Source of the DNA: Betaproteobacteria bacterium SCN1
Lineage (GTDB): Bacteria; Pseudomonadota; Gammaproteobacteria; Burkholderiales; Thiobacillaceae
Reading direction: 5' to 3'
Assembly: GCA_008923315.1 (NCBI GenBank)
Contig: WBSF01000008.1
Location: forward strand, 310,001 to 374,000
DNA length: 64,000 nucleotides
The notes beneath the pieces are model-generated. The model saw nothing but the letters and a program-made list of their open reading frames with translations, was not told the origin of the DNA and searched no databases. Both the position numbers and the translations under genes were made by a program. This document shows, one piece after another, positions 1 through 64,000 of this stretch. The first letter of the stretch is position 1, and each line of letters starts with the position of its first letter.

Positions 1-300
1 GTCACGAAGCAGGGGCAGGCCCTGGCCAATGCCTTTCTCGCCGGCATCGGATCCGGCATCGGCACGGCTTTCAAACAGAACGCCACGACTACATCGGTCT
101 CTCCGCTGGGTTCCACGTCGACCATCGCCGACGGCAAGGAACTGCAGGCAGGACTCGCGGAGGGCGTCGGGAGTGCGATGCAGCAGCTCTCGAAGTATTA
201 CATCAAGTTGGCGGAACAGATTTTTCCCGTGATCGAAGTCGATGGCGGCCGCGTGGCCGACGTGATTCTGACGCGCGGAATCAGTATCGAAAGGCGTTAG
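1..300 (+). CDS. traB: TraB, C-terminal 99 residues (partial)
   Basis: The reading frame is open from the first base to a TAG at 298-300, so the gene begins outside the window. The visible part has a glycine-rich segment followed by a tail containing the phrases YIKLAEQIFPVIE and GGRVADVILTRG. That tail is what I recognise as the C-terminus of F-type TraB, the VirB10-like inner-to-outer membrane scaffold of the secretion channel. It is the first of a tightly packed plus-strand tra operon; dsbC starts three bases after its stop. The call rests on the tail plus the gene order. Confidence 0.85.
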   Translation, partial: VTKQGQALANAFLAGIGSGIGTAFKQNATTTSVSPLGSTSTIADGKELQAGLAEGVGSAMQQLSKYYIKLAEQIFPVIEVDGGRVADVILTRGISIERR

Positions 301-303
301 ACC

Positions 304-1095
304 ATGACCCAAAAATTACTCTTCTCCGCGCTCGCTGCGCTTCTGTTCGCGCATGGCGCTGCCCTGGCCCAAACGCCCGGCAACACCGGCTCGGCTGCCA
401 CGGGTCGGGATCCGGAGCTGATCGCCGTCCAGAAGAATCTCCGGCTCATGTATCCCAAGACCCGTTTCGACCGGGTCAGACCCACACCACTCCCCGGTGT
501 TTATGAAGTGGTGATGGGGCGCAATGTGGCCTTCGTGGAGGGATCGGGGCGGTACTTCATCTTTGGCCGTCTGTTCGACATGGAGGCCCAGGAAGACATC
601 ACGTCCGTGCCGGAAGGCGGCGTTCCGCGTACTGCCGCCACGGTCGATTTCGGACTGCTCCCGCTCGACAGCGCAATCAGGACCGTCAAGGGCAAGGGGT
701 CGCGCGTGCTCGCAGTGTTCTCCGATCCCGATTGTCCGTACTGCAAGAAGCTGGAGCAAGCGCTGGAAAAGGTGGACGACGTGACGGTCTACACCTTCCT
801 GATGCCTCTGGAGCAGTTACATCCAGAGGCACGTGCCAAGGCCGATGGGGTTTGGTGCGCCAACGACCGTGCTGCAGCCTGGAAAGCACTGATGACCACA
901 GGCAAGCAACCGCCTCCGCCGGCACGTGGGTGTGAGGCGCCGCACGCGGTCGTTATGCCGCTTGCCGAGAAGCTGGGCATTTCCGGCACCCCCTTCCTGG
1001 TTGCCGGCGATGGCCGGACCATGCCCGGCGCAGTGTCGTCTGACAGACTGGATGCCTGGCTGGATAAACAGGCAGCAACGGGAGGCGGACAATGA
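304..1095 (+). CDS. dsbC: DsbC-like periplasmic disulfide isomerase
   Basis: A 263-residue protein with a cleavable signal peptide (hydrophobic run ending near ALAQ, residue 23) and a thioredoxin-fold domain carrying the redox motif CPYC near residues 145-148, followed by KKLEQ. An N-terminal dimerisation-like region (residues about 30-110) precedes the thioredoxin fold, as in DsbC/DsbG. It probably reshuffles disulfides of cysteine-rich transfer proteins such as TraU, TraH and the TraN-like pair encoded downstream. It overlaps traV by four bases (ATGA), which suggests translational coupling. A DsbC inside the tra operon is known from SXT/R391-type elements. Confidence 0.92.
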   Translation: MTQKLLFSALAALLFAHGAALAQTPGNTGSAATGRDPELIAVQKNLRLMYPKTRFDRVRPTPLPGVYEVVMGRNVAFVEGSGRYFIFGRLFDMEAQEDITSVPEGGVPRTAATVDFGLLPLDSAIRTVKGKGSRVLAVFSDPDCPYCKKLEQALEKVDDVTVYTFLMPLEQLHPEARAKADGVWCANDRAAAWKALMTTGKQPPPPARGCEAPHAVVMPLAEKLGISGTPFLVAGDGRTMPGAVSSDRLDAWLDKQAATGGGQ

Positions 1096-1646
1096 AAACA
1101 GCCACCTTGTTGTGCGGTGCCGCAATCGTCGCCGGCCTGGCGGGCTGCACATCCATCACCGGACTGTCCGGCAGCAAGTCGGAACTGGCGTGCAAGGCCC
1201 CTGAAGGCGTGACCTGTACATCCGTTTCGGGGATCTACGCGAATTCTCTGGAAGGCAATCTGCCGGGGCAACAGCGGTCGGCTGCTGCAGGAGCGCCAGT
1301 CGAAACCAAATCCGGCCCTACGACTACAAAATCGGGTGGCTCTGCCGATGCCGCAGTCTTCTCGCCTCGCGATCTCACAACCCCGAACAGCGGCGACCCC
1401 ATTCGCCTTGCGCCGCTCGTGCTGCGTGTATGGATAGCCCCGTGGGAAGACATGGATGGCGATCTGCACGATCAGCACTACGTCTATACCGTGCTTAACC
1501 GGGGCAAATGGCTCATCGAGGCCAACAGGCAGACGATACGCGACCGCTTCAAGCCGGTGTATCCCCTTGCGGGCAAGGAGGAAAGCAGTGACAAGCCTGT
1601 ACCGGATCGCAACCCGACGCTTCCTTCTTCTGGCGGTAAACCATGA
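1092..1646 (+). CDS. traV: TraV outer-membrane lipoprotein of the T4SS core
   Basis: A 184-residue protein beginning with a lipoprotein signal peptide; the lipobox LAGC places the lipidated cysteine near residue 19. TraV is the VirB7-like lipoprotein that, with TraK and TraB, forms the outer-membrane core of F-type channels. The middle part is serine/threonine rich and low in complexity. The C-terminal part has the phrase LRVWIAPWEDMDGDLHD, which matches my memory of TraV. Both ends overlap neighbours by four bases. Confidence 0.88.
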   Translation: MKTATLLCGAAIVAGLAGCTSITGLSGSKSELACKAPEGVTCTSVSGIYANSLEGNLPGQQRSAAAGAPVETKSGPTTTKSGGSADAAVFSPRDLTTPNSGDPIRLAPLVLRVWIAPWEDMDGDLHDQHYVYTVLNRGKWLIEANRQTIRDRFKPVYPLAGKEESSDKPVPDRNPTLPSSGGKP

Positions 1647-4216
1647 GCAACGCCGGATTCGCACCGCTGAGTGCCCTGCGTGAGATGTTCACGCGGGAGG
1701 ACGCGGTTGCAGGACTGCCTGAACAGGAACAGGCCCACTTCACGTCGAGTCAGGAATACAACCGGTTTTCCGATCTGCTGCCCTGGACGGCATATTGGGA
1801 AACCGAGCAGCTTTTCGCGATCGAGGGCGAGAAGGAAGGCAGCATCGAGGCGATCGGGTACGCCATCGAGATGAATCCACAGACCGGCGCGGGCGAAGAC
1901 ATGAGCCGGCTGATCCAGGAAATCTTTCGTGACATGCCCCGCGGTGCCGGCGTACAGGTCATGCTCTGGGGCTCGCCCGACGTGCAGGCATTCCTGGAGG
2001 ATTTCCGCAGCGTCGTGAGGCTGGAGAAGCTCCAGGACGACGCGCAGCGTGCGCTCATCGCACGTATGACCGAAGAGCGCATCGCGCACTACCGGAAAGC
2101 GTCGGCCCGACCCCTGGTTTCGTCGCGGCCGAGCGTTATGCGTCAATATCGCGCGGTCATGTCGGTCGTAGTCCCGGTCAAGGATACCGAGTTCAGGACG
2201 CTGGAACGCATTCTGTCAATGCGTGAATCGCAGGTATCGAAACTCAAAACCTATTACCAGTTCCGCAAAGTCTGGAACGCCGAGGATCTGATCGACTGGG
2301 TACGGACGCTGCTTCATCCTGCCAGGCTCTCGATGTCACCCGTCGCTTACGACGACGGCCAGGCGCTTCGCTATCAGATGATCGAGCGGGACACGTCGGT
2401 ATCGGTCCAGCGCCTGGGACTGGCTGTTCAGGCGCCGACCGGCGCCTCAGTGTGTATCCGCGGTTTGTCGGCACAGAGTTATCCGAAGAAATTCGAGCTG
2501 CACGACGTGTCGCGCATGCTCGGAGATGCCGACAAAGGCTCAATGGGCTATCCCTGCCCATTTCTCATCACTCTCGGGGCCGAGATCCTCGATTACGACG
2601 AACACAAGGAGCACGTCAAGCTCAAGACCGCACGCGCCGTTCAGGTTGCGGAATCCCCCATGGGCAAGGCGCTCCCGGATACGGGAAAACGCGCCGCCGA
2701 CTGGCGGCTGCTGCAGAACGCTTACGACGAAGGCGGCGGTGCTGTACATCTTTATCATCAGGTGTTGCTGTTCGCAGAACCCGATCTGGTCGCCGAAGCC
2801 GATGAGGCTGCACGCGCAATCTGGCGCAGCATGGGTTTCGCAGTCAGCGGAGATACCTACATGCAGGTACAGGCGCTCTTGAGTTCGCTCCCGATGGCCC
2901 TGGGGCCGTCTCTGCTTCGTGACATCCGCATTTCGAAACGGTACTCGACCAAGACAACGGGCAACGCAGCCAGCATGGCGCCCGTGCTCGGCGAGTGGCG
3001 GGGCGTGGGCAGACCCGTACTGAGCTTCACCGGCCGTTCCGGCCAGTGCATCGGGGTGGATCTGTTCGCAAATCCATCAGGTAACTACAACGGTTGTGTA
3101 GTGGGCACGTCAGGCTCGGGGAAGTCAGCATTCTTGAACGAACTGGCAGAACGCTACCTGGCGATGGGCGCCAAGGTCTGGATCATCGACGTCGGCCGTT
3201 CCTACGAGAAACTGTGCCATGCCCTGGGGGGCCAGTTCATCGAATTCACCCGCGAAGCCAACGTCATCCTGAACCCCTTCACCATGGTCGAAGACCTGGA
3301 TGAAGACATGGAGATGCTCAAGCCGCTGATCGCGCAGATGATCTCTCCCAGCCGGCCCCTTTCGGATTACGAGCTGTCCCAAATCGAACTTGCGCTCCGC
3401 GGACTATGGGACGATCGGGGGCCGAATTCGACTATCGACATGCTGGCCGAACGGCTGAAGCTGGCGTGCCACGATGGCGGTACGCTAGAAGCCGGAGAGG
3501 CGGAGGCCTGCGATCCCAGGATCCGCGATCTCGCTGTCCAGCTCACCAGCTATACCTCGCTGGGCAGCTACGGCCGTTATTTCGAAGGTCAGCACACGGT
3601 CAACTTCAACTCCAACCTGGTCGTGCTCGAACTGGAAGAGCTGAAGTCGCGTAAGGATCTGCAAGCGGTCGCGCTCTTTATCCTGATGTATCGCATCACC
3701 CAGGAGATGTACCTCGCGCCACGCGACCAGCCCAAGATCGTCATCGTGGATGAAGCATGGGATCTGCTGGTGGGTGGTCAGACCGCTAAATTCCTTGAGG
3801 CTGGCTATCGTCGTGCGCGTAAACACGGTGGCGCCTTCCTGACCGGCACACAAGGTATCAATGACTACTATCGAAGCCCAGCGAGCCAGGCCGCGCTCGA
3901 AAACGCGGATTGGCTGTTCATGCTGCGCCAGAAGCAGGAATCCATCGCGAAGCTCGAAGAGAAGCTCGCGTTCACGCCACACATGGCGCATCTGGTCAGC
4001 AGTCTGCGTACCGAACAGGGTAGTTTTTCGGAAGTCTTCGTGTCGTGCGGCCAAGCAGGCTACGGCGTCGGGATGCTGCTCCTCGATCCCTACTCGCAGC
4101 TTATGGGCTCGGCGAATGCTCGCGACTTCTCGGCAGTCAATGCGAAGCGCACCGAAGGCCTGTCAATGGCCGATGCTGTCGACGCAGTCTTGCGTGACAG
4201 GAGGGCAGCAAGATGA
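1643..4216 (+). CDS. traC: TraC conjugative ATPase (VirB4 family)
   Basis: 857 residues, the normal size for F-type TraC. Walker A reads GTSGSGKS at about residues 488-495 and Walker B reads IVIVDEAWD at about 699-707; later text such as GTQGINDYY fits the RecA-like core. The N-terminal 400 residues are the VirB4/TraC-specific domain. TraC is the cytoplasmic ATPase that drives pilus assembly at the inner membrane. The start overlaps the traV stop and the stop overlaps trbI, so expression is coupled. No key residue is missing. Confidence 0.97.
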   Translation: MSNAGFAPLSALREMFTREDAVAGLPEQEQAHFTSSQEYNRFSDLLPWTAYWETEQLFAIEGEKEGSIEAIGYAIEMNPQTGAGEDMSRLIQEIFRDMPRGAGVQVMLWGSPDVQAFLEDFRSVVRLEKLQDDAQRALIARMTEERIAHYRKASARPLVSSRPSVMRQYRAVMSVVVPVKDTEFRTLERILSMRESQVSKLKTYYQFRKVWNAEDLIDWVRTLLHPARLSMSPVAYDDGQALRYQMIERDTSVSVQRLGLAVQAPTGASVCIRGLSAQSYPKKFELHDVSRMLGDADKGSMGYPCPFLITLGAEILDYDEHKEHVKLKTARAVQVAESPMGKALPDTGKRAADWRLLQNAYDEGGGAVHLYHQVLLFAEPDLVAEADEAARAIWRSMGFAVSGDTYMQVQALLSSLPMALGPSLLRDIRISKRYSTKTTGNAASMAPVLGEWRGVGRPVLSFTGRSGQCIGVDLFANPSGNYNGCVVGTSGSGKSAFLNELAERYLAMGAKVWIIDVGRSYEKLCHALGGQFIEFTREANVILNPFTMVEDLDEDMEMLKPLIAQMISPSRPLSDYELSQIELALRGLWDDRGPNSTIDMLAERLKLACHDGGTLEAGEAEACDPRIRDLAVQLTSYTSLGSYGRYFEGQHTVNFNSNLVVLELEELKSRKDLQAVALFILMYRITQEMYLAPRDQPKIVIVDEAWDLLVGGQTAKFLEAGYRRARKHGGAFLTGTQGINDYYRSPASQAALENADWLFMLRQKQESIAKLEEKLAFTPHMAHLVSSLRTEQGSFSEVFVSCGQAGYGVGMLLLDPYSQLMGSANARDFSAVNAKRTEGLSMADAVDAVLRDRRAAR

Positions 4217-4656
4217 CGGAAAGCCTCAAGGATGTGACCACTGAATCGGGTGATCGGGAAGAGCCACTTGGCGATGCAGGTTTCGTGACCGGTCGATTGG
4301 CTGTTTCGGCACTGGTGCTCAGCGTAGTAGCCCTGATGGCAGTTTCCGTTCTTGCCTGGATGGTATGGCACGCTCGCGTGCCATCGTTCTCGACTGTGGA
4401 CATCGCCGATGTCGTGAAGGAGAAGGAAGCGCAGTTCACGGCGCTACTTTCCAAACCTTCAGTCAGCGATGCGGACCGGCAGGCCGCCTACCTTCTGGTT
4501 CAGAAACTCGGACCGGAGATCGAACAGGCTGTGGCACGAATTCAGCGCGAATGCAGCTGCACCCTCCTCGTGAAATCCGCTGTGGTAGCCGGAGCGTCTT
4601 CCGATCTCACGCCCCGGCTAAGAGAACTCCTGGGTATGCAGGGAGGAACACGATGA
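4213..4656 (+). CDS. trbI: TrbI-like pilus assembly protein
   Basis: 147 residues with one transmembrane segment at about residues 33-55, then a periplasmic helical domain. The phrases VVKEKEAQFTALL and CSCTLLVKSAVV resemble F-type TrbI (not the VirB10-like TrbI of P-type systems). TrbI affects pilus extension or retraction in F. It sits between TraC and the S26 peptidase, as in related elements, and overlaps both by four bases. Confidence 0.8.
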   Translation: MTESLKDVTTESGDREEPLGDAGFVTGRLAVSALVLSVVALMAVSVLAWMVWHARVPSFSTVDIADVVKEKEAQFTALLSKPSVSDADRQAAYLLVQKLGPEIEQAVARIQRECSCTLLVKSAVVAGASSDLTPRLRELLGMQGGTR

Positions 4657-5198
4657 ACAGCATTTCACGTTTCACGGATCTGGATGCGCTACGGACACGA
4701 TGGGCCATCTATTGGGACACGGTCATGGTGCCCCACTACCGGCGCTACTGGATGCTCTGGGTTGCGCTGCTCGCAGGCATCGTCGGTTTCAATGCCAATT
4801 TCACGCTGGCCATCAACGTATCCGAAAGCCTTCCCGATCACGTCTATCTGGTGGTGAAGGGTGAAACGGTTCCGAAGCGGGGCGAATACGTCGCCTTTCG
4901 GTGGGCAGGCGGTGGCGGCTACCCGGCAGGGCTCAGTTTCGTAAAGCAGGTCCGTGGCCTACCTGGCGACCGGGTCGAGATTACGGACCGGAATTTCTTC
5001 GTGAACGGCGAATTCGTCGGCCTCGCCAAGGAACGGTCGAAGAAAGGCCAACCGCTGGCACTCGGGCCGGCCGGAATCATCCCGCCGGGCCATTTCTATG
5101 CTTACGCGCCGCACAAGGATTCGCTCGATTCGCGCTACGCCATCACCGGCTGGGTATCGATGGCCAATGTGAGCGGCCGGGCAATCCCGATCTTTTGA
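4653..5198 (+). CDS. traF: S26-family conjugative signal peptidase (TraF/TrhF type)
   Basis: 181 residues starting at the ATG overlapping the trbI stop; frame-compatible codons further upstream lie inside trbI and are rejected. One N-terminal membrane segment (about residues 28-48) is followed by the S26 catalytic domain. The serine is in NVSESLPDHVYLV and the general-base lysine in SFVKQVRGLPGDRV, with the typical PGD motif just after. Peptidases of this group mature conjugative pilin or related proteins. It differs from the thioredoxin-like TraF encoded near 12.3 kb; both carry the traF name in the literature. Confidence 0.92.
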   Translation: MNSISRFTDLDALRTRWAIYWDTVMVPHYRRYWMLWVALLAGIVGFNANFTLAINVSESLPDHVYLVVKGETVPKRGEYVAFRWAGGGGYPAGLSFVKQVRGLPGDRVEITDRNFFVNGEFVGLAKERSKKGQPLALGPAGIIPPGHFYAYAPHKDSLDSRYAITGWVSMANVSGRAIPIF

Positions 5199-5220
5199 GT
5201 TCATCGACAAGGAGCATCCA

Positions 5221-5634
5221 ATGAACATTCGCCGTTCAGTTCTGCCGCTCGCCGCACTGCTCGTGCTTTCCAGCCAGGCAGGCGCCGCCGACAACGCCGC
5301 CATCCAGGAATGGGCACGGCAGAAAGCGGGACCGAATACGCGGCTGTTACCGGAAATCCAGCAAAAGACCGCAGACGCGCAGTCCGGTAGCGCACTGCCG
5401 ATCCAGGCCGGCAACATAGTATCCGCGCAGACTCCGACTGCTGCGCCAGCTGGAGCCCCAAAGCGGGCCACGGTCTGTAATTCCAGCGGCCGGCTCGGCG
5501 ACAACACCGTGTTCTATTGCGGTGCGTTCGGAAACGAGCGGATCACGGTTCAATCCCTGTCTGCCAGGGGCTGGCGCATCGTCTCGGTGTGGCCATGGCG
5601 CGATGAACTCCAGCTGCTTGCGGAAGAGCGCTAA
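5221..5634 (+). CDS. Secreted protein of unknown function in the tra operon
   Basis: 137 residues with a clear signal peptide (MNIRRS, hydrophobic core, cleavage near AGAA). The mature protein is polar and short. Its C-terminal half has two cysteines about 15 residues apart (VCNSSG and VFYCGAFG) that could form one disulfide, then a tryptophan-rich end (GWRIVSVWPW). A good ribosome site (AAGGAG) stands just before the start. I do not recognise the family. It lies between the S26 peptidase and traW and so probably acts in the periplasm during pilus assembly. Confidence 0.75.
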   Translation: MNIRRSVLPLAALLVLSSQAGAADNAAIQEWARQKAGPNTRLLPEIQQKTADAQSGSALPIQAGNIVSAQTPTAAPAGAPKRATVCNSSGRLGDNTVFYCGAFGNERITVQSLSARGWRIVSVWPWRDELQLLAEER

Positions 5635-5638
5635 GAGA

Positions 5639-6262
5639 ATGGTGAAGACGGCCGTACAGATCCTGATCTGCGGTGTGCTGGTCGGACAGGCCTGCGCACA
5701 GGACGCGCTCGGCCCAACCTACCCCATACGGGAGCCCGATCTTCTGGAAGACATTCAGGCCCGCCTGAAATCTCTGGAAAGCAGTGGCCGGCTCAAGGTG
5801 CTCCAACAGGAAGCCCTCAAGCGTTCCCAATCCAGCATCGAACGACCGGATCCGGTCAAGAGTGTTGTGCGTACCGTCACGCCCGGCACCCACTACGTGG
5901 ATCCGTCATGGCGTGTGCCGCGCGATATCACCACACCCAGCGGCGAGCTGATCGCACGCGCCGGGGATATCGTCAACCCGCTCGACTATGTCCCCCTGTC
6001 GAATCACCTGTTGTTCTTCGACCAGCGTGATGCGGCCCAGGTACGCAAAGCCGCCGCCATCCTGAAGCACTACGACGGCAAGGTGAAGCCGATTCTCGTG
6101 GCCGGCGAGCCGCTCAAGCTGACACGACAGTGGAAACAGCAGGTGTATTTCGATCAGGGCGGCTATCTGGTTCGCCGCTTTGGCATTCGGCAAGTACCGG
6201 CTCTGGTTTCTCAGGACGTGGCCATGAAGCGCCTCCGGGTCGACGAATTGAAGGCCGATTGA
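5639..6262 (+). CDS. traW: TraW pilus assembly protein
   Basis: 207 residues from the ATG at 5639, five bases after the preceding stop; an in-frame start further upstream lies inside the previous gene and is less likely. It has a signal peptide ending near ACAQ and a mature region with VPRDITTPSG, then a C-terminal thioredoxin-like segment with KPILVAGEP and RRFGIRQVPALV. These features are typical of F-type TraW, which works with TrbC and TraU in pilus assembly in the periplasm. Confidence 0.9.
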   Translation: MVKTAVQILICGVLVGQACAQDALGPTYPIREPDLLEDIQARLKSLESSGRLKVLQQEALKRSQSSIERPDPVKSVVRTVTPGTHYVDPSWRVPRDITTPSGELIARAGDIVNPLDYVPLSNHLLFFDQRDAAQVRKAAAILKHYDGKVKPILVAGEPLKLTRQWKQQVYFDQGGYLVRRFGIRQVPALVSQDVAMKRLRVDELKAD

Positions 6263-7000
6263 ATGAAGGAGACCCCCCGGATGAATCTTGATGGCGCGGA
6301 GCTGGATATTCTCGATTGGGCCATGCGGCATCGCCCGCACTGGGCGAAAACGGCGATCGACGCCTGGGACGAGAACCGCCTGCAGGCCCTGATGCCGTTC
6401 GTCCGCAGCCACTACTGGAGCGATCGGCATTCGGTCAATGTGTTTTCCGTAGTGGGCACGGCCCACCCCGACTATGCCGGGCTGACCTGGGAACAGTTCC
6501 TCCGGACAGGCAAACGCATGTCGGCGAATCAGGCGCTTCTGCGCTCCAACCCGGCGTATTACTTCGATACAGGGGTCAAGCATCCCTCCATGCTCTACAT
6601 CTCGCTGAACGGGAAGCACTGGTACGTGAATGGGGACGGAAATCATCGTACCTGCCTCGCGCGCTTCCATTTCTCCAGACCCAACGCTCAGGGATTCGGG
6701 ACCCAGACCATGGTCCACGGCGTGACAGTGGACGATTACCGGGTCGACTGGAAACTGTACGACGTGTTTCTGAAACTCAAGGAAGCGGTACGCCTTCGGA
6801 AGGAAGGCGAGGCCGTTGAAGGGTATCGCTATCACACGGGCCGCGAGGATGGCCCTGCCTGGAAGATCGATCGCTACGACCCCCAGCTCCGCTTTATCGA
6901 TAGCCGGGGCCGGGAGCACCTGCTCGATCACGATGGGGCGCGTGAAAGACTGGCGCGCCTCGGTAAGCCGATCAAGGATCTTCTCCGGTGGCTGAAGTGA
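6263..7000 (+). CDS. Inserted gene of unknown function, faintly ParB-nuclease-like
   Basis: 245 residues starting immediately after the traW stop and overlapping traU by 13 bases. No signal peptide or membrane segment is seen, which is unusual here because nearly all neighbours are exported. The phrase GDGNHRTCLARF resembles the GxHR-type motif of ParB/Srx-like nuclease folds; that is a weak motif-level observation only. The C-terminus is charged with a run of short positive helices. I do not recognise the family. It may be a cytoplasmic regulator or DNA-acting factor co-transcribed with the transfer genes. An internal ATG at 6281 is an alternative start. Confidence 0.75.
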   Translation: MKETPRMNLDGAELDILDWAMRHRPHWAKTAIDAWDENRLQALMPFVRSHYWSDRHSVNVFSVVGTAHPDYAGLTWEQFLRTGKRMSANQALLRSNPAYYFDTGVKHPSMLYISLNGKHWYVNGDGNHRTCLARFHFSRPNAQGFGTQTMVHGVTVDDYRVDWKLYDVFLKLKEAVRLRKEGEAVEGYRYHTGREDGPAWKIDRYDPQLRFIDSRGREHLLDHDGARERLARLGKPIKDLLRWLK

Positions 7001-8001
7001 AGTATCCCTGGCTCGCCTTCGCTTTCATCATTCTGGCGCTAACAGGATTGATGAAGCCTGCGCACGCACTCGGCTCGTGTGAAGGGAAATTCTTCAATCC
7101 CATTACCGATGTCTGCTGGTCGTGCATCTTTCCCATGACGATCGGCGGGGTGTCGGTGATGAGCTTCGATCAGGAAGACTTCGACAGCGGTGTAGACAAT
7201 CCCCTCTGCGCCTGCTCGAACCCACCCAAGATCGGCCTGGCTATCAGCTTCTGGGAGCCTGCACGCATCGTAGAAGCTGTCCGGACGCCCTACTGCTTTC
7301 CCTCTTTGGGCGGCATCAAGATCGATCCCGGTATCTCGGCACCGGCACACGTGCAGAAGCGCGGCGGCAAGAGCTTCTACCAAGCGCACTTCTACATGAG
7401 CCCCCTGCTCTTCTGGCTGGAAGTCATCATGGACAACCCCTGCCTCGAACAGGGCGTGTTTGACCTGGCATATTTCACGGAACTGGATCCGCTGTGGGCG
7501 GATTCCGAATTGAGCTTCATCCTGAACCCGGACGCGGTTCTGTTCGCGAATCCGCTGGCCCAGGCCGCTTGTTCGGCGGATTGCGTGGCGGCGACCTCAG
7601 GCTTTCCCCTAAACGAACTGTTCTGGTGTGCCGGCTGCCAGGGGTCGATGTATCCGCTCGACGGATGGGTCGGTAACCACGTCGGCGGGGTGCAGGCCTC
7701 GACGCTGATCGCGCAGCGTCTGACAAACAAGATGCATCGCGAAATGCTGATATGGGGTGCGCACGGCAAATCGGGACAGTGCGGCCACTACCCGATCCCC
7801 CTCATGGACAAGCGCGCGTACAAAACGCAGATGGTGTACCCGATCCCGAATACCAAGAAGGAAGACGGCCGTTGCTGTTCGACGATGGGTAGAACGACCG
7901 TCATTTCCGGCGCCGGCAAGGAGTTCCCATACAAGGGCGAGGACTTCGCTTACATGCTCTTCCGCAAACGCGACTGCTGCCAGGGGGCCGTGGGGTTCTG
8001 A
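6988..8001 (+). CDS. traU: TraU, cysteine-rich periplasmic pilus assembly protein
   Basis: 337 residues from a GTG at 6988 (a second GTG at 6997 is possible). Signal peptide ending near AHALG, then a cysteine-rich mature protein with characteristic TraU text: CWSCIFPMTIGG, FWEPARIVEAVRTPYCFP, and CCQGAVGF at the C-terminus. Many cysteines come in close pairs, which explains why DsbC and a thioredoxin-like TraF share the operon. TraU is needed for DNA transfer in F. The start lies inside the end of the preceding gene. Confidence 0.95.
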   Translation: MAEVKYPWLAFAFIILALTGLMKPAHALGSCEGKFFNPITDVCWSCIFPMTIGGVSVMSFDQEDFDSGVDNPLCACSNPPKIGLAISFWEPARIVEAVRTPYCFPSLGGIKIDPGISAPAHVQKRGGKSFYQAHFYMSPLLFWLEVIMDNPCLEQGVFDLAYFTELDPLWADSELSFILNPDAVLFANPLAQAACSADCVAATSGFPLNELFWCAGCQGSMYPLDGWVGNHVGGVQASTLIAQRLTNKMHREMLIWGAHGKSGQCGHYPIPLMDKRAYKTQMVYPIPNTKKEDGRCCSTMGRTTVISGAGKEFPYKGEDFAYMLFRKRDCCQGAVGF

Positions 8002-8002
8002 C

Positions 8003-8692
8003 ATGCTGAAAATCTTCTCCATTGCTTCGTCAATACTGTTCTGGAGCCTTGTTCAGCCTGCCCAGGCGACATCTCCCGTCCCTTCCCTGCCGGATATCCG
8101 GGGCAACGGGATGGACGAAGCCACCCGCGGCCGCTCCGGCCAGGCTCTGGACGCGGCTGCCGCCAAAGCCCGCAACGGTGCTGTTCGTGCGCTTCCCAAT
8201 ATCCGCGTCCCGTCCTCGGGCGTCGATATCGGGCAGATCGCAGCCCGATATGGGCAGGCCAAGGGGGCAGTTGACGAACGTCTGATCGTCTTCGCTACTC
8301 TGGCCATGCCGAAGGAGGCTCTGCTCCGGCTGGCCCGCCAGGCAGCTCAGGCGCGTGCCGTGTTGGTGTTCCGAGGCGTCGACGGCGGGCTTGCGGGAGG
8401 CAACTGGTCTCGCGCGGTCGAGGCCTTCGAGCCGCTTGCCAAAACCGGGTCCTCGATCCAGATCCATCCCGATCTCTTCAAAAGCTACCACGTGTCTGTG
8501 GCCCCTACTTTCATCCTATCCTCCGGCAGCTCGGAGGATAGCTGTGCGAGCGACAGGACAGTCTGCGGCAACACATTGCGCAGTGAAGGCGACGTAACAC
8601 TCGACTACGTCCTGGAACGCTGGGCAGCCGGCTCCGGCGAATTGGCAGACGAAGCGCGCGCTCGGCTGGCGCTGATGGGACGAGCTCCATGA
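8003..8692 (+). CDS. trbC: TrbC pilus assembly protein (F-type)
   Basis: 229 residues starting one base after the traU stop; a longer frame running back into traU is rejected. Signal peptide ending near AQAT. The C-terminal half is a thioredoxin-like domain lacking a CxxC, with IVFATLAMPKEALLRLARQA and SYHVSVAPTFIL, which I recognise as F-type TrbC (partner of TraW). Not the pilin-like TrbC of P-type systems. It overlaps the next gene by four bases. Confidence 0.88.
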   Translation: MLKIFSIASSILFWSLVQPAQATSPVPSLPDIRGNGMDEATRGRSGQALDAAAAKARNGAVRALPNIRVPSSGVDIGQIAARYGQAKGAVDERLIVFATLAMPKEALLRLARQAAQARAVLVFRGVDGGLAGGNWSRAVEAFEPLAKTGSSIQIHPDLFKSYHVSVAPTFILSSGSSEDSCASDRTVCGNTLRSEGDVTLDYVLERWAAGSGELADEARARLALMGRAP

Positions 8693-9804
8693 AGTGGAGC
8701 TTTCTGTGCTTGTCGCTCGCCATGGTCTTTCAGTCCCAGGTGCAAGCAGATATGACACCGTCCGGTGCGTTCTCGGACGGGCAGGCCTTCGGCAACGCCA
8801 ACGTGGGCACGGCGAAGGCAAAAATCAATTCGACGGGAGCGAGTACAGAAGTACCGAATTACACCGCTTCAGACCCGGCGTCCGGCTATTACATGGGCGG
8901 GACGGGCAGCCTCAATGCGCCTGCCTCGACGGACGTGCTGGGCTGCACGTCTACACCGGGCACTGCGGATCCGGACGCGCATACGCACGGCAAATGCGAG
9001 AGCGTGCGCATGCTGATGGACGATCCAGGCAAGAAGAACGTGATGTTCCCCCTGAATCCGAAGACGGACCCCATCGCAGTCAAGCGCGATCTGGTCGCGG
9101 GGGATGCGGAAACCTACCTGGGCTCGCTGATCGTATCGGGTGCCTATGCCGGTTGCGCAACGAAGACGGTTCAGGATCCGGACACCTATCAAACCGAGAC
9201 CTGCAATCAGTATCTGACCGCCGGCGAGGAGACTTGTGTTGAAACCCTGAACATCATCGTTCAGATGAACGAGGTGTGCGTTCCGGGAACATACGAGAAT
9301 CCATTCACGTTCACGACTCACGATCGAGGGGGAGAAACTTGGACCACCTCCTCGTTATGCGCGGGGGGCGGCATTCGGGTGCAATGTTCTTCCGGTGGCA
9401 GCCAGACAAAGTCGTTCACCATCCCATTGAACGATCCGGCCGCAACGCCGGTGATGGGTACGACCTGCTACCCCCATACAAGATACCCCCAGTTGTTCAG
9501 GCGCTTCTATTACCAGAACCTGGTGTGCGATTCCACAGCCAATTCCTGCACCGTGCAGATGTTCGACGTACCGGATTGGGCACCCTACCTCTATTCCTGC
9601 CCACCAGGACAGATCCAGGGGCTGTATGGATACCCCGACGGTAACTGCTACGACTATGACGGGAATAATCTGGGTGCTGCGACTCTGCTAGGGCCCAATA
9701 TCGAGCACACGTGGACACAGACATTCAGAATCAACAGCAGCGAACCCACATTCATTGATAGCTGGGACGATCAGTGTACGGCACTGGAAGCGAGGCTGCC
9801 ATGA
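8689..9804 (+). CDS. TraN-like cysteine-rich protein, first of two
   Basis: 371 residues with its own signal peptide (cleavage near VQAD). The mature part is rich in Gly, Ser, Thr and Cys, beginning with a low-complexity segment (PSGAFSDGQAFGNANV), then many cysteines (TCNQYL, ETCVETL, EVCVPGTYE). The opening resembles the N-terminus of F-type TraN, the outer-membrane mating-pair stabilisation protein. TraN is normally one longer chain; here a second signal-peptide-bearing ORF follows with a four-base ATGA overlap. Because both halves have signal peptides the split looks natural rather than a frameshift. Confidence 0.7.
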   Translation: MKWSFLCLSLAMVFQSQVQADMTPSGAFSDGQAFGNANVGTAKAKINSTGASTEVPNYTASDPASGYYMGGTGSLNAPASTDVLGCTSTPGTADPDAHTHGKCESVRMLMDDPGKKNVMFPLNPKTDPIAVKRDLVAGDAETYLGSLIVSGAYAGCATKTVQDPDTYQTETCNQYLTAGEETCVETLNIIVQMNEVCVPGTYENPFTFTTHDRGGETWTTSSLCAGGGIRVQCSSGGSQTKSFTIPLNDPAATPVMGTTCYPHTRYPQLFRRFYYQNLVCDSTANSCTVQMFDVPDWAPYLYSCPPGQIQGLYGYPDGNCYDYDGNNLGAATLLGPNIEHTWTQTFRINSSEPTFIDSWDDQCTALEARLP

Positions 9805-11093
9805 CAACCACGTGGCGCTGGTCAGTTGCCTTCCTTCCCTTCATGGCTTGGCTTCTGATTGGTGGGCTGTCTCATGCTTATGCAGGGGACGGAACCTGTA
9901 GCAAGCTCTCCCGAATCTGTGTCGAAGGCCCGGAAACCCGCACGATCAGTGGTTATCCCGTCACGCGGAGTTGCTGGAAATACGAGAGCAAGTACGACTG
10001 CATCTCGCAGAACTACGTCGATGACTGCACTGACCTGATCGATCAGGGCTGTGCGCAGATCGGATCGACATGCGTCGATTACGTCGACGACAACCCTTCG
10101 AAGTGCTCGCTCTACGAACAGACCTACCAGTGCAGGATCGCGTCAGGAGCCACCCGGACGATCACCGATTGCGGCGGACAGACCTACTGCGTGGACGGGA
10201 CCTGCTTCGATGCCGGTTACACGCCAGATGGCGATTTCGCAATGGCTGTCACCGGCATCGAGGCCCTTCGCGAAGCCGGCAATTACATGGATCCGGATAC
10301 CCTGACCCTATTCAACGGCCACGCCAGCGACTGTCGAGTCACCCTGGGAATATTCTCGTGCTGCAAGAACAATACCCAGGGCAGCAATCAGACCAATAGC
10401 GACATGATGACCAGCCTGGGGGTGAGCGGCGTGATGTCCGTTGCTCATGAGTCTGTCTCATATCTAGGCTCTTCCTACATGTACGACTCCCTGTTCCAGT
10501 CCGATGCGCCCTCGTATCTGGTGGACGGCTTCTCAAGTATGTTCGGGACCGGTTCAAGCTACGCTTTTAATCCTTCCATAAGCTATTTCGGGCTATCGGT
10601 CAGCTACGGAGGCGCAACTGCGGGGATGGCCTGGTCGAGCCAGCTCGGCTCCTCAGGCTTCTACGTGGGTTTCGACCCCACTTCTTTCGCGATCTCGATC
10701 GCCATCTACGTCATCACCGAGCTGATCTCCTGCGACCAGGACGAGCAGATCCTTGGCATGAAGCGGGGTCAGAATCTGTGTGTGCATGTCGGCACCTACT
10801 GTTCCAAGAAAGTCCTCGGCGTATGCATACAGAAAAAGCAAGGCCACTGCTGCTTCAACTCGCGTATCGCACGCCTGATCGCTTCGAGCGGACGCGCGCA
10901 GCTCGGTAAATCCTGGGGCAACCCAAAGAATCCCGATTGCGGCGGCTTGACGCCAGCCGAGCTGCAGATGGTCGATTTCAGCCTGATCAATTTTACGGAG
11001 GTGGTCGGCGATATCGTGGCGGGTGTTAAAACATCGACCCCGGCAGTCACACGCGCCACCGACAAGATCAACAGCTACTTCTCCACTCCATGA
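9801..11093 (+). CDS. traN: TraN-like mating-pair stabilisation protein, second of two
   Basis: 430 residues from the ATG at 9801, which overlaps the previous stop. Signal peptide ending near AYAG. The mature protein begins with dense cysteines (CSKLSRICVEGPETRTI, VTRSCWKYESKYDC, DDCTDLIDQGCAQ) and later has FSCCKNN and GHCCFNSRIARLI, phrases I associate with TraN. The middle, glycine-serine rich stretch (about residues 205-290) resembles a surface-exposed variable region. Outer-membrane recognition of the recipient is the expected role. Confidence 0.85.
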   Translation: MTTTWRWSVAFLPFMAWLLIGGLSHAYAGDGTCSKLSRICVEGPETRTISGYPVTRSCWKYESKYDCISQNYVDDCTDLIDQGCAQIGSTCVDYVDDNPSKCSLYEQTYQCRIASGATRTITDCGGQTYCVDGTCFDAGYTPDGDFAMAVTGIEALREAGNYMDPDTLTLFNGHASDCRVTLGIFSCCKNNTQGSNQTNSDMMTSLGVSGVMSVAHESVSYLGSSYMYDSLFQSDAPSYLVDGFSSMFGTGSSYAFNPSISYFGLSVSYGGATAGMAWSSQLGSSGFYVGFDPTSFAISIAIYVITELISCDQDEQILGMKRGQNLCVHVGTYCSKKVLGVCIQKKQGHCCFNSRIARLIASSGRAQLGKSWGNPKNPDCGGLTPAELQMVDFSLINFTEVVGDIVAGVKTSTPAVTRATDKINSYFSTP

Positions 11094-11926
11094 CCACAAT
11101 ATCCATTCTGCGCGCCACCTTTTTCGGATTGGCGCTGCTTGCCATCCAGATTTCCGTAAACACCTCCTTTGCGGATACCCGTCCGGATACCGATCCGGCC
11201 ACCATGCACGTGACCGAAACCGGATCCGTGCGCTTGCCGTCGGATTTCAGGAAAGCTGCCTGGATCGACGTCTACTCTGGGGTTCACCGCCTGCCTGTGG
11301 CTTCGGCCAGGCTCGCAGCCGCGTTGGCATCGCAGGGCTACGAATTTTCCGGCACCGAAGCCGAGAGCGCCGCAACCCTCACGATCAACGGCAGTGTCCG
11401 GCTCTACAACGAAAGCCGTAAGTACGACACGGGCAAACTCTTCCTGGGCGAAATTATCGAGACAGAAGCACACGCCTTCGACGGCATGAGTCGCGGACGG
11501 GCAGGCCGATCCGCTCTTGCTCATGACGCAGGCGTGGCGCAGCAAGGTGGGCGGCTTCTCAGCCATGCAGGCGTACCCGGCGGGGCCCTTGCTGGTGCCG
11601 CGTTCGCCATCCTGACCGACTGGCTTGTCGACCGATCTGGCGTTCGAGAGGCAGTTAACGGAGCTGCAGACACGACAACGCTGGATGCCGCCAAACCGCG
11701 CGCGCCGGCCTTCAGACGCGCATTATGGTTCTGCGGAGAAGACTGCAAGCGGACAACCCATGAAGCCGAGGTCTCGGTCAGCGTCTGGCAAGGAAAGACC
11801 CAGCTCGCGTACTACACTGTCCAGCTCTCGAAAACTCTCCCCGACATCGATGAGGCGAGCGTTCAGCCCATGATCGAGGCCGCGCTCGGCCGTGCGCTCG
11901 AACGAATCCTGGAGGCCTCACGATGA
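11090..11926 (+). CDS. Exported protein of unknown function with a glycine-rich hydrophobic segment
   Basis: 278 residues with a signal peptide (about residues 1-28) and a mature N-terminal domain containing ATLTINGSVRLYNESRKYD. A glycine/alanine-rich hydrophobic run (GVPGGALAGAAFAILTDW) lies near residue 165. The layout, an exported protein with one Gly-rich membrane patch in a tra operon, recalls surface-exclusion proteins such as TraT, but I see no lipobox and no sequence match I can name. It overlaps TraN and the next gene by four bases each. Confidence 0.72.
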   Translation: MTTISILRATFFGLALLAIQISVNTSFADTRPDTDPATMHVTETGSVRLPSDFRKAAWIDVYSGVHRLPVASARLAAALASQGYEFSGTEAESAATLTINGSVRLYNESRKYDTGKLFLGEIIETEAHAFDGMSRGRAGRSALAHDAGVAQQGGRLLSHAGVPGGALAGAAFAILTDWLVDRSGVREAVNGAADTTTLDAAKPRAPAFRRALWFCGEDCKRTTHEAEVSVSVWQGKTQLAYYTVQLSKTLPDIDEASVQPMIEAALGRALERILEASR

Positions 11927-12339
11927 ACCGGAACCGCATTCACAACATGCTCGCATTCTGCATCCTGGCCATGACGACACAAACAGGTATAGCCGCGTCC
12001 AATTCAATTCCCGAGGTCAGCCAGGTGCGCGGTCTGCTGCTCTCAGCGATCGAATCGAAATCCGGCACGGCCGACGCCTGGCTGGTCGGGCCGATGGCCC
12101 AGAAACTACGCGCAGAGACACAGGCACCGGATGGTACGAAGGTTCGGGCCACCGTATCCACCGTCGCGGAGATACGGCCCGGCTGCAAACGGCTGCGGCT
12201 GATCCTGGCCATGCCTTCACACAAGATGCTCACCCGGAACGGCACACACGAGGCTTTCCAGATGGCCTATGAGCTGAATTTATGCCGGGACGGACAACCG
12301 CCGCAGGTTTCATCGGTCGGGCTTGAGAAGACACCATGA
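11923..12339 (+). CDS. Small secreted protein of unknown function
   Basis: 138 residues with a signal peptide ending near GIAAS. The mature chain is about 110 residues, with two cysteines (RPGCKRL and LNLCRDG) that could form a disulfide. The phrase KLRAETQAPDGTKVRATV is polar and beta-rich in appearance. Four-base overlaps on both sides make it part of the same translation-coupled run as the TraN-like genes and traF. No family recognised. Confidence 0.7.
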   Translation: MNRNRIHNMLAFCILAMTTQTGIAASNSIPEVSQVRGLLLSAIESKSGTADAWLVGPMAQKLRAETQAPDGTKVRATVSTVAEIRPGCKRLRLILAMPSHKMLTRNGTHEAFQMAYELNLCRDGQPPQVSSVGLEKTP

Positions 12340-13145
12340 ATGTTCGGGTACTAACTGCTTGCATGGCGATCATTGTCGTCTGGTCGACGGCTGGCGCCGC
12401 TCCGACTCCCGCCGGCGGCGGTTGGTGGGACGATACACCGTGGCAGAACCCGGAACGCGGCTTCAACTGGTATCCCCCGGATGCACCGCCCAAGAAATCG
12501 GCCAAGAAATCCGAAGAAAAGCCACGTGACATCAAGGACATGAAGACCATGCCTGAGCTGCAGGCTGAGCTTGCCAGGCTGAAGGATCTCGCAGTCATGC
12601 AACCGACACGGGACAACGTCCGGAATTATCTGGAGGCCCAGACCTACGTGATGGACAAGAGCGCGCTCTTCGCCGACGTCGCGCGTCGTGTGGTCTGGGC
12701 GACGCCTTCCGTGGACTATAACAACCGCTCGCCCACGGCCACCTTCGCCCAGCTCGCCCGGAAAGACCAGCGCAGCGACGATCAGGCCCGGACTCTGGCC
12801 GAGCTGTCCCGGGACTACGGATTGATGTTCTTTTTCCGGTCCGATTGTCCCTACTGTCACCAACAGGCACCGGTTCTCAAGCTGCTCGAACAGCAATACG
12901 GCATGCCGGTCCTCGGGGTCAGCCTGGACGGCGGGGTTCTCCCGCAATTCCCGGACGCTCGGCGTGACAACGGCGTTTCCATGATCGTCAGCCAGGGTCA
13001 AGGCATTACGGCCGTCCCTGCCCTGTTTCTGGTACACCGCGCATCGCGCCAGGCTGTGCCTGTCGGTACCGGCGCGCTGGCAATCGACGAAATCGTTGAG
13101 CGCATTCGAGTGCTGACCCGCACCCAGCCGGGTCAGGAATTCTGA
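12336..13145 (+). CDS. traF: TraF pilus assembly protein (thioredoxin-fold)
   Basis: 269 residues with a signal peptide and the opening WWDDTPWQNPERGFNWYP, a recognisable F-type TraF/TrbB start. The thioredoxin-like domain begins near residue 150 and carries the redox motif CPYC (in RSDCPYCHQQAP), then GVSLDGGVLPQFPDAR and a cis-proline site in ITAVPALFLV. A lysine-rich linker near residues 50-68 is unusual. It probably assists disulfide formation in TraH and TraU. Confidence 0.92.
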   Translation: MNVRVLTACMAIIVVWSTAGAAPTPAGGGWWDDTPWQNPERGFNWYPPDAPPKKSAKKSEEKPRDIKDMKTMPELQAELARLKDLAVMQPTRDNVRNYLEAQTYVMDKSALFADVARRVVWATPSVDYNNRSPTATFAQLARKDQRSDDQARTLAELSRDYGLMFFFRSDCPYCHQQAPVLKLLEQQYGMPVLGVSLDGGVLPQFPDARRDNGVSMIVSQGQGITAVPALFLVHRASRQAVPVGTGALAIDEIVERIRVLTRTQPGQEF

Positions 13146-13159
13146 TTGAGGTAACAGCC

Positions 13160-14623
13160 ATGACACCCAGACTGAAATCCTTGAGCGTTTCGCTCGCTGT
13201 CGCGGCAGGCCTCGCCCTGCCGTCGACCGCATCGAACGCCGCGTCCGACTGGATGAACGACTATTTCAACTCGGCCGGCGCGGGCCTCAACGTCACGCCA
13301 TCGGCCGTATACGAATCCCAGAGCCAGACCACGATGTCCCTCGGCGGTTTCGCATACCGCGCACCGCAACGTGCCACGCAGTTTTTCAGCTTCTCGCCGC
13401 CCGGCTACAAGGCCGGCTGCGGCGGGATCGATGCCTGGCTGGGGGCTTACGGCTTCGTCAACATGGACCAGTTCGTCGCGGCGCTGCGGAATATCGGACA
13501 GAACGCCATCGGGTACTTCTTCCAGCTTGCGCTCAAGACGATGGCCCCGGAGATCGACGGTCTGCTGACGGACCTCTCCAAGACGATGAACGGGCTGAAC
13601 CAGTTCCAGATCAGCAGTTGCCAGGCAATCAAGCAGTTCGTGGGAACGACCCCGGACACACGGAATATGGACATGGAGCAACGCGCGCAGGTTTTCGGCT
13701 CCGCGCTCACGGGTTCCTATGGATCGTTCTTCAATGCCCAGAACGACACGCAAACCGACCCTGCCAAGATGCAGGCTGCCTATGCCGCGGGCTGCGCGGT
13801 GAATGCCTCGATCTGCCAGGATTCAAGCGGCAAGCCTATCCTCAAGAACAACTTCAACCTGGTCTTCGATGCCCTTGATCGCGCGGGAGGGTATTCGCAA
13901 GAGGAGATCGAGCTTTACATCTCCCTGTTTGGTACGGTGACTTTCCTTCAGAACACGAGCGACCTGTCCAGCGGATTCACGACGGAGTATTTCAAGCCCA
14001 CGATCACCTGGGAGGATTTCCTGGGCCCGCTCACGGGTACCCACACGATGAAGATCAGGGAATGTCCGTCAGGCTCGGACTGCCTGCCCTACGCATCGGC
14101 GAACGATGAAGGCACGCCCAGAACGACGACCGGCATGACGGCGATCGTCTACGACCAGCTGCACAAACTGAAAGACGCGATCGTCAACCGGACCGCTCTG
14201 ACCGACCCCAAGGCGTTGCAGATCATCGCCATGACCAGCACGCCGATCTACCAGATGATCGCCCAGGCGGTTCACTCCGGCCGGGGATCGACGATCGTCG
14301 CCGATCGCATCATCGACGGCTTTTCCGAGGTCATTGCGACCGAGATCGCTTTCCGCCAGATGCAGGACATCAGCCGTGAGGTCGAGGATGCCCTGAACAA
14401 GACGAAAGCCGTCTCGGTCAAAGCCGATGTCCGGGCAATTGAGGATTTCCACCAAAGCCTGATCGGTGCCCGAAACGTGGCCATCCAGATGTACGCCCTC
14501 AAGCAGGAAGACGCCGGCCGGAAAATGCAGAACATCACGATGATGCTGGATTTCCAGCGGCAGATGTACACCAGCCTCGGACCACGGCTGACCTCCAACG
14601 TAGAGTTCGGCAAGGCGATGTAA
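13160..14623 (+). CDS. traH: TraH pilus assembly protein
   Basis: 487 residues, full length for the family. Signal peptide ending near SNAAS, then the TraH opening DWMNDYFNSAGAGLNVTP and FAYRAPQRATQFFSFSPPGYKAGCGGIDAW. A C-terminal coiled-coil-like region (about residues 390-470) contains RKMQNITMMLDFQRQMY. TraH works in the outer membrane and periplasm with TraF and TraW. It starts 14 bases after traF and ends directly before traG. Confidence 0.96.
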   Translation: MTPRLKSLSVSLAVAAGLALPSTASNAASDWMNDYFNSAGAGLNVTPSAVYESQSQTTMSLGGFAYRAPQRATQFFSFSPPGYKAGCGGIDAWLGAYGFVNMDQFVAALRNIGQNAIGYFFQLALKTMAPEIDGLLTDLSKTMNGLNQFQISSCQAIKQFVGTTPDTRNMDMEQRAQVFGSALTGSYGSFFNAQNDTQTDPAKMQAAYAAGCAVNASICQDSSGKPILKNNFNLVFDALDRAGGYSQEEIELYISLFGTVTFLQNTSDLSSGFTTEYFKPTITWEDFLGPLTGTHTMKIRECPSGSDCLPYASANDEGTPRTTTGMTAIVYDQLHKLKDAIVNRTALTDPKALQIIAMTSTPIYQMIAQAVHSGRGSTIVADRIIDGFSEVIATEIAFRQMQDISREVEDALNKTKAVSVKADVRAIEDFHQSLIGARNVAIQMYALKQEDAGRKMQNITMMLDFQRQMYTSLGPRLTSNVEFGKAM

Positions 14624-17485
14624 ATGGACACCATCTACGCCTTCTGGGACGCCGCCCAGATCAAGTACGTTCTGGATTCCGTGGCGATCATGACCTCGAT
14701 GAGCGATTATCTGGGGCTCATGAAGGTGTTTGCGATCTTCGGGCTGTTTGTTGCGGTCACGATGACCTTCGTGAAAGCGCGAGGCGAGGAAGCCGCGATC
14801 TACATGCTGATGCTGGCAATCTGGTATGGCGGCCTCTTCCTTCCGAAAAAGGACGTTGTCATTCAGGACGTTGCGGGTGGATCCGGCACCTACACGGTAG
14901 CCAATGTTCCGCTCGGCCTGGCGGTGTTCGCCAGTGCGGAGAGCCACATCGGCTACTGGCTGACGCGAGTCAGCGAGACGGTGTTCGCGCTGCCCAACGA
15001 CATCTCTTTCCAGAAAACCGGCTTCATGTTCGGCGCACGGGCGATTAGAGACCGAATGAACGTCCGCTTCTACGATCCTAACCTGGTCAGCTCGCTGACC
15101 AATCTGACCAAGGACTGCATCTACCCTGAGCTGAACAACAACGCCTCTTTTTTTAACCAGATCATGCAGTCGGGCGACATATGGGCCGACGTCGGCCCCC
15201 AGATGAATCCCGGGCTGCTGGTGCAGGTCTACGACAGCGCCGCGGGCCAGTACAAGGTCGTAGGCTGCGATCAAGCCTGGTCGTACATCGACACCCAGAT
15301 CAACCCGCACGTATCGAATGACATCCTTCCACGGCTTGGCCGGATGCTGAATCCGACCGAGACTTCCTCCTCAGCCGCCTCCGCCCTCGTCGCGGCCCAG
15401 CTTCCGGTGGCTGACAATTTCATCTTTGGGGTCAGCCAATCTGCGCAGGACAGTATCAAGCAGGCAGCGATGATCAACCTGCTGTCCGATTCGACGGTTT
15501 TTGTACCGCAGATGATCGGTGACACGACGTCGGCCCAGGTGGCCCTGTCGACGGCCATGGCCACGTCGGCCGCCAACAGCAGCTATCGGACGATGGCCAA
15601 GGTGGCCGAGTCCTCGATGCCACTCATCCGGAATGCCATCCATATCGTCATCCTGGCGCTCTTCCCGATCGTGATGCTGCTGATCATTGCCGCCGGCTCA
15701 AAAGGCGGGCTGGTGCTCAAGACGTATCTGATGGCTCTACTGTGGATCAATCTGTGGGCCCCCATCTACGCGGCGCTGAACTTCTTCACGAGCTGGTATG
15801 CCACGCTTGGTGCAAACGCGGCCGTAGGTAGCATGAACTACCTGTCCTATGCCAGCCACCAGGCTCTCAACCATTCGATGATCTCCGATCAGGGCGTTGC
15901 GGGGATCCTGACGCTCTCCGTACCCGTCATCGCCTACATGCTGACGAACGTTAGTGCAGCGTCATTCACCAGTGTCATCTCGGGCGTCATGGCACCGGCA
16001 AACGCTTCGGCCCAGTCGGCCGGTAGCCAGGTCGGCATGGGCAATTCGTCCGTGGGGAACACGCAATGGGGCAATGTGACGATGGGGAACTGGAGCTGGG
16101 ACAACAAATCCGGCAACCAGTGGAATACCGCACCCAGCATGACCTCCGGTGCACCAGTCAGCCGCCGCGTGGAAAACGACGGCGCGTTCATTTCCACGTT
16201 CGGTAACGGTAACGCCGTCATGGATCGTTCCGGGACCGTGTCGGATCTGGGCGTGGTCTCCGGCGTGGCCAGCACGGCCGTCGCAAGCCAGGCGCAGGCG
16301 CTCTCGCGGACCAGCTACCAGCGCGCCAGCGAGGCCTCGGCCGCGCGAGCGGAGTCGCTTGCGGCTGCTTATGACCAGGCGCGCTCCTTCCTGCGTGCGG
16401 CCGGCTCGTCGACCAGTGTGGGCGCGGATGCCGGCGTCAACAACATATCGAACTTTGCGCGGTCTTACGAGGACGCCATGAATACCGCTGCGAAATGGGA
16501 TGCGGGCATCAAGCTGACCGATTCACAGAGATTCCAGATAGTTTCTGCAGCGTCGTTTGGGGCAGGTATTCCGGGCGTTATTGGCGCGCAATTAAAAGCT
16601 TCAGGCATATCCGATAGTCAAATACAAGCTACTTACGATTCAGCGCGGCAGTACGCGGAATCCTCCGGCTTCAAAGATCAGCTCAGCCAAGCCCAGGGCT
16701 TCAGCAATACGCTGGCAACTAGTACCGGCAGCGAATCCAGCCGCCGTGCCGCGAGCGAGATCCGGGCAAGCCTGTCCGATGCCGAGCGGGCCGAGCAGAC
16801 GCAGCGGGTGGCGCTGTCTCAGGCAGAGTCCTACGACAGGGTGGCAAGCGAGGTGCAGTCCGGCGAAGGGCGCGCTCAGGCAAACCTGGCCAACTACGTC
16901 ACCGCCCAGCTCGGCGGTGCGGCGAGGGCGAATGCCGCCCTGGGCGCACGCGATACGGCCGGCCAACTCGAACTGGTCAATGGCATGGTCCGCGACTGGG
17001 TCAAAGACCAGGCCGGGCTGATGAAACAGGGCGACAGTAGTGCGAATGCAGGCCTGGAGCCGGCCGCGAAGCTCTCGGTGCCCTCATCCGATGCCGCTCC
17101 GGATGACTTTTATTCGGGTGCGGCCACCGGCGTCGGCGAGGCCTACATGGCGGACAAGGCCCGCGTACCAGGCAGTCCCCTTTCCGGGCCTGCCATTCAA
17201 CTGGATCGGGATGGCGACGGCGGACAGCCCGGGCAGACCGTCACACCGGCCATCGTCGAGCGCGCTGCCGCCGCCGGCGCGAAATCGGCAGGAACGGGGC
17301 TCGACGATGGGCGCGGAGCGGCTGATTCAGGCCGGAAGAACGTTGCGGGCGACGTTCAGGAGGAGACGGAGAATCCCAACATCATTATCCGTGCCGGGGC
17401 AAACGCGTTCGCTGGGGGCAAGCCGCAGGATGGGAATCCCGCGGCTGAGAAGAAGAATACGGGAGGGGCTTCCGGAGAGTGGTGA
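14624..17485 (+). CDS. traG: TraG mating-pair stabilisation and entry-exclusion protein
   Basis: 953 residues with the expected two-part layout. The N-terminal half has membrane segments (around residues 30-75, 335-385 and 420-450) and is the pilus-assembly part. The C-terminal half (from about residue 480) is a long, alanine/serine/glutamine-rich periplasmic domain with coiled-coil character, which in F-like systems contacts TraN-stabilised mating pairs and entry-exclusion protein. The start adjoins the traH stop. It ends the plus-strand transfer operon; the downstream genes are convergent. Confidence 0.95.
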   Translation: MDTIYAFWDAAQIKYVLDSVAIMTSMSDYLGLMKVFAIFGLFVAVTMTFVKARGEEAAIYMLMLAIWYGGLFLPKKDVVIQDVAGGSGTYTVANVPLGLAVFASAESHIGYWLTRVSETVFALPNDISFQKTGFMFGARAIRDRMNVRFYDPNLVSSLTNLTKDCIYPELNNNASFFNQIMQSGDIWADVGPQMNPGLLVQVYDSAAGQYKVVGCDQAWSYIDTQINPHVSNDILPRLGRMLNPTETSSSAASALVAAQLPVADNFIFGVSQSAQDSIKQAAMINLLSDSTVFVPQMIGDTTSAQVALSTAMATSAANSSYRTMAKVAESSMPLIRNAIHIVILALFPIVMLLIIAAGSKGGLVLKTYLMALLWINLWAPIYAALNFFTSWYATLGANAAVGSMNYLSYASHQALNHSMISDQGVAGILTLSVPVIAYMLTNVSAASFTSVISGVMAPANASAQSAGSQVGMGNSSVGNTQWGNVTMGNWSWDNKSGNQWNTAPSMTSGAPVSRRVENDGAFISTFGNGNAVMDRSGTVSDLGVVSGVASTAVASQAQALSRTSYQRASEASAARAESLAAAYDQARSFLRAAGSSTSVGADAGVNNISNFARSYEDAMNTAAKWDAGIKLTDSQRFQIVSAASFGAGIPGVIGAQLKASGISDSQIQATYDSARQYAESSGFKDQLSQAQGFSNTLATSTGSESSRRAASEIRASLSDAERAEQTQRVALSQAESYDRVASEVQSGEGRAQANLANYVTAQLGGAARANAALGARDTAGQLELVNGMVRDWVKDQAGLMKQGDSSANAGLEPAAKLSVPSSDAAPDDFYSGAATGVGEAYMADKARVPGSPLSGPAIQLDRDGDGGQPGQTVTPAIVERAAAAGAKSAGTGLDDGRGAADSGRKNVAGDVQEETENPNIIIRAGANAFAGGKPQDGNPAAEKKNTGGASGEW

Positions 17486-17752
17486 TCAGCGATGATCGTC
17501 ATATCCGTAATAATTGATGCTGTCGGGCTCAGTAGGATCCGAAGCCTGCCAGAGGCTCTCCTGCATTCGCCTATCCAGTAGGTATTCCTCAGCAGGGGTC
17601 AAAGTCTCATCCATACCCAGCGCACCGATGGTCAGCATGCCGCCGATGATGCCGAACATCCAGGCCAGGTCGTTCCCCATCGCGGCCAGAATGACCGCGG
17701 GGATCACGAACAGCATGGCAATGCTGAAAATGTATTTTCTGTAGGGTGTCAT
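17486..17752 (-). CDS. Small two-helix membrane protein
   Basis: 88 residues from the ATG at 17752, chosen for its GGAGAG ribosome site; an in-frame ATG further upstream lacks one. Two membrane segments (IFSIAMLFVIPAVILAAM and a second around FGIIGGMLTIGALGM), then a polar acidic tail ending NYYGYDDHR. It is convergent with traG, separated from it by almost nothing. Small membrane proteins beside traG often act in entry exclusion, but that role is only inferred from position. Confidence 0.65.
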   Translation of the reverse strand: MTPYRKYIFSIAMLFVIPAVILAAMGNDLAWMFGIIGGMLTIGALGMDETLTPAEEYLLDRRMQESLWQASDPTEPDSINYYGYDDHR

Positions 17753-17791
17753 GATTCTCTCTCCCCTTGTTACCAAGGGCTTCCCTTACAT

Positions 17792-17989
17792 TCAAGCGCG
17801 GATTAGTGCGAATGCAAGCATCAGCGCGGCCCAGCTGCCAAGTACCACCAATGGCAGATTGCGGCCGAACCAGTTCCAGGAATACACGCCGACAGCCACA
17901 TGCCTTCCGCCGTAGCTGTCTTCGATGATGATGTCTTTCGTGAAGAACAAGCGGATCGCAATCGCGTGAATCATCGAAGCTATTGGCAT
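17792..17989 (-). CDS. Small membrane protein
   Basis: 65 residues with a strong ribosome site (GGGAGG, eight bases before the ATG). A hydrophobic segment near the C-terminus (LPLVVLGSWAALMLAFALI) and a weaker one near the N-terminus (SMIHAIAIRLFF). It lies between the preceding small membrane protein and the HTH antitoxin-like gene, all on the minus strand. No family recognised. Confidence 0.55.
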   Translation of the reverse strand: MPIASMIHAIAIRLFFTKDIIIEDSYGGRHVAVGVYSWNWFGRNLPLVVLGSWAALMLAFALIRA

Positions 17990-18010
17990 AGCGGGTACCT
18001 CCCGAAGTGG

Positions 18011-18385
18011 TTAGACAATGTCCGCCTGGAGGCTGAATCGCGAAGCTGCAGCTCGTACTTCCTTCATGCGGCCGTGGCCGGGTAATACTCTCTCACGAAC
18101 CACCACCAGTCCAGCACGTTCCAGTTCGTCCACATCGCGCTTCACGGCGCTGCGGTCCCGATGAAGTCGTTGCGAGATTTCGGTGATCGATCCCGGCATT
18201 TCCTTCACGGTGCGGAACAGCGCGAGACGAGCCGTCGTGACGAGTTTCATCATCTCGGCCGGATCTTCAAAGCTGATAATGCACTCCTCGGGGAGCTTCT
18301 CTCCTCGATCCGCGGCCTTTGCCAGCCTGCGGCCCCGCTTAAAAAAGTCGTCCTCGGTTCCCGTCTTGATGGTGAGCTTGTTCAT
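18011..18385 (-). CDS. HTH antitoxin-like regulator (TumA / HVO_A0114 type)
   Basis: 124 residues with a winged-helix HTH in the second half: ARLALFRTVKEMPGSITEISQ, then RDRSAVKRDVDELERAGLVV. It overlaps the upstream DUF6516-like gene by four bases, the order toxin then antitoxin. The pair matches the layout I know for TumE (DUF6516) toxin with a TumA-like HTH antitoxin. Role: neutralise the partner and repress the shared promoter. Assignment from text similarity and pairing; moderately sure. Confidence 0.78.
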   Translation of the reverse strand: MNKLTIKTGTEDDFFKRGRRLAKAADRGEKLPEECIISFEDPAEMMKLVTTARLALFRTVKEMPGSITEISQRLHRDRSAVKRDVDELERAGLVVVRERVLPGHGRMKEVRAAASRFSLQADIV

Positions 18386-18681
18386 TTGCGCTCCTTCAAA
18401 GCAATCCAGTCTCGCTCAAATCGGTCTTCAATTTCTTCGAAACTGACGAATTCGACAGGTTCCATGCTCCCGAAATAATGGCGATGGTGACTGCCGTGGG
18501 CATTGTCATAGCCAATCACACGTCCGTTGTCACCCGCGAAGAGGTTGTGGTTGATATAGGCCAGGTTATATCGGGTGACCCGGCCTGTCGCATCATCAAT
18601 CCACACTTCCCGCCGCAGAATTCCATTTCCGCGCTTACTGGCGATCCTGTAAGTCTCGTCGGTGGTCTTCCTAACAGCCAT
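18382..18681 (-). CDS. DUF6516 (TumE-like) putative toxin
   Basis: 99 residues, compact and charged, with phrases typical of DUF6516: VWIDDATGRVTRYNLAYINHNL, GRVIGYDNAHGSHHRHYFG and FVSFEEIEDRFERDW. The His-rich GSHHRHYFG could be part of an active site, though that is inference. It precedes its antitoxin-like partner with a four-base overlap. A short palindrome covers the start codon and is a candidate operator. Confidence 0.78.
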   Translation of the reverse strand: MAVRKTTDETYRIASKRGNGILRREVWIDDATGRVTRYNLAYINHNLFAGDNGRVIGYDNAHGSHHRHYFGSMEPVEFVSFEEIEDRFERDWIALKERK

Positions 18682-18695
18682 GATAGATCATATCA
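18681..18695. promoter_or_regulatory. Candidate operator of the TumE/TumA-like pair
   Basis: Inverted repeat TGATA-GATCA-TATCA directly at the toxin gene's start codon. Antitoxins of this type usually repress their own operon, so this is a likely binding site; arms are only five bases, so chance is not excluded. Confidence 0.35.
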
Positions 18696-18829
18696 CGGCT
18701 GTCGAAAGACTATGTTGAACTGCTGGCCAGCTCGGCCCTTGGGCGAAATATTACTGGTTCCCAGTTATTAGGATCAGGGCGGGAACGCCGAGCTTAGCCT
18801 CGGTCCGAGGCTTCAAGCGTGCATTTCCT

Positions 18830-19150
18830 TCATTCGGCGAATACTTCCTGCAGCGTGCCCAAGACAGTGCCGAGGGTTTTCGCCGAAACCGTGCCCAGAC
18901 GCTTGGCCAGGCGCACCTTGTCCACGGTGCGGACCTGATCCAGCAGAATCAGTCCCTTGGTGCCTGCGTGAGTGACTGGCACTCTGAACGGCGCCGCGAA
19001 GCCCTTAGAGGTCATGGGCGCGACAATCACGGTCTTGAGGTGATCGTTCAGCTCGGCCGGCGAAACCACCAGGCATGGGCGCGACTTCTTGATCTCGCTG
19101 CCCACGGTGGGGTCAAGGTTAACGAGCCAGATCTCGCCGCGCTTCACCAC
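18830..19150 (-). CDS. mazF: MazF/PemK-family mRNA interferase toxin
   Basis: 106 residues, standard length. It starts KRGEIWLVNLDPTVGSEIKK and continues RPCLVVSP, VIVAPMTS and LLDQVRTVDKVRL, all hallmark MazF/PemK phrases that include the catalytic arginine/threonine region. It would cleave mRNA unless bound by its partner. The start overlaps the antitoxin stop by seven bases. Two toxin-antitoxin pairs stand side by side here. Confidence 0.93.
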   Translation of the reverse strand: MVKRGEIWLVNLDPTVGSEIKKSRPCLVVSPAELNDHLKTVIVAPMTSKGFAAPFRVPVTHAGTKGLILLDQVRTVDKVRLAKRLGTVSAKTLGTVLGTLQEVFAE

Positions 19151-19407
19151 ACGAGTTCCGCGTCGTCCTCGTTGCCGAATTCACCCATGACCAATTCATC
19201 GCCGCCCGCGGCCGCAACTTTCTGTGCGGCCTCCGCCCAGCCGGAGCGCGTCGGAAGCGCTGGCTTACGCAGCACGATGACACCGTTTTCAACGGTCATT
19301 TCGGCCCCAGTGGCTTCTTCCAGTCCGACTTGTTGCAGAATCGGCTTTGGTAGAACAACGCCTTTGCTGTTGCCGATTGCTCGTATGGTTACATGCATCG
19401 CTTTCAT
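19144..19407 (-). CDS. mazE: MazE-like antitoxin (AbrB/SpoVT fold)
   Basis: 87 residues from the ATG at 19407. The N-terminal swapped-hairpin DNA-binding fold is clear: TIRAIGNSKGVVLPKPILQQVGL, then GAEMTVENGVIVLRKP. The tail is acidic (GEFGNEDDAELVW) and would wrap the toxin. I place the start just downstream of a good promoter rather than at an earlier ATG that would lie upstream of it. Confidence 0.9.
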   Translation of the reverse strand: MKAMHVTIRAIGNSKGVVLPKPILQQVGLEEATGAEMTVENGVIVLRKPALPTRSGWAEAAQKVAAAGGDELVMGEFGNEDDAELVW

Positions 19408-19417
19408 AGTGGCAACA

Positions 19418-19446
19418 AAGTTATTCCCTATTGTTAGGGTTGTCAA
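19418..19446 (-). promoter_or_regulatory. Promoter and operator of mazEF
   Basis: On the minus strand a perfect -35 TTGACA (19446-19441) and a -10 TAACTT (19423-19418) are 17 bases apart. The spacer holds the palindrome CCCTA-ACAA-TAGGG, well placed for autorepression by MazE. The mazE ATG follows about 11 bases after the -10. Confidence 0.75.
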
Positions 19447-19447
19447 G

Positions 19448-19915
19448 TTACAGCTCTTTACGGTGATCAACTTCATCTTCCGCCTGCGCCTGATCAAGCC
19501 TGGCCTTGACCTCCCGCTTGCCCATTTTCCGGACGGCTGCGATGCTGCCCATCTGTTCGGACCTTGGGCGCGTTTTGCCTGCTTCCCAGAGGTAAATGGT
19601 CTGGCCGGAAACACCGATGAGCAAGCCCATTTCCCGTGCCGACAGACCTAGCCGCGTCCGTTGGGCGAGTATGCCTTGCGGTTTGAATCGCGGCTTCGCA
19701 ACAGAGGGCTCATCGGCTGCAGAAGCTGTCTGCTTACGCCCCGTCTTTTCCAGGCTGGCCACCTGCTTTTCCAGGGCCTCGATGCGCCTCTTCAATGCGG
19801 CGATATCGGAGCGATAGCGGTTTGATGCCTTCTTGAGGCTTTCGGTTTCGCCACGGAGCTGCTTGCGGACCAGCCGGGCGATTTCTTCTTTGAGCGCGGT
19901 TGCGATGTTCGACAA
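19448..19915 (-). CDS. Coiled-coil plus Cro/C1-type HTH regulator
   Basis: 155 residues. The first 60 form a charged coiled coil (KEEIARLVRKQLRGETE, RRIEALEKQVASLEK). After an alanine/serine linker comes a Cro/C1-type HTH: LAQRTRLGLSAREMGLLIGV, then SGQTIYLWEAGKTRPR. The tail is basic. It probably binds DNA as a multimer. Possible partners are the adjacent toxin-antitoxin genes; a role in element regulation is inferred only. Confidence 0.75.
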   Translation of the reverse strand: MSNIATALKEEIARLVRKQLRGETESLKKASNRYRSDIAALKRRIEALEKQVASLEKTGRKQTASAADEPSVAKPRFKPQGILAQRTRLGLSAREMGLLIGVSGQTIYLWEAGKTRPRSEQMGSIAAVRKMGKREVKARLDQAQAEDEVDHRKEL

Positions 19916-20023
19916 TTAAATTTCCTCAGAACGGGGTGGCGGATAGAAAAGTCAATGGAGCGCATCGTGTGGACGCCGACGACGCCACGCGGCTTTGTTA
20001 CGCTGATTCGGTGGGCCTCAGGG

Positions 20024-20356
20024 CTATGTATTTCTTGGCGCAAACATGATGATCGACATGCCGGCAAGGGCCACCAAGGAACCCACGAGATCCCAAGTGC
20101 CGGGCTTTATGCCATCGACTATCCAAAGCCAAAGGATGGCAACGAAAATGTAGACGCCGCCGTAGGCCGCATAAACACGACCGGCGGCTGTTGGATGTAG
20201 CGACAAGAGCCAGGCGAACGCTGCAAGGCTGAACGCAGCGGGAATGAGGAGCCACGGGCTTTTGCCCTGCGTCAGCCAGAGGTAAGGAAGGTAACACCCG
20301 ACTATTTCAGCCACTGCCGTTATGAGGAAAAGCAGGATGGTTTTGATTTCAAGCAT
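20024..20356 (-). CDS. ynfA: YnfA-family (UPF0060) small membrane protein
   Basis: 110 residues with four membrane helices and the signature phrases [33 protein letters not shown] and [18 protein letters not shown]. The family resembles small multidrug resistance transporters but its substrate is not established. It is intact and probably cargo; no partner gene is nearby. Confidence 0.93.
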
Positions 20357-20418
20357 AGCGATTCGCGACCACCTTCAGAAATGCATAAGCAATGGGGATA
20401 TCAAGGGCATACGCTGTT

Positions 20419-21405
20419 TCATTCACCTTCCTGAACCTTCGTCCCCGGCGATTTGACCCTGCGTGCCCTTGGATGCGCCTGATCGTAGACCTTGGCCAGA
20501 TGCTGCCAGTCAAGGTGCGTATAGACCTGGGTTGTCGAGATGTTTGCGTGTCCAAGCAATTCCTGGACGGCCCGGAGATCGCCTGAAGATTGCAACAGAT
20601 GCGTGGCAAAAGCATGCCTGAGCAAGTGCGGGTGAACTGGCTGCCCGAGCCTCGATTTGTCCGCCCACTGGTCCAGCCGCTTCTGGACGCTTCTCTGTCC
20701 CAGGCGATCGCCATTGCGACTTAGGAAGAGTGCTTTTTCCTGTTTACGGTTGAGTGAGTCCCGCCAGGGTAGCCAGGCCTCGATCGCGCGCACTGCGCAT
20801 TTGCCGATCGGCACAATACGCGTCTTGCTGCCTTTGCCGGTAACGCGCGCCTCCCCTGCCTTGAGGTCAACGTCGAGCAGGTTCAATCCCGTCAGTTCGC
20901 TGAGACGCAGCCCGGCCGAATACAGCAGCTCGAACATGGCGCGGTCGCGCGCAAGGATGGCATCCTCCTCGATGACGTCTGGTGCGGCCCGGCTGTCGAG
21001 CAGTTGAGCACAGGCGTCAGGGGTCAAAGTACTGGGAAGCTTGCGCCGCAGCTTGGGGCCCTTGAAGCCGGCACACGGATTGTTCGGATAACCCAGCCGA
21101 TGGATGGCGAAGGTGTAGAACCCCCTCCAGCTCGAAAGGTGCCTGGCCACGCTGGCCGCGGACAGGCCGCGCTTGCGGATCTGGATGACGGCCTGGCGGA
21201 TGGTTTCGGCTCCTGCATCGCGCGCCAGGACATCCGCCTCGAAAAAGAAGCGCAGCAACGCATCGAGATCATGCCGATAACTCTGAGATGTATTGGGGGA
21301 CAGCCTTCGCTCGACATCGAGGTATTGAAGATAGGCCACCGTGTCTCGATAACACCCGGTTTCGCGGAAAGGTTCCGATGCCAGTTCGCTCGAATCAGGT
21401 CTCAT
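20419..21405 (-). CDS. xerC: XerC-like tyrosine recombinase
   Basis: 328 residues. N-terminal SAM-like core-binding domain (DTVAYLQYLDVERRLSPNT), then the catalytic domain with R in YSAGLRLSELTGL, K in GKGSKTRIVPIG, HxxR in LLRHAFATHLL and the nucleophile Y in NISTTQVYTHL. All catalytic residues are present. It resembles XerC more than phage integrases and may resolve dimers of the element or use a cellular dif-like site. A cluster of inverted repeats lies just upstream. Confidence 0.93.
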   Translation of the reverse strand: MRPDSSELASEPFRETGCYRDTVAYLQYLDVERRLSPNTSQSYRHDLDALLRFFFEADVLARDAGAETIRQAVIQIRKRGLSAASVARHLSSWRGFYTFAIHRLGYPNNPCAGFKGPKLRRKLPSTLTPDACAQLLDSRAAPDVIEEDAILARDRAMFELLYSAGLRLSELTGLNLLDVDLKAGEARVTGKGSKTRIVPIGKCAVRAIEAWLPWRDSLNRKQEKALFLSRNGDRLGQRSVQKRLDQWADKSRLGQPVHPHLLRHAFATHLLQSSGDLRAVQELLGHANISTTQVYTHLDWQHLAKVYDQAHPRARRVKSPGTKVQEGE

Positions 21406-21428
21406 AGTCTCAAGGTCTCAGTACTGCA

Positions 21429-21577
21429 GTGAGCCAGCGGGCATCGCCCACTGGCTCACATTGTGCCCCCTTTCTGCCTTCTTTTGCGATAGCAGAAAGG
21501 AAAGCTGTTACCTTCGTAGGGAACCCTGTTTAACTATCTGAACGGTCTGCGTATGCAATTCGCAAACTGCATACGCA
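21429..21577. repeat. Three inverted repeats between xerC and the KfrA-like gene
   Basis: Three hairpins in 150 bases: GTGAGCCAG...CTGGCTCAC (21429-21459, with an inner GGG/CCC); CTTTCTGC...GCAGAAAG (about 21470-21505); and TGCGTATGCA...TGCATACGCA (21548-21577, ten-base arms, ten-base spacer). The first resembles a terminator stem without a strong T run. The third is a perfect repeat of recombinase-site size. It could be terminator plus promoter architecture, or a recombination site for the adjacent XerC-like enzyme. Confidence 0.5.
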
Positions 21578-21582
21578 CCCTG

Positions 21583-22653
21583 TCACGACTTCGATGCCGA
21601 CTCGATCTGCTCCGCAACCAGGAGTGTCGTCAGCCGGCCGGCCAGCTCGCCGTACTTTTCCTCAGTATCTGGATGCCGGAAACGGCGGACGACCTCGGCG
21701 AGATGTTCTTCGGCTGCAGCCATGTCTCCGGTCTTCATCTTGCTCACCAGCCGCGAAATCAGCCTCCCCTTCTGTTCGCTCAATTCGCGCCGGAAAAGCA
21801 CGCCTGCGGGATCGTAGGCGCCCTTCTTGCCCGCAAGAATATCCAGCAAATCCGCCCACTCGCTGAAAGATGCGCGCTTGTCACCGTTCGCCGCCGCGAC
21901 AAACAGCGCCTCCCCACGCCGGTCGAGCCCGGCAAACAACGCGGCATCCGCCATAGCCGTAGCCTGCGCATGCATGGCCTTCAATTCAGCAGCGCGCTGC
22001 GTGTGCAGCTGCAGGGTATCGTGGCCGGCACGTTCGACATCCCCCTCGATGCGGCCCAGCAGCGTGCATGCGCCCAGCAGCAGGTTCGATTCGGAATCAG
22101 ACAGGATTGCTTTCTTGAAACTCATCGCACCCCAGCTCCCTTTCTGCTCTACTGCTTTCGTACCTGTTGCGACGCCGATGAAAGTCATCAGCCGCGTCCG
22201 CACTGCCTTGATCTCGGCCGAGAGCTTCCTGGACAGATCCGCCTGTTGTTTTAAGCCAGCCGGATCCCGCTCATCCCCTGCCCAGCCAATGCGCATGCCT
22301 TCGGCGATCGCCTGGCGCCGGTTCTCCAGTTCGACGACCTTGAGTCCACGCGAAGGCTTGTCCTTCGCTTGCCTCTGCGCAGTCGCCAACTGCCCCCGAA
22401 GGGAATCGATCTGGTTGCGTGCGAATTCGAGGTCGAATCTCAGCGTTTTGATGACCTGCCCCTGAGTCTCCAGTTCGGTCGTCAGCAGCTGCAGCTTCGC
22501 CTGATCCGCCTCGGCCTGCGGCGCTTTCCCGTCCAGGACGGCCTGGATGGCTTCGCGCTGCTGCGGGCTGACCCACAACGTCATCGCATTCAGGTTCGCC
22601 TGCCGTCGCCGGGCACGGTATGCCGCCTGACGTTCGCTATTGCTTTGCCCCAT
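21583..22653 (-). CDS. KfrA-like coiled-coil protein
   Basis: 356 residues from the ATG at 22653 (MGQSNSERQAAYRARRR); a longer in-frame start lies inside the operator region and is less likely. It opens with a basic segment typical of small plasmid regulators and LNAMTLWVSPQQREAI, followed by long helices (ELETQGQVIKTLRFDLEFAR, QIDSLRGQLATAQRQAKD) and a helical C-terminal half. General layout matches KfrA-like plasmid partition accessories, but I cannot name the family. Divergent from the SprT-like gene with a shared operator region. Confidence 0.65.
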   Translation of the reverse strand: MGQSNSERQAAYRARRRQANLNAMTLWVSPQQREAIQAVLDGKAPQAEADQAKLQLLTTELETQGQVIKTLRFDLEFARNQIDSLRGQLATAQRQAKDKPSRGLKVVELENRRQAIAEGMRIGWAGDERDPAGLKQQADLSRKLSAEIKAVRTRLMTFIGVATGTKAVEQKGSWGAMSFKKAILSDSESNLLLGACTLLGRIEGDVERAGHDTLQLHTQRAAELKAMHAQATAMADAALFAGLDRRGEALFVAAANGDKRASFSEWADLLDILAGKKGAYDPAGVLFRRELSEQKGRLISRLVSKMKTGDMAAAEEHLAEVVRRFRHPDTEEKYGELAGRLTTLLVAEQIESASKS

Positions 22654-22671
22654 GTTGTTGAGCCCCCTATC

Positions 22672-22709
22672 GTTACAAGTAACAGGATAGCACAACCGTT
22701 ACAAGTAAC
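22672..22709. promoter_or_regulatory. Paired palindromic operators in a divergent promoter region
   Basis: The 12-base palindrome GTTACAAGTAAC occurs twice, at 22672-22683 and 22698-22709, 26 bases centre to centre, between two divergently transcribed genes. An identical double site in an intergenic region is very likely a regulator binding site; the KfrA-like product is the obvious candidate for autoregulation. Confidence 0.7.
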
Positions 22710-22780
22710 AAGCAGATTTATGGATTGTGCAATCCACAAATTCGTCCATACAATGCCATCATCAATACCAAGGCGTGAAC

Positions 22781-23716
22781 ATGGCTCAATTACTCCCCAC
22801 CGAGGAAGCCTATGGCGAGCTGCAGGCCGCCTACGATCATTTCAACCAGACGCTGTTTGCCGACTCGCTGCCGTCCTGCCTCATCACCTTTCAGCGCGAA
22901 AAGCGAACCTACGGGTACTTCTCACATGCCCGGTTCGAGTCGGGTACCGGAAAAACGACCGACGAGATCGCCATCAACCCGTCTTACTTCGCCGTGATTC
23001 CCCTCACGGAAATCCTGCAAACACTGGTTCATGAGATGGTCCACCTCTGGCAGGCGCACTTTGGCACGCCCGGCCGGCGCGGGTATCACAATCGGGAATG
23101 GGCCGAGAAAATGGAGTCGATCGGCCTCATGCCGTCCGACACGGGTGAACCAGGCGGTCGGAAGGTCGGCGAAAAGATGGCCGATTACGCGGTTCCGGGG
23201 GGGCGATTCTCCGTCGCCTCGCAGGAACTGCTGACCGGCGATTTCACGATCACCTGGCGGGATCGCTTCCCCGCCCTACCCCTTCGCGCGTCAACCGAGC
23301 TCGGCGACGCGGCCACATCGGTTCGGCCCCGTCTGTCCACCGGCGAGAACGACCGATCCAACCGCAAGAAGTACACGTGCCCGACGTGTGGCAGCAATAC
23401 CTGGGGGAAGCCTGGCCTGAAACTCATCTGCGGCGAGTGCCGCACGCCGTTGGGGATAAAGGGTGAGTCGCTACCTATCATCAATTCACACCCACTAAAC
23501 AACGAGGCCCTGGTTTTGAAGTCGGTGTCCGATGTTGGGATGCAATCTGACCACGAATGGAGCAAAGGGTATTACTGTGCCGTGGCAGCTCTGCTGCGTG
23601 AGGCCGGTTGTGTAACCCCTGATGTACGCTCGCTGTTTAAGCAGGGCAATGGTGCCGAGTATGCCGATAACGCAGATATCTCGCTGTTCCGGGCACATGG
23701 ATTGATACATGACTGA
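22781..23716 (+). CDS. SprT-like zinc metalloprotein
   Basis: 311 residues from the ATG at 22781. The zinc protease motif HEMVH appears in QTLVHEMVHLWQAHFG, with upstream phrases YFSHARFESG and DEIAINPSYF typical of SprT-like domains. The C-terminal part has a zinc ribbon (YTCPTCGSNTWG ... LICGECRTPL). Human Spartan of this fold degrades DNA-protein crosslinks; plasmid versions may clear covalent relaxase or topoisomerase adducts, which is inference. Confidence 0.9.
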   Translation: MAQLLPTEEAYGELQAAYDHFNQTLFADSLPSCLITFQREKRTYGYFSHARFESGTGKTTDEIAINPSYFAVIPLTEILQTLVHEMVHLWQAHFGTPGRRGYHNREWAEKMESIGLMPSDTGEPGGRKVGEKMADYAVPGGRFSVASQELLTGDFTITWRDRFPALPLRASTELGDAATSVRPRLSTGENDRSNRKKYTCPTCGSNTWGKPGLKLICGECRTPLGIKGESLPIINSHPLNNEALVLKSVSDVGMQSDHEWSKGYYCAVAALLREAGCVTPDVRSLFKQGNGAEYADNADISLFRAHGLIHD

Positions 23717-23784
23717 GAGTCGAAATCATGCGCTGACCGAAATAAAGGAAAGCCAAGGAAAGCATACTGACAACCGATCATGTG

Positions 23785-23808
23785 TCCGGCCTACACTGCG
23801 AGGCCGGA
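23785..23808 (+). promoter_or_regulatory. Hairpin upstream of the 23829 gene
   Basis: Inverted repeat TCCGGCCT...AGGCCGGA with an eight-base loop, ending ten bases before the GAGG ribosome site of the next gene. It could be a terminator stem of the SprT-like gene (no T run) or a leader hairpin. Confidence 0.4.
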
Positions 23809-23828
23809 TGAACTACCGAGGATGAATT

Positions 23829-24407
23829 GTGGTTGCCAATGACGAACGATTTAAGGGTGACATCCTGATCTACGTGGATGGGTATCGTGTGGACGACTTT
23901 AGGTGCATCGAACACAACTTCCCGGATGGTTTCCCCTCCCCCACGGCCGGTGGCTGGGCGGTCGGAAACAATGCCCGCGACCGCTACTGCTCCAGAATGG
24001 CGCTCGACAAGATCCGGCGGTTCAGAGACTACGATGAAGCGGTCCGCTATATCGAGGCAAAGCGTCGCAAACGGAAAAACGAACGGTTCCAACTCGTCTA
24101 TCAGTTGGGTAGCCTGTTTCACGAGGTTTCGACACTCGACGACATCCTGCTGATAGATGAAGAAGCCGATGCGGAAAAGGCACTGGAAGCGGCATGTCGG
24201 GCTCGGCTCAGGGACGAATTCGAAGAAAAATATCCGGGGTTGGAGGCGCTGAAGAAGGTCGCCACCAGGAACACGGCCTTCTCCGCGGCCGAGTTGCTGC
24301 AGATCATCCGCAAGGAAGGTGTCGAGACGGCTCGCAAACGTTATGCAAAAGGCACCTACTACCGGCTGCTCAAGGTGCTGCGGGATGCAGGGCTGGATCA
24401 CGCCTGA
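23829..24407 (+). CDS. Hypothetical charged helical protein
   Basis: 192 residues from a GTG, chosen because GAGG stands eight bases before it. Soluble. The C-terminal half is highly charged and helical (ARLRDEFEEKYPGLEALKKVATR) and ends with a possible HTH-like pair (AAELLQIIRKEGVETARKRYAKGTYYR). No family recognised. It separates the SprT-like gene from the exosortase locus. Confidence 0.65.
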   Translation: MVANDERFKGDILIYVDGYRVDDFRCIEHNFPDGFPSPTAGGWAVGNNARDRYCSRMALDKIRRFRDYDEAVRYIEAKRRKRKNERFQLVYQLGSLFHEVSTLDDILLIDEEADAEKALEAACRARLRDEFEEKYPGLEALKKVATRNTAFSAAELLQIIRKEGVETARKRYAKGTYYRLLKVLRDAGLDHA

Positions 24408-24505
24408 AACCCGTGTGCGGTGGCTTCACTCTGAAGATATCCACTGCGTATTCCTGTGAAACCGCGGTTGAATTCATGGTTTTGTCATAACTGGAGCCGA
24501 GCATA

Positions 24506-25093
24506 GTGCCGTTCAGATGCCCGTATCCGGCTATGCCCTTTCCTGCCTACAACGAAGTTCCCTATCTGCCAGACGGCGCCTGCGACCAGCCGCCATCGCG
24601 CGATCCCTATCCATTGGGGCTCACCGTGGCGATCTTCATCGGCGTATTTGCCATCCTGCAATGGGTCTGGGGCGAGGCGCGCAACACCTGGGTCGAACGC
24701 CTCGTCATTCACGAAGCCACAGTGAAACCAGCAGCGGCCCTGATTCGAACTATCACGCCCGATATCGATGCCCGCCCTGTCGCCGCCAGTATCAAGGCAT
24801 CAGGCGGCGGTCTCAATATCCTCAACGGATGTGAGGGCACCGAAGTCATGTTCCTGCTCGCTGCTGCCTTCGCCGCGGTACGGATGAACTGGCGGCGCAA
24901 ACTGATGGGCCTGGGACTCGGATTGGGGTTCGTCTTCCTGCTTAACCAGGCGCGCATCCTCGCCCTGTTCTACGCCTTCCGCGATGCGCGCCCGCTGTTC
25001 GATCTGCTACATACCACCGTGCTGCCAGCCATCCTCATCGCGGCGGTCGCCCTGTACTTCTATGCCGTCCTCCACCGCGACCGGATGGCCTAG
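24506..25093 (+). CDS. Exosortase-family transpeptidase (XrtM/XrtH-like)
   Basis: 195 residues from a GTG preceded by GGAG; an ATG at 24533 is an alternative. Several membrane helices with the exosortase triad: Cys109 in ILNGCEGTEVMFLL, Arg150 in LLNQARILALFY and His169 in LFDLLHTTVLPA. The small size and the NGCEG text point to a short-form exosortase of the XrtM or XrtH kind rather than the EpsH-type with EpsI. It should cut a C-terminal sorting signal and hand the protein to an acceptor at the inner membrane. The likely substrate is encoded at 25833. Subfamily naming is from memory. Confidence 0.85.
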   Translation: MPFRCPYPAMPFPAYNEVPYLPDGACDQPPSRDPYPLGLTVAIFIGVFAILQWVWGEARNTWVERLVIHEATVKPAAALIRTITPDIDARPVAASIKASGGGLNILNGCEGTEVMFLLAAAFAAVRMNWRRKLMGLGLGLGFVFLLNQARILALFYAFRDARPLFDLLHTTVLPAILIAAVALYFYAVLHRDRMA

Positions 25094-25691
25094 CCCGGCC
25101 CGTTTCGCGTTCGTGCTCGGCGCTTGCCTGACGGTGACGCTCACGGCCGCCTGGCTGTGGGGGGCGGCACTGATCGAGATCCTGATTCCAGTCGCCCGGC
25201 AGGCCCTCGGCTGGATCGACAACCGTTTCAGCGTCCTTTCTCTCGGCATCGAGCACACCTGGCAGGACACCGTGGTGCACCTGCGGCTGAACCTTTCCTC
25301 CGGGTTCGTCATGGGTGGACGAGTCCTCATCCCCGATCCCCGGGGCTTCCTGACGGTCGACACACCGATCGGAAATCTGCTCCAGCCGCTGGCGATCGCG
25401 CCGGCCATCGCAGCAGCGCTGCCCGGGAAACTTTCCCAGCGCCTGATGCGTTTCGTCCTCGCCGCACTCTTCGCACTGGGTTTCCTGGTCGTCGACCTGC
25501 CGCTCGCGCTGCATGCCATCGCGTGGGACATGCTCACCTATAGCCTTGGAATGAATGATTTCTCACCACTGCTTGCATGGCTTGCCTTTCTGAATGGTGG
25601 TGGGCGGCTTGGTATCGCCTTGCTTCTGGGCTTGGCCGCGTGGAGATCGTCACAATACTTTGCTCATATAAATAATAAGTTAGCAACATAA
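25062..25691 (+). CDS. Exosortase-associated membrane protein
   Basis: 209 residues from the ATG at 25062, which overlaps the exosortase end; a longer frame inside the exosortase gene is rejected. One N-terminal membrane helix (FAFVLGACLTVTLTAAWLWG), then an extracytoplasmic domain (TVVHLRLNLSSGFVMGGRVLI), then three or four helices. The topology and tight coupling match companion proteins known beside short exosortases. Function unknown; perhaps substrate presentation or acceptor transfer. Confidence 0.75.
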   Translation: MPSSTATGWPSPARFAFVLGACLTVTLTAAWLWGAALIEILIPVARQALGWIDNRFSVLSLGIEHTWQDTVVHLRLNLSSGFVMGGRVLIPDPRGFLTVDTPIGNLLQPLAIAPAIAAALPGKLSQRLMRFVLAALFALGFLVVDLPLALHAIAWDMLTYSLGMNDFSPLLAWLAFLNGGGRLGIALLLGLAAWRSSQYFAHINNKLAT

Positions 25692-25832
25692 CCCAAACTG
25701 AAATCGAGATGATCTACTACTAAAGTCTTAGTGCGAACGGTTCACGGAATACTGTGATCTGGCGCGATCCTCTGTCACATCCCATCCGTAGCCTTCCGTC
25801 CACTGGCCAGTTTCGGTCAAGGGAGAAGGCGT

Positions 25833-27326
25833 GTGGTCCGACAATATCAACTCACCAGTGCGCTGCTGCTAGTGCTTGCCGCCATACCGGCACACGCGGC
25901 CATCGACGATGCACGTGCCAAAGGCATCAAGTGGCTGGTGCAAACCCAGAAGGGCGACGGCTCGTTCGCCGGCTTGCAGGGTCTGGAGGTTCAGTCCACC
26001 GCCGCAGCGGCTGAAGCCATGCAGGCGGCGGGGCTGACGCGCTCGCCGCAATATGCCCGCGCGCTGGCCTGGTTGACCAATGCGCCAGGCGGCAGTCTGG
26101 ATGCGCGCGCCTGGCAGGCGGCCGCGCTGGCGGCGGCGGGACGCGATGCTGCAAATATCGCAGGAACCATCCGCGACGAACGCAACACCAGCATCGCCAA
26201 GGCCGGCAGCGTCACCAGCGGCATCACAACCTGGGGGGCGTATCCGGGCTACGGTGCTGGCGTGCTCGACACCGCGCTCGGCTATGGCGCCTTGCGCAGC
26301 GCCGGCGTGAGCTATCCCAACGACACGACCGAACTGACGACCACAGCGCTCTGCGCCATCCTGCCCGCGCAGCTCACGGCAGCACCATGGAATGGCGCCT
26401 GGCCCCATGCGCTTCCGCAGAACGGTCAGCCGTCGCATGCCACGAACGGCTCGCTGGCCGCTACGGCAATCATGCTCTACGAACTCAAGAAACAACGCCA
26501 GGCCAGCCGTTTCCTGTCCGGCAGCGCCTGCGGCAAGTCTTCTCCCGCCGGGATCGACAGCGCCATGACCGCCGCCAAGGCCTGGCTCATCGCCCAGGCC
26601 AACGGCGACGGCGGCTTCGCCGAGCGCAATCCGCAGACCGGCAATCTGGAAGTATCCGCCCCCGTGACCACGGCCCTCGCGATCCGCGCCCTGGCCCTGT
26701 TTGCCGCCGAGGGCGATTCGGCAGCGGTGACGGCGCTCGCCAACGCACGCAACTGGCTGGATGCTCAACAGAATACCGACGGCAGCTGGCGCGGCGATCC
26801 CTTCGTCACAGCACGCGTCGTGGCCGCGCTGCCCGCCGCCGCAGGCGCGCAGCTTACCGATAGCGACCAGGATGGCCTCACCGACGTGGTCGAGCAGCAG
26901 CTCGGCACGCAAGTCAATGTCGCCGACGCACAAAGCCTGCTCGACCCGAACGCCAAAGCCGTGCCTGGCCTGACCGCCACCTCGTTCAGCGTGTCGGCGA
27001 ATCTCAATGAAACCTTCAACTACACCGTTCCTGCCTCAGGCGGGAACGGGCCGTTCACCTTCGCGCGCGTCAATGGATCCTTGCCGCCCGGGCTCACCAT
27101 GGCGTCGAACGGCCAGATAACGGGCATGCCTTCCACGCCAGGCAGCTATGCCTTCGATTACGAAGTCACCGACACCACCAACACCAAGACACTGGTCATC
27201 GGTCGCATTGATGTGACCGAGGCGCCTTCCGACGGCGACGTACCGCTACCCGCCTGGGCTCTTGCCATGCTGGGAGCGGGGCTGCTGGGCGCGCTACGCC
27301 GACATGCCATGCGAACCGCCGCGTGA
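25833..27326 (+). CDS. Secreted cyclase-like repeat protein with a C-terminal sorting tail
   Basis: 497 residues from a GTG with an AAGGGAGAAGG ribosome site. Signal peptide ending near AHAAI, then alpha/alpha-barrel repeats of the prenyltransferase/squalene-cyclase type (GIKWLVQTQKGDGSFAG, AKAWLIAQANGDGGFAER, ARNWLDAQQNTDGSWRG). Around residue 345 comes a DSDQDGLTD calcium-loop-like motif, then a putative Ig domain (GPFTFARVNGSLPPGLTMAS). The end, VPLPAWALAMLGAGLLGALRR, is a short motif, hydrophobic stretch and basic tail, the plan of exosortase signals. It is the presumed substrate of the exosortase. Confidence 0.85.
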   Translation: MVRQYQLTSALLLVLAAIPAHAAIDDARAKGIKWLVQTQKGDGSFAGLQGLEVQSTAAAAEAMQAAGLTRSPQYARALAWLTNAPGGSLDARAWQAAALAAAGRDAANIAGTIRDERNTSIAKAGSVTSGITTWGAYPGYGAGVLDTALGYGALRSAGVSYPNDTTELTTTALCAILPAQLTAAPWNGAWPHALPQNGQPSHATNGSLAATAIMLYELKKQRQASRFLSGSACGKSSPAGIDSAMTAAKAWLIAQANGDGGFAERNPQTGNLEVSAPVTTALAIRALALFAAEGDSAAVTALANARNWLDAQQNTDGSWRGDPFVTARVVAALPAAAGAQLTDSDQDGLTDVVEQQLGTQVNVADAQSLLDPNAKAVPGLTATSFSVSANLNETFNYTVPASGGNGPFTFARVNGSLPPGLTMASNGQITGMPSTPGSYAFDYEVTDTTNTKTLVIGRIDVTEAPSDGDVPLPAWALAMLGAGLLGALRRHAMRTAA

Positions 27327-27366
27327 GCCACAAGTAAACAGAACGAGATAAATCAAGGGAGTCCCC

Positions 27367-30300
27367 ATGTCCAGCCAGATCCTGAACCGCCTCCTGCTGG
27401 CGGCAGTCCTGAGCCTTGCGTCAAGTGCCGCATCCGCCGTCACACCGCATCGAGACGTCGCTCCTGTTTCCGCAGAAGCCATTGCCGCCGTACGCGACGC
27501 GCAGCGCGGGCGTCCCGACCCCATGGCAGCGGTGTTGGACCGCCATCTTCGCGAAGGCCTCGAACTGGCCGACCGCAGCGAGCGCGCCGCAGCGAAGTTC
27601 AAGCTAAAAGCAACCAAGGCCCCGGAGATCCAGAACGCCCTCGCCGGCCGCAAGGCGGAAGCTGCCGCCAAGCGGCAGGAACTGCGGACGCTGCGCGACG
27701 ACGTCATGCGCCGGATCGACGAAAAAGCCGATGCCTCGCCCGAAACGGCCGCATTCAAGGCGAAGCTGGATACGCGCTTCAAGGCCGTCGAACAGGATCT
27801 CGATGATCTGGCCCAAGCCGACAAGACCAACCTCGATGCCCGAGCCAAGCGGGCATCGAGCCGAATCAAAAGCTGGCTGGCCGCGCGCCCGGCCGAGCCG
27901 CTGCCGCAGCCCAACTGGCGCCAGGCCGAACCGGTCAAGCCGATGAAGCTACCGGCCGCCAAGGTCGTGCCGCGCTTCGTTTCGGATGCTTACTGGCTCA
28001 TGCAGGAGAAGGTGGCCAGCCGCGACGGCTTCATCCAGGTGGCACTCCGCAATACGCCTGCAGAAGCGACCGCTTGCGGTTATACCGCTGCGGATCTCGC
28101 CAACACGCCGGAAGCGCCCGTCACGAATCCCGACATCGTCGCACTGGCCAAAGAGCTCGACTACAACCCGGTGCGCATGTTCGAGTGGGTTAACCAAAAT
28201 ATCAAGTTCGAGCCCTACTACGGTTCGATGAAAGGTGCGGTCGGAACGCTCTGGAGCAAGTCGGGCGGCGCCACCGACCAGGCCAGTCTGCTTGCCGCCT
28301 TGCTGCGCGCCTCCAATATTCCCGTCCGTTACGTGCGCGGCAACATCGCCGTGCTGGACAATACTGCGCTGGGCGCGGACGGGCGTGGCGCCCGCTGGAT
28401 CGGCGCCAAGACTGCACAGGCTGCCGCCGGGGTCCTGGCCAACAACGGCAATCCGGCGGCGACGTATTACGGCGATGGCAAGGGCATCTCCTTCGCCCAT
28501 GTCTGGGTCGAGGCCTGCCTGCCGTATGCCGCGTATCGTGGCACCGGTCTCGACGACTCCGGCCACCGCTGGGTGCCGCTCGATCCTTCCTACAAGGACC
28601 GTCGCTACCAGGCCGGCATCAGTGTCGACGGTAGCTTCGACTTCAACTACGGAAACTGGCTGGCCAGCCGGCTGGATGCCAACGGCAACTATCGTCTGCC
28701 GCAGGAGGCCTTCGAAGGCGAAGTCGAGGCGCATGCCAAGACCAAAGCCCCGAATTACGCCAACAACACGCTCGAAGACGTGCCCTACAAGGCCGAGATC
28801 AAGCGCCAGCATTTCGACATCCTGCCCATCGTACCGCCGTATGAAGTGCTGCAGTACACAAGCTGGAGCGGCGTCGCCAATGAATCCGCCGAGACTGCCG
28901 CACTGCCGGACCGGCACAAATACCGCCTGCTCGTTGCCGCCAAGAATTCCGGCGGCAGCCTGCAAGCGCAAAAAACCCTGAACCTCGCGGAACTGGCGAG
29001 CAAGCGCCTGACCCTCTCGTACAAGGGCGCAACGCCTGCCGACCAGACCGCATTCGATACCTGGTTCAATGCCGTCGATCCCGGTGCCGCGCCCACGTGC
29101 TCGGCTTCTGCCAGCATGGTTCCAGGGTTCAAGCTCGAAGGGGTCGAACAGACCTCCGAGGCAGGCAGCGGCAGCGTCGCGCTCTGTTCGGCCAACAACC
29201 AGTTGACGATGACGGTGACGCTGGCTGAACTGGGATCTGCGGCCACCCGGTCGAGCGTGGGCTATTCGAACATCCGCGCAGCGAATCTCCATGCCCTGCA
29301 TGCCTACGCCTGGCACACCTCCGATACCTACCTTGCCAAGCGTTCGGCGCAACTGCTCGCCAGCGTGCAGGCCAACAATGGCAACGTCAACGCCGACCGC
29401 GACGGCATCGAGGGCGAGTTCCTCAACATCGCCGCCAGCAAATACATGCGTTATGTAGCGGATGCCACAAAGCGAACGGGCGAACTGTATGGGGAGTCCG
29501 GCACGACCGGCGTCAGCCTCGGTCTCACTTCCGCCCAGGTCAAGGTCGAGTACCTGTTCGATCTGCCCTACGGGCTTTACCGCAAGGGTTTCCTTGTCGA
29601 CTGGCCGGGCAACATCATTACCAGTACACGACTGGATACGCCGAGCACCACGGACAAGCGCGCTTTCAAGCTTGCAAGTTTCGCGGGTTCGGCTTACGAA
29701 GCCTACATCTGGAACGAGCTGGCCAATCTCGATGCGGTATCCACCACGCGCGGCCTGCAATTTGCCGACGAGCAGAACATCGAAATTCTGCAGATCAACA
29801 ACGGCACCGACTGGGCCAACAACAAGTGCAAGCTGACCAACAGCTGTTCCAACGGCGCGCTTAACACCAATCCGGCTGGCACCAATTACAGCGCAGCACA
29901 CGTCGGCCAGATCGAATCGCTATACGTCAACGCCGGCTTCAAGCTCACCATCCCGCGCCGCCTGATCCAGTATCCGGATGCGAGCGGCTGGCTGGGCGCG
30001 GCGTTCTACGCCGAGAACTTCTCGACCAACCCTGGGCAGGCCAGCTTCCCCATCAACGGCTATAGCGGCGGCGTCACCGTCGAGCCCTCTTCGGAATCGA
30101 ATGGCGGCTCAGGCGGAGGAAACGAGCCTGAATCCGGAAGCGGCTCTGCTTCCGGCGGTTACGGCGTCACCGACCCGCTCGGCAGCCTGTACAACCCGAG
30201 CCTCGGCACCGGCATCCTTGGCGACCCCTATGCCCCCACCTTCGCCCAGCAATCCGGCATCAACGGCAACCAGACCGCCAATGGCTACGGCACCGGCACC

Positions 30301-33300
30301 AGCGTCTCCGGCGACCCCGTCAACATGGTCACCGGCAACCTCATCCACAGCGAACGCGACATCGCCATCAAGGGCCGGGGCGGATTACCCCTCGTCTTCG
30401 AGCGCTGGTACAACAGCAAGGATGCGAAAGACGGCCCGCTCGGCTACGGCTGGACCCACAGCTTCAACCACGTCCTGCGCTTCTACGGCGTCGAATCGGG
30501 CGTGGCTAAAGTGTCGTGGACCGACGGCACCGGCGGCGAGCGTTTCTTCTCCACCGCCAACCACACGAGCGGAAACGTCAGCGTCGGCGCCGCGTTCGCC
30601 GGCACCGCCGGCGTCTACGCCACCCTCGAACGCCTGGCCGGCGGCACCTACCGCCTGACCGAGCGCTCGGGCATGGCTTACGTGTTCGAAAGCGTCAACG
30701 CCGGCACCACTGACACCGGCCTCAAGGCCCGCCTGCTGTCCATTACCGACCGCAACGGCAACGCGCTGACCCTGTCCTACGCGCCCATTGCCGGCTGCAC
30801 CGGCACGTACGTCTGCAAGGTCACGGACGGACTCAATCGCGCGCTGACCTTCGGCTACACCGCCGATCGCATCACGCAGATTCAGGATTTCTCGGGCCGT
30901 ACCTGGCAATACGCCTACAGCAACGGCGATCTGGTGACCTTCAAGAACCCGCTGGCCGTCGCTGGCAGCCAGCCCGCCGTCGCCTACCAGTACTATGCCG
31001 CCGCCGACGGCGCGAAGCTCGCCCACGCCCTGAAGCAATACACCCTGCCGCGCGGCAACGGCATGCGCTTTGAGTATTACCAAAACGGCCGCGTCTTCCG
31101 CCACACGCCCTTCGGCACCGACGGAACCCTGAAAGAAGGCCACGCCACCACCTTCGCCTGGACGGAGTTCCGCCGCGAAGCCCGGCAGATCGACGCGCTG
31201 GGCAATGAACGCCGCTTCCTGTTCGACGCCAATGGCAATCCCCTGTCGATCACCGACGAGGCCGGCGCCACCACCGAATACACCTACGATCAGACGGCCG
31301 GCCGCACCCACCTTCGCCTGACGAAGACCGACCCGATGGGCATGGTCACAGGCTATGCCTACGACAGCCAGGGCAACCTCAGCGACGTCACCCTGCCCAG
31401 CACGCGTACGCTCCAGTACCGCGACCACACCGCCTACGGCCAGCCCCGCCGCGTGAAGGACGCCGACGGCAACTGGACGCTCAACCGCTACGACAGCGCG
31501 GGCCGGCTCACCGACGTTATCCGCCTCAAAAACGGTATCGTGCCGGCGGTCGACACCAAGCCCGCCAACGGCGACATCGTCGCCTGGACGCAGCTTGCCT
31601 CGGACAGCGTCGGCAACCCCATCAAAACGCGCTCCCTGCGCGACTGGACCGGCGCGGTGCTCGGCGACGCCAACAGCGGCATCGGCCCCAGCCTCGAAAC
31701 CGCTTACGACGCCAACAAACTCAACGTGGTGAGCGTGACGCGCCGGGGCGACATCAACGGCAGCCCGGCCAGCCTGGAGACCGAGACCTACAGCGACTTC
31801 GCCTACGACAACCTCGGCCGCGCCACGCGCGGGCCGGATGCCAACTGGTACGCCGCCGACACCCAGTACGATGCCCTCGACCGCCCGGTCAAGACGCCCG
31901 ACGGACGCGGCCACCAGTGGGATACCGTCTTTGACGCCAACGGCAACCCGCTCATGGTGGGCCTCACCGTCAACGGCGCGTATCTCGACGGCCACTACGC
32001 CGCCTGGGACGATCTGGACCGGCTCGACCGCAAGGTGGACTACGCCGGCAACGCCACGCTGACCCGGTACGATGCGCTCGGCCGGATCAGCCAGGTCACC
32101 TCGCCGGACGGCTACAGCGTCGGCTTCGACCGCGACCCGCTGGGCCGCGTGACCGGCGCCTACAACGAGGAAGGCCAGCGCGTGTCCCTGAGCCTGGACG
32201 CCGCCGGACGCCCCCGCAGCAGCACCGACCCCAACAGCCTCACGACCCAATACGACTACTTCCACGCCAGCGAAGACGGCCGGCTCAAGACCACCACCCT
32301 GCCCAAGGTGACGGGGCAAAGCCAGAGCCGCAAGACCGAAGTCGCGAGCTACGACGGCGCCGGCCGGCCGACGCGCATCAACCTCGTCGCCGCCGACGGC
32401 AGCATCCGCGACAGCTACCGCTTCTACGACGAACTCGGACGGCTGACCCGCGAAGTCGGCCCGCAGGTATCCGCCAGCGACACCAGCCGGCCCGTCAGCT
32501 GTGTCGTCTACACGCCGCTCGGCGACGTGAAGGAGATCTGGGCCGGCAGCACGACCGACACCACCAGCAAGACTTGCACGCTCGATGGCGTGGCGGTGAA
32601 GCAGCAGGTCGCCCGCACCTACGACGACTTCGGCCGCAAGCTGACCGAAACCGACGCCCTCGGCAAGGTCTGGACGTGGACCTGGAACGTCCACAACGAG
32701 CTCGTTGCCAGTCAGACGCCGGTGCAGGCGGCAGCCGGTCAGTCCACGACCTACGCCTACGGTCAAAAAGGCCAGCCCGGCGAAACCCAGGGGCTGCTCA
32801 AACAACGCGCGGTACCGGGGACCAGCGGCCAGACCGCCGTCTACACCCGGAACGAACTGGGCCTCGTCACGCGGGCGGAGACCAAAAACCCCTCGAACCA
32901 GACCGTCGTCGCCTACGACTACGGCTACGACCTCGCCAAGCGGCTGGCGAACGTCACGGATTCCCGAGGCAACAAGCAACTCGTCTACACCTGGACGCCC
33001 GGCGGGCGGCTGGCCGGGGTCGCCGACAGCGATGGCCACGTCGCCAGCTTCGCCTACGACGCCGTTGGCCGGCTGGCGAGCATCGCCGCGCCCAACGGCG
33101 AACAGGTCAGCTTTGTCTGGGACGCCGGCGGACGGCTCGTCGAACAGCGGCTGAATTCGGGCCAGCGCACGACGCAGAGCTGGTTCGAGGACGGCAATCT
33201 CAAGCAGAAACAAAACCTGTTCAGCACGACTGTCCTCAGCAGTCATCTCTATACGCTGGACAACCAGGGCCGGCGCGCGACGCAGACCGAGAACGTCGGC

Positions 33301-34848
33301 GGGACGACAAAGAACTGGGCGTACCTGTATGACAACCTCGACCGACTGACCAGCGCCAGCGACGGCACGGCCGAGACCTACGGGTACGACATCTTCGGCA
33401 ACCGGCGGAGCAAGACCAAGGCCGGGACGACCACAGCCTACCTGTACGACGCGGCGCACCAGTTGAGCGAGATCCGCAGCGGCAGCGACGTCGGGACGCT
33501 GATCGGGGCGGCGGTGCATGATGCCGATGGGCATATGGTGAAGCTGTGCGAGGTCGCAACGGGCGGCAGCGTCACGAAAACATCAAGCGACTGCACGGCC
33601 TCGGGCACGGGGGCAACCACGCTCGCGCTGGTGTGGAACGCGCTCGACCACCTCAGCACCGCCACACGAACCGGTGCAGGCGCGATTGCAGAGAGCTACG
33701 TCTACGACGACGGTGGACGACGCATCGCCAAGACCAGCGCAGGCACGACGATGAGCTACCTCTACGACGGGGATGCGATTCACGCCGAATGGAACGGTGC
33801 AGTAAGCGGCAACCCGGCTGCCGCCTATATCCACGGTGCCGGCATCGACGAGCCGCTCCTGCGGCTGACCGGCAGCACGAACAGCCCGAGTGCCACCGAA
33901 GCGGCGTACATCCAGGACGGGCTCGGCAGCGTGGTCGGGCTGGCCAGCACGGCGGGTGCGCTGACGGCAAACCAGCGCTTCGATGCGTGGGGCGTCAGAA
34001 CCGCTGGTAGCGGCACGGTGCCCGCTTACGGCTACACCGGCAGGGAACCGGATGCGACCGGCATGGTGTTCTACCGTGCCCGCTACTACCACCCCGGCAT
34101 CGCGCGCTTCGCCAGCCGCGATCCGATGGGCATGGCGGACAGCGTGAGTTCGTATGCCTACGTAGCGAACAACCCCATCAACCTCGCCGACCCGTTCGGG
34201 ATGGAAGCGGCGCTCGCCGGCACGACGATGAACCCGGCTTACTGGGGGATGCTGGCGGATGCCAGTTTCTACACCGGTACGCAAACCGATGTACGCGGTG
34301 GAGGCAACGGCGGGACGTTCACGCCGGGGCAGCAGAAGATGCCGAGTCAGAGTGGATCGGGCGTGGGCGATTTACTGCTGGGATTCATTCCGGGCTACGA
34401 TCTGTATCAGGCCACACAGAACAACAACGCCGGTGTGGTCGATTACGCAGTCGGCATCCTCGGCGTTGCGCCCGGACTCGGCAAGGGGGCAGGGCTGGGG
34501 GTCAAGGCGGTCGATGCCGGCGTAGGGGCTATCAAAACCGCAGGCCAGCTTGGCCGCGAGGGCGAGGCAGCAGTACGCAGCCTCTACGACCTTGGCAAAA
34601 AGCAGGAATTCGTCATCAATGGCAAAACGCGAATTCCGGATGGAACGAACCTTGATCTTAAAACACTTTCCGAAGTCAAGAACACGCAATATCAGGGCTT
34701 CACGCAACAGTTGCGCGATTACTCGGGTATTGCTCAGCAGCAAGGGCTGCGCTTCGATCTGTATGTGCGGCCGGATGCAAAGCTGAGTGGGCCTTTGCAA
34801 AACGCTATCGACAAGGGTGAAATCAACAAGCTCTACATACCGAAATGA
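27367..34848 (+). CDS. Giant secreted Rhs-repeat polymorphic toxin with transglutaminase-like domain
   Basis: 2493 residues with a Sec signal peptide (SLASSAASAV). In order: charged helical region (30-190); transglutaminase-like domain (about 260-430) with FEWVNQNIKFEPYYG, HVWVEACLPY and WVPLDPSYKD but no cysteine where the nucleophile normally stands (GGATDQASLLAALL); beta-rich middle; Rhs repeats (from about 980, GRGGLPLVFERWYNSKD) full of YD.xGRL units; Rhs core end with RARYYHPGIARFASRDPMG and NNPINLADPFG near residue 2265; and a variable toxin tail. The tail contains GREGEAAVRSLYDLG, then RIPDGTN and SEVKNTQ, the D/ExK pattern of a restriction-endonuclease-fold toxin (Tox-REase-7-like). 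Immunity gene overlaps the stop by four bases. Confidence 0.92.
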   Translation: MSSQILNRLLLAAVLSLASSAASAVTPHRDVAPVSAEAIAAVRDAQRGRPDPMAAVLDRHLREGLELADRSERAAAKFKLKATKAPEIQNALAGRKAEAAAKRQELRTLRDDVMRRIDEKADASPETAAFKAKLDTRFKAVEQDLDDLAQADKTNLDARAKRASSRIKSWLAARPAEPLPQPNWRQAEPVKPMKLPAAKVVPRFVSDAYWLMQEKVASRDGFIQVALRNTPAEATACGYTAADLANTPEAPVTNPDIVALAKELDYNPVRMFEWVNQNIKFEPYYGSMKGAVGTLWSKSGGATDQASLLAALLRASNIPVRYVRGNIAVLDNTALGADGRGARWIGAKTAQAAAGVLANNGNPAATYYGDGKGISFAHVWVEACLPYAAYRGTGLDDSGHRWVPLDPSYKDRRYQAGISVDGSFDFNYGNWLASRLDANGNYRLPQEAFEGEVEAHAKTKAPNYANNTLEDVPYKAEIKRQHFDILPIVPPYEVLQYTSWSGVANESAETAALPDRHKYRLLVAAKNSGGSLQAQKTLNLAELASKRLTLSYKGATPADQTAFDTWFNAVDPGAAPTCSASASMVPGFKLEGVEQTSEAGSGSVALCSANNQLTMTVTLAELGSAATRSSVGYSNIRAANLHALHAYAWHTSDTYLAKRSAQLLASVQANNGNVNADRDGIEGEFLNIAASKYMRYVADATKRTGELYGESGTTGVSLGLTSAQVKVEYLFDLPYGLYRKGFLVDWPGNIITSTRLDTPSTTDKRAFKLASFAGSAYEAYIWNELANLDAVSTTRGLQFADEQNIEILQINNGTDWANNKCKLTNSCSNGALNTNPAGTNYSAAHVGQIESLYVNAGFKLTIPRRLIQYPDASGWLGAAFYAENFSTNPGQASFPINGYSGGVTVEPSSESNGGSGGGNEPESGSGSASGGYGVTDPLGSLYNPSLGTGILGDPYAPTFAQQSGINGNQTANGYGTGTSVSGDPVNMVTGNLIHSERDIAIKGRGGLPLVFERWYNSKDAKDGPLGYGWTHSFNHVLRFYGVESGVAKVSWTDGTGGERFFSTANHTSGNVSVGAAFAGTAGVYATLERLAGGTYRLTERSGMAYVFESVNAGTTDTGLKARLLSITDRNGNALTLSYAPIAGCTGTYVCKVTDGLNRALTFGYTADRITQIQDFSGRTWQYAYSNGDLVTFKNPLAVAGSQPAVAYQYYAAADGAKLAHALKQYTLPRGNGMRFEYYQNGRVFRHTPFGTDGTLKEGHATTFAWTEFRREARQIDALGNERRFLFDANGNPLSITDEAGATTEYTYDQTAGRTHLRLTKTDPMGMVTGYAYDSQGNLSDVTLPSTRTLQYRDHTAYGQPRRVKDADGNWTLNRYDSAGRLTDVIRLKNGIVPAVDTKPANGDIVAWTQLASDSVGNPIKTRSLRDWTGAVLGDANSGIGPSLETAYDANKLNVVSVTRRGDINGSPASLETETYSDFAYDNLGRATRGPDANWYAADTQYDALDRPVKTPDGRGHQWDTVFDANGNPLMVGLTVNGAYLDGHYAAWDDLDRLDRKVDYAGNATLTRYDALGRISQVTSPDGYSVGFDRDPLGRVTGAYNEEGQRVSLSLDAAGRPRSSTDPNSLTTQYDYFHASEDGRLKTTTLPKVTGQSQSRKTEVASYDGAGRPTRINLVAADGSIRDSYRFYDELGRLTREVGPQVSASDTSRPVSCVVYTPLGDVKEIWAGSTTDTTSKTCTLDGVAVKQQVARTYDDFGRKLTETDALGKVWTWTWNVHNELVASQTPVQAAAGQSTTYAYGQKGQPGETQGLLKQRAVPGTSGQTAVYTRNELGLVTRAETKNPSNQTVVAYDYGYDLAKRLANVTDSRGNKQLVYTWTPGGRLAGVADSDGHVASFAYDAVGRLASIAAPNGEQVSFVWDAGGRLVEQRLNSGQRTTQSWFEDGNLKQKQNLFSTTVLSSHLYTLDNQGRRATQTENVGGTTKNWAYLYDNLDRLTSASDGTAETYGYDIFGNRRSKTKAGTTTAYLYDAAHQLSEIRSGSDVGTLIGAAVHDADGHMVKLCEVATGGSVTKTSSDCTASGTGATTLALVWNALDHLSTATRTGAGAIAESYVYDDGGRRIAKTSAGTTMSYLYDGDAIHAEWNGAVSGNPAAAYIHGAGIDEPLLRLTGSTNSPSATEAAYIQDGLGSVVGLASTAGALTANQRFDAWGVRTAGSGTVPAYGYTGREPDATGMVFYRARYYHPGIARFASRDPMGMADSVSSYAYVANNPINLADPFGMEAALAGTTMNPAYWGMLADASFYTGTQTDVRGGGNGGTFTPGQQKMPSQSGSGVGDLLLGFIPGYDLYQATQNNNAGVVDYAVGILGVAPGLGKGAGLGVKAVDAGVGAIKTAGQLGREGEAAVRSLYDLGKKQEFVINGKTRIPDGTNLDLKTLSEVKNTQYQGFTQQLRDYSGIAQQQGLRFDLYVRPDAKLSGPLQNAIDKGEINKLYIPK

Positions 34849-35525
34849 CTGCGAAAATTAAGACATCTACCCGCCCCTCACTTTCGAAAGCCGAACTAGA
34901 GCGGCTTAGGGAAGAGAATTACGATGCCTTTCTTCGGTTGAAATTGACTGATGAAGAAAAAATCATAATTCAGGAAATGGTTGCTGAGCGTGAGAAACGG
35001 CGCCTAGAAGAAGTAGCGAAACTGCGCGAAGCATCAAAACCCTTGGTATCGGCACTGCATGCAGCAGGCTATCCGGTCAACGGTGTTTGGGATCTCGTCA
35101 ACACCACTGATCGCTACGATTCGGCTCTTCCTATCCTTGCCGAACACCTTGAGCGCGACTATCCGCCGGAAATCCAGGAAGGCATCGCGCGGGCGATGGG
35201 GGTCGGCGAGGCGATGCCGTGGCGGCCCGTATTCATCCGTTTGATTCGCAGCCGCCCGCCCATGCCACCCGGAAAGCGCGACGGCTTTCGCGATGGCTTG
35301 GCGGTGGCGATCGGCAACACCACGGGACCGCACAATGTCGAGGAGACGCTTGAACTGTTGCGTGACCGTTCGCTTGGCGAGAGTCGGATACTGATGACCA
35401 GCATTTTCAGAAAACTCAAGGACCCTGTCGTACAGCAAGTCTTGCTTGATTTACGCGAACGGGAGCCTGAGTTGAGAATCGCAATCAGCGAACTACCTTG
35501 GGTTAAGAAGCTGGACAAGGCGTAA
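34845..35525 (+). CDS. Cognate immunity protein of the Rhs toxin (putative)
   Basis: 226 residues starting within the toxin's stop (ATGA overlap). Soluble and charged, with an N-terminal helix and a repeat-like helical body (YPPEIQEGIARAMGVGEAMPW, VEETLELLRDRSLGESRILM) that suggests HEAT-like helices. Immunity to the Rhs tail is inferred from the position and overlap, which is the rule for polymorphic toxins; no family name is certain. Base composition is visibly AT-richer than the Rhs core. Confidence 0.8.
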   Translation: MTAKIKTSTRPSLSKAELERLREENYDAFLRLKLTDEEKIIIQEMVAEREKRRLEEVAKLREASKPLVSALHAAGYPVNGVWDLVNTTDRYDSALPILAEHLERDYPPEIQEGIARAMGVGEAMPWRPVFIRLIRSRPPMPPGKRDGFRDGLAVAIGNTTGPHNVEETLELLRDRSLGESRILMTSIFRKLKDPVVQQVLLDLREREPELRIAISELPWVKKLDKA

Positions 35526-35808
35526 CTACTCCATCGCATGAGGATGGTGTTGAAGGTAAGGAGTTGTGGATAGATGTTCGCGTTGCCTATCGGGAGATCA
35601 ATAAGAGCGAATACACAGTCCTTTGGCCGCAGGGACTGAATTTTGCACTGAGTGTAAGGCGTCTGTGACTGCTCCTCTTACTAGGAATCAATCGGCCGCA
35701 TTCCCTGAGATACAACAGTCAGGTGCGGTGGTTGTTGGCAAGGGGAAGCCTGGGTTTCCCGGTGGCACGCAAATACCGCCGACTACGGTAAATATCGTCA
35801 GGCCATAG
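35526..35808 (+). pseudogene. Orphan, frameshifted toxin tail
   Basis: A headless coding fragment. One frame reads HEDGVEGKELWIDVRVAYRE and ends at a TGA at 35666; a second overlapping frame from about 35630 reads GTEFCTECKASVTAPLTRN and ends FPGGTQIPPTTVNIVRP at 35808. The two join sensibly if one base shift is allowed near 35630. The E-C-K motif and the FPGGT...PPT ending resemble C-termini of nuclease toxins attached to Rhs or filamentous proteins. It has no start and no repeat region, so I call it a displaced toxin tail left by cassette exchange. Confidence 0.6.
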
Positions 35809-35825
35809 TGTGTTGGAGAATTCAG

Positions 35826-36158
35826 ATGTCAGTAGATCAAACGAGTGTGGTTGATGCAATCGGAGTCGACAAGGTAACTGGCGATTTAGTACTGACCATA
35901 TCGGATCACCTTGAATGGACAGGCAATGATAATGAGCACCTTCTCTTATTGCAGGAAAAACTCAATACTTATCTTGGCTTTGTTGAAGGAGGGGAAATTT
36001 TTAAAACCTATCCTGATGCAAAAGATAGGGCGGTATTGATCGATGTTGTCTGCAAATTTCCTTTAAATCAGGAAGCTGAAAATTTCTATGGCCATGTTAC
36101 CTCGATTGTCGAGGGGGCTGGAATAAAGCTCCAGCACAGAACATTCAATGCTGCTTAA
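35826..36158 (+). CDS. DUF6572-type immunity protein
   Basis: 110 residues from the ATG at 35826. The opening SVDQTSVVDAIGVDKVTGDL and LTISDHLEWTGNDNEHLLLL match my memory of DUF6572, found beside polymorphic toxins. It follows the broken toxin tail and is probably its surviving immunity gene. AT-rich. Retained immunity without toxin is common where neighbours carry the toxin. Confidence 0.75.
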   Translation: MSVDQTSVVDAIGVDKVTGDLVLTISDHLEWTGNDNEHLLLLQEKLNTYLGFVEGGEIFKTYPDAKDRAVLIDVVCKFPLNQEAENFYGHVTSIVEGAGIKLQHRTFNAA

Positions 36159-36178
36159 AATGATCAAGTGGAACTAGA

Positions 36179-36355
36179 ATGGCACGGGTTAGAATCGGCG
36201 ACATCGTCGAAATTCAGACCGCGAAGGGTCATGCGCACCACGTAATCCAACTTGCAGGACGGGGACGAGGTGTCCCATCTTTGGCAACCGCAGAAGCAAG
36301 ACGAAGTCCGGCGTTACTACCGCGCACCTCTACGACGCGCGCAGTAATTGAGTGA
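36179..36355 (+). pseudogene. Remnant immunity-like gene (Imm26-like start)
   Basis: A 58-residue frame beginning MARVRIGDIVEIQTAKGHAH, whose first 17 residues resemble Imm26-type immunity proteins (GDIVEIPTxKG). After that the sequence becomes arginine-rich and unlike a folded protein, as expected after a frameshift. Probably a decayed third immunity gene of the same toxin array. Confidence 0.45.
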
Positions 36356-36404
36356 AATCTGCAGCGGAAGCGACGCCGAGACATTGTCGGCACCACTTGA
36401 TTAC

Positions 36405-37169
36405 TCACTTAAATTCAACAGGGAAGTTTAGTTCGAGATGGAGGATAGTAATCGGATCCATTTTCCAGGCCGCCCTATCGTGATGTGAGCAATCTACGAG
36501 GCCTGTGCCTGGTATTGAAATTCTGTGGATGTGCAGTGGTTTGGGCTGGTATTGCTGCAGTGCTGCCAAAATGGCTTCTTGCATGGTGCTGCCGTCGTTG
36601 TTGATGCTGTAGGCCAACATGGCGCCGAGGGGGCCGGTGCTATATGCCGAGTCATGAGAGAAGAAGCAACCCATGCCATCGGCCGCGAGGTATTTGGTCT
36701 GTATATCGCGCTGTGATGTAAGCGGCTTAGCCTCAATAGTTAGTTCTGGAGCGCCGGGATGCTCTAGAGAGCACACCCTGAAATCGACTTTCTTTGAATG
36801 CCGTCCTGCGCGCTTGTCGCTCTTGACTGGTGATTCGAACGAAAAGCACACATCATGCTGTCGCAAGAAGTGATTTGATGGGAGCGCCTTGCGTAACTCC
36901 TCGGCCCGGTGTCCGATTTCTGAGGTGATAGCGTCTTCTGTTGGGATCCGGATTACTGTACCCGCCCGTCCCCTCTTGGGCTTGCCCATGGCGCCGGCCT
37001 TCTGCTTGAAGCCAGCCCAGTTTGCGGGCTCGACTAGCTGTTCTGCGGCTTGCCAATAGAGCTGCAGCACGTGGCGTAAGAACTCCGACCATATTTGCGC
37101 TTTAGGGGCCGAGAAACCACGCTGCTTGAGCAGCGCCTTGATATTTTGTCCTGCAGGGGGTCCGCTCAA
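36405..37169 (-). CDS. Putative restriction nuclease, PD-(D/E)xK type
   Basis: 254 residues, overlapping the methyltransferase stop by four bases. A candidate catalytic pattern is visible: D129 in KKVDFRV and E146-x-K148 in LTIEAKPL, separated by a short loop, as in PD-(D/E)xK nucleases. The N-terminal part is helical with a conserved-looking RIPTEDAITSEIGHR. I do not recognise a named family. Being last in a three-gene operon behind a DNA methyltransferase, it is most simply the restriction subunit. Confidence 0.65.
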   Translation of the reverse strand: MSGPPAGQNIKALLKQRGFSAPKAQIWSEFLRHVLQLYWQAAEQLVEPANWAGFKQKAGAMGKPKRGRAGTVIRIPTEDAITSEIGHRAEELRKALPSNHFLRQHDVCFSFESPVKSDKRAGRHSKKVDFRVCSLEHPGAPELTIEAKPLTSQRDIQTKYLAADGMGCFFSHDSAYSTGPLGAMLAYSINNDGSTMQEAILAALQQYQPKPLHIHRISIPGTGLVDCSHHDRAAWKMDPITILHLELNFPVEFK

Positions 37170-40100
37170 GCGGCCTCCTGAGTGAATTCATCCATGGCAC
37201 GGCGGCTGTCAGCGTAAGCACTGTCAACGGTCCATCTGAAGTACTCCAACGGTTTAATGATGGCGATAGTCGACGTGCCCGGATCAACGGTGATCACCAG
37301 ACTGTTGTTGAATGGGTTACTGCCCTGCCGGTGGTTGGCTTCAATAGCTCTTTGGCAGGCTGATATCAGATCGATGCCATGGGCGGTGGGCTCTTCGTCT
37401 GCATAGTGGGCAACGATAACGCCGACACCACTCTCGGGATCGTCTTTGTGGGCCACGTTGAATGCGCCTTTTCGGCCGATGAGTCCGTCCAGACTACGCT
37501 GGAAAACTTTTGAGTAGTTTGCAAGCATGCCTTGCTTGGCTGACGTAAGGGCTGCGTCGGGTACGTTTCCATCTTGAAACCACATGCGAAAGTGCAGGAA
37601 TTCATTGATGGCGCTACGCAGGTCACGGTCGAGCTTGAAGGCCTTGAGGATAAAATCCTCAAGCTTCTTGCCTTCATGAGCAAGAACTTGCTGGATGCGT
37701 TCATCGTCGAGCGAGGTAAACGGCACCGGAAGACTGGCGAAATCAGCGGGCTCAACATTGCGACGATCCATGAGCCAGCGCCGGCCAATAGTGGCTAAAA
37801 AATAGAGGGCCACGCTGCTGTTCAGATACTTTTCCAGTGCACGCAGGAACCGTATTTCTATAGCAGTGACTTGATTTCCAGGTTTGTCAAAAAAGACCGC
37901 CAAGTAGCTTGATGTATATGCCTTTGGATAATCAATGAAGCGGATGTTGTGAAAGTTCCTTGGGACGAGAAGTATGTTTCCGCTGAATTGATTTTTATAG
38001 TTCTGTTTTGCTTTTGATAGCTGTGACCAGGACAGGCGATCTTTCTCTCGTGCTATGGAAGAAGCCTCGTCAGTATCGAACAAATCTCGGATCGGCTTGG
38101 CAGAGGCGAGTTTTGTTTTGGATTCAACATGCGGGCCGTCATCTAGAAGTTCAGTGGGCAAACCAGTGTCACTAGCATTCCCACCACGCTTGCATTTGGC
38201 GCCAATTTGGTCGCACAGCGTGCCTAGCAATGCAATCGATCCGCTTGCGGCGGAGTCAATGACATACCGCTGAATTTGTCGGTCAACTGGTCTAAGCACG
38301 AAGGCTTCAAACCAACTACGGGATGTGGCCGCCAATGCGTCATGCCTAAAGCGCTGAACTGCCGCCTCATCCATGACCAAGGTCCATGGCCAAGTGTCTT
38401 TTGAGGCAATGGGTTGGCTAATAGATAGTGGCGTGTATACCCACGTCCAGTCGGCGGGCGTAGGCTTGCGTTTGCGCAGAAAGAGCGCCGCGCAAGCATG
38501 TTTGGCCCCGGAAAAGAGCTTGTGACGGAGGTGCGAGAAATTGATAGCGCCGCTGACATAAGTTTCGGCCTGCAGGCGACTGCGAAACCTTGCTGCGGTC
38601 GGGTTAATGAATGACTTGGACGGAATGAGCATAGCAAGCACGCCGTCTTCCACAAGGTGTTCGCGTAGTGCTTTCCAGACAAAGATTTCTGCAGCTTGAT
38701 CTTTGCCAATAGGGCAATCTAGATGGGCACTGGCCCACTTGATTGCCATAGGCGATTCAAGTTTGCCCAAAGTCTGCCATGGTGGATTGCCTACCACACA
38801 TCGGATAGGTGGAATGGAGCCATGCATCGATTTAGAGAAGAAATCATTGGCAAATAAGTTTGTGCCCACGAGGCCGGGGAAGAGTTTCTTAGGGTCTTGT
38901 CCAGCGGCGACCACATTCAAGTCACGCGGTCTCACATAGTCGAGCATGGTCAGGTAGAGACTAAATGCCGTGACGTGGCAGGCATCTGAATTGCGCTCTA
39001 CGCCAAAGATGTTGTGAACAAGTAACCTGCGAATCTGCTCCAGGGATAGTGGGTCTGGGCTGTTTGCCCGCGCGTGCTCAAGGATTCGGCGGTATGCCCC
39101 AACAAGGAACACCCCCGATCCTGCCGTGGGATCGAGTACGGTGACGCCGTCTTGGAGCGTCAGGTCGTCTTCAACTCTGTCGAGCACAAGGTCGACTAGG
39201 AATGGCGGCGTGTAGTATGCCCCTACCCGTCGACGCTCGCCGCATTTTACGTTTTCAAAAAATTGCTCATACACAGCCGCCAGGGTTTCAACGCGCAGCA
39301 CGCTCAAGTCAATGTCTATAAAGCTGAACTGCACAGCGCCGCTGGCTTGCGTTCTCGCACCATGCTTCAGGACAGCTCTGGCAAGATGGATGTGTGTGGC
39401 GTTGATTTCCGCACGATCAGCCGCAGAGAGCGGGAAAATGCTGCCATTGAATATGGAGTCGAGATCGTCGAGTAGTTTCCAAAATGCTCGCTTGTTCCAG
39501 GATGCGTTAGCGTCCGCGAGATTGACCCCATCATGGCCACGGCTCTTAAGCCAGTCTTGATTGATGATGTCACGATCCACCAAAAAATATAGGTAGAGCA
39601 GCTTGCCGATAAGCCCGTTGGCAGCGGTATGCCCTAGGCACTTGTCGACACCCACGCCGTAGATAAGGTTGTGACTAAGGTCGCTTAGACCCCAAAGAAG
39701 GGTCTGGTCGACGCGACCACTCACGTCAATGGCATGCTCTCGCCAGAATATTGATGAGCGCAAGCGGCTTGCACGCAGGTTGATAAGCTTTTTTGCTGTT
39801 TCTGAAATGGCGGAACAGACTGCGTCATCAGCGTTAATCTCGCCCCAGCTTACAGCGTGTACATTCTGCTGCCACTGTTCGCTTGCATATTGGAAGCCGT
39901 GGCAAATCAATACCTCTTCAGGTGTGGCTATGAGTAGAAACGGAACGAGGCCTTGACTCCAAACTTTTCGGTGAATAGCTTGGGCCTGATCAAGATCAGC
40001 AGCTGTAGCAATGTAGACTAAGGGAGCTGAAACCGCTGATGCGTTTTGGCCAGACAGCCAGCAAAAGGCACCTATGACACCCATAGAATCGCGGGCTTGT

Positions 40101-40234
40101 ACCAGAGCGAAACGGTGGGCATGAACGGTATCGAACCTATCAGAGGCAACCCAGCCATTGGGCGATGAGTATGAAAGCAAGCAGAGCAACTGCTTCAGCT
40201 TCTTTTTCATGATGGCCGGCTGGGGGCTGTTCAT
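37166..40234 (-). CDS. Class-gamma N6-adenine DNA methyltransferase (R-M subunit)
   Basis: 1022 residues. SAM-binding motif DPTAGSGVFL at about residue 368, preceded by GAYYTPPFLVD at about 337, and catalytic NPPW at about 483. The arrangement YTP, DPTAGSG, NPPW is that of HsdM/Eco57I-like methylases. The C-terminal 400 residues carry what should be the target-recognition region (ADFASLPVPFTSLDD). I see no obvious nuclease motif in the N-terminal 300 residues, so cleavage is probably done by the overlapping downstream protein. Overlaps both neighbours by four bases. AT-richer than the tra genes. Confidence 0.88.
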   Translation of the reverse strand: MNSPQPAIMKKKLKQLLCLLSYSSPNGWVASDRFDTVHAHRFALVQARDSMGVIGAFCWLSGQNASAVSAPLVYIATAADLDQAQAIHRKVWSQGLVPFLLIATPEEVLICHGFQYASEQWQQNVHAVSWGEINADDAVCSAISETAKKLINLRASRLRSSIFWREHAIDVSGRVDQTLLWGLSDLSHNLIYGVGVDKCLGHTAANGLIGKLLYLYFLVDRDIINQDWLKSRGHDGVNLADANASWNKRAFWKLLDDLDSIFNGSIFPLSAADRAEINATHIHLARAVLKHGARTQASGAVQFSFIDIDLSVLRVETLAAVYEQFFENVKCGERRRVGAYYTPPFLVDLVLDRVEDDLTLQDGVTVLDPTAGSGVFLVGAYRRILEHARANSPDPLSLEQIRRLLVHNIFGVERNSDACHVTAFSLYLTMLDYVRPRDLNVVAAGQDPKKLFPGLVGTNLFANDFFSKSMHGSIPPIRCVVGNPPWQTLGKLESPMAIKWASAHLDCPIGKDQAAEIFVWKALREHLVEDGVLAMLIPSKSFINPTAARFRSRLQAETYVSGAINFSHLRHKLFSGAKHACAALFLRKRKPTPADWTWVYTPLSISQPIASKDTWPWTLVMDEAAVQRFRHDALAATSRSWFEAFVLRPVDRQIQRYVIDSAASGSIALLGTLCDQIGAKCKRGGNASDTGLPTELLDDGPHVESKTKLASAKPIRDLFDTDEASSIAREKDRLSWSQLSKAKQNYKNQFSGNILLVPRNFHNIRFIDYPKAYTSSYLAVFFDKPGNQVTAIEIRFLRALEKYLNSSVALYFLATIGRRWLMDRRNVEPADFASLPVPFTSLDDERIQQVLAHEGKKLEDFILKAFKLDRDLRSAINEFLHFRMWFQDGNVPDAALTSAKQGMLANYSKVFQRSLDGLIGRKGAFNVAHKDDPESGVGVIVAHYADEEPTAHGIDLISACQRAIEANHRQGSNPFNNSLVITVDPGTSTIAIIKPLEYFRWTVDSAYADSRRAMDEFTQEAA

Positions 40235-40746
40235 CGCCGAGCCCGCCGGTCTTGGTGAGGTGAATTGGCTTCTGTGTCCGCAGTTTGGCCAACAAGCGCT
40301 GGGCCAAAATTCAAGGGCACTTGAGAGGAAAGCAAGCCGCAGCCGGCTTGCTGCATGTGGCTATCTGCGCGGGCAAAAATTTCAGCAAGGGACAGTATCA
40401 CCCCTTGTTCAAGGTTGGCTTCACTGTCGACATACCGCGCCGTCGGCGGATTCATCGTTAATACAAGTTTCGGCGCTCTAGCTACAGGGCGCGGGCCCGA
40501 AATCTCGTAGGCGATCGCCGGCAAAAGGGCGGCAATGGTACTACGCTTAAGGCCCACAGTAGTATCGAGCTCGCATGCAATAAGAATGACCAAAAAATCA
40601 TGCGGTGAGTACGTTCGCGCAACACGGGGCTGAGATGCAGCCTCGGCCTCAAATTTATAGGAAAGCTCAGCTAGCAGTCCGCGAAACTGATTGCGGGTGA
40701 GGTTTGCGACACGGTACACGTCTACCGCTTTTAGTCGTCTGCCCAT
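40231..40746 (-). CDS. Putative controller of the restriction operon
   Basis: 171 residues. Opening RRLKAVDVYRVANLTRNQFRGLL looks like a MerR-like winged helix, and a second helical unit follows (YSPHDFLVILIACELDTTVGLKRSTIAALL). First gene of the operon; its start codon is inside a perfect 13-base-arm palindrome. The C-terminus is basic (PHQDRRARR). I infer a DNA-binding controller that represses or times expression of the methylase and nuclease. Not a known C-protein family as far as I can tell. Confidence 0.6.
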   Translation of the reverse strand: MGRRLKAVDVYRVANLTRNQFRGLLAELSYKFEAEAASQPRVARTYSPHDFLVILIACELDTTVGLKRSTIAALLPAIAYEISGPRPVARAPKLVLTMNPPTARYVDSEANLEQGVILSLAEIFARADSHMQQAGCGLLSSQVPLNFGPALVGQTADTEANSPHQDRRARR

Positions 40747-40809
40747 CTGCGCATTCTATGCGCAGATGGGCACGGAAACAACCCCATCTGCGTGAAGTTT
40801 GCGCAGATG
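40741..40809 (-). promoter_or_regulatory. Palindromic operators upstream of the restriction operon
   Basis: A perfect palindrome, arms GCCCATCTGCGCA and TGCGCAGATGGGC with a five-base spacer (40741-40771), overlaps the controller's start codon. A second, CATCTGCG...CGCAGATG (40785-40809), shares the same CATCTGCG half-site. Two sites with one half-site sequence imply cooperative binding of one regulator, most likely the first gene's product. Confidence 0.75.
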
Positions 40810-40976
40810 AGCGCAACGCGCGAATGCATATTAGGGAATGCATTTACATTAAAAAGGCACTTACGAACAGTTCGATGCGTGCCAATTTTTTGGAAAATCA
40901 TGAATTGTGCAACAGGTAACAAATGGTGGCCCAACCAACACAGGGCCAGTCCGCTGACCCTATTTTACCAATCCTA

Positions 40977-41002
40977 TTCATGATAACTATTATTATCATG
41001 AA
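40977..41002. repeat. AT-rich 10-bp inverted repeat beside a tyrosine recombinase
   Basis: Arms TTCATGATAA and TTATCATGAA are perfect, with a six-base spacer CTATTA, 52 bases before the recombinase start. Arm and spacer lengths are those of a tyrosine recombinase core site, and the AT-rich composition stands out. It may be the recombinase's own crossover site or its operator. Confidence 0.5.
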
Positions 41003-41054
41003 CGTATATTTTGTGTTGTAAACTCCGGAACAGACGCATAGCTCCCCTTTCCCC

Positions 41055-42986
41055 TTGGCCAATCAGGCACTTATCGCCTTCTCTTCGCACCGGAAGATCG
41101 GACGCAATCATCTGGCCTTCTACCGGGCCTGGCTGCAGGGCCTCGATCTCAAGGTCGCGGCTGACCGCTACCTCGAATCGAGCCTGGACCTGCGCCTGGC
41201 GCGTGCGACCCTGGGCTGGATCCAGGAGACACTGGCCATGGCAGCCCGCCGGCACGGCAAGCACGCCCTGGTTCGATTGCTCCGGCTCCCGCTTGGCCCG
41301 CCCCCACCGGAGGCCTCGGCTCAGCAGCCTGCGGCCGCGCCGTCCCTCGAAGCGTTTCGTGCCGCGGCCGATCCGGATGGTTTCTATTCGGAGGCGGAGC
41401 TGACCGTGCTCTTCCTCGATGCCTACCCGCAAAGCCACGACAAGCAGGCCCGCCACCGCGCACGCCTGATCGAGCGCCAGCTGGCGGCGCTGGTCTGGCT
41501 GGAGGATCTGCTGGCCACCGATCCGCAACTGCAGGACTCGGTTGCGGCCTGGTTCGACGACCGCCTGGCAGCACGGCTCATCCTGGCCGGGATAGGCACT
41601 CTCGGCGACCTGCAAGGGCGGATCCGCACGCACGGCTACCGCTGGTGGGTAACGGTGCCACGCCTCGGGGAGAAAGGGGCCGCGCGTCTGGTCGCGTGGC
41701 TCACTCGGCACGAATCCTCCCTCGGCACACTGCCGGCGCAGGGCCATGCACCACAGCGATCGATGCCGGCGACTGCGCTCATACGGCCTGCCATCACCGC
41801 CATCATGCCGCTGGAGTCCTTCGTCCCGCCGGCGGCGCTTGATGGCTCCCGAGGCGTTAACCGCGGCTCTGGCCGCTGCCAGCTCGACGCCGAAAACGAC
41901 TATCAAGCCATCCAGGCCTGGCTCAAGGCCCGGGCCTTGAGTCCCCATACGGAGCGAGCCTACCGTCGCGAAGCAGAACGTTTGCTGCTCTGGGCCGTCC
42001 TGGAGCGCGCCCAGGCGCTCTCCTCCCTGACGATCGACGACGTGACCGCGTACCGCGACTGGCTCGGCGGTCTGGCTCGGACCCCGCCCGAGAGATGGAC
42101 CTGGCGCATCGCTCAGGCGGAATGGCTCGCCTCCCGATCGACGCCCCGCTGGTCGCCATCCTGGCGTCCGTTCGAAGGTGCCCTCGCCTCCCGCAGCCAG
42201 GTCCATGCGTACACGATCCTGAAATCCCTCTTCGAGTGGCTCTGCAAGGTGCGATATCTGGAAAGCAACCCCTGGGAGGCCGTCTCGGCAAGATATGCCG
42301 GTACCCTGTCGAGCCCCTCCTTCGAAGTCTCACATGCTTTCACCCGCAGCCAGTGGCGCTACCTGATCGGCCATCTCGGCACCCTTCCCGATGACGATGC
42401 TACCCATCGGATGCGCTTCGTCCTGCCCTTCGCCTATGCGACCGGCCTGCGCCTTGCCGAGCTGGTCGACGCGCGCCTGGGGCGGCTCTGTTCCATGCCC
42501 CTGAAGGACGAGCTGGGGGTACGCTGGATGCTCAAGGTACTTGGCAAGGGCAACCGCTGGCGGTCGGTACCCATGCCGGCCGTGGTGATGGATGCGCTGC
42601 GCGTGTATCTGACCAGGCGCGGGCTGGATGCCGATCCAGCCGCAAACGCCCCCGATACTCCGCTCGTCGCGCCGCTTGCGGGCCGCGCCAACCTGAAGTC
42701 CCTGAATCCCTCGACCCTGTATAAGGCTCTGAGAGGATTCTTCAAGAGCGCTGCGGTTTCGCTTGATCAGCAGGGACTAAGGGAAGATGCCCTGAAGATA
42801 GAGCAGGCGACCACGCACTGGCTGCGCCATACCCGTGGCAGTCACTCTGCCGAGACCATGCCGCTCAACCTGATCCAGCGCCTGCTGGGGCATGCCAGTG
42901 TGGCAACGACGGGGATATATACTTCCAGCGATGACGAATCCTTGTACCTCGCCCTCAATGAGGGGGTCGCCTCAGCGCTTGACTGA
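41055..42986 (+). CDS. Tyrosine recombinase with N-terminal DUF3701-type domain
   Basis: 643 residues. The first 220 residues have the text I associate with DUF3701 (HRKIGRNHLAFYRAWLQGLD, ESSLDLRLARATLGWIQETL). A core-binding domain follows near 285-390 (YQAIQAWLKARALSPHTERAY), then the catalytic domain: R in YATGLRLAELV, K in GKGNRWRSVPMP, HxxR in THWLRHTRGSH, and Y in VATTGIYTSS near residue 622. All catalytic residues are present. Long recombinases of this kind occur on mobile elements and could be the integrase of this one. The start codon is not ATG-clear; I use the longest supported frame. Confidence 0.9.
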   Translation: MANQALIAFSSHRKIGRNHLAFYRAWLQGLDLKVAADRYLESSLDLRLARATLGWIQETLAMAARRHGKHALVRLLRLPLGPPPPEASAQQPAAAPSLEAFRAAADPDGFYSEAELTVLFLDAYPQSHDKQARHRARLIERQLAALVWLEDLLATDPQLQDSVAAWFDDRLAARLILAGIGTLGDLQGRIRTHGYRWWVTVPRLGEKGAARLVAWLTRHESSLGTLPAQGHAPQRSMPATALIRPAITAIMPLESFVPPAALDGSRGVNRGSGRCQLDAENDYQAIQAWLKARALSPHTERAYRREAERLLLWAVLERAQALSSLTIDDVTAYRDWLGGLARTPPERWTWRIAQAEWLASRSTPRWSPSWRPFEGALASRSQVHAYTILKSLFEWLCKVRYLESNPWEAVSARYAGTLSSPSFEVSHAFTRSQWRYLIGHLGTLPDDDATHRMRFVLPFAYATGLRLAELVDARLGRLCSMPLKDELGVRWMLKVLGKGNRWRSVPMPAVVMDALRVYLTRRGLDADPAANAPDTPLVAPLAGRANLKSLNPSTLYKALRGFFKSAAVSLDQQGLREDALKIEQATTHWLRHTRGSHSAETMPLNLIQRLLGHASVATTGIYTSSDDESLYLALNEGVASALD

Positions 42987-43003
42987 TCATGCCGCTAGCA
43001 CGG

Positions 43004-43741
43004 TCACAGGCCCGCCCATCGCGGAGGGACGGGCAGTATTGCCGATGCCGTCAGCACGTACAGCAGCTTTTTCGGTGGCCAGACGTTCGCCTCGGCCATC
43101 CGTGCGTCGTAGTCGGCTTGCTGGAAGCCGCGGATCTGGCTACCTTCCGGGTACTGCGCGCAGCCGCGGGCATCGTCGTAGAAGTCGATCTCCCGCGTCT
43201 CCTCCTGCCAGCCCGCCGCGCTCTGGCGGTGATCCCATGGCTTGCGATGCTGACGGATGACGTTCGTGCGCAGCATGCGCACCCTGATTACTGCGCCAGG
43301 TGCGTCGCGCAGCATGTCCTGCAGGTCCACGCGCCAGCCGGCGCGTGGCGTCGAGCGCGAGGCCGCAGCGACCCGCTTGTCCCAGTACTCGAGCACGGAG
43401 ACTTCTCTATCGCGCGGCGTCGCACAGGACAGCACCTCGGCTTCGTACACGTCGCCAAGTGATTTCGGGTCCGGCTGCACCAGCAGCAGCGTCGTTGCCG
43501 TGCCAACTGCGGCGACGGTGTACAGCATGCGCCACTGGATGGACGCGGGCAGTCTCACGATCGCGCAGGCAACCCACAAGACGAGGCCCAGCACGAAGCC
43601 GGCCGGCCCCGAGATCAGAATGCCAACTAGCGGTCCCTGGTTCGCGTCCGGCACGAAGACCATCGGGCCGAAGAATCCGGCAGCAAATCCCGCCGCAGCC
43701 AGGATCAGCACCCACTTCATGCCGGGGGGTCTAGCGATCAT
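43004..43741 (-). CDS. Membrane-anchored protein of unknown function
   Basis: 245 residues from the ATG at 43741 (MIARPPG); another ATG at 43720 is possible. Three membrane segments in the first 100 residues (WVLILAAAGFAAGFFGPMVF, LISGPAGFVLGLVLWVACAIV, MLYTVAAVGTATTLLLV). The rest is a soluble polar domain with cysteines in LSCATPRD and GCAQYPEG. Followed on the same strand by nothing of known function; preceded by an exported protein gene. No family recognised. Confidence 0.6.
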   Translation of the reverse strand: MIARPPGMKWVLILAAAGFAAGFFGPMVFVPDANQGPLVGILISGPAGFVLGLVLWVACAIVRLPASIQWRMLYTVAAVGTATTLLLVQPDPKSLGDVYEAEVLSCATPRDREVSVLEYWDKRVAAASRSTPRAGWRVDLQDMLRDAPGAVIRVRMLRTNVIRQHRKPWDHRQSAAGWQEETREIDFYDDARGCAQYPEGSQIRGFQQADYDARMAEANVWPPKKLLYVLTASAILPVPPRWAGL

Positions 43742-43847
43742 GTCGGGACTACGCTGCATCAGAACACGGTGATCCGCGCTGCGCCCAGCAGGTCGTAGAT
43801 CGCAACCACAACCACGAAGATGTCCATGACAGCCTTGACCGCCCAAC

Positions 43848-44573
43848 TCACTGCAGCCTGGTTGCGTCGCCCAGCGTTGCGGGGCATTCGGCGACGGGCC
43901 GTTCGGGGATGCGCAACCAGGGGTGGTCTGCCGCGATCGCCCGGAGTTCCTTGCGGGAATGCCACACCCGCTCGTGCCAGTAATAGACCTTCGAGTAACC
44001 GTAGGTACAGACCAATACCTGCGCGGAACTCTTTTGCCGGAACGCGCCGACCTGATTCTCGAACGGTGTGGCGTCTTCGTACATCACCGTCCGGCTGACC
44101 GGACGGACCTGCGAGGCCGTGAGCGCCGTACGGCGCTGCGCTTCTCTCTCCTCCGCCGACGGCGTGGTATAGCGGTGCCTCAGGTGAACGACGAGGTTAT
44201 GGCCCAATTGCCGCACCGGTGTGGACAGGCACCCCTTGCCGGCCAGTACCAGCGTCTGCTGATAGTTCGGATGCGCCTGGATCATCTGCATCGCGAAGAG
44301 CCCGGATTGCGCCTCCTGCCCCAAAGCAGCTGCCCATTGAAGGACCTCCTGCACCGAAGCGTCCGCATCGCCGACTACGCAACCCGCGTCCGACAGGCCG
44401 TGGATGATCGCGCTGAGCCCCAACGCAACGTCCGGCCCCTTGCCGATGCGGTCGAACGCGCCCGCCTGAAGCTTCAACAGCAGTTGCGGGTCGTGAGGGT
44501 ACGACTGGGCCGCTACCGGTTGGAACGCAATGATGCCCAGCATTACGATGATTCTCGACAATAGCGGTTTCAT
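43848..44573 (-). CDS. Exported protein of unknown function
   Basis: 241 residues from the ATG at 44573. Signal peptide with core IIVMLGIIAFQPVAAQ. The mature protein is soluble, with cysteines in DAGCVVGDAD, GKGCLSTPV, VLVCTYGYS and VAECPATLG, an even count suggesting two disulfides. Phrase VYYWHERVWHSRKELRAI near the end. Same strand as, and just upstream of, the membrane protein gene; the pair may be functionally linked. Confidence 0.65.
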   Translation of the reverse strand: MKPLLSRIIVMLGIIAFQPVAAQSYPHDPQLLLKLQAGAFDRIGKGPDVALGLSAIIHGLSDAGCVVGDADASVQEVLQWAAALGQEAQSGLFAMQMIQAHPNYQQTLVLAGKGCLSTPVRQLGHNLVVHLRHRYTTPSAEEREAQRRTALTASQVRPVSRTVMYEDATPFENQVGAFRQKSSAQVLVCTYGYSKVYYWHERVWHSRKELRAIAADHPWLRIPERPVAECPATLGDATRLQ

Positions 44574-44800
44574 TCGGTACTCCGTGTTTTCCCGACCGGT
44601 GGGGGTCTTAGTGTCCAGGGTAAATGCATTATTGTCGCATTCCCGTACACCAGATTCAGTACACACTTATCCGGTATTTTGAATCGCGCCTAGAGCACCC
44701 GGCTGACTACGGTATTGTTCGTGATCTGACACCTATTCCCCCATGGGGGTGGCACAGGCAAAAAAAGATAACAAGGCAGCCCTCGTTGCGGAGCCCTACG

Positions 44801-45760
44801 ATGTTAATCACGAAAGGCTTATTCCGCATGCGACGTAACAAATTTACAGCTGTACCTTACTGGATCGAACAATTCTCAAGCGATCTCTGGCTCACAAAAG
44901 GCTATACGGATGCCACTGTTGCAGCCTACCGATCCGACCTATCTGGATTCCATAGATGGCTTGAGACCCGTGGCAAATCGTGCCTGGAGGTCGTGGAAGA
45001 CGACATTTCTGCCTGGCTGGCGGCTCTTCATGAGAAGACTCTAAATCCACGCACCGTAGCCCGCCGGCTAGCTTCCCTGAAAAGCTTTTACAGATTTCTG
45101 ATTAAAGTAGGCAAGGTGTCCGAAGATCCGACCTCGCGACTCAGCAAACCCCAGCTTCCGCGTAGCCTTCCAAATACTCCAACGAATGCGGATGTGGTTA
45201 GCCTACTCGATATAACCGAGTTGAACTCCTGCACCGGTTTGAGAGACAAGGCGCTCCTTGAGCTGCTTTATGCGACGGGCCTGCGCGCCTCAGAGGTGTC
45301 AGGACTGATGATGAATGACTTGGAACACGAACGTCGTGCGATTCGTATACTTGGCAAAGGTGAGCGCGAACGCTTGGTCGTGTATGGCGAAGAAGCGGCA
45401 TTCTGGGTCAATCTGTATATCAGCAGGGCACGCCCCGCCCTGCGTCAGGACTATAAATGCGATACGCTATTTCTCTCAGCCCGAGGCAAGCGCATGCGCG
45501 TAGAGGCCATCAGGCTGATCGTTCGAAAGCATGCCAAGAACAACAACATTACACGCCCCATCAGCACGCATAGCCTACGGCATGCCTTCGCAACCCACCT
45601 ACTTGACGGTGGTGCCGACCTACGTGCCATTCAGATCTTGCTCGGCCATGCCAGCATTACAACCACTCAGATTTACACGTCAGTATCGTCCAGAAGACGA
45701 TCAGCTATTCACAAGCGAAATCACCCAAGGAAGTGTCCGAATGTGTGCGGTGATGCCTGA
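44801..45760 (+). CDS. XerC/XerD-like tyrosine recombinase
   Basis: 319 residues from the ATG at 44801, with GGAG eight bases before it; a start at 44828 is possible. Core-binding domain (WLTKGYTDATVAAYRSDL), then catalytic residues R in YATGLRASEVSGL, K in GKGERERLVVYG, HxxR in THSLRHAFATHLL, H in LGHASITT and Y in TTQIYTSV. The C-terminal tail (RNHPRKCPNVCGDA) is longer and cysteine-bearing compared with XerD. It is the third tyrosine recombinase in the window. Confidence 0.92.
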   Translation: MLITKGLFRMRRNKFTAVPYWIEQFSSDLWLTKGYTDATVAAYRSDLSGFHRWLETRGKSCLEVVEDDISAWLAALHEKTLNPRTVARRLASLKSFYRFLIKVGKVSEDPTSRLSKPQLPRSLPNTPTNADVVSLLDITELNSCTGLRDKALLELLYATGLRASEVSGLMMNDLEHERRAIRILGKGERERLVVYGEEAAFWVNLYISRARPALRQDYKCDTLFLSARGKRMRVEAIRLIVRKHAKNNNITRPISTHSLRHAFATHLLDGGADLRAIQILLGHASITTTQIYTSVSSRRRSAIHKRNHPRKCPNVCGDA

Positions 45761-45764
45761 TTGA

Positions 45765-46064
45765 TTACCCGGCCCCAACACGGCCACGAGACCGTGCTGG
45801 GGCCTTGCGGGGAGGTGGAGCCTCACCATTCCCTTGCCAGGCACGGTATCTATGCAAGGCCTCATCGGACGTTCGTGATTCGTCGAAAATATGTCGAAGC
45901 GTCGACAGATTAGCGCCTTGGGCAATAGCCGATTCAAGCAATGTAGACAACTTCTCCAGACTCTCGAACTGCGCGCGAGTTGTCCAGTACACCCTTCCAA
46001 ATGCTCGAACCTCGATTACATCGTTGTTGGCCACCAGCGCAACCAGACCTTGCTGAGAATTCAT
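45765..46064 (-). CDS. Small soluble protein of unknown function
   Basis: 99 residues from the ATG at 46064, chosen for its AGGAG ribosome site eight bases upstream. Phrase VANNDVIEVRAFGRVYWTTR, then a helical stretch (FESLEKLSTLLESAIAQGAN) and a basic proline-rich tail. Convergent with the recombinase, only four bases apart. No family recognised. Confidence 0.6.
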   Translation of the reverse strand: MNSQQGLVALVANNDVIEVRAFGRVYWTTRAQFESLEKLSTLLESAIAQGANLSTLRHIFDESRTSDEALHRYRAWQGNGEAPPPRKAPARSRGRVGAG

Positions 46065-46112
46065 AAAATTTACTCCTGATTGTTGACCAGAATCAGGTGC
46101 AAATTCCAAGCC

Positions 46113-46139
46113 AAAAAAAAGCCACCCCGAAGGGTGGCT
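46113..46139 (-). terminator. Rho-independent terminator of the helicase gene
   Basis: On the minus strand a stem AGCCACCC-TTCG-GGGTGGCT with a stable UUCG loop is followed by eight T. It stands 15 bases after the helicase stop and ends the transcript of the upstream maintenance genes. Confidence 0.92.
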
Positions 46140-46153
46140 ATGAATTCACAACT

Positions 46154-48526
46154 TCACACGATGAGCTGTTTCGCCAATGCGACCTCGATGCTGTCCCCGG
46201 ACTGGTTAAGCACGTCCAGACCGGAGTCCGGCATGTCGCCCGACGTCGATTGCGATACCGCGATCTTCTTCGCCATCAACTCCAGACATGCGGTCTGCGC
46301 CGTTCGGGCATAGCCGTAGAAATTCACGTTCACATCCTCCGTCTGCCCGATCCGCCAGGAGCGGCGCGAGGCCTGCTGGAGCGTGTAGACGTTGTAGCCG
46401 GTCTGCATGAAGCCGATGGTCGGAAATTCCAGCATATCCAGGCCGGTCTTGACGAGTTCTGGATTCGTGATGACGACGTCGACCCCGCGATCCACCTGCT
46501 CGAACAGCCAGTCTTCCCGCTTCTCGGCCTTCACGCTGGCCCGCAGCACCGCCACCCGGAATCCTTCAGTGGCGAGTAGACGCTGCATGCGCGCGGTTGT
46601 GTCGCGCGTGCCGGTGTAGGTCGCATAGGTCAGCACCCGTCGGCCCTGTCGTTTCTCACGCCTGCAGCGCTCGATGAGGATCTTCTCCTTTGGGCTCGGC
46701 TCATCGCCCAGAATGGCCGGGACATAGGCCAACTGAGCCCGTGAACGGGGATGGACGACGCGCTCTTCACGGAAACAGCAATCCGGCCAGGCCAGCAAGG
46801 TGTTCAGCACCACGCCGAGCAAGGTCTTGTCGCCTTTGCAAAGCGCTGCTTTCAGTTCAGCCTTCAGCGTGTGCATCAGTTCCTCATACCGGCTGGCCAT
46901 GTCGGCCGTCATTTCCACTTCCTCGTAGAACTCATCGTAGGGCGGCAGAATCCCCTGCCCCAGATCCCTCAGCTTCAGGAATACCGTGATGGGCACCACG
47001 TAGCGCATGATGCCCTTCGGGCCGAACCCTGGGCCCTTGGAAGTATGGTGCGTGATGGATTTACCCCTCGCCGTGCGGTGAGAGGTGGCGCTGCCTTCCT
47101 TGTAGATGTCCTTCAGGATGCCATGCTGACGCATGAACTCCATCGATGCCGTGCCCAGGGTATTGCGATTGTTGTATCCGAAACCGTCCTCGATCATCAT
47201 GGTCGGATTCAGCCGGTGCAACAGATAGAACAAATCGTCGGCATAGCCGCCCATCAGGGTACCGGTCAGCAGCAGAATTTTCTGGCACTTGCGCGCCAGA
47301 ACACCCATCGCCTGTCCCTGGGCCGAACCTTCGTTCTTGTACTCGTGCCCCTCATCGACGATCAAGGTTCCGAAATAGCCCTGTGGCAGATACCGCTTGA
47401 TGAACTCCGTAGGCTGGTACCCGCCTTGCCCGAAGGCAAACTCCATTCTGGCCATGCCGCGCTCCATGCGCTTCGCCTGCCGGTCGCTGAACACCAGTTC
47501 GCCCTCTTCGTTCAGCAGATTGATGAACTCGAAGACGTTGTCCTCCAGCATCCCTGCCAGCATGTCCACACCGAACTGGCTGACCAGCTTCTCTGCAGTC
47601 TTGTCTCCGATTGAGGGGATCTGCTTCAGGTTCTCCAACAGCATGTCGCGCTGATCCCGCCGCTCGCCGGTACGCGACACCAGAGTCCAAAGGCGTTCGC
47701 CGCAGGACCGGCTCGTTTCCTCGACCCTGCCGTCGATCCAGCACGTGCCGCGCACGGTGTTTCCGCAATGCTGACGGTTCTTGTTGAGGTACGCTTCGGC
47801 GAACCTGGCCCGCAGGGGCTTCAGATCGTCGTCAAGAATGACGCCGCCGCACGCCGGGCAGACGGCATAACGCCCGGATTCGCACGCCTCGCCTTCGCCG
47901 AAGCTCATCGAGCGAACGGCAAATGCCGGCAGCCAATTGAAGCCCATCCGCATCCGGACGCGCCCCAGGACGAAGAATTCTGGAACGGACGGCTGTTCCC
48001 GCATGGCGCGGATTTCGAGCAGCTTCTTGAGGGTATCCGGGCCGTTGAGGATCCAGACCCGCGCACCAGGAACCGTTGCCTTGATCTCACGCCGCCACTT
48101 GTAAACCAGGTGCGGGGGAGAAATCACCAATGTGCGTCGATATCCTTCCTCGTGCAGGATGGCGGCCGCTGCAATGGCCATCATGGTCTTGCCTGTGCCC
48201 ATCTCGGCGTTGAGGATGGCAGCAGGCTCGTCCTCGTCGATCAGCAGCCGTGCAATCGCCTGTACGGCCTCGGCCTGCTTATCGAATGGACGCCGATCGA
48301 GCGCGTCCATTACCGCAGCACGCCCCGGATCCGGGACGCCATCGTAGATCGGAGGGTTCTGACGCTGTACAGCCGCCAGCAGCCCGTCACCAAAATCAGC
48401 GATGAACTGGCTCAGCGGGATGACTTCGACTCCCCTGCTTTCAAGCCCCTGCACGACGATATCTCCGGCGAGCTCGCCGCCGGCGTCGATGCAGGCCCCG
48501 GGGGTAGTTGAAATGGTTGTGCTCAC
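46154..48526 (-). CDS. SNF2/superfamily II helicase with a zinc-binding insertion
   Basis: 790 residues from a GTG with AAGGAG seven bases before it. Walker A in NAEMGTGKTMMAIA at about residue 109, motif II DEGHEYKN near 395, motif III LLTGTLMGG near 420, and C-terminal helicase motifs (VLTYATYTGTRD, SRRSWRIGQTEDVNV) near 660-750. Between the lobes is a cysteine-rich insertion (YAVCPACGG ... HCGNTVRGTC ... RSCGERLW). Similar helicases sit in conserved blocks of SPI-7/PFGI-1-like ICEs. Probably aids replication or protection of the element. Its leader carries a Shine-Dalgarno-sequestering repeat. Confidence 0.9.
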   Translation of the reverse strand: MSTTISTTPGACIDAGGELAGDIVVQGLESRGVEVIPLSQFIADFGDGLLAAVQRQNPPIYDGVPDPGRAAVMDALDRRPFDKQAEAVQAIARLLIDEDEPAAILNAEMGTGKTMMAIAAAAILHEEGYRRTLVISPPHLVYKWRREIKATVPGARVWILNGPDTLKKLLEIRAMREQPSVPEFFVLGRVRMRMGFNWLPAFAVRSMSFGEGEACESGRYAVCPACGGVILDDDLKPLRARFAEAYLNKNRQHCGNTVRGTCWIDGRVEETSRSCGERLWTLVSRTGERRDQRDMLLENLKQIPSIGDKTAEKLVSQFGVDMLAGMLEDNVFEFINLLNEEGELVFSDRQAKRMERGMARMEFAFGQGGYQPTEFIKRYLPQGYFGTLIVDEGHEYKNEGSAQGQAMGVLARKCQKILLLTGTLMGGYADDLFYLLHRLNPTMMIEDGFGYNNRNTLGTASMEFMRQHGILKDIYKEGSATSHRTARGKSITHHTSKGPGFGPKGIMRYVVPITVFLKLRDLGQGILPPYDEFYEEVEMTADMASRYEELMHTLKAELKAALCKGDKTLLGVVLNTLLAWPDCCFREERVVHPRSRAQLAYVPAILGDEPSPKEKILIERCRREKRQGRRVLTYATYTGTRDTTARMQRLLATEGFRVAVLRASVKAEKREDWLFEQVDRGVDVVITNPELVKTGLDMLEFPTIGFMQTGYNVYTLQQASRRSWRIGQTEDVNVNFYGYARTAQTACLELMAKKIAVSQSTSGDMPDSGLDVLNQSGDSIEVALAKQLIV

Positions 48527-48700
48527 TATGCGCTCCTTGAAAAATAAGGGGAGCGCACCTCCCCATAGGGAGGCGAACTCCCCTTGGGGTTGACGATGAA
48601 ATTCCAGGCCGGAAGGCCCGCCGTTTTCAGGAACTGAACGGCTTTGGTCGACGCGTTACGCTGCGCCAGGCTGGCCGATACTGTCGGCCAACAGTGAAAC
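48527..48700 (-). promoter_or_regulatory. Leader repeat, long form, upstream of the helicase gene
   Basis: TGCGCTCC (plus 48529-48536, containing the Shine-Dalgarno complement) pairs with GGAGCGCA (48550-48557). The same bases can instead form GGGGAG/CTCCCC (48548-48553/48559-48564), and a further GGGAG/CTCCC hairpin follows. Beyond lie the hairpin GCCGTT..TTCAG/CTGAACGGC (48620-48642) and a pseudoknot: stem GGCCGA/TCGGCC (48673-48678/48684-48689), loop TACTG pairing with CAGTG at 48692-48696. Confidence 0.75.
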
Positions 48701-48747
48701 ACCTTGAAACGCCAGGCTTGCTCTACCTCGCAACGGACTCAACGGGC

Positions 48748-49419
48748 TCAAGCGGTCATTCCCGGCCTGCGCCGATGCTCATGGCGCGCTGACTCTATCC
48801 ACCGTGCTTCCTCGCCCTCGATCCCGACCATTCCCGACTTGACCATCGAAGACAGGTCATCGGCAAAGGAATCAGGCAAAGCGATCCGCACGGCGCTCAC
48901 ACCACCCAAGGGTGGGAAGGAGGTCGCTTCCATGAAGGTCAGGCAGATGGACTCGGTTGCGCGAAGCACAACCTCGCGCCAGCTATCCAGCAGCGGCAAG
49001 GGCGACAGAGCTTTGTAGGCTTCCCAGACGAGTCTCTGGAGCCGATCGCGCGAGGCCTCGCTAAACGGCTCGTCCATGAGTACCCATGCGATACGGCTGG
49101 CCTTGTCAGGCTGTAGCAGCACCGGGTCGTAAACCCAGGCATGCACCAGGTTCCCGAACAGGTTTTCCCGCGGCAACCGGCCCGTGAACTTGGTCAGCCG
49201 GTCGGATTGCCCGATCGAAACCGGATGGACCTGGCCGCTCTGCTCGTCTAACAGCCGGAAGGCATGCAATCCGCCTTCCGACCAGCCGAGCTGGAAAGCC
49301 GCCATCATCTGATGTATCGCTGTGTCCCGACCATAGATCGAAAGAAACATGAGATTGTTCGATTCGTCGCGGATACAGGCATCCGCGTACAGATCGGAGA
49401 GTTCCATGAATTTGAACAT
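48748..49419 (-). CDS. Hypothetical ICE-block protein
   Basis: 223 residues; AGGAG eight bases before the ATG. Soluble and mixed alpha/beta in appearance (SIYGRDTAIHQMMAAFQLGW, FTGRLPRENLFGNLVHAWVYDP). C-terminus basic (HEHRRRPGM). No motif I can name; it has the same sort of leader as its neighbours. It sits just upstream of the helicase gene on the same strand and may share its transcript. Confidence 0.7.
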   Translation of the reverse strand: MFKFMELSDLYADACIRDESNNLMFLSIYGRDTAIHQMMAAFQLGWSEGGLHAFRLLDEQSGQVHPVSIGQSDRLTKFTGRLPRENLFGNLVHAWVYDPVLLQPDKASRIAWVLMDEPFSEASRDRLQRLVWEAYKALSPLPLLDSWREVVLRATESICLTFMEATSFPPLGGVSAVRIALPDSFADDLSSMVKSGMVGIEGEEARWIESARHEHRRRPGMTA

Positions 49420-49484
49420 GCTGATGTGCTCCTAAAAACCGGGAGACCGCAGCCCCTTGGGGACAGCGGCACCCGCAGGGTTGA
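49420..49484 (-). promoter_or_regulatory. Leader repeat, short form, upstream of the 48748 gene
   Basis: In the mRNA: ACCC, GGGTGCCGCTGTCCCC, AAGGGGCTGCGGTCTCCC, then the AGGAGC ribosome site. GTCCCC/GGGGCT and CCGC/GCGG form one hairpin; CTCC can pair with GGAG of the ribosome site, but only four bases, so this copy is weaker than others. Confidence 0.5.
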
Positions 49485-49502
49485 AGATCGCTGTCCGCCG
49501 GC

Positions 49503-50150
49503 CTATTGACCGTCGGCCTGCCGATGGATGGCGCTCACCCAGTCTGGATTGACCGTCGCCGATAGCGAACCGAAGCGGTAGACCGAAGTGATGCCGTTGT
49601 CGGCGCATTGCACGTCGACCAGGTCTGCCGGGCTTGCGGTTTCGGTGTCGAAATCGAGCGCAACAAAATCGAGCGGCTGGCTTGTGCATACCCACTGAAC
49701 GAGGCCGCCTTCGATTCCGATCACTGCCTGGATCGGCGGCCCGCTGCCGCCGTGGCTCTGCATGACACGCCCGGCAAGCTGCATGGCTGTCCTCAAGGCA
49801 CTTTCGCGGGCTGCCGGCTCTCCGAACGTGTCGGCCGCAAGCAGAAGCTCACACACCCGATGGGCGAGCCGATCGTTTTCCAGGGATTTGACGCTGGCGT
49901 CCTTGTCGGGCCATTCGCCCACCTCGCCGACTACCTTGAACTCCAGAACGTCTCCGGCATCACCGTCTTCCTCGTAGTCGTCATACAGCAATGGAACTTC
50001 GGGAGTGTCGTTCCATAGCGTGCAGTCTGAAAACATCGAGTCGGCCTTCTGAATGGCCTCTTCGGGGGTGGCTGAACTGATCCCCACGCGAACCACATGC
50101 GTGTAAGGCAGTTCGTACTCAACGATGAATTTACGGGTTGGTGTGCTCAT
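49503..50150 (-). CDS. Hypothetical ICE-block protein
   Basis: 215 residues with a strong AAGGAG site. Acidic overall. N-terminal part reads KFIVEYELPYTHVVRVGISS and SATPEEAIQKADSMF, a ferredoxin-like or SH3-like strand pattern typical of small phage-like modules; C-terminal part has VDVQCADNGITSVYRFG. No recognised family. It lies between the C5 methyltransferase and the 48748 gene. Confidence 0.7.
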   Translation of the reverse strand: MSTPTRKFIVEYELPYTHVVRVGISSATPEEAIQKADSMFSDCTLWNDTPEVPLLYDDYEEDGDAGDVLEFKVVGEVGEWPDKDASVKSLENDRLAHRVCELLLAADTFGEPAARESALRTAMQLAGRVMQSHGGSGPPIQAVIGIEGGLVQWVCTSQPLDFVALDFDTETASPADLVDVQCADNGITSVYRFGSLSATVNPDWVSAIHRQADGQ

Positions 50151-50400
50151 AGTGCGCTCCTTTCTGAAGTGAGGGAGCGCATCTCGCCCAAGGGGAGATG
50201 TACTCCCCAGGGGGTTGAATTACGATGGAATCCCGGCCCCTTTCGAGGCGTTCCGATTGCAGGGACCGATCGGATGCATTTCCGCTTGCGCCGCGGGAGC
50301 GGGCTGAGACTGCCAGCCAACAGTGAAACCCTGTCGAAGGCTACGTACCTTTCTCGAACCCGCGGCACCGGCGCCGCGGGTTCGAGAAAGGCCCCCCAAG
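50151..50400 (-). promoter_or_regulatory. Leader repeat, long form, upstream of the 49503 gene
   Basis: TGCGCTCC next to the ribosome site pairs with GGAGCGCA upstream, as in the helicase leader. A GGGGAG..CTCCCC hairpin follows. The pseudoknot stem here is GGCTG/CAGCC (50302-50306/50314-50318) with loop ACTG and partner CAGTG at 50321-50325. The far end carries a 19-base-arm palindrome, CCTTTCTCGAACCCGCGGC at 50348-50366 against 50373-50391, which may terminate the upstream methyltransferase transcript. Confidence 0.75.
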
Positions 50401-50413
50401 GGGGCCAGGGTGG

Positions 50414-51826
50414 TCAACCGCATGCAGTTCGCGTCGAACGGATCCATTCATCGAGACCTGCTGCCGTACCGGCGCACCAGACCTTGAGGGCACGGGCAAT
50501 CAGCGCGCCAAGCGCGACGAAAGGCTGGTAAACCACGGACTGCCCCAGCATCTCGTGCGCCACGGTATCCGAGAGGCCAGCCGCCAGGTGCGGCGGGATC
50601 TGCTTCACTCTCGCGTGCTCGGCGGGTGTCAGTTGCCGCAACAGTTCTGGATTCTCCGGATGGCGGATCTTCGGGTCGGTACTTCTGACCTTGGCATAGC
50701 CCTTGGTGATCGTCCCGATACGGTCGCAGGATGCGTCGAAAACCTGCATCCGGAATCCCTTGCCCGCTTCCCGGTCGCGCGCTTCCTTGGCTTTGAGTCC
50801 TGCCATCGTCGACCACCGTGCGTCATCCCACGGGAGCGCCTCAAGCACGTCGCCCAAGGTCGGCCGCGCACCCACCGGCTTCACGATGCCCAGCGGGTCG
50901 AGCTCGATCCCCCGCGTCATCGCCACCAGGCAGTACCGCTCCCGATCCTCGATCGCATTGAAGTCCCGTCCCCGGAGGGCCAGCTCGTGAACGTCATACC
51001 CAAGATCGCGCAGGCTCGTCCGCAGGATCGCGGCGCTCGCGCTGGCCTGATACAGGGGCACGTTCTCCAGGATGACCACCAGCGGGTTGACCTGCGCGAT
51101 CACCGCCAGGAACGGTGCCACCAGATGCCCGACTTCCGGGTGCTCTTCGGGCAGGGCAAGCTTGCGCTTGGCTCGGCCGCTGGCACTCGCGCCGGAACAC
51201 GGCAGCCCAGCTTCGAGGATGCTCACGGCCGGCAGCCTGTCCATTACCCAACGGTCGTAGGCCAACTCCTGCAACGGTGCGGCTAACGCCACGGTCTCGA
51301 TTTCCCATGCATCGTTCGCTTCGCGAGCCTGGTCGAGCAGTTCCGCCCGTATCTCGTTTGCGAACATCAGCCTGGCGTCGACTCCCTCGGCATACAAGCC
51401 AGCGTGGACCGCATGCGAGAGAATGCCTCCACCGTGGGAGATAGACCCCATCGATAGCGGCTCGCCTGCTAGCAGTGCTCTTCTGGCCAGAGCCAGCCGC
51501 CGCCGGCGGCGTGACTCGGAGGCCAGCGGAAGTATGGTGATTCCGCTCCCAAGCATCAGCACACGTACCGAAGGTTGCCCTTCGAACAATCCAAGGACTT
51601 CACGGCTGTTCAGATCGATCACAGGCTGGTCGGACTGCCCACGACGTTTACGGGATACGATGCGGCCGCCCGCCTCGTTCAGCACCAGGCGAATCCGGTC
51701 TTCCTGAAGATGGACATCGAACCGCAGCCCGGGCCGGAACCCCGCGTGAGCGAGATTCGGCCCCTGCAGCCAGATCCTAGGAATACCGCGATTCGAGCCC
51801 ACCGTTAGAACCAGGTAGTGCTTCAT
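50414..51826 (-). CDS. C5-cytosine DNA methyltransferase
   Basis: 470 residues from the ATG at 51826, which overlaps the upstream stop. Motif I SMGSISHGGGILSHAVHAGL, catalytic motif IV LPCSGASASGRAK near residue 210, motif VI VVILENVPLY near 252, and motifs IX-X RQLTPAEHARVKQIPPHLAA and VAHEMLGQSVVYQPF. The catalytic cysteine and ENV are intact, while the SGAS text after Cys differs from the usual FSxxG. An orphan methylase inside the maintenance block probably protects the element against host restriction. Confidence 0.88.
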   Translation of the reverse strand: MKHYLVLTVGSNRGIPRIWLQGPNLAHAGFRPGLRFDVHLQEDRIRLVLNEAGGRIVSRKRRGQSDQPVIDLNSREVLGLFEGQPSVRVLMLGSGITILPLASESRRRRRLALARRALLAGEPLSMGSISHGGGILSHAVHAGLYAEGVDARLMFANEIRAELLDQAREANDAWEIETVALAAPLQELAYDRWVMDRLPAVSILEAGLPCSGASASGRAKRKLALPEEHPEVGHLVAPFLAVIAQVNPLVVILENVPLYQASASAAILRTSLRDLGYDVHELALRGRDFNAIEDRERYCLVAMTRGIELDPLGIVKPVGARPTLGDVLEALPWDDARWSTMAGLKAKEARDREAGKGFRMQVFDASCDRIGTITKGYAKVRSTDPKIRHPENPELLRQLTPAEHARVKQIPPHLAAGLSDTVAHEMLGQSVVYQPFVALGALIARALKVWCAGTAAGLDEWIRSTRTACG

Positions 51827-52341
51827 ACCGATTCCCCGGCCAGCCAACGCGACTGCATACTCTGAACGTGCAGTTCGATGAAATCTTCGACACGGTCATG
51901 GAATCCGTTCCCGTTGAAGACCGAATACAGAATGCCGCCACGCCAGAACATCGGCCAGTAGCCATGTTCCCGATCGATCACGCAGCCCTCCGGACGCGCA
52001 TGCAATGCAGCCCTGCGCAGCGCACCCACACGAAACCCGACTGTGCGAAGCACATGGGCATTCGTACCGTGCCAGGCTTCGATGTAGCATTCGCCATCGG
52101 CCTGTACCCATAAGGCGGTACCGTGGACATGCCGAACAGGCGCCTTGTTCACCCAATCGGGCTCCCAGCCGGCATTGGTCATTTCGATACCGGCGCGGAC
52201 AAGCTCGTGCGCCTTGACCAGTTCCAGTATTTCCTCGCCGCGATGTAGCAGTCTTGCATCGATGATGGTCTCGTAATATTGCGGACAGCGATCCACGACG
52301 TGCTCCGCTTCCGTCTGTAGTACCAGCTTGAATTGATTCAT
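51823..52341 (-). CDS. Hypothetical ICE-block protein
   Basis: 172 residues from the ATG at 52341, with an AAGGAGCG site. Soluble; phrases FKLVLQTEAEHVVDRCPQYY and GREVLE-like helices near the start, then ALWVQADGECYIEAWHGTNA. Overlaps the methyltransferase start, so the two are co-translated. No family recognised. Confidence 0.7.
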   Translation of the reverse strand: MNQFKLVLQTEAEHVVDRCPQYYETIIDARLLHRGEEILELVKAHELVRAGIEMTNAGWEPDWVNKAPVRHVHGTALWVQADGECYIEAWHGTNAHVLRTVGFRVGALRRAALHARPEGCVIDREHGYWPMFWRGGILYSVFNGNGFHDRVEDFIELHVQSMQSRWLAGESV

Positions 52342-52406
52342 GTTGCGCTCCTTGGAATGATGGACGCGCACCGCCCCGAAGGGGGTACGCCCCCTCGGGG
52401 TTGATG
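52342..52406 (-). promoter_or_regulatory. Leader repeat, short form, upstream of the 51823 gene
   Basis: TGCGCTCC (52344-52351) pairs with GGACGCGCA (52362-52370) with one bulged base; then GGGGGTAC..CCCCC-type hairpins and CCCCGA/TCGGGG. The bulge shows the pairing is kept although the arm has changed. Confidence 0.65.
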
Positions 52407-52441
52407 ATGGAAAGCAGCCTCGTGAAAGGCCGCCGGAACAG

Positions 52442-52975
52442 TCAGTAACCCAGACCGTTCTTCAGCTTCAGGCCTTGAATGACCTCGCTCATGGGCCGGG
52501 GATCAAAGTGGAAATCCAACTCCACATGGAAACCCCTGATGGCCACGTCGACCAGCTCGACGATCGGAATACAGCCGTATTCGGCACTCAGCATGTCGCC
52601 GTTGAGGCAGGCATAACCGAAGGCCTGCTCCACCCCACTCCCGTCTTGGTCCTTTTCAGTGATATACCAGTCGCTACCTCCAATGAAATAGTGAAGGTAG
52701 GCAATCGGGTCACGGACGTCCTGCTGCCCATGGGTTGATGGCATGGTGGTAATTCGACCATCCAGCTCGATCATCTTGTCGATGAAGAACTGACCCTCCT
52801 CGCCCAGCATGAGCTGCTCGACTGTGGTCGATTGCGCCACGTGCATGAAGTCCCGGATCCGGCTCAAAGCAGCCTGGCCTTTGGAAAGGCCGGGCCCTGC
52901 ATCGCGGGCCTGGGCGGTGGATGAGTGCGGTACGGCGACGGGCAAGCCGTCGTCAAACAATGAGATATTTCGCAT
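52442..52975 (-). CDS. Hypothetical ICE-block protein
   Basis: 177 residues from the ATG at 52975; GGAGG stands eight bases upstream. Soluble. N-terminal polar tail (VAVPHSSTAQARDAGPGLSK), a helical segment (ALSRIRDFMHVAQSTTVEQL), then a beta-rich region (FHVELDFHFDPRPMSEVIQG). The text ...IPIVELVDVAIRGFHVELDF suggests a stable alpha/beta domain. Not recognised. Between the DUF6094 methylase and the 51823 gene. Confidence 0.68.
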   Translation of the reverse strand: MRNISLFDDGLPVAVPHSSTAQARDAGPGLSKGQAALSRIRDFMHVAQSTTVEQLMLGEEGQFFIDKMIELDGRITTMPSTHGQQDVRDPIAYLHYFIGGSDWYITEKDQDGSGVEQAFGYACLNGDMLSAEYGCIPIVELVDVAIRGFHVELDFHFDPRPMSEVIQGLKLKNGLGY

Positions 52976-53030
52976 GATGGATTCCTCCTTGGAATAAATG
53001 CCGAAGGAATCCCCGCCTGGCGGGGATTCC
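52976..53030 (-). promoter_or_regulatory. Leader repeat with an explicit strand-exchange switch
   Basis: GGATTCC (52979-52985), complementary to the ribosome-site side GGAATCC, pairs with GGAATCC at 53006-53012. That same GGAATCC is also half of a near-perfect hairpin GGAATCCCCG/CGGGGATTCC (53006-53030). The two pairings exclude each other, so the ribosome site is either hidden or free. Sequence unlike the other copies, structure the same. Confidence 0.75.
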
Positions 53031-53060
53031 CGCACGGCGGTGGCTTAAAAATGAAATGGG

Positions 53061-54155
53061 TCAGCGAACTTTCACCACGTCCCCGTAATTGGGGCCGGCG
53101 GTGAAATCAATCGCCGTGATGCTCGGTACGAACTTGTCGGTCAGGGTACGAATTTCGGTAAATTGCCCCTGCCCTCGTTCCTCATAGGTCACGCTTACAT
53201 CCTTGTCCTTGAAGGTATCCCCCTTGATGAGGAGCCTTCTTCCGGATCTCGATTCGACCACACCGGAAATCTGCCCGGCAGCCAGCGCGAGCGCCAGATG
53301 CCAGTCCGAAAGATCCCGAAGCGGTCTGCGAATCACGCCGTCGACGAGACCGAAGTGCCGGCGGAACTGCGGCCACAGGGTATGCCCCCGCAGACGCGCC
53401 AACTCCGCGCTCAACTGCGCACCATCGATCCGCTGCGCGACGAATCTGAACTCCATGTCGCGCGCCTCGGGCACGTAATAGGGCTCTCCACTCCACGATA
53501 CCGGCAGGACTGGCGTGGATTCGCCGTTCCCGCAGGCCTCCAGGCTTGCCTGCGCCTTGGGGTCGCCCCCTTCGGAGTGTCGCCGGATGCCGAATACGAC
53601 ACACTGCTTGAACCGCTCCTCGGGGGCCATGAACACCTGAACCCGCTCGAAATTGCGGGCAATCATCGCCGCGAATTCCTTGCGCAAGGCGTAGTACGGC
53701 ACGATCAGAACCATGACCCCGCCATATTGCAGCCAGGGCAGCGTCTTGCGGAAGAACAGGACTTCCAGACGCTCGCGCTTTGTGTCGCCAGTGGAAGCCT
53801 TGTCGCTCACCAGATTGCCATAGGGCGGATTGAGGAACAACAAGCTTTGCGAACGCCAGGACATGAACACGTCGTTCACGTCGCTGTGGGCGACCTGGCC
53901 AATGATCGTCTTGGCATGCCAGGCGCGTTCGGGATCGAACTCAATCCCAAACGACTCGACCGCCGCGCCGGCCTCCTGCAAATGGTTCACGCATTCGGCC
54001 AGTGCCACACCTTCGCCGCAGCACGGATCCAGAATGCGAATCAGGCTGCCGTCGATATCGAGGCCCTGGAGGAGCCTCCCAAGCGTGACCTCGTCGGTCG
54101 GAAAATACCCATTCTTGATGAAATTGCGGGCAAGACGCTGGAACACGAGAGCCAT
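53061..54155 (-). CDS. DUF6094-type N6 DNA methyltransferase
   Basis: 364 residues from the ATG at 54155, which overlaps the upstream stop (TAATG). Motif I ILDPCCGEGVALAEC at about residue 41 and motif IV LFLNPPYG near residue 107, then KTLPWLQYGGVMVLIVPYYAL. The text RILDPCCGEG and FQRLARNFIKNGYFPTDE matches DUF6094 proteins of ICEs. It probably methylates adenine; a protective rather than restricting role is inferred because no nuclease is adjacent. Confidence 0.88.
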   Translation of the reverse strand: MALVFQRLARNFIKNGYFPTDEVTLGRLLQGLDIDGSLIRILDPCCGEGVALAECVNHLQEAGAAVESFGIEFDPERAWHAKTIIGQVAHSDVNDVFMSWRSQSLLFLNPPYGNLVSDKASTGDTKRERLEVLFFRKTLPWLQYGGVMVLIVPYYALRKEFAAMIARNFERVQVFMAPEERFKQCVVFGIRRHSEGGDPKAQASLEACGNGESTPVLPVSWSGEPYYVPEARDMEFRFVAQRIDGAQLSAELARLRGHTLWPQFRRHFGLVDGVIRRPLRDLSDWHLALALAAGQISGVVESRSGRRLLIKGDTFKDKDVSVTYEERGQGQFTEIRTLTDKFVPSITAIDFTAGPNYGDVVKVR

Positions 54156-54388
54156 TAGGATTCCGCCTTCCGTACTTCGAAAAACCTCATGACCGCGCAA
54201 TTTTGATACTTTGGATCAGTGGCCAACCATTCTCCAGAATCGCTCTGTTGGACATGGCACAGGAATTTTCCCTTTTCGAGAAGCTGGAATCTTGTTGCTC
54301 CAGTCTTCTTTGCCAATTCAATCATTCGAGAAAGTGAATTGGATAGATACTGACATTCATCAAACGGGTCGATCAAACTGAAATTCAT
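54155..54388 (-). CDS. Small hypothetical protein
   Basis: 77 residues from the ATG at 54388; ribosome site GGAGG. Text SLSRMIELAKKTGATRFQLL and ENGKF-like; a small alpha/beta protein. Its stop overlaps the methyltransferase start, suggesting coupled translation, and its leader is of the long repeat type. Confidence 0.6.
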   Translation of the reverse strand: MNFSLIDPFDECQYLSNSLSRMIELAKKTGATRFQLLEKGKFLCHVQQSDSGEWLATDPKYQNCAVMRFFEVRKAES

Positions 54389-54630
54389 GATGCCTCCAGA
54401 AATATCAGGAACGCACCATTCCCTGAGGGGAAAGTACGCCCCAAGGGTTGAAGTGAGTAATGGAATCCCGACCTCTTTCGAGGCATTCCGATTACAGGGA
54501 CTGATCGGACGTTGGTGACGCACTACGCGGCGTCGGGACGAGCTGAAGACTGTCAGCCAGCAGTGACTCTTGGCAAGGCAGAGCCTTTCTCCAGCGCTCC
54601 GAGAGCGTTCGAGAAAAGCCCCCGGAGGGG
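54389..54630 (-). promoter_or_regulatory. Leader repeat, long form, upstream of the 54155 gene
   Basis: Near the start TGCGTTCC faces GGAGGCA with one bulge and one G-U pair. GGGGAAAGT..ACGCCCC-type stems follow. Pseudoknot stem GCTGA/TCAGC (54542-54546/54553-54557), loop AGACTG, partner CAGTG at 54561-54565. Far end: CTTTCTC...GAGAAAAG hairpin. Confidence 0.65.
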
Positions 54631-54640
54631 CAAGGTGACG

Positions 54641-54862
54641 TCAGAAGAGGCGAAGTTGCCCCGCTTCTTCCAGATACCAGCAAGGAATCATGCCGAAATC
54701 GACCTCGATCACTTCCTGGTCGATGACTTCGGTCACGCCGCATTCCGTCACTGCGCTGTCGCAGCAGGCAAGTGCAGCGTTTTCCGCCGAATGCATTGTT
54801 CCGCACCCGTCGCACCGATACGATGGCGGCACCCTGAAGAGATAGCTCAGTCGCATTCCCAT
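54641..54862 (-). CDS. Small zinc-finger-like protein
   Basis: 73 residues; alternative start at 54856. Cysteines in YRCDGCGTMHSAENAALACC make a treble-clef or ribbon-like zinc site; the tail is acidic (VIDQEVIEVDFGMIPCWYLE). Start overlaps the upstream stop. No family recognised. It has no leader repeat of its own, being inside an operon. Confidence 0.6.
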   Translation of the reverse strand: MGMRLSYLFRVPPSYRCDGCGTMHSAENAALACCDSAVTECGVTEVIDQEVIEVDFGMIPCWYLEEAGQLRLF

Positions 54863-55149
54863 GAGAATTTCTCCTCAGGCAGTGCCACGCGCCGTGCAGT
54901 CTCGCCCAGAGCCAGCCATTCGTCGCAGCTGCGCCGCCGGCTCAGATACTCGTCGAACAGTCTGACCGCCAGCCGTGTATTTTCGGTATCGAGCATGCCC
55001 TGCAGCCTGTCCAGACGTAGACATCTTCCCGGGTCCGCGAGGGCCATGAGAAGTTCGCCTAATGCTTGGCTGCCGCCGCAAAATCCAAGAAAGCGAATAG
55101 TCGCCTCGGCTTCATCCAGAAGATCCCTCGGTTTCGCGATCATGGTCAT
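54847..55149 (-). CDS. Small helical protein of unknown function
   Basis: 100 residues from the ATG at 55149, which overlaps the upstream stop (ATGA). Mostly helical (LLDEAEATIRFLGFCGGSQAL, RLDRLQGMLDTENTRLAVRL). Two cysteines. Operon-internal. No family recognised. Confidence 0.6.
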   Translation of the reverse strand: MTMIAKPRDLLDEAEATIRFLGFCGGSQALGELLMALADPGRCLRLDRLQGMLDTENTRLAVRLFDEYLSRRRSCDEWLALGETARRVALPEEKFSWECD

Positions 55150-55730
55150 GATCCCGCTCCAGTCGTTACTGGATGCCATGTCTGCTCTTTGGAGATGAAC
55201 TCATAGCCTAGGCTTTCTTTCAGCAGCCTGATCTGGCGCCGGAACAGGGTACGGTCGCCCAGGGGATCCAGCTTGATGGGCATCGAATTCCTCGCCAGCT
55301 CGGCAAGCTCGATACCCAGCACTTCTATCAGCTCATCCTTCTGAGTGTCCTGCTGCACTTCGTCATTCAGCAGAACGGCCGCGGGAACGATCGCGTTGCT
55401 ATCGGCAGGCTGAACGTGTTGAACGTCCGTCACGATCGGATCAGGTTCGCTCGGAGAGGCCTCCTGCTCGCCTTCGATTGCCTCGCTGAGAGATATGTCA
55501 CTTACCTGCGCGCGAATCTCCGTGGTGGACTTACCACGGCTGACGTAGGACGACATATAGAAACGGTCGACGATGAAGTCGCCCTCGTAGCGCCCTTCCT
55601 CGAACTGGTCGAGGATCGAATCCTTGACCTTGAATTCCCCTTCGGGTGTTAGCAGGTCGCCGACACTGAACTGTCCATTACGGCCGGTAATTACCTTGAT
55701 AACGAGCGTTCCGCTCAATTTGACTGGCAT
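55146..55730 (-). CDS. Hypothetical ICE-block protein
   Basis: 194 residues from the ATG at 55730, with an AAGGAGC site. First half beta-rich (LSGTLVIKVITGRNGQFSVGDL, EFKVKDSILDQFEEGRYEGDF), then VSRGKSTTEIRAQVSDISL and a mainly helical C-terminus. Text resembles DNA-binding or SMI-type accessory proteins but nothing certain. It heads a short operon with the next two minus-strand genes. Confidence 0.68.
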   Translation of the reverse strand: MPVKLSGTLVIKVITGRNGQFSVGDLLTPEGEFKVKDSILDQFEEGRYEGDFIVDRFYMSSYVSRGKSTTEIRAQVSDISLSEAIEGEQEASPSEPDPIVTDVQHVQPADSNAIVPAAVLLNDEVQQDTQKDELIEVLGIELAELARNSMPIKLDPLGDRTLFRRQIRLLKESLGYEFISKEQTWHPVTTGAGS

Positions 55731-55795
55731 GATGTGCTCCTTGAAATTTACGGGGAGCACCTCCCCACAGGGAGTTTGTCTCCCCAGGGGGTGTT
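55731..55795 (-). promoter_or_regulatory. Leader repeat, short form, upstream of the 55146 gene
   Basis: GTGCTCC (55734-55740) pairs with GGAGCAC (55754-55760). Compared with the helicase leader, the arm TGCGCTCC has become GTGCTCC and the ribosome-site side GGAGCGCA has become GGAGCAC: a compensated change. The alternative hairpin GGGGAG-GTG-CTCCCC uses the same bases. Confidence 0.72.
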
Positions 55796-55824
55796 GATGA
55801 ATTTCTATTGTCGGTACGCGAGCT

Positions 55825-56058
55825 TCAAGGCTCCGGCTTCTGGGTCCACGAGCCTTCTTCAAGTGCAACCTGTGCTGCCTGTTGCGTCGGAAAGTATTCC
55901 TCGCTTTCCCGCGACATCGGACCGTCTTCGTCCGAATGAGTCCCGATGTAATACCCGGACTGGGATTTCAGGACACGCAGCGGCAGCTCAACGTTGCACC
56001 AGCGTTTAGCAAGCAAACCGTATTGCATCTGTTCAGAAGTGGAAATTGTGTCAGTCAT
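55825..56058 (-). CDS. Small hypothetical protein
   Basis: 77 residues from the ATG at 56058. Acidic; WCNVELPLRVLKSQSGYYIG and EEYFPTQQAAQVALEEG resemble small DUF-type proteins that occur in tandem in ICE blocks. Leader: long repeat. No family recognised. Confidence 0.6.
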   Translation of the reverse strand: MTDTISTSEQMQYGLLAKRWCNVELPLRVLKSQSGYYIGTHSDEDGPMSRESEEYFPTQQAAQVALEEGSWTQKPEP

Positions 56059-56235
56059 GTCGCTATTCCTTAAAGAGAAAGCGGGCTCGCATCCCCTTCG
56101 GGTATGCCCCGCAAGGGTTGATGTGTCTATTGAATTCCAGACCCGTAAGGGTCCGCCGTTTTCAGGAACTGAACGGCTTTCAAGGGCGATGCATTACGTG
56201 CATCGGTCGGACTGATACTGTCAGTCTACAGTGGA
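56059..56235 (-). promoter_or_regulatory. Leader repeat, long form, upstream of the 55825 gene
   Basis: The ribosome-site pairing is weaker here (CGCT with AGCG). The long part is well conserved: hairpin GCCGTT..CTGAACGGC, hairpin CGATGCA-TTACG-TGCATCG, and the pseudoknot with stem GACTGA/TCAGTC (56210-56215/56221-56226), loop TACTG and partner CAGTG at 56229-56233. It shares long identical runs with the leader at 57424. Confidence 0.7.
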
Positions 56236-56245
56236 ACGCGATGAA

Positions 56246-56752
56246 GTGAGTGGCTTATCCAGGTGGGCCATGGCATCTGGATACCCCACTCGTGGGGCGT
56301 GGAGGGATATGCGTGTTGCGGTAAAGATTCAACCCCTGCAGGTCTTCAACGAATGCGAAGCCGACGCGCCGCTAGAGGGGCCGGGCGCGAATTTCGATTG
56401 CGGTGGAGTCCGCAAAAGCCGTGACTGTTATGGCCGTCACAACCCAGGGGGAGAAATTTCAGCCGAGAAGGCTTGCCCGAGTCTTCTCGGGTAAGCCTTC
56501 TCGGTTGGTGGGCATATGGAAGACGGCATTTCAATCCGTCTCAGGAATGTGGCAAGCGGATGGGGAAGCATCCGTCGCCAATGTAACCCCCGGGTACCTG
56601 GGGAGGTAAAACCCGATCCGGTTCGAGGGGCTACCCGGACTAAAGGCAGTGCTTAGGGCACCAATCCCGCTGTACTCAGCGATCGAGAAACCGAGATCTT
56701 CACCTAAGGCTTGAGCCTTGGGTGAAAACCCCGACGGGGTTTTCTAGGGCTA
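56246..56752. other. Gene-poor segment with a 19-bp stem hairpin
   Basis: No convincing ORF. At 56463-56504 a hairpin has 19-base arms (CCGAGAAGGCTTGCCCGAG, loop TCTT) with one mismatch that is G-U on the plus strand but A-C on the minus strand, which favours a plus-strand RNA. Further GC-rich repeats follow to about 56690. A hairpin CTAAGGC-TTGA-GCCTTGG lies at 56703-56722. It could be an ncRNA, a replication origin or the oriT; nothing decides. Confidence 0.45.
56724..56744. terminator. Bidirectional terminator-like palindrome
   Basis: Stem GAAAACCCC/GGGGTTTTC with loop GAC, flanked by A and T runs on both sides, so it can act on either strand. It follows the 32-residue minus-strand ORF by nine bases. 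Confidence 0.7.
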
Positions 56753-56851
56753 TTACGCCAGTGTCGCCGCGAGCGCCAAGACCTGTGATGTCATCAGACA
56801 CAACATCATCAGCTTGAGATCGAATACGACATTTAATACGGCTTCTTTCAT
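56753..56851 (-). CDS. 32-residue hydrophobic peptide with its own leader
   Basis: ATG at 56851 to TAA at 56753. The peptide runs from MKEAVLNVVFDLKLMM through LCLMTSQVLALAATLA, a single hydrophobic helix. It is preceded by GGAG and by a leader whose arm GTGGACTC pairs with GAGTCCAC at the ribosome site, and followed by a terminator. That complete set of signals makes translation plausible despite its size. Confidence 0.55.
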   Translation of the reverse strand: MKEAVLNVVFDLKLMMLCLMTSQVLALAATLA

Positions 56852-56925
56852 GGTGGACTCCTGGAATTCGATATGAAAACCGGGAGAGTCCACGCTCCAA
56901 CCGGGGGAGGATGGTTCTCCCCGGT
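56852..56925 (-). promoter_or_regulatory. Leader repeat, short form, upstream of the 32-residue ORF
   Basis: GTGGACTC (56853-56860) pairs perfectly with GAGTCCAC (56886-56893), covering the ribosome site. A CCGGGGGAGG...TTCTCCCCGG stem stands upstream. Sequence differs from other copies but the plan is the same. Confidence 0.72.
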
Positions 56926-56946
56926 CGGGTGTGGCAGAACGGAGGC

Positions 56947-57423
56947 TTATTCGCCGCCGGCCGCTGCAGAGGCAGAAGCCTCTTCATCGCTAACAAGGTT
57001 CGGCAACATCACCGGATTCCCGTCAACCCAGGCCTTCGCGATCTTGAGCAAACGCCCTTTGATGTTCACGCCTGTGTCGCCCTTCTTGTGATACTGCGAA
57101 TCGCTCTCGTAGACGAACACTTCCGGATAGATATCACCCAGCTTGAACTGGATCATGACTTTCCGTTTTGCATCGCCATGAGGCTTCAGCATCTCAATTG
57201 CCTTGATCGCCTCTTGACCGTAAACACGGACATCGAAGCGCGTGTAGTCTGGCTTGATAGAGCCATCGCTGATCCACTCGCCGCGCAGTGCGGAAATGGA
57301 ACAAGCAAGAAACTCGTCACCCTTGCGGGGTTTGACGAGCCGGACACGGTTCAGATAGCCAAGGCCAGTGACGTGCAGATCGTAGAACTTGGAAACAGCC
57401 GGGGTGGTGGTCGTATCGGTCAT
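56947..57423 (-). CDS. DUF3577 / STY4534-family ICE protein
   Basis: 158 residues. Text KFYDLHVTGLGYLNRVRLVKP, FLACSISALRGEWISDGSIK, YTRFDVRVYGQEAI and KRKVMIQFKLGDIYPEVFVY is what I know as DUF3577, called STY4534-family ICE replication protein in annotations. An OB-like beta pattern fits ssDNA binding, which is inference. It marks the block as related to SPI-7/PFGI-1-type ICE cores. Leader: long repeat. Confidence 0.9.
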   Translation of the reverse strand: MTDTTTTPAVSKFYDLHVTGLGYLNRVRLVKPRKGDEFLACSISALRGEWISDGSIKPDYTRFDVRVYGQEAIKAIEMLKPHGDAKRKVMIQFKLGDIYPEVFVYESDSQYHKKGDTGVNIKGRLLKIAKAWVDGNPVMLPNLVSDEEASASAAAGGE

Positions 57424-57680
57424 GGTGCTCTCCTAAGAAATAAAAAAGGGAGCACGCGCCCCGGAGGGGAGTCGTAACTCCCCAAAGGGTGGTTGATGAA
57501 CAGCGATGAAATTCCAGACCCGGAAGGGTCCGCCGTTTTCAGGAACTGAACGGCATTCAAGGGCGATGCATTACGTGCATCGGTCGGACTGATACTGTCA
57601 GTCTACAGTGATACTCTTCAAGGCTGGAGCCTTTCTCCAACACGCATGCAGCGCGTTCGAGAAAGCCCCCAGAGGAGCTT
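57424..57680 (-). promoter_or_regulatory. Leader repeat, long form, upstream of the DUF3577 gene
   Basis: GTGCTC (57425-57430) pairs with GAGCAC (57450-57455). GGGGAGT..ACTCCCC hairpin next. Long part near-identical to the 56059 copy: CGATGCA/TGCATCG hairpin and pseudoknot stem GACTGA/TCAGTC (57587-57592/57598-57603) with loop TACTG and CAGTG at 57606-57610. Far end CTTTCTC...GAGAAAG hairpin. Confidence 0.75.
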
Positions 57681-57697
57681 TCAATTTCTCATCGTCA

Positions 57698-57811
57698 TTA
57701 CCGATTTGACGATCTATGCTTCCGATCCGCCCATTTCACATACAAGAAAAGGCCTAAACCGATTGCATAAGAAAGCCCCATCAGTACCCATGCTGGATCA
57801 AGTTTATTCAC
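57698..57811 (-). CDS. 37-residue single-helix membrane peptide
   Basis: GTG at 57811 with GGAGAG just before it, overlapping the upstream gene's stop; TAA at 57698. Text NKLDPAWVLMGLSYAIGLGL, then FLYVKWADRKH, a helix with a basic tail. Translational coupling to the preceding membrane protein supports it. Confidence 0.5.
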   Translation of the reverse strand: MNKLDPAWVLMGLSYAIGLGLFLYVKWADRKHRSSNR

Positions 57812-57989
57812 TTTGCTCTCCGTTCAGAATCATGAGACCGTAGGCCACAAGGTTCACGAAAATCAACGCCGACCCAATCATAAAGAGCAGGTTGCGCTCT
57901 ATGAGTCCAGTGTAGCCGATCAGTCCAAATTGAGCGATGGCTACAATCTTGACGATTTCAGCAATGTACTTTCTTTGCTCTGAATTCAA
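57804..57989 (-). CDS. Small membrane protein
   Basis: 61 residues if started at the TTG at 57989, eight bases after GGAGG; longer upstream frames run into the leader and are rejected. Two helices (IVKIVAIAQFGLIGYTGLI and LLFMIGSALIFVNLVAYGL). Overlaps the next small peptide. No family recognised. Confidence 0.55.
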   Translation of the reverse strand: MNSEQRKYIAEIVKIVAIAQFGLIGYTGLIERNLLFMIGSALIFVNLVAYGLMILNGEQSE

Positions 57990-58190
57990 ATTGAAGACCT
58001 CCACAAGAAAAAGCGGAGACCTGTTCCCGGTGCGGGTGAGAATCACCCGCTGGGTTGAGAAATGCTGCAATGAAATCCCGAGTTATTCAACTCGCCGTTT
58101 TCAGGGACTGAACGGCATTTAAAAGGCGTCTTTCGACAAAGGCCAGCACCTTACGGGTGCAAGACGGGCTGCGTGAGCCAACAAACTGCT
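57990..58190 (-). promoter_or_regulatory. Leader repeat, partly degenerate long form
   Basis: TCTCC faces GGAGG of the ribosome site. Strong stem GCGGGTGA/TCACCCGC. The hairpin GCCGTT..CTGAACGGC is kept with one change, but the pseudoknot loop and its partner are lost (GGCT/AGCC stem remains). Confidence 0.55.
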
Positions 58191-58240
58191 TCCAAGCATA
58201 TGAAAATATGGACGGCTGTCAAGCCGTGTTGCTAGAGGCG

Positions 58241-58366
58241 TTAGCTCGGGGGGTATTTTGGCCGCTGGCGACGCACACCAAAGCGTGGTAATTCAATTGG
58301 ATGAATAACAGCCACACACAGAAGCACAAATAAACATAGCAAAAATACGGATTTCAGTATCAACAT
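58241..58366 (-). CDS. 41-residue membrane peptide
   Basis: ATG at 58366 overlapping the upstream stop (TGATG); TAA at 58241. Hydrophobic N-terminus (LILKSVFLLCLFVLLCVAVI) followed by a basic, proline-containing tail (PRFGVRRQRPKYPPS). The stop-start overlap supports translation. Confidence 0.5.
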   Translation of the reverse strand: MLILKSVFLLCLFVLLCVAVIHPIELPRFGVRRQRPKYPPS

Positions 58367-58665
58367 CAGTCATCCAGCTTCATGCATCCGATGAGCTGCC
58401 CGCGCTTACGCAAATACTCAACGTCCCTGGCTAGATCGGCTTCGACAAGCTCGCGCACATGAACCCATTCTTCTACGATCTCAATTCGTTCCGCAGATAG
58501 TGCGCCTGGAATTTCAATAGGCATCTGTTCGCGCCGCTCGATCAGGATGCAACGCATCCAGCCATCGTGTCCCTGCACCTCCACCAGACCAAATTCCGAA
58601 TGCATAGCCATCGCACCGGCTCGGCATTTGTATTCGGCCAAGTTAACTACTCCACTCAATTTCAT
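58366..58665 (-). CDS. Small hypothetical protein
   Basis: 99 residues. Text HSEFGLVEVQGHDGWMRCILI resembles a small beta-barrel, then helices (IEIVEEWVHVRELVEADLARD). Ends with CMKLDD. Next to the S49 peptidase, same strand, without the leader repeat. No family recognised. Confidence 0.6.
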   Translation of the reverse strand: MKLSGVVNLAEYKCRAGAMAMHSEFGLVEVQGHDGWMRCILIERREQMPIEIPGALSAERIEIVEEWVHVRELVEADLARDVEYLRKRGQLIGCMKLDD

Positions 58666-58729
58666 CTCCTAGTTATCCACATTTTCTGTGGATGACGCTG
58701 TTATTGAACATGCGCAAAGCCCTATTCAG

Positions 58730-59683
58730 CTAGGCGCTACGGCTGACGCCCAATATCTGACCAATACGCGAAAGCATATCGAACAGCGATGCCATGCCGT
58801 TCAACCATCCTGTGCCAGGCGCGCGTGGGCCCATGTCATGCACCTTCGAGTCCCACTGCATGGCGACCGTATCCAGCGTACCAATCTCATCCACCAGACC
58901 AATCTTCATGGCCTCCGCTCCGTCCCAGACCTCCCCGGTGGTGTAATCGATGCCCTGTATGAGTTTCTTGCCGCGGGCAGCCGCAACCTCTTCCTTGAAA
59001 CGCTGGCCCATTTTCATCACCATTTCCTGGGCCTTGCGGTCCGCCTCGGGCGTCATAGGTGCAAAGGGATTCAGCATGGATTTCAGGTTGCCCGAGGCAT
59101 ACACTCGCTGGCGCACGTCCAGCTTCTCCAGCGCCTTGTGGAAATCCCACCCTGCGATGACCGCGCCGACCGAGCCCACCAGCGAGTAGTTCGCCGCATA
59201 GATCTTATCGGTGTGAAGCGCAACCATGTAAGCTGCCGACGCCCCGATGTTGTTGATGACGGCGACGACAGGCTTGGGATTCTTCGCCTTGAACACCTTG
59301 ATGGCCTGATAGATTCGCTCCGACTCGACTGGCGCACCGCCTGGGCTGTCGATGCTGAGTACGATCGCTTTCACATTGTCGGCCTCGAACGCAGTCTTGA
59401 GCAGGGGTACGACCTTGTCCGCCGACGCCGTTGCGCTGGCGGAGATTTCTCCGTCAATATGGATTACCGCTGTCGTTTCGCTGTTTGGCAGTCTCGCCCA
59501 GCCCAACTGCTTCGCAACAGCAAACACGTAGAGCACGAAGAACAGGAGTGCCGCGCTGACCAGCATTGTCCGTTTGGCGAGCTTCCATCTTCTCTCCGAC
59601 CGGCGCTCCTGCAGCACGTCGCGGAGAAGATCGTCCGTAACCAACTTGTGAATGTCGGACTCAGTCATTTTCAGTTCTTTCAT
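58730..59683 (-). CDS. S49-family (SppA-like) membrane peptidase
   Basis: 317 residues from the ATG at 59683; 59668 is also possible. One membrane helix near residues 40-60, then the peptidase domain: VLSIDSPGGAPVESERIYQA, IGASAAYMVALH with the candidate nucleophile near residue 149, and SGNLKSMLNPF with the lysine near 201. The spacing of 52 residues matches Ser/Lys dyads of short SppA. ICEs carrying such peptidases are known; substrate unknown. Confidence 0.9.
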   Translation of the reverse strand: MKELKMTESDIHKLVTDDLLRDVLQERRSERRWKLAKRTMLVSAALLFFVLYVFAVAKQLGWARLPNSETTAVIHIDGEISASATASADKVVPLLKTAFEADNVKAIVLSIDSPGGAPVESERIYQAIKVFKAKNPKPVVAVINNIGASAAYMVALHTDKIYAANYSLVGSVGAVIAGWDFHKALEKLDVRQRVYASGNLKSMLNPFAPMTPEADRKAQEMVMKMGQRFKEEVAAARGKKLIQGIDYTTGEVWDGAEAMKIGLVDEIGTLDTVAMQWDSKVHDMGPRAPGTGWLNGMASLFDMLSRIGQILGVSRSA

Positions 59684-59891
59684 TTCCCTTTTCCGTACTG
59701 GTTTGATTGCCTCGATGCAGCCGCAATGCCAAAATGCCAACAGATAATGCAATCACGGCGATAGCTGTGTGCCACAAGACAAATTGCGTGAAGTCTTGGC
59801 GGCTCATGATGTGCAGACAGACGCCTGTCACAGCGTCGACCAAGCCGCCATAGAAACCAAAAGCCATCCAGAACATCGGCTTGTTCAGCAT
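59661..59891 (-). CDS. Small membrane protein next to topoisomerase III
   Basis: 76 residues from the ATG at 59891, overlapping the topB stop (TGATG); upstream in-frame starts lie inside topB. Two helices (MFWMAFGFYGGLVDAVTGVC and VLWHTAIAVIALSVGILAL). The end overlaps the S49 peptidase start, so the three genes are coupled. Confidence 0.62.
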   Translation of the reverse strand: MLNKPMFWMAFGFYGGLVDAVTGVCLHIMSRQDFTQFVLWHTAIAVIALSVGILALRLHRGNQTSTEKGNERTEND

Positions 59892-62365
59892 CACTTGCCT
59901 CCTGCAGTCTCCGGCCATGCGAAGAAACGGCATGCCGGAAAGTGATTGCATCCGACGAAAGGCTTGTTGCTCTCCCGCAGAGTTTTCGCTACAAGCACGC
60001 CTTTCCCGCACGTCGGGCATGGCTCGCCGGCCCGAGCAGTTTTTGCTTCAGGCCTCGATGCCGGTCTCTCCCGCTGCGACGTCCGACCCTGTACGTCGCT
60101 GACACGATTGCCGGGGCGACCTCCCTCGTCAGGCTGGGTGTGCTTGCAGTCCGGATAGCCAGTACAACCCCAGAAAGGCTCGCGCGAGCCGTTAAGACGA
60201 CGACGCAAGGGCTTCTGGCATTTGGGGCAGGGAAACTTCAGCGTTTCATTCTCAGACCGAGACATAGGCGCAGGCGTCTCCTTCGGAACGGGTTCACCCT
60301 CCCTGTCCTGCAAGGTTGTACGACAGCCTTCCGAGTATCCTGTGCAGCCCCAGAAAAATCCTCTGGTTCCGTTGATCCTGCGCATCGGCTTTCCACAGGA
60401 TGGGCAGCACGCGCCGGCAGAACTCGCACCGTCGCCAGTCGCGGTTCCGGAGATTCGGGTTGACCTGGCACTGGACGCGCCGTGCCCACTGCCATCGACC
60501 ATCAGGGTGCCGGCTTTCTGCCGAATGCCTTCGATCACCCCCTGGAGCCACGCGGCCAGGTTGTTTTCGAACTGGACCAGCTCGGCTTCACCCCGCTCGA
60601 TCTGCGACAGCCCGTCTTCCCACTGAGCGGTCAGCACTGGATCAGCCACTTCCGGGGCCACTTTCTCGATCAGCTCGATCAAGCCCAAACCCTTGGCGGT
60701 CGGGTGCAACTCCTTCTTGACCGCCTCGATATAGCTGCGCTTGAACAGGCCTTCGATGATCGCGGAGCGCGTGGCGTCGGTGCCGATGCCGGCCTTCTCT
60801 TTGTTCTTCATCACTGCCTTCCATCGTGGATCCTCGATCTCCTTGTCGATCGATTCCATCGCGGCCAGCAGCGTGCCTTCGGTGTAACGCTTCGGCGATG
60901 TCGTCTTGCGGATCGCCAACTCGCACTTGAGGTTCATCGCGGCGGCGCCCTCGGCCACCGCCGGCAGGACTGCGGGCTCTTGTTCCGGTTCCTCGCCCTT
61001 GGCGTGCTTCTTCACCTGCTCAGGTTCAAGTGCGCGCCAGCCCATCACCTTCGGCGTCTTGCCCGTTACCCGAAACTGCTCTCCCTCGCACCCCACCACG
61101 ATCGCCGTTTTGAGGTACTGGTAATCGCCGAGGAATTGCGCCAGGTAACGCCGGCACACCATGTCGTAGATCGTGCGCTCGTCCTTGGACATTGCACCTC
61201 GGTCGACCCCCGGGTGCGATGTCGGGATGATCGCGTGGTGCGCCGTGATCTTCGAGTTGTTGAACGCGCGGCCGGAGAACACACCGGCAATCATCTGACG
61301 GGCCTGACCAACATGGCCCTGCAAATCCGGATTCCCGCGCTCGATCGCGTCGAGTACAGCCCCGGCTTCGACCACCATCGACGCCGGCAGGTATTCGCAG
61401 TCAGTCCTGGGGTAGCTCGTCGCCTTGTGCTTCTCGTACAGTGCCTGGGCAGCGTCGAGCACGGTCTGCGCCTTCATGCCGAACCGCGCGGAGGCCTCGC
61501 GCTGCAATGCCCCCAGGCTGTAGGGCAACGGCGCCACCTCGCGCTCGGCCTTGGTTTCCACCCCATCCACCCGGCCACGCCGACCGGCGATACGCGCGGC
61601 CACGGCCTCGACCTTCGCCCGATCGAGGGCCAACCCGTCCTTGTTGACAAGCGCCTTGGCAGGGAGCCAGGTCATCGGCACACTCTGTCCCCCCAGCTCG
61701 AATACCGCGCTCAGGTGGTAGTGCGTCACCGGTTTGAAGTTCGCGATCGCACGCTCACGGCGCACGATGAGCGCCAGCACCGGCGTCTGGACACGGCCGC
61801 AGTGCAGCGTACCGTCCTTTCCACCGGTACCGAATCCCTTGGTCAACGCCATCGTCAGGTTCATCCCGGCCAGCCAGTCAGCATGGCTGCGGCCCATGCC
61901 CGAGTAGAACATCGGGAGCGTCTTGCCGCCGGGCATCAGCTTGCCCAGCGCCTTCCGGATCGAGGCGTCATCGAACGCCGACAGCCACAGTCGGCTGACC
62001 TTGCCCGAGTAGCCTGCCATCTGCATCAGCTCGCGTGCAATGACTTCGCCCTCGCGATCCGCGTCGGTCGCGATCACGACTTCCGATGCCTGCTTCAGAA
62101 GCTTCAACACGACCTTGTACTGGCTCATTGTCTTGACCTTGGGCTGCAACGCCCAGGCCTGCGGCACGACCGGCAGCAGGGACAGATTCCACGATGTCAG
62201 CGCCGGCTCATAGTGTTCTGGCTTCGCCAGCTCAACCAGGTGCCCGATCGCCCACGTTACAGTCACGTCGTTAGCAGTAATGCATCCGTCGCCTTTCTTG
62301 AAGGCGCCGACATGACGCGCAATCTCGCGGGCCTGGGAGGGCTTTTCGCAGAGAAACAACTTCAA
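59891..62365 (-). CDS. topB: DNA topoisomerase III
   Basis: 824 residues. N-terminal TOPRIM domain (KLFLCEKPSQAREIARHVGA, then VIATDADREGEVIARELM), catalytic tyrosine near residue 318 in SYPRTDCEYLP, core domains to about 590, then three C4 zinc fingers (CPSCGKPM...GCTGYSEGC, CPKCQKPL...GCTGYPDC, CPTCGKGVL...GCNHFPAC). Longer than chromosomal TopB because of the finger tail, as in mobile elements. It would decatenate replicating or transferred element DNA. Confidence 0.97.
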   Translation of the reverse strand: MKLFLCEKPSQAREIARHVGAFKKGDGCITANDVTVTWAIGHLVELAKPEHYEPALTSWNLSLLPVVPQAWALQPKVKTMSQYKVVLKLLKQASEVVIATDADREGEVIARELMQMAGYSGKVSRLWLSAFDDASIRKALGKLMPGGKTLPMFYSGMGRSHADWLAGMNLTMALTKGFGTGGKDGTLHCGRVQTPVLALIVRRERAIANFKPVTHYHLSAVFELGGQSVPMTWLPAKALVNKDGLALDRAKVEAVAARIAGRRGRVDGVETKAEREVAPLPYSLGALQREASARFGMKAQTVLDAAQALYEKHKATSYPRTDCEYLPASMVVEAGAVLDAIERGNPDLQGHVGQARQMIAGVFSGRAFNNSKITAHHAIIPTSHPGVDRGAMSKDERTIYDMVCRRYLAQFLGDYQYLKTAIVVGCEGEQFRVTGKTPKVMGWRALEPEQVKKHAKGEEPEQEPAVLPAVAEGAAAMNLKCELAIRKTTSPKRYTEGTLLAAMESIDKEIEDPRWKAVMKNKEKAGIGTDATRSAIIEGLFKRSYIEAVKKELHPTAKGLGLIELIEKVAPEVADPVLTAQWEDGLSQIERGEAELVQFENNLAAWLQGVIEGIRQKAGTLMVDGSGHGASSARSTRISGTATGDGASSAGACCPSCGKPMRRINGTRGFFWGCTGYSEGCRTTLQDREGEPVPKETPAPMSRSENETLKFPCPKCQKPLRRRLNGSREPFWGCTGYPDCKHTQPDEGGRPGNRVSDVQGRTSQRERPASRPEAKTARAGEPCPTCGKGVLVAKTLRESNKPFVGCNHFPACRFFAWPETAGGK

Positions 62366-62673
62366 TCGTTATCTCCGGAATAGGCAATCCAAGTGTTCCA
62401 TAGTGTCCATCTTTCATCGACATTGCGCAGCCAATACCAGCCAGCATGTCTTACGAACATCCCGCAATAGACCGTCCTTCTGGTTGGAGCCCAAGCAAAT
62501 CTATATCGAATTTTGTTCAGCCCACACTCTTTAGCTCTGAGCTGTTTCGGTTGCACAAATGAAGCAGCGGCCCAAAGACAGAACCCGACAGAAATTGAAG
62601 GCATGAAGATGTAGAGGATGAATTTTGTTGTCCCCTCCATTGCTCCACCTAGAAACATCAACAACTCATTCAT
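62362..62673 (-). CDS. Small membrane protein
   Basis: 103 residues. Two helices in the first half (LLMFLGGAMEGTTKFILYIF and ISVGFCLWAAASFV), then a tryptophan/arginine-rich soluble part (WYWLRNVDERWTLW). Overlaps the start of topB by four bases. No family recognised. Confidence 0.58.
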   Translation of the reverse strand: MNELLMFLGGAMEGTTKFILYIFMPSISVGFCLWAAASFVQPKQLRAKECGLNKIRYRFAWAPTRRTVYCGMFVRHAGWYWLRNVDERWTLWNTWIAYSGDND

Positions 62674-62957
62674 GCTTTATTACTGCCATTCAAGAACCAC
62701 AGCATCATGGCCAGATTGGCGATATCGGCTTCCTGTCCCTGAGCCAGCGGTATCGCAGCACCCTGGGCAAGCATTGCGTTCCAGAGCTTCACCTTCGAGG
62801 CAGGCTGATCCCAGCCTGTCCAGCCTTCCTTCACCTTCTGCTCCAGTTTGAGTTTCATCTCGACAGAAAATGCATCAACCACGGCATTCAGCCTCGCGAT
62901 CTCCTGCAGCACCCATTCAGGATCGGGCGTCTTACCTTGCCAGTTCTTGTCGATCAT
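62670..62957 (-). CDS. Small helical protein of unknown function
   Basis: 95 residues from the ATG at 62957 (MIDKNWQGK), preceded by GGAGCGG; longer upstream frames run through the HU gene region and are rejected. Text DPEWVLQEIARLNAVVDAFSVE and ANLAMMLWFLNGSNKA. Overlaps the next gene's start. No family recognised. Confidence 0.55.
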   Translation of the reverse strand: MIDKNWQGKTPDPEWVLQEIARLNAVVDAFSVEMKLKLEQKVKEGWTGWDQPASKVKLWNAMLAQGAAIPLAQGQEADIANLAMMLWFLNGSNKA

Positions 62958-63006
62958 GATCTGCCGCTCCTTCCGGATAGGGGTACGTCGATCTGACGAT
63001 CGCCCA

Positions 63007-63303
63007 TCAAGACGCAACGCTCTCTGAAGGCTGCGAGACTTTGAGCTTGAAATCCTTGCCCGCTGTGAACTTCGGCTTTCGTGCTGCCGGAATGACGATG
63101 GGCTCACCCGTTCCCGGGCTTCTCCCTTCTCGTTCCTGTCGTTCGGCCCTGCTGAATTTTCCGAACCCAATGAGTACGACCTCGCCCCCGGCGGCGACTT
63201 CCGTCATCACCGTATCCATGAACATGCCGAGAACCCTTCCGGCCACTTCCTTGCTGACATCGGCTTTCGCGGCCATGGCAGCGATCAATTCGTTACGTGT
63301 CAT
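63007..63303 (-). CDS. HU/IHF-family DNA-binding protein
   Basis: 98 residues, close to HU size. MTRNELIAAMAAKADVSKE, GEVVLIGFGKFSRAERQERE and GRSPGTGEPIVIPAARKPKF are hallmark HU text, including the arm that inserts into DNA. It would bend and compact the element, possibly helping recombination at its ends. Confidence 0.94.
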   Translation of the reverse strand: MTRNELIAAMAAKADVSKEVAGRVLGMFMDTVMTEVAAGGEVVLIGFGKFSRAERQEREGRSPGTGEPIVIPAARKPKFTAGKDFKLKVSQPSESVAS

Positions 63304-63323
63304 TTTTCAAAGCTCCTTTGTCG

Positions 63324-63566
63324 CTAATGCTTCGGAATCCTTGGGACATAGAGAACGCTGCTGCACACCACCTCGTTACCCTGCTTCATGACTACCCGAA
63401 TCCGATAGCGATCGGATGGATGCGTTCGGTGCGGTGCCAGTCGTGTTGCACGGAATTCGTACCCGTGAAATGCAGCAGACCCGACTCCGACCCGTGTCGC
63501 TTCGTCAGCGACGCCAGCCAGTACCGCTACAAGCATGGCCTCCTCGGATTGAGTCGGGTATCGCAT
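63324..63566 (-). CDS. Small hypothetical protein
   Basis: 80 residues. Basic, with RYRIRVVMKQGNEVVCSSVLY near the end; beta-rich appearance. Between ssb and the HU gene on the same strand; the spacing suggests one operon. No family recognised. Confidence 0.55.
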   Translation of the reverse strand: MRYPTQSEEAMLVAVLAGVADEATRVGVGSAAFHGYEFRATRLAPHRTHPSDRYRIRVVMKQGNEVVCSSVLYVPRIPKH

Positions 63567-63575
63567 ACGCCTACC

Positions 63576-63962
63576 TTACTCGGCCGCCTCAGGCGCCTTC
63601 GGTTTGAACTTGATTTCCTCTACCCGAGCAAGCGACAGATAAACCTCATCTGCAGTGATCTGCATGGATTTCCTTGCTTCACCCGTTTCCCGATCGGTCC
63701 ACTCCTGCTCCACGAGCCGTCCTTCCACTCGAACTCGCGCGCCTTTTCGCAGATGCTGTGCAGCCTGCTCTGCACGCCTGTCCCATACCGAAGCGGTCAA
63801 CCAGAATCCGCCGGATTGCTCAAAACCACCCTCGCCGTCAGGCTTGTACTCGTCAAAGAAGATCCGCAACTCGGTAACCGTCCGATCCTCACCCTTCACC
63901 AGCACGTGTTTCATCGAAGGGTTGTCCCCCAGGTTTCCAGTACCGCGAAATTCATTGCTCAT
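63576..63962 (-). CDS. ssb: Single-stranded DNA-binding protein
   Basis: 128 residues. NEFRGTGNLGDNPSMKHVLV, RIFFDEYKPDGEGGFEQSGG, FWLTASVWDRRAEQAAQHLR and GARVRVEGRLVEQEWTDRET make a clear OB-fold Ssb domain. It lacks the usual acidic DDDIPF-type tail, which is common in element-encoded Ssb. It would coat transferred single strands and support replication. Confidence 0.92.
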   Translation of the reverse strand: MSNEFRGTGNLGDNPSMKHVLVKGEDRTVTELRIFFDEYKPDGEGGFEQSGGFWLTASVWDRRAEQAAQHLRKGARVRVEGRLVEQEWTDRETGEARKSMQITADEVYLSLARVEEIKFKPKAPEAAE

Positions 63963-64000
63963 ATCGTTCCCCTATGAAAACGCCCACTTGGGCCAAACAA

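Follow-up and report, generated by a model that had tools for sequence, protein, structure and literature searches.

A putative split Type IIG-like restriction–modification operon with a separate predicted PD-(D/E)xK nuclease and no translocase

The window (the whole stretch of 64,000 nucleotides that was analysed) carries an operon of three genes that very probably encodes a system of the restriction–modification (R-M) type. The reading that we favour, with a probability of about 0.6, is a translocase-free, split Type IIG-like system in which a methyltransferase (M) is accompanied by a separate nuclease (N) that depends on it, the two genes being preceded by one for a small DNA-binding protein (the leader). 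The three open reading frames lie where the first-pass annotation had placed them, all on the minus strand, and the four-base overlaps that it gave are present at both junctions (ATGA between leader and M, TTGA between M and N; Table 1). A chance layout is excluded because the order of the genes is kept at many loci. The coordinates given earlier ended at the leader start; with its operators the feature reaches 40809. In the window copy each of the three genes is intact and every motif and operator is present. The operon includes no gene for a helicase or translocase, and none is found consistently among the cassettes at other loci. The G+C content of this region is 0.52–0.53 as against about 0.6 across most of the window, which fits acquired DNA, and a tyrosine recombinase gene (41055–42986) lies upstream of the operon in divergent orientation.

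Table 1. Features of the operon, in coordinates of the window
Feature	Position	Strand	Description and basis
Leader gene	40231..40746	-	MerR-like DNA-binding protein (171 aa), presumed to autoregulate the operon; open reading frame list
M gene	37166..40234	-	1022-aa gamma-type N6-adenine methyltransferase of Type IIG-like architecture; Pfam, PADLOC
N gene	36405..37169	-	254-aa stand-alone predicted PD-(D/E)xK protein, TTG start; E78, D129, E146, K148
M residues 1-164	39743..40234	-	Predicted PD-(D/E)xK-fold pseudo-nuclease without catalytic residues; AF2, alignment with DrdV/BpuSI, no ExK
M residues 175-331	39242..39712	-	Predicted helical connector resembling the N-terminal domain of Type I HsdM; match to 2okc
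Proximal operator	40740..40772		Palindrome TGCCCATCTGCGCAT-3-ATGCGCAGATGGGCA, 15-nt perfect arms, encloses the leader ATG
Distal operator	40785..40809		CATCTGCG-9-CGCAGATG, 41 bp from the proximal operator

M had been described as an N6 methyltransferase with intact SAM and NPPW motifs, and this is borne out by motifs I and IV of the gamma type (DPTAGSG at residues 368-374 and NPPW at 483-486) and by Pfam matches above cut-off to N6_Mtase (5.7e-15) and Eco57I (6e-9). Residues 24-590 also match the PADLOC model REase_MTase_IIG (PDLC03623) at 1.5e-46, and the Bradyrhizobium betae homologue gives a full-length match to it at 831 bits, so that defence annotation at present calls M alone a single-chain Type IIG enzyme. 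A reading of M as DrmMI of a DISARM system was considered for the Labrenzia homologue and dropped, its similarity being weak (1e-5) and confined to the methyltransferase domain, and the other DISARM genes being absent.

The N-terminus of M probably is a Type IIG nuclease-fold domain that has been kept but is dead through loss of its D/E/K residues, as judged from predicted structure and from alignment. The AF2 model of residues 1-331 has a pLDDT of 80.5 and a pTM of 0.82 (the AF2 alignments were built from viral-contig relatives and the window, with the closest homologues left out). Residues 1-163 of the model align with the nuclease regions of DrdV (Z 7.0) and BpuSI (Z 6.4), which is a middling range of Z, and with other restriction-endonuclease-like proteins, and for residues 1-170 the top structural rows are mostly PD-(D/E)xK entries; by sequence profile no trustworthy relative of the M N-terminus was found in the PDB. 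Residues 175-331 match the helical N-domain of HsdM in 2okc (Z 9.8, rmsd 3.0 over 124 residues). At the catalytic strand M of the window reads APLVYIATAA where M of Psychrobacter plasmid pA18BP1 (L016) reads IPKFFVEAKK, and the aspartate has gone from the window protein as well. The canonical FVEAK occurs only in this single-chain Psychrobacter relative, in which M carries D...EAK and the N gene is absent. Conversely, ExK is missing from the aligned strand of all 28 M proteins paired with an N, and each of these 28 N proteins has it, so the simplest reading is one active site per system, in either the M chain or the N partner. Two viral contigs (L038 and L040) have neither an active site in M nor an N that supplies one, and may represent stand-alone methyltransferases or truncated systems. 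ExK strings in M of the B. betae type (VIEIK at 94 and ALEIK at 36) were rejected as catalytic since they are on the wrong strand and unconserved. The relationship to single-chain (Eco57I-type) enzymes with nuclease and methylase split is thus stronger than had been claimed, M apparently retaining a nuclease-fold domain from which the catalytic residues are missing.

N is by all available signs a predicted PD-(D/E)xK nuclease, and it is probably the cutting subunit of the system. The D..ExK pattern noted in the first-pass annotation (D129...E146-x-K148) is invariant across 19 aligned homologues, as are W51, E78, Y160, F169, M184, H230 and H244, in a family whose sequence identity falls to about 15-20%. 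Structure prediction, which had been proposed as a check, gave an AF2 model of moderate confidence (pLDDT 70, pTM 0.72, from an 8-sequence alignment) with the elements H78-94, E107-110, E130-134, E142-150, H154-170 and E181-189, that is, the helix-strand-strand-strand-helix-strand order of the PD-(D/E)xK core, in which D129 precedes one strand and E146-x-K148 lies on the next. The nearest folds are BamHI, BstYI and BglII: the top seven rows of the VIA structural list, with a middling Z of about 7, are BamHI, OkrAI, BstYI and BglII. The Foldseek matches are weak (E 0.07 and above), and the first seven rows are all PD-(D/E)xK nucleases, among them McrC, EcoO109I, BglII, PaqCI and FokI. As a Z of about 7 is commonly seen, the nuclease assignment relies jointly on the invariant D/E/K residues and on the predicted topology. 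No significant match to N was found in Pfam, NCBIfam, PADLOC or PHROGs, and its sequence profile gave no trustworthy relative in the PDB.

N lies immediately downstream of M at 32 of the 35 loci with a relative of M that were inspected (one of these, L034, is cut by a contig end); the exceptions are the Psychrobacter plasmid and the viral contigs L038 and L040. The 35 do not include L032, whose contig breaks off within M, or the distant methyltransferases L025, L026 and L041. The cassette takes the form regulator/M/N or M/N and is found in Proteobacteria, plasmids and viral contigs. N stands beside M on plasmids of Agrobacterium, Rhizobium, Bradyrhizobium, Sagittula, Paracoccus, Ciceribacter, Sphingobium, Asticcacaulis, Labrenzia, Methylobacterium, Cereibacter, Mameliella and Pseudomonas frederiksbergensis, and the cassette is also present in one chromosome (G437), in five genomes of the genus of the window and in eight viral contigs. 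Within the Labrenzia branch N and M occur on one and the same set of 21 plasmid records (21 of 21 for each). Window-type N was found in one other genome of an order sample of 399 and in no other genome of a class sample of 369; over the sequences sampled the cassette is thus widespread yet sparse. Relatives of N were reached through plasmids, whole genomes and scans based on M; searches of genome contigs and viral contigs with N or its close alignment gave nothing, and no relative was found in phage records. Two matches were discarded as relatives of N, a weak one in G392 (L006, E 2e-4) that turned out to be an insulinase-type peptidase encoded in a different frame and one (L010) of 49 residues within a 660-aa frame. 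Neighbouring genes include Septu PtuAB (RhizE13), PDC-M01AB (G437) and AbiH (Asticcacaulis) as called by PADLOC and, as annotated in the records themselves, a TIR and a SIR2 protein in Cereibacter and an ABC-three-component protein and Tni transposition genes in Agrobacterium. This company of defence and transposition genes fits a mobile anti-phage role.

Damaged copies bear on whether N depends on M. On Agrobacterium plasmid pA a 1354-bp deletion has removed about codons 280-730 of M, and with them both catalytic motifs, while the leader and N are intact; M of R. gallicum is frameshifted with N intact; and twelve plasmid records of Pseudosulfitobacter (P. pseudonitzschiae) retain only the C-terminal half of M, without NPPW, and lack the leader, although N and its catalytic residues are intact. 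As an autonomous Type II endonuclease should kill a cell that has no working M, these three lineages, in which N appears harmless, suggest on balance that N needs M to cut; in the broken-M lineages N may be unexpressed or another methyltransferase may protect, and some of the frameshifts are possibly sequencing errors. The same observation weighs against an orthodox Type II system, in which N would be an independent BamHI-like endonuclease with the same site as M and the N-terminal domain of M would be a relic. Such a system is suggested by the size of N and its nearest folds (BamHI, BstYI and BglII), which are those of Type IIP enzymes, and by the layout, separate R and M genes plus a regulator being the classical arrangement. 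Between close relatives the pairwise identity of N also falls about as far as that of the TRD part of M, and divergence to a like degree is also compatible with target recognition by N itself. Against this, M appears to have a dead Type IIG nuclease domain, and all N proteins form one recognisable family with motifs shared over several branches of M, which is unusual for independent Type II restriction endonucleases. We therefore regard the orthodox arrangement as rather unlikely.

It is less likely still that the defence is linked to methylation but N, instead of being the restriction partner of M, works differently, for example as a methyl-directed Type IV-like or an abortive-infection nuclease. 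BREX-like systems do restrict without cleavage and carry a similar methyltransferase (PMC4752239), and M scores against PglX models; this score is weak (43.5 bits, far under the 400-bit cut-off), no PglZ or other BREX gene lies at the locus, N is obligately paired with M and its gene overlaps that of M, and a nuclease directed to methylated DNA would be toxic to a cell in which M is active. That M is mainly an epigenetic regulator or a decayed R-M remnant, with N on its way out, would account for the several lineages with broken M genes but seems highly improbable in view of the intact genes, motifs and operators of the window and of the purifying selection on N and the leader between the Agrobacterium and Rhizobium copies (dN 0.14 and dS 2.0 for N).

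In the favoured reading, that of a split Type IIG-like system with a dependent nuclease, the leader would bind the two palindromes over its own start and the promoter region and so set expression of the operon. M, which would descend from or share ancestry with single-chain Type IIG enzymes and has retained its own nuclease domain in a presumably dead form, would use its C-terminal part to read a specific target and, to judge from its intact motifs, methylate adenine at N6. N would bring a Mg-dependent PD-(D/E)xK active site and would cut only when M holds it at an unmethylated site. It perhaps docks through the dead domain of M, a step that we put forward as tentative. We are similarly hesitant about the fuller proposal that this domain is a platform for both docking and licensing an N that by itself has neither specificity nor activity, which would give an ATP-independent two-subunit enzyme with a replaceable cutter and an interchangeable leader.

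Comparison with known systems places the operon close to, but apart from, several of them. As in the Type IIG enzymes Eco57I, BpuSI, DrdV and MmeI, a gamma-class N6 methyltransferase follows what is here a predicted nuclease-fold domain and a helical connector and is itself followed by a C-terminal recognition region; reviews describe the R domain of these enzymes as permanently N-terminal in the chain (PMC3874165; PMC4081073), whereas in M the fused nuclease-like domain is without D/E/K and the neighbouring gene encodes a separate predicted PD-(D/E)xK protein. Blow et al. (2016) described Type IIG-like systems whose nuclease is a separate chain, with translocases and PLD, GIY-YIG or HNH nucleases, and called the classification ongoing (PMC4752239). 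Three of these (AchA6III, OspHL35III and MexAMORF1192P) share with the present operon a methyltransferase/TRD protein without PD-ExK and a separate nuclease gene, but differ in having translocases and PLD, GIY-YIG or HNH nucleases where here there is no translocase, a predicted PD-(D/E)xK nuclease and a small DNA-binding leader (PMC4752239). In Haloferax volcanii HVO_A0006 and HVO_A0237 have been proposed as a split Type IIG pair and suggested to interact (PMC4389544). There too a PD-(D/E)xK nuclease and a Type IIG-derived methyltransferase are separate chains, but it is the N-terminal nuclease portion itself that has become the separate fragment, amid transposition genes (PMC4389544); here the domain appears to have been kept in a dead form in M, and N is a different PD-(D/E)xK protein encoded in the same operon. 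Heterodimeric Type II enzymes such as BspD6I, BsrDI and BtsI combine a large recognition chain with a small catalytic chain that has no specificity of its own, as we suppose for M and N, but there one strand is cut by the large chain and methylation is left to separate proteins (PMC4081073), whereas here the methyltransferase itself is the large chain and has apparently lost its nuclease site.

The suggestion that this was a new R-M or phage-defence arrangement is accordingly right only in the sense of a variant. Type IIG-like systems with a separate nuclease were on record in general terms (PMC4752239), so the kind is known; what appears to be new is a translocase-free family with a predicted PD-(D/E)xK partner, a dead domain apparently retained in M and the leader. 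No description of the cassette was found in the open-licence literature, and REBASE may hold members. The cassette is carried by dozens of plasmids, viral contigs and chromosomes, and defence libraries have no model for its nuclease; recognising N corrects the annotation of an R-M family and adds a family of PD-(D/E)xK nucleases. It also offers a natural test of a fused nuclease domain being inactivated and replaced in trans, and, if N is dependent on M, a compact platform of two subunits whose single recognition module directs marking as well as cutting.

The leader gives no significant match to Pfam, NCBIfam, PADLOC or PHROGs, but a homologue from the same genus scores above the Pfam MerR_1 threshold and a profile–profile comparison with MerR_1-annotated leaders (hhalign) extends over the full length (139 columns, probability 96%, E 4.9e-9), in agreement with its earlier description as MerR-like. 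Other cassettes have leaders of other types: a 64-aa protein of ribbon-helix-helix (RHH) character, below the Pfam RHH cut-off, in Labrenzia, Sphingobium, Cereibacter, Asticcacaulis and Paracoccus ferrooxidans, and an XRE + S24 repressor-like protein in viral contig L030. To judge from these sequences, one type of leader can be exchanged for another without separating M from N. C proteins of Type II R-M systems are of the XRE type. Like C-protein-controlled systems, the operon has palindromic operators and a small DNA-binding protein that is presumably autoregulatory; the first-pass annotation had called the controller unlike known C proteins, and the leader indeed matches no C-protein model in PADLOC, being MerR-like here and RHH-like or XRE-S24 in related cassettes. 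The palindrome reported at the leader gene is real and has a second copy upstream, while control through these sites is presumed. A scan for sigma-70 promoters at the leader gave no convincing candidate. Both operators share the 23-bp palindrome ATCTGCG-9-CGCAGAT, with centres at −9.5 and −50.5 from the leader ATG, and in G437, which belongs to another family of the same order, both are found at identical positions with the same 41-bp spacing and the same type of sequence. The 3.09-Mb genome has only one further exact copy of this palindrome, and the leader therefore probably acts on its own operon alone.

The MerR-like leaders of B. betae and Ciceribacter have in common a palindromic core, GGGTA...TACCC, ahead of their starts, and this suggests that autoregulation is conserved in them through a different operator. 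Unannotated MerR-like leaders were also found by tblastn (5e-30 to 3e-60) upstream of the methyltransferase gene (M) at L013 and L019 (Paracoccus sp. TOH, Rhizobium gallicum).

In some cassettes M is damaged and the PD-(D/E)xK protein (N), the presumed cutter, is whole. On plasmid pA of Agrobacterium sp. CGMCC 11546 (L002:5805-8708) a 1354-bp deletion guts M but leaves the leader and N intact, providing a natural experiment on the toxicity of N alone. Twelve plasmid records of Pseudosulfitobacter pseudonitzschiae (L063:6115-8180 and L064) keep N with M reduced to its C-terminal half; N is annotated there as a 'Fis family transcriptional regulator', a label that looks wrong.

Within the window (features listed below) the tyrosine recombinase may mark a mobile island, as DNA of about 70% identity is present in some genomes of the genus. 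The second inverted repeat may serve the recombinase itself, as a site for its regulation or for recombination. The RHS-repeat protein is probably a polymorphic toxin and the 226-aa ORF after it may be its immunity gene. In G437, a genome from another family of the order, the cassette is followed directly by a PDC-M01A/B pair (L007:10630-13086), an AAA ATPase and an HNH protein that are Septu-like; on the upstream side, Prok-JAB and ThiF genes form what appears to be a PRTRC cluster.

Features of the window and of two related leaders
Feature	Position	Remarks
RHS-repeat protein, 2493 aa	window 27367-35525	coordinates span RHS gene plus 226-aa ORF
226-aa ORF	window 34845-35525	4-nt overlap, after RHS-repeat gene
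DUF6572 protein	window 35808-36158	Pfam 2.3e-34; after RHS gene and 226-aa ORF
Second inverted repeat, TTCATGATAA-6-TTATCATGAA	window 40977-41002	between leader and recombinase
Tyrosine recombinase, 643 aa	window 41055-42986	Phage_integrase + DUF3701; divergent from operon
GGGTA...TACCC core	L014 (B. betae), L017 (Ciceribacter)	≤60 bases upstream of leader starts 4132 and 3352, respectively

Follow-up and report, generated by a model that had tools for sequence, protein, structure and literature searches.

We propose that a recurrent 5′ leader, found before eleven genes of a 64,000-nucleotide stretch of Betaproteobacteria bacterium SCN1 (contig WBSF01000008.1, positions 310,001 to 374,000; the window), is probably a cis-acting RNA expression platform that governs the start of translation for many genes of the conserved block of MOBH/MPF_G-type ICEs and of related plasmids. 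By this means the element probably switches many unrelated genes on or off at the level of translation. Each copy is a ladder of blocks in the order C1 (CAACCC), G1, loop, C2, G2, C3, a U-rich stretch and G3, the last being the Shine-Dalgarno (SD) site. Comparative tests on 61–120 non-redundant leaders support two mutually exclusive folds. State A would combine a hairpin of C1:G2 and G1:C2 with a C3:G3 helix that hides the SD; in state B, G1 and the apical loop would pair with C3, with C2:G2 nested inside and the SD free. Comparison shows both states to be under selection.

When all eleven minus-strand leaders of the window were read out, C and G blocks were found to alternate from a CAACCC-like sequence to the start codon, with the SD as the final G block, as a preliminary description of this DNA had reported (Table 1). 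Ten are clear; the leader of 49419 is degenerate and fits the ladder poorly. The SD, often CAAGGAG, faces an arm that changes with it, and the compensated arm/SD pairs listed in that description are present: TGCGCTCC/GGAGCGCA in leaders 48526 and 50150, GTGCTCC/GGAGCAC in 55730, GGATTCC/GGAATCC in 52975, and GTGGACTC/GAGTCCAC in 56851. The SD arm of leader 57423 carries an insertion. Among the window leaders alone, a leader's own C3:G3 partner pairs better than a swapped one (z=-3.6, p=3e-4), and the mean C3:G3 energy is -13.9 kcal/mol in the eleven leaders, whereas twelve further genes on the minus strand of the window average -8.1. The ladder is absent, again as first described, from all six window genes whose start overlaps an upstream stop. 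The leaders, all on the minus strand, lie in an ICE block that includes an SNF2-type helicase (46157-48526), two methyltransferase genes, DUF3275, DUF3577, topB and ssb. Very long near-perfect intergenic hairpins at 50346-50393 and 56459-56510 were the source of spurious Rfam microRNA matches.

Plain MAFFT alignment put the ladder blocks out of register, so the blocks were normalised and the sequences padded with N before covariance model R1 was built from them. R1 detects nine of the eleven window leaders at E<0.05, several of them seeds of R1 itself; the other two are the weak leader of 56058 and the degenerate one.

Table 1. Ladder leaders and upstream modules of the window, with matches to covariance model R1
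Feature	Position	Strand	R1 match or basis
Ladder leader of SNF2-type helicase gene (start 48526)	48527..48597	-	56 bits, R1 seed
Upstream pseudoknot module	48592..48707	-	
Degenerate ladder leader (start 49419)	49420..49490	-	read from sequence; no R1 match
Ladder leader (start 50150)	50151..50222	-	E 2.9e-8
Upstream pseudoknot module	50221..50339	-	
Ladder leader (start 52341)	52342..52405	-	E 9e-5
Ladder leader (start 52975)	52976..53044	-	E 3e-5
Ladder leader (start 54388)	54389..54453	-	E 0.04
Upstream pseudoknot module	54456..54574	-	
Ladder leader of DUF3275 gene (start 55730)	55731..55801	-	E 1.5e-7
Weak ladder leader (start 56058)	56059..56122	-	E 0.9
Upstream pseudoknot module	56125..56242	-	
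Ladder leader of short ORF (start 56851)	56852..56932	-	E 2e-4
Ladder leader of DUF3577 (STY4534-family) gene (start 57423)	57424..57496	-	E 6e-7
Upstream pseudoknot module	57502..57619	-	
Ladder leader (start 57989, TTG)	57990..58060	-	E 7e-7
Upstream pseudoknot module, 5′ part divergent	58066..58181	-	

The evidence for two folds comes from a swap test, in which the pairing of a leader's own blocks is set against that obtained when the blocks are taken from different leaders; it ignores phylogeny and is not a phylogenetic test such as R-scape. Close leader pairs were too few to count compensated changes on short branches. Every helix of states A and B covaries beyond partner swaps: C3:G3 gave z=-13.7 (fixed windows, 61 leaders), G1:C2 z=-16.9, G1:C3 z=-14.9, C1:G2 z=7.6 and C2:G2 z=3.9, with the C2:G3 control at z=0.5, rising somewhat to z=4.4 in a larger set of 120 leaders. 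The apical loop, which state A leaves single-stranded, covaries with the C3 of its own leader (z=7.5, 120 leaders); the same test found no covariation of the loop with its own G3 or C2. G1 and the apical loop taken together with C3 gave z=7.5-9.8. Statistics for state A are inflated in some sets because the R1 seeds, and the sets themselves, were chosen for state A pairing. The loop:C3 test is unaffected by that selection, as is an independent set of 30 leaders chosen by radC RNA and not by R1, in which C3:G3 gave z=-7.3. The preliminary description had envisaged a register-shifting switch in which each C block pairs with the G block on either side. Two registers do emerge, but the alternative partner of C3 is G1 with the apical loop and not the neighbouring G2, for which pairing is unsupported (z=-0.3); the idea was right and the wiring different.

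In nearest-neighbour energies, the SD-paired fold of the full-length RNA is favoured in 95% of leaders, by a median of 6.2 kcal/mol, and in RNA ending before the SD, folds with C3 paired upstream are favoured by a median of 4.1 kcal/mol. These energies suggest state A as the resting state; with upstream-paired C3 favoured before the SD exists, a transient open state during transcription may be possible. The prevalence of C3:G3 in full-RNA folding would also suit fixed SD-sequestering hairpins that impose low translation or coupling to the upstream gene and have no regulated second state. About 40% of ladders begin 5-30 nt after an upstream stop codon, without room for an upstream module, as coupling might predict. 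We nevertheless consider this explanation unlikely, as a fixed hairpin has no need of the covariation of G1 and the apical loop with C3, the majority of leaders are farther from any upstream stop, and many are preceded by a radC RNA or a pseudoknot module.

A second explanation, which we judge to be about equally improbable, makes the leader mainly a transcription attenuator, with the state B hairpin and the U-rich stretch as an intrinsic terminator and state A as the antiterminator. The first bases after C3 are T at about 0.5-0.7 versus A at 0.06-0.2, at least five of the eight bases after C3 are T in 60/107 leaders, and some window leaders were called terminator-like. About half of the clear cases carry terminator-type U-rich sequence after C3, so state B could also terminate transcription, and in some copies such termination at the U-run may play a part. 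As a main function, however, attenuation leaves the tracking of the SD arm by C3 across leaders unexplained; a T-run of five or more occurs in only 34/107 leaders and is missing from several in the window (50150, 52341, 54388, 55730), and 62% of shuffled sequences likewise form a long hairpin before the SD. Counting truncated folds was too loose for the same reason, and the loop:C3 swap test was used instead.

We favour translational control. State A would be OFF, with C3:G3 hiding the SD, and state B, in which the SD is freed behind a U-rich single strand, would be ON, an assignment we infer from that exposure. The balance between them may be shifted by the upstream modules (radC RNA in sister ICEs, the pseudoknot in the window) or by a factor that acts on C1, which is poor in G. 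This conserved segment, with consensus UCAACCC, precedes the first hairpin and would be freed in state B, so that a factor bound there could act as an activator. In leaders that carry no module, this role could fall to an upstream ribosome or to the order in which the RNA folds as it is transcribed. CsrA- or ProQ-type RNA chaperones would be conceivable operators of the leaders: the frequent SD CAAGGAG resembles GGA sites, and ProQ sites resemble the state B hairpin with its U tail. This genome, rated 100% complete, yielded neither PF02599 nor PF04352, however; a CsrA or ProQ regulon is disfavoured in this host, and we rank it as the least probable of the explanations considered.

The leader is shared well beyond the window, and in related elements from many proteobacteria it likewise stands before most genes of the block. 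It is kept before the helicase gene in nearly all of eighty homologous ICEs, which were collected via the helicase. R1 matched 281 times across 54 of these loci; about 265 matches share the strand of the genes, and 16 are on the opposite one. For 142 of the 150 best R1 matches an ATG ORF lies within a few bases, nearly always 1-6 nt after the arm, compared with 28% for random positions. The genes downstream represent at least 23 families, and another 35 are singletons. At least seven ladders occur in pKLC102, and for most of them an independently annotated start follows 1-4 nt after the end. The earlier proposal that one leader type serves many genes of one ICE block is thus supported, and the same leader is present in homologous ICEs and in pKLC102. 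Ladders run in one direction on a single strand, close to ssb, topB and methyltransferase genes, an arrangement that would also fit a role as single-stranded DNA during transfer, as a promoter or origin-like fold of the kind suggested for STAXI. We find this very improbable: the ladder is anchored within a few bases of the SD and start codon, and the arm that varies does so in step with the SD, which is a property of RNA. Ladder positions also bear on annotation. In pKLC102 a strong plus-strand ladder (locus L085, 5771-5830) faces a CDS annotated on the minus strand (5749-5928), which points to a small gene that is either unannotated or given the wrong orientation. In locus L086 a ladder at 11890-11948 ends near 11948 and the helicase is annotated from 12007, so its start codon has probably been annotated too late.

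Within the 3.09 Mb genome, all 22 R1 matches with E<=1 fall on three contigs, C6, C7 (the window) and C8. Those on C6 group near additional DUF3577 genes, and radC RNAs accompany the matches on both C6 and C8. Nine radC RNAs (loci L097-L105) were recorded on C6 and C8, with more DUF3577 genes on C6; the genome apparently holds at least two further ICEs of the same family. In a class-wide sample, R1 matched in 8 of 12 genomes with DUF3577 versus 7 of 217 without it. One of these seven (G077) shares contig coordinates with an already collected ICE locus (L020); of the other six, three show ICE genes and one has an ssb-like gene nearby. In two of the seven, the matches are leaders of genes reading like radC.

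Structured modules lie directly upstream of many ladders. A conserved pseudoknot, also found in Thiobacillus-type ICEs and without an Rfam match, precedes six window leaders. The two sides of the pseudoknot change together (UCCC/GGGA or UUCC/GGAA), and its alignment (A5) has 80 cells changed on both sides versus 32 in shuffles. In sister ICEs of the same genome the corresponding place relative to the ladder is taken by radC RNA (RF01754), a cis-regulatory candidate of proteobacteria reported in 2010 with its function unexplained (Weinberg et al. 2010, PMC2864571). All nine radC RNAs of these sister ICEs are directly followed or overlapped by a ladder, and the three in pKLC102 lie directly upstream of, or run into, one. 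Among 52 copies examined by eye, about two thirds adjoin a ladder and about a third do not; an SD and ORF start lie 30-150 nt downstream in 35 of the 52. A ladder-less class of Pseudomonas radC RNAs is followed by a different conserved sequence (L130, L132-L135, L137-L140, L143-L146). The 149-position radC model covers the upstream structure and overlaps the ladder at its 3′ end only. The window itself has no radC RNA match above 40 bits and none below threshold at E<=10 in 47500-59000; the pseudoknot module resembles radC RNA in its position in the 5′ leaders of mobile-element genes. The ladder appears to be a common expression platform that takes its input from interchangeable upstream modules or works with none. 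Whether this extends to modular RNA control of ICEs, with a generic two-state translational platform before most block genes steered by interchangeable 5′ sensor modules (radC RNA, pseudoknot or none), is in our view evenly balanced.

An Rfam search of the window and 22 other loci returned no match to the ladder; only radC RNA matched, and only outside the window. The first account of these leaders knew of no described family like them. The lack of an Rfam match in the window agrees with this, but a described RNA, radC, lies directly upstream of the ladder in sister ICEs. STAXI (RF01728), which that account had named for the Rfam search, resembles the ladder in its repeated occurrence in mobile elements, where it accompanies ssb, topoisomerase and antirestriction genes (PMC2864571); it consists, however, of repeated pseudoknots of Enterobacteriales, and the same search found no tandem pseudoknot repeats matching the STAXI model. 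In the literature we found no described family for the ladder, with a mention in the supplement of PMC2864571 possible. The ICEclc papers searched for leader, hairpin or attenuation make no mention of RNA leaders in this family.

Mechanistically, two groups of RNA offer precedents. The expression platforms of translational riboswitches use anti-SD and anti-anti-SD elements to form two exclusive folds, with the SD hidden in one of them, and by covariation the ladder has this arrangement. Unlike riboswitches, the ladder copies share no known ligand and no conserved aptamer common to all, many have no upstream module, and one element uses the ladder on many genes; the upstream modules are themselves candidate ligand-binding aptamers. 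In hok-type mRNAs one fold is favoured early in transcription and another in the longer RNA (metastable and inert forms). The order of folds in the ladder would be alike, but the genes differ and the ladder has no known antisense RNA.

Leader-guided placement of some start codons and small genes corrects annotation, and the copies collected here offer many natural variants of one two-state RNA. For the orphan radC RNA, the ladder provides a downstream partner whose output can be tested. A translational switch common to most block genes would add a layer of control to a very widespread family that includes pKLC102, and, if the modular reading is true, the element gains a post-transcriptional regulon.

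Follow-up and report, generated by a model that had tools for sequence, protein, structure and literature searches.

The question raised by this locus is whether the short leader of a gene in a conjugative element can act as a switch that hides or exposes the ribosome-binding site. The window, which is the whole stretch of 64,000 nt that was analysed, is part of a 3.09-Mb genome and carries a conjugative element with genes for TraC, TraN, TraH, TraG, two integrases, a type III topoisomerase and the families DUF3275, DUF3577 and DUF6094. Two further DUF3275/DUF3577 loci are found in the same genome on contig C6 (near 13588-15215 and 162530-163724); these are probably two more conjugative elements of similar kind. 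On the minus strand of the window, 85 nt separate the DUF6094 gene from the gene of a 177-aa protein and form the leader considered here. The 177-aa protein has no sequence match in Pfam, NCBIfam or PDB, and no function is assigned to it by these comparisons. The annotation DUF2958, carried by one plasmid homologue, was rejected because it is not confirmed by Pfam.

An earlier note on this DNA had proposed that GGAATCC at 53006-53012 pairs either with GGATTCC at 53024-53030 in a hairpin or with GGATTCC at 52979-52985 over the ribosome site, and all three motifs lie at these positions on the plus strand. The hairpin pairing lies within a perfect inverted repeat of 12 bp (53006-53017 and 53019-53030) with a gap of 1 nt. 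The alternative pairing can be extended to 10 bp including one G-U pair (53012-53003 with 52988-52979) and covers the GGAGG of the Shine-Dalgarno (SD) sequence. The segments of the leader follow one another in the order 0-A-A'-A''-B-C (Table 1). They can form a hidden fold, made of 0:A'', A:A' and B:C, with an inner stem of 53033-53029 and 53024-53020 around the loop AAUC, or an open fold, made of A:B and A':A''. In the folding computation the two competing pairings exclude each other and one of them buries the SD sequence, as the note had it. Its picture of a two-structure switch was right in logic and incomplete in anatomy, and is thus partly supported: the competing pairings stand, whereas the third helix, formed by segment 0, was missed, and the states are unequal, with the hidden fold as the predicted ground state.

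Table 1. Features of the leader, its neighbouring genes and related leaders in the window.
Feature	Position	Strand	Remark
Gene of the 177-aa protein, predicted to be controlled	52442..52975	-	start at 52975
SD sequence AAGGAGG	52984..52990	-	
Segment C (GGAGGAATCC)	52979..52988	-	overlaps SD; partner of B in the SD-hidden fold
Segments A'' + B (GGCGGGGATTCC)	53006..53017	-	B (53012-53003) has A (SD open) or C (SD hidden) as its partner
Segments A + A' (GGAATCCCCGCC)	53019..53030	-	upstream arm of the 12-bp hairpin
Segment 0 (CCGCC)	53036..53040	-	partner of A'' (53017-53013) when the SD is hidden; predicted control point
DUF6094 putative methyltransferase gene, upstream neighbour	53061..54155	-	stop codon 20 nt before segment 0
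Putative paralogous switch leader, gene 46154-48526	48527..48592	-	strongest other copy
Putative paralogous switch leader, gene 49503-50150	50151..50221	-	
Putative paralogous switch leader, DUF3275 gene	55731..55795	-	without pseudoknot domain
Putative paralogous switch leader, DUF3577 gene	57424..57502	-	
R1 domain, six copies	48592-48649, 50221-50281, 54456-54516, 56125-56184, 57502-57561, 58066-58123	-	

Computed for the same leader, the hidden fold has an energy of -36.6 kcal/mol and the open fold one of -30.1 kcal/mol. The minimum-energy fold of the full leader is the two-hairpin fold with the SD sequence hidden, not the 12-bp hairpin, because segment 0 closes a hairpin over the upstream arm and so places the predicted ground state on the hidden side. 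Equilibrium folding of the growing transcript gives A:B a probability of 0.999 at 52999-52995 and B:C a probability of 0.95 once 52979 is out, and 0:A'' with A:A' (P1) forms ahead of A:B. Path barriers were estimated at 20 kcal/mol from P1 to A:B and at 16 kcal/mol from A:B to the hidden fold, heights at which one fold could be frozen. When 53040-53036 is occluded in silico, the prediction flips to A:B with the SD sequence mostly open; the pairing of the first three SD-core bases falls from 0.96-1.0 to about 0.22-0.25, and the last two SD bases are often caught in a small local hairpin of the predicted open fold. Changes in silico to segment 0 or to the tail of C open the SD sequence, and a change of B and C that restores B:C closes it. 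Occlusion of one upstream hexamer, scanned in 34 leaders, raised SD opening by at least 0.5 in only 2, and 103 of 470 shuffles did as well as their original leader. In several other leaders SD opening responds most to occlusion of CAACCC or a near variant, and many leaders are unresponsive. The control point is predicted to lie in segment 0 both in the leader of the 177-aa gene and in several others.

The shared-arm score of the leader is 23.5, which was reached by none of 300 shuffles of the leader upstream of the SD sequence in one run and by none of 20,000 in another. An energy version of the test gave no match in 3,000 shuffles, and none of 58 control genes of the same genome scores 19 or more (top 18.5). 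A looser scan over every possible start codon finds chance sites with weak SD sequences that score up to 21.5, so that proof comes from the comparative evidence and not from the shared-arm score alone. The folding energy of 101 nt has a z of -3.93, with none of 200 shuffles as good. The mRNA strand is not favoured in its use of G-U pairs; sense and antisense strands fold about equally well.

Orthologues of the 177-aa protein in four Thiobacillus relatives have 48-49% protein identity. Their leaders read CTTGCGGG-GAACATT-CCCGCAAG, then GGTGTTCC, then the SD sequence, then AACACC or AACGCC; the letters of A, B and C are all unlike those in the window, and the pairings are kept. That this leader shares almost no sequence with others, as had been claimed, is true of the variable arms, whereas the leader does align with those of the Thiobacillus orthologues and retains a GCGGG/CCCGC stem (the alignment held three orthologous leaders and a mis-cut fourth, and served only to view the shared stem). 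Leaders L031, L032, L063 and L066 follow the same plan with further letters; L048 fails it, and L030 is by its minimum-energy fold not of the hidden type. The fit of each leader's own arms was compared with that of arms swapped between leaders (swap test). Own arms fit better in 8 orthologous leaders, 5 of them first noticed by eye (z -4.15 for A:B and -3.66 for B:C). All relatives of the gene, taken unselected (30 tested of 65 non-redundant), gave z -3.84 (A:B) and -2.07 (B:C). Only 14 of the 65 have the two-hairpin fold, a share close to that of the controls (10 of 58); the leader therefore follows the type of element and not the gene. Inspection by eye found no such leader in the plasmid homologues L014-L018; most homologues, in plasmids and virus-like contigs, are without the switch.

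The same logic, as the earlier note had also supposed, is common to other leaders of the element (Table 1), and the orthologues keep it with different letters. A set of 38 leaders, partly picked by eye, gave z -9.35 (A:B) and -8.73 (B:C) in the 37 tested, against -1.33 and -0.05 in core-gene controls. Leaders of DUF3275 and DUF3577 genes were gathered by protein family alone and not by eye; 18 of the 25 have the two-hairpin fold, and the 22 tested gave z -5.29 (A:B) and -5.84 (B:C). Both pairings are thus kept through compensating changes; computation shows that they exclude each other, what energies they have and that they persist when the letters change.

Other inverted repeats are also present in this part of the element. 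A 19-bp near-perfect hairpin (CCTTTCTCGAACCCGCGG...) lies at 50348-50391 upstream of one long leader, and a 22-bp inverted repeat with 91% complementarity at 56460-56507 is intergenic between two leaders. At 54618-54631 and similar places, a terminator-like hairpin, GCCCC-GGGGGC-TTTTCTCGAA, opens at least one long leader, and others by eye, as if every gene unit began with a terminator.

Six other leaders in the window have a conserved RNA domain of about 60 nt just upstream (R1), which contains a pseudoknot between a loop AGUYCC and GGRAUU. The pseudoknot is backed by compensating changes (28 double-changed cells; 0 of 500 shuffles), and the domain has no match in Rfam. A model of R1 finds 6 copies in the genome, all inside the conjugative element; it matches 18 of the 117 genomes searched in the family, with up to 10 copies each, and 2 of 185 genomes in a sample of the class, the source genome among them. 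The leaders anchored on R1 form a set unselected for the switch: 97 matches left 85 that were used (the rest being weak or cut off), 81 with a start codon and 33 after removal of near-duplicates. The SD sequence is hidden behind two hairpins in 31 of these 33 (10 of 58 controls), a competing fold before the SD sequence is also present in 22 (7 of 58 controls), and the 30 with room for the swap test gave z -7.52 (A:B) and -5.52 (B:C). In related elements, the radC RNA (RF01754) is found directly upstream of a two-hairpin platform before DUF3577 genes (L153:1249-1397 and L169:2366-2511, one of the two in the source genome), where it ends about 90-95 nt before the start codon. Rfam gave no match to RF01754 in the window, in the leader of the 177-aa gene or in the DUF3577 leader of the window, and nothing credible over the whole window or over 46-59 kb. 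R1 has no match before the 177-aa gene either. The leader of this gene is the platform alone, and its lack of the pseudoknot domain makes it a simple test case.

Several other explanations of these data can be considered. The B:C hairpin might be a static block that just holds translation down until a passing ribosome or a factor in trans opens it, with A:B idle. Nearly all leaders have the hidden fold as their ground state, and barriers of 16-20 kcal/mol would freeze it, as such a block would require; the A:B complementarity, however, is as leader-specific as B:C and needless for a static block, which makes this explanation rather unlikely. It is improbable that the leader is a transcription attenuator, in which the A:B hairpin would be an intrinsic terminator or a stabiliser of the 3' end and the effect on the SD sequence secondary. 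T-rich stretches do follow B in 16 of 33 R1-anchored leaders and 5 of 8 orthologous leaders compared with 0 of 58 controls, but the Thiobacillus orthologues and about half of the R1-anchored leaders have no T tract, and the 12-bp hairpin itself is absent from the output of the terminator scan. Nor is a stable hairpin followed directly by a U tract found in the leader of the 177-aa gene, where the tail after B is GGCATTTATT and the T tract, itself interrupted, starts only behind GGC. Termination may be a function of the leaders with a T-rich tail, about half of them, and is a less likely one here.

Inverted repeats may also act at the DNA level, as single-stranded hairpins in conjugation or recombination, and the conjugation genes on the element and the nearly equal folding of the two strands would agree with this. 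Such a role is very improbable for repeats that pair, from one leader to the next, with the SD sequence at a constant position ahead of the start codon, and whose letters change together in A, B and C. A coincidence of G/C-rich repeats near the SD sequence can draw on the weak-SD chance sites of the all-starts scan; it is hardly credible with 0 of 20,000 shuffles and is already contradicted by the swap tests. Further candidates were tried and rejected. The SD motif TTCCAAGGAG is no better than chance as a family marker, and a CsrA-type reading (AAGGA in the loop of ATTCC/GGAAT) involves a hairpin that is not kept in orthologues. Another candidate for a general trigger was coupling to the stop codon of the upstream gene, 20 nt after which segment 0 begins; against it, no DUF6094 match lies near the orthologues L063 and L066.

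The leader of the 177-aa gene is probably a cis-acting translational switch on the mRNA, as the folding models and swap tests suggest. The fold with 0:A'' around A:A' and with B:C would bury the SD sequence, and the fold with A:B around A':A'' would leave it largely open; A imitates C, so that each could hold B. For the complete leader, the ground state is predicted to be the hidden fold, and the switch would be closed by default. The open fold is predicted to be more stable before the SD sequence is transcribed and again whenever segment 0 is occupied. The trigger may be a protein, a ribosome or an RNA domain further upstream that occupies segment 0, and the switch would then set translation in the cell. 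In other leaders of such elements, a folded RNA domain stands just upstream of the segment matching 0, and it is missing here. The letters differ between leaders, which argues against a single common antisense partner. Related elements repeat this logic in other letters, so that a real kind of gene switch is probable, and one so far undescribed in the sense that no report of such leaders was found in the open-access library searched or in Rfam 15.

On the best reading, conjugative elements have a family of modular leaders, of which this one is the member that lacks a domain. Such elements need to be silent at first and to express many genes at once later, and a private switch for each gene, built on one plan, would explain both. 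A more tentative proposal is that the leader is the sensor-less member of an undescribed class of modular switches of conjugative elements, with one platform, per-gene letters that would prevent cross-reaction, and interchangeable upstream domains (the radC RNA or the new AGUYCC/GGRAUU pseudoknot) that may act on segment 0 and co-switch many genes. Such a class would supply a downstream mechanism for the orphan radC RNA, and the present leader, free of any added domain, offers the simplest test of the platform by itself.

Translational expression platforms that hide the SD sequence are known from the erm/cat translational attenuators and many proteobacterial riboswitches. As in these systems, anti-SD and anti-anti-SD strands compete in the window leader and one fold hides the SD sequence. 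Unlike them, the leader has an SD-like upstream strand as the competitor, each leader of the present class has its own letters, and no conserved ligand-binding domain was found upstream of the platform by Rfam or the R1 model. Intrinsic-terminator attenuators of the trp type alternate hairpins of consecutive segments, as does the window leader, whose last segment is the SD sequence and which differs from them in having no proper U tract. The radC RNA (RF01754) is presented as a candidate cis-regulatory RNA of Proteobacteria in Weinberg et al. (2010, Genome Biol 11:R31, PMC2864571). Although absent by covariance model from the window and from the leader of the 177-aa gene, it adjoins the same two-hairpin platform in related elements.
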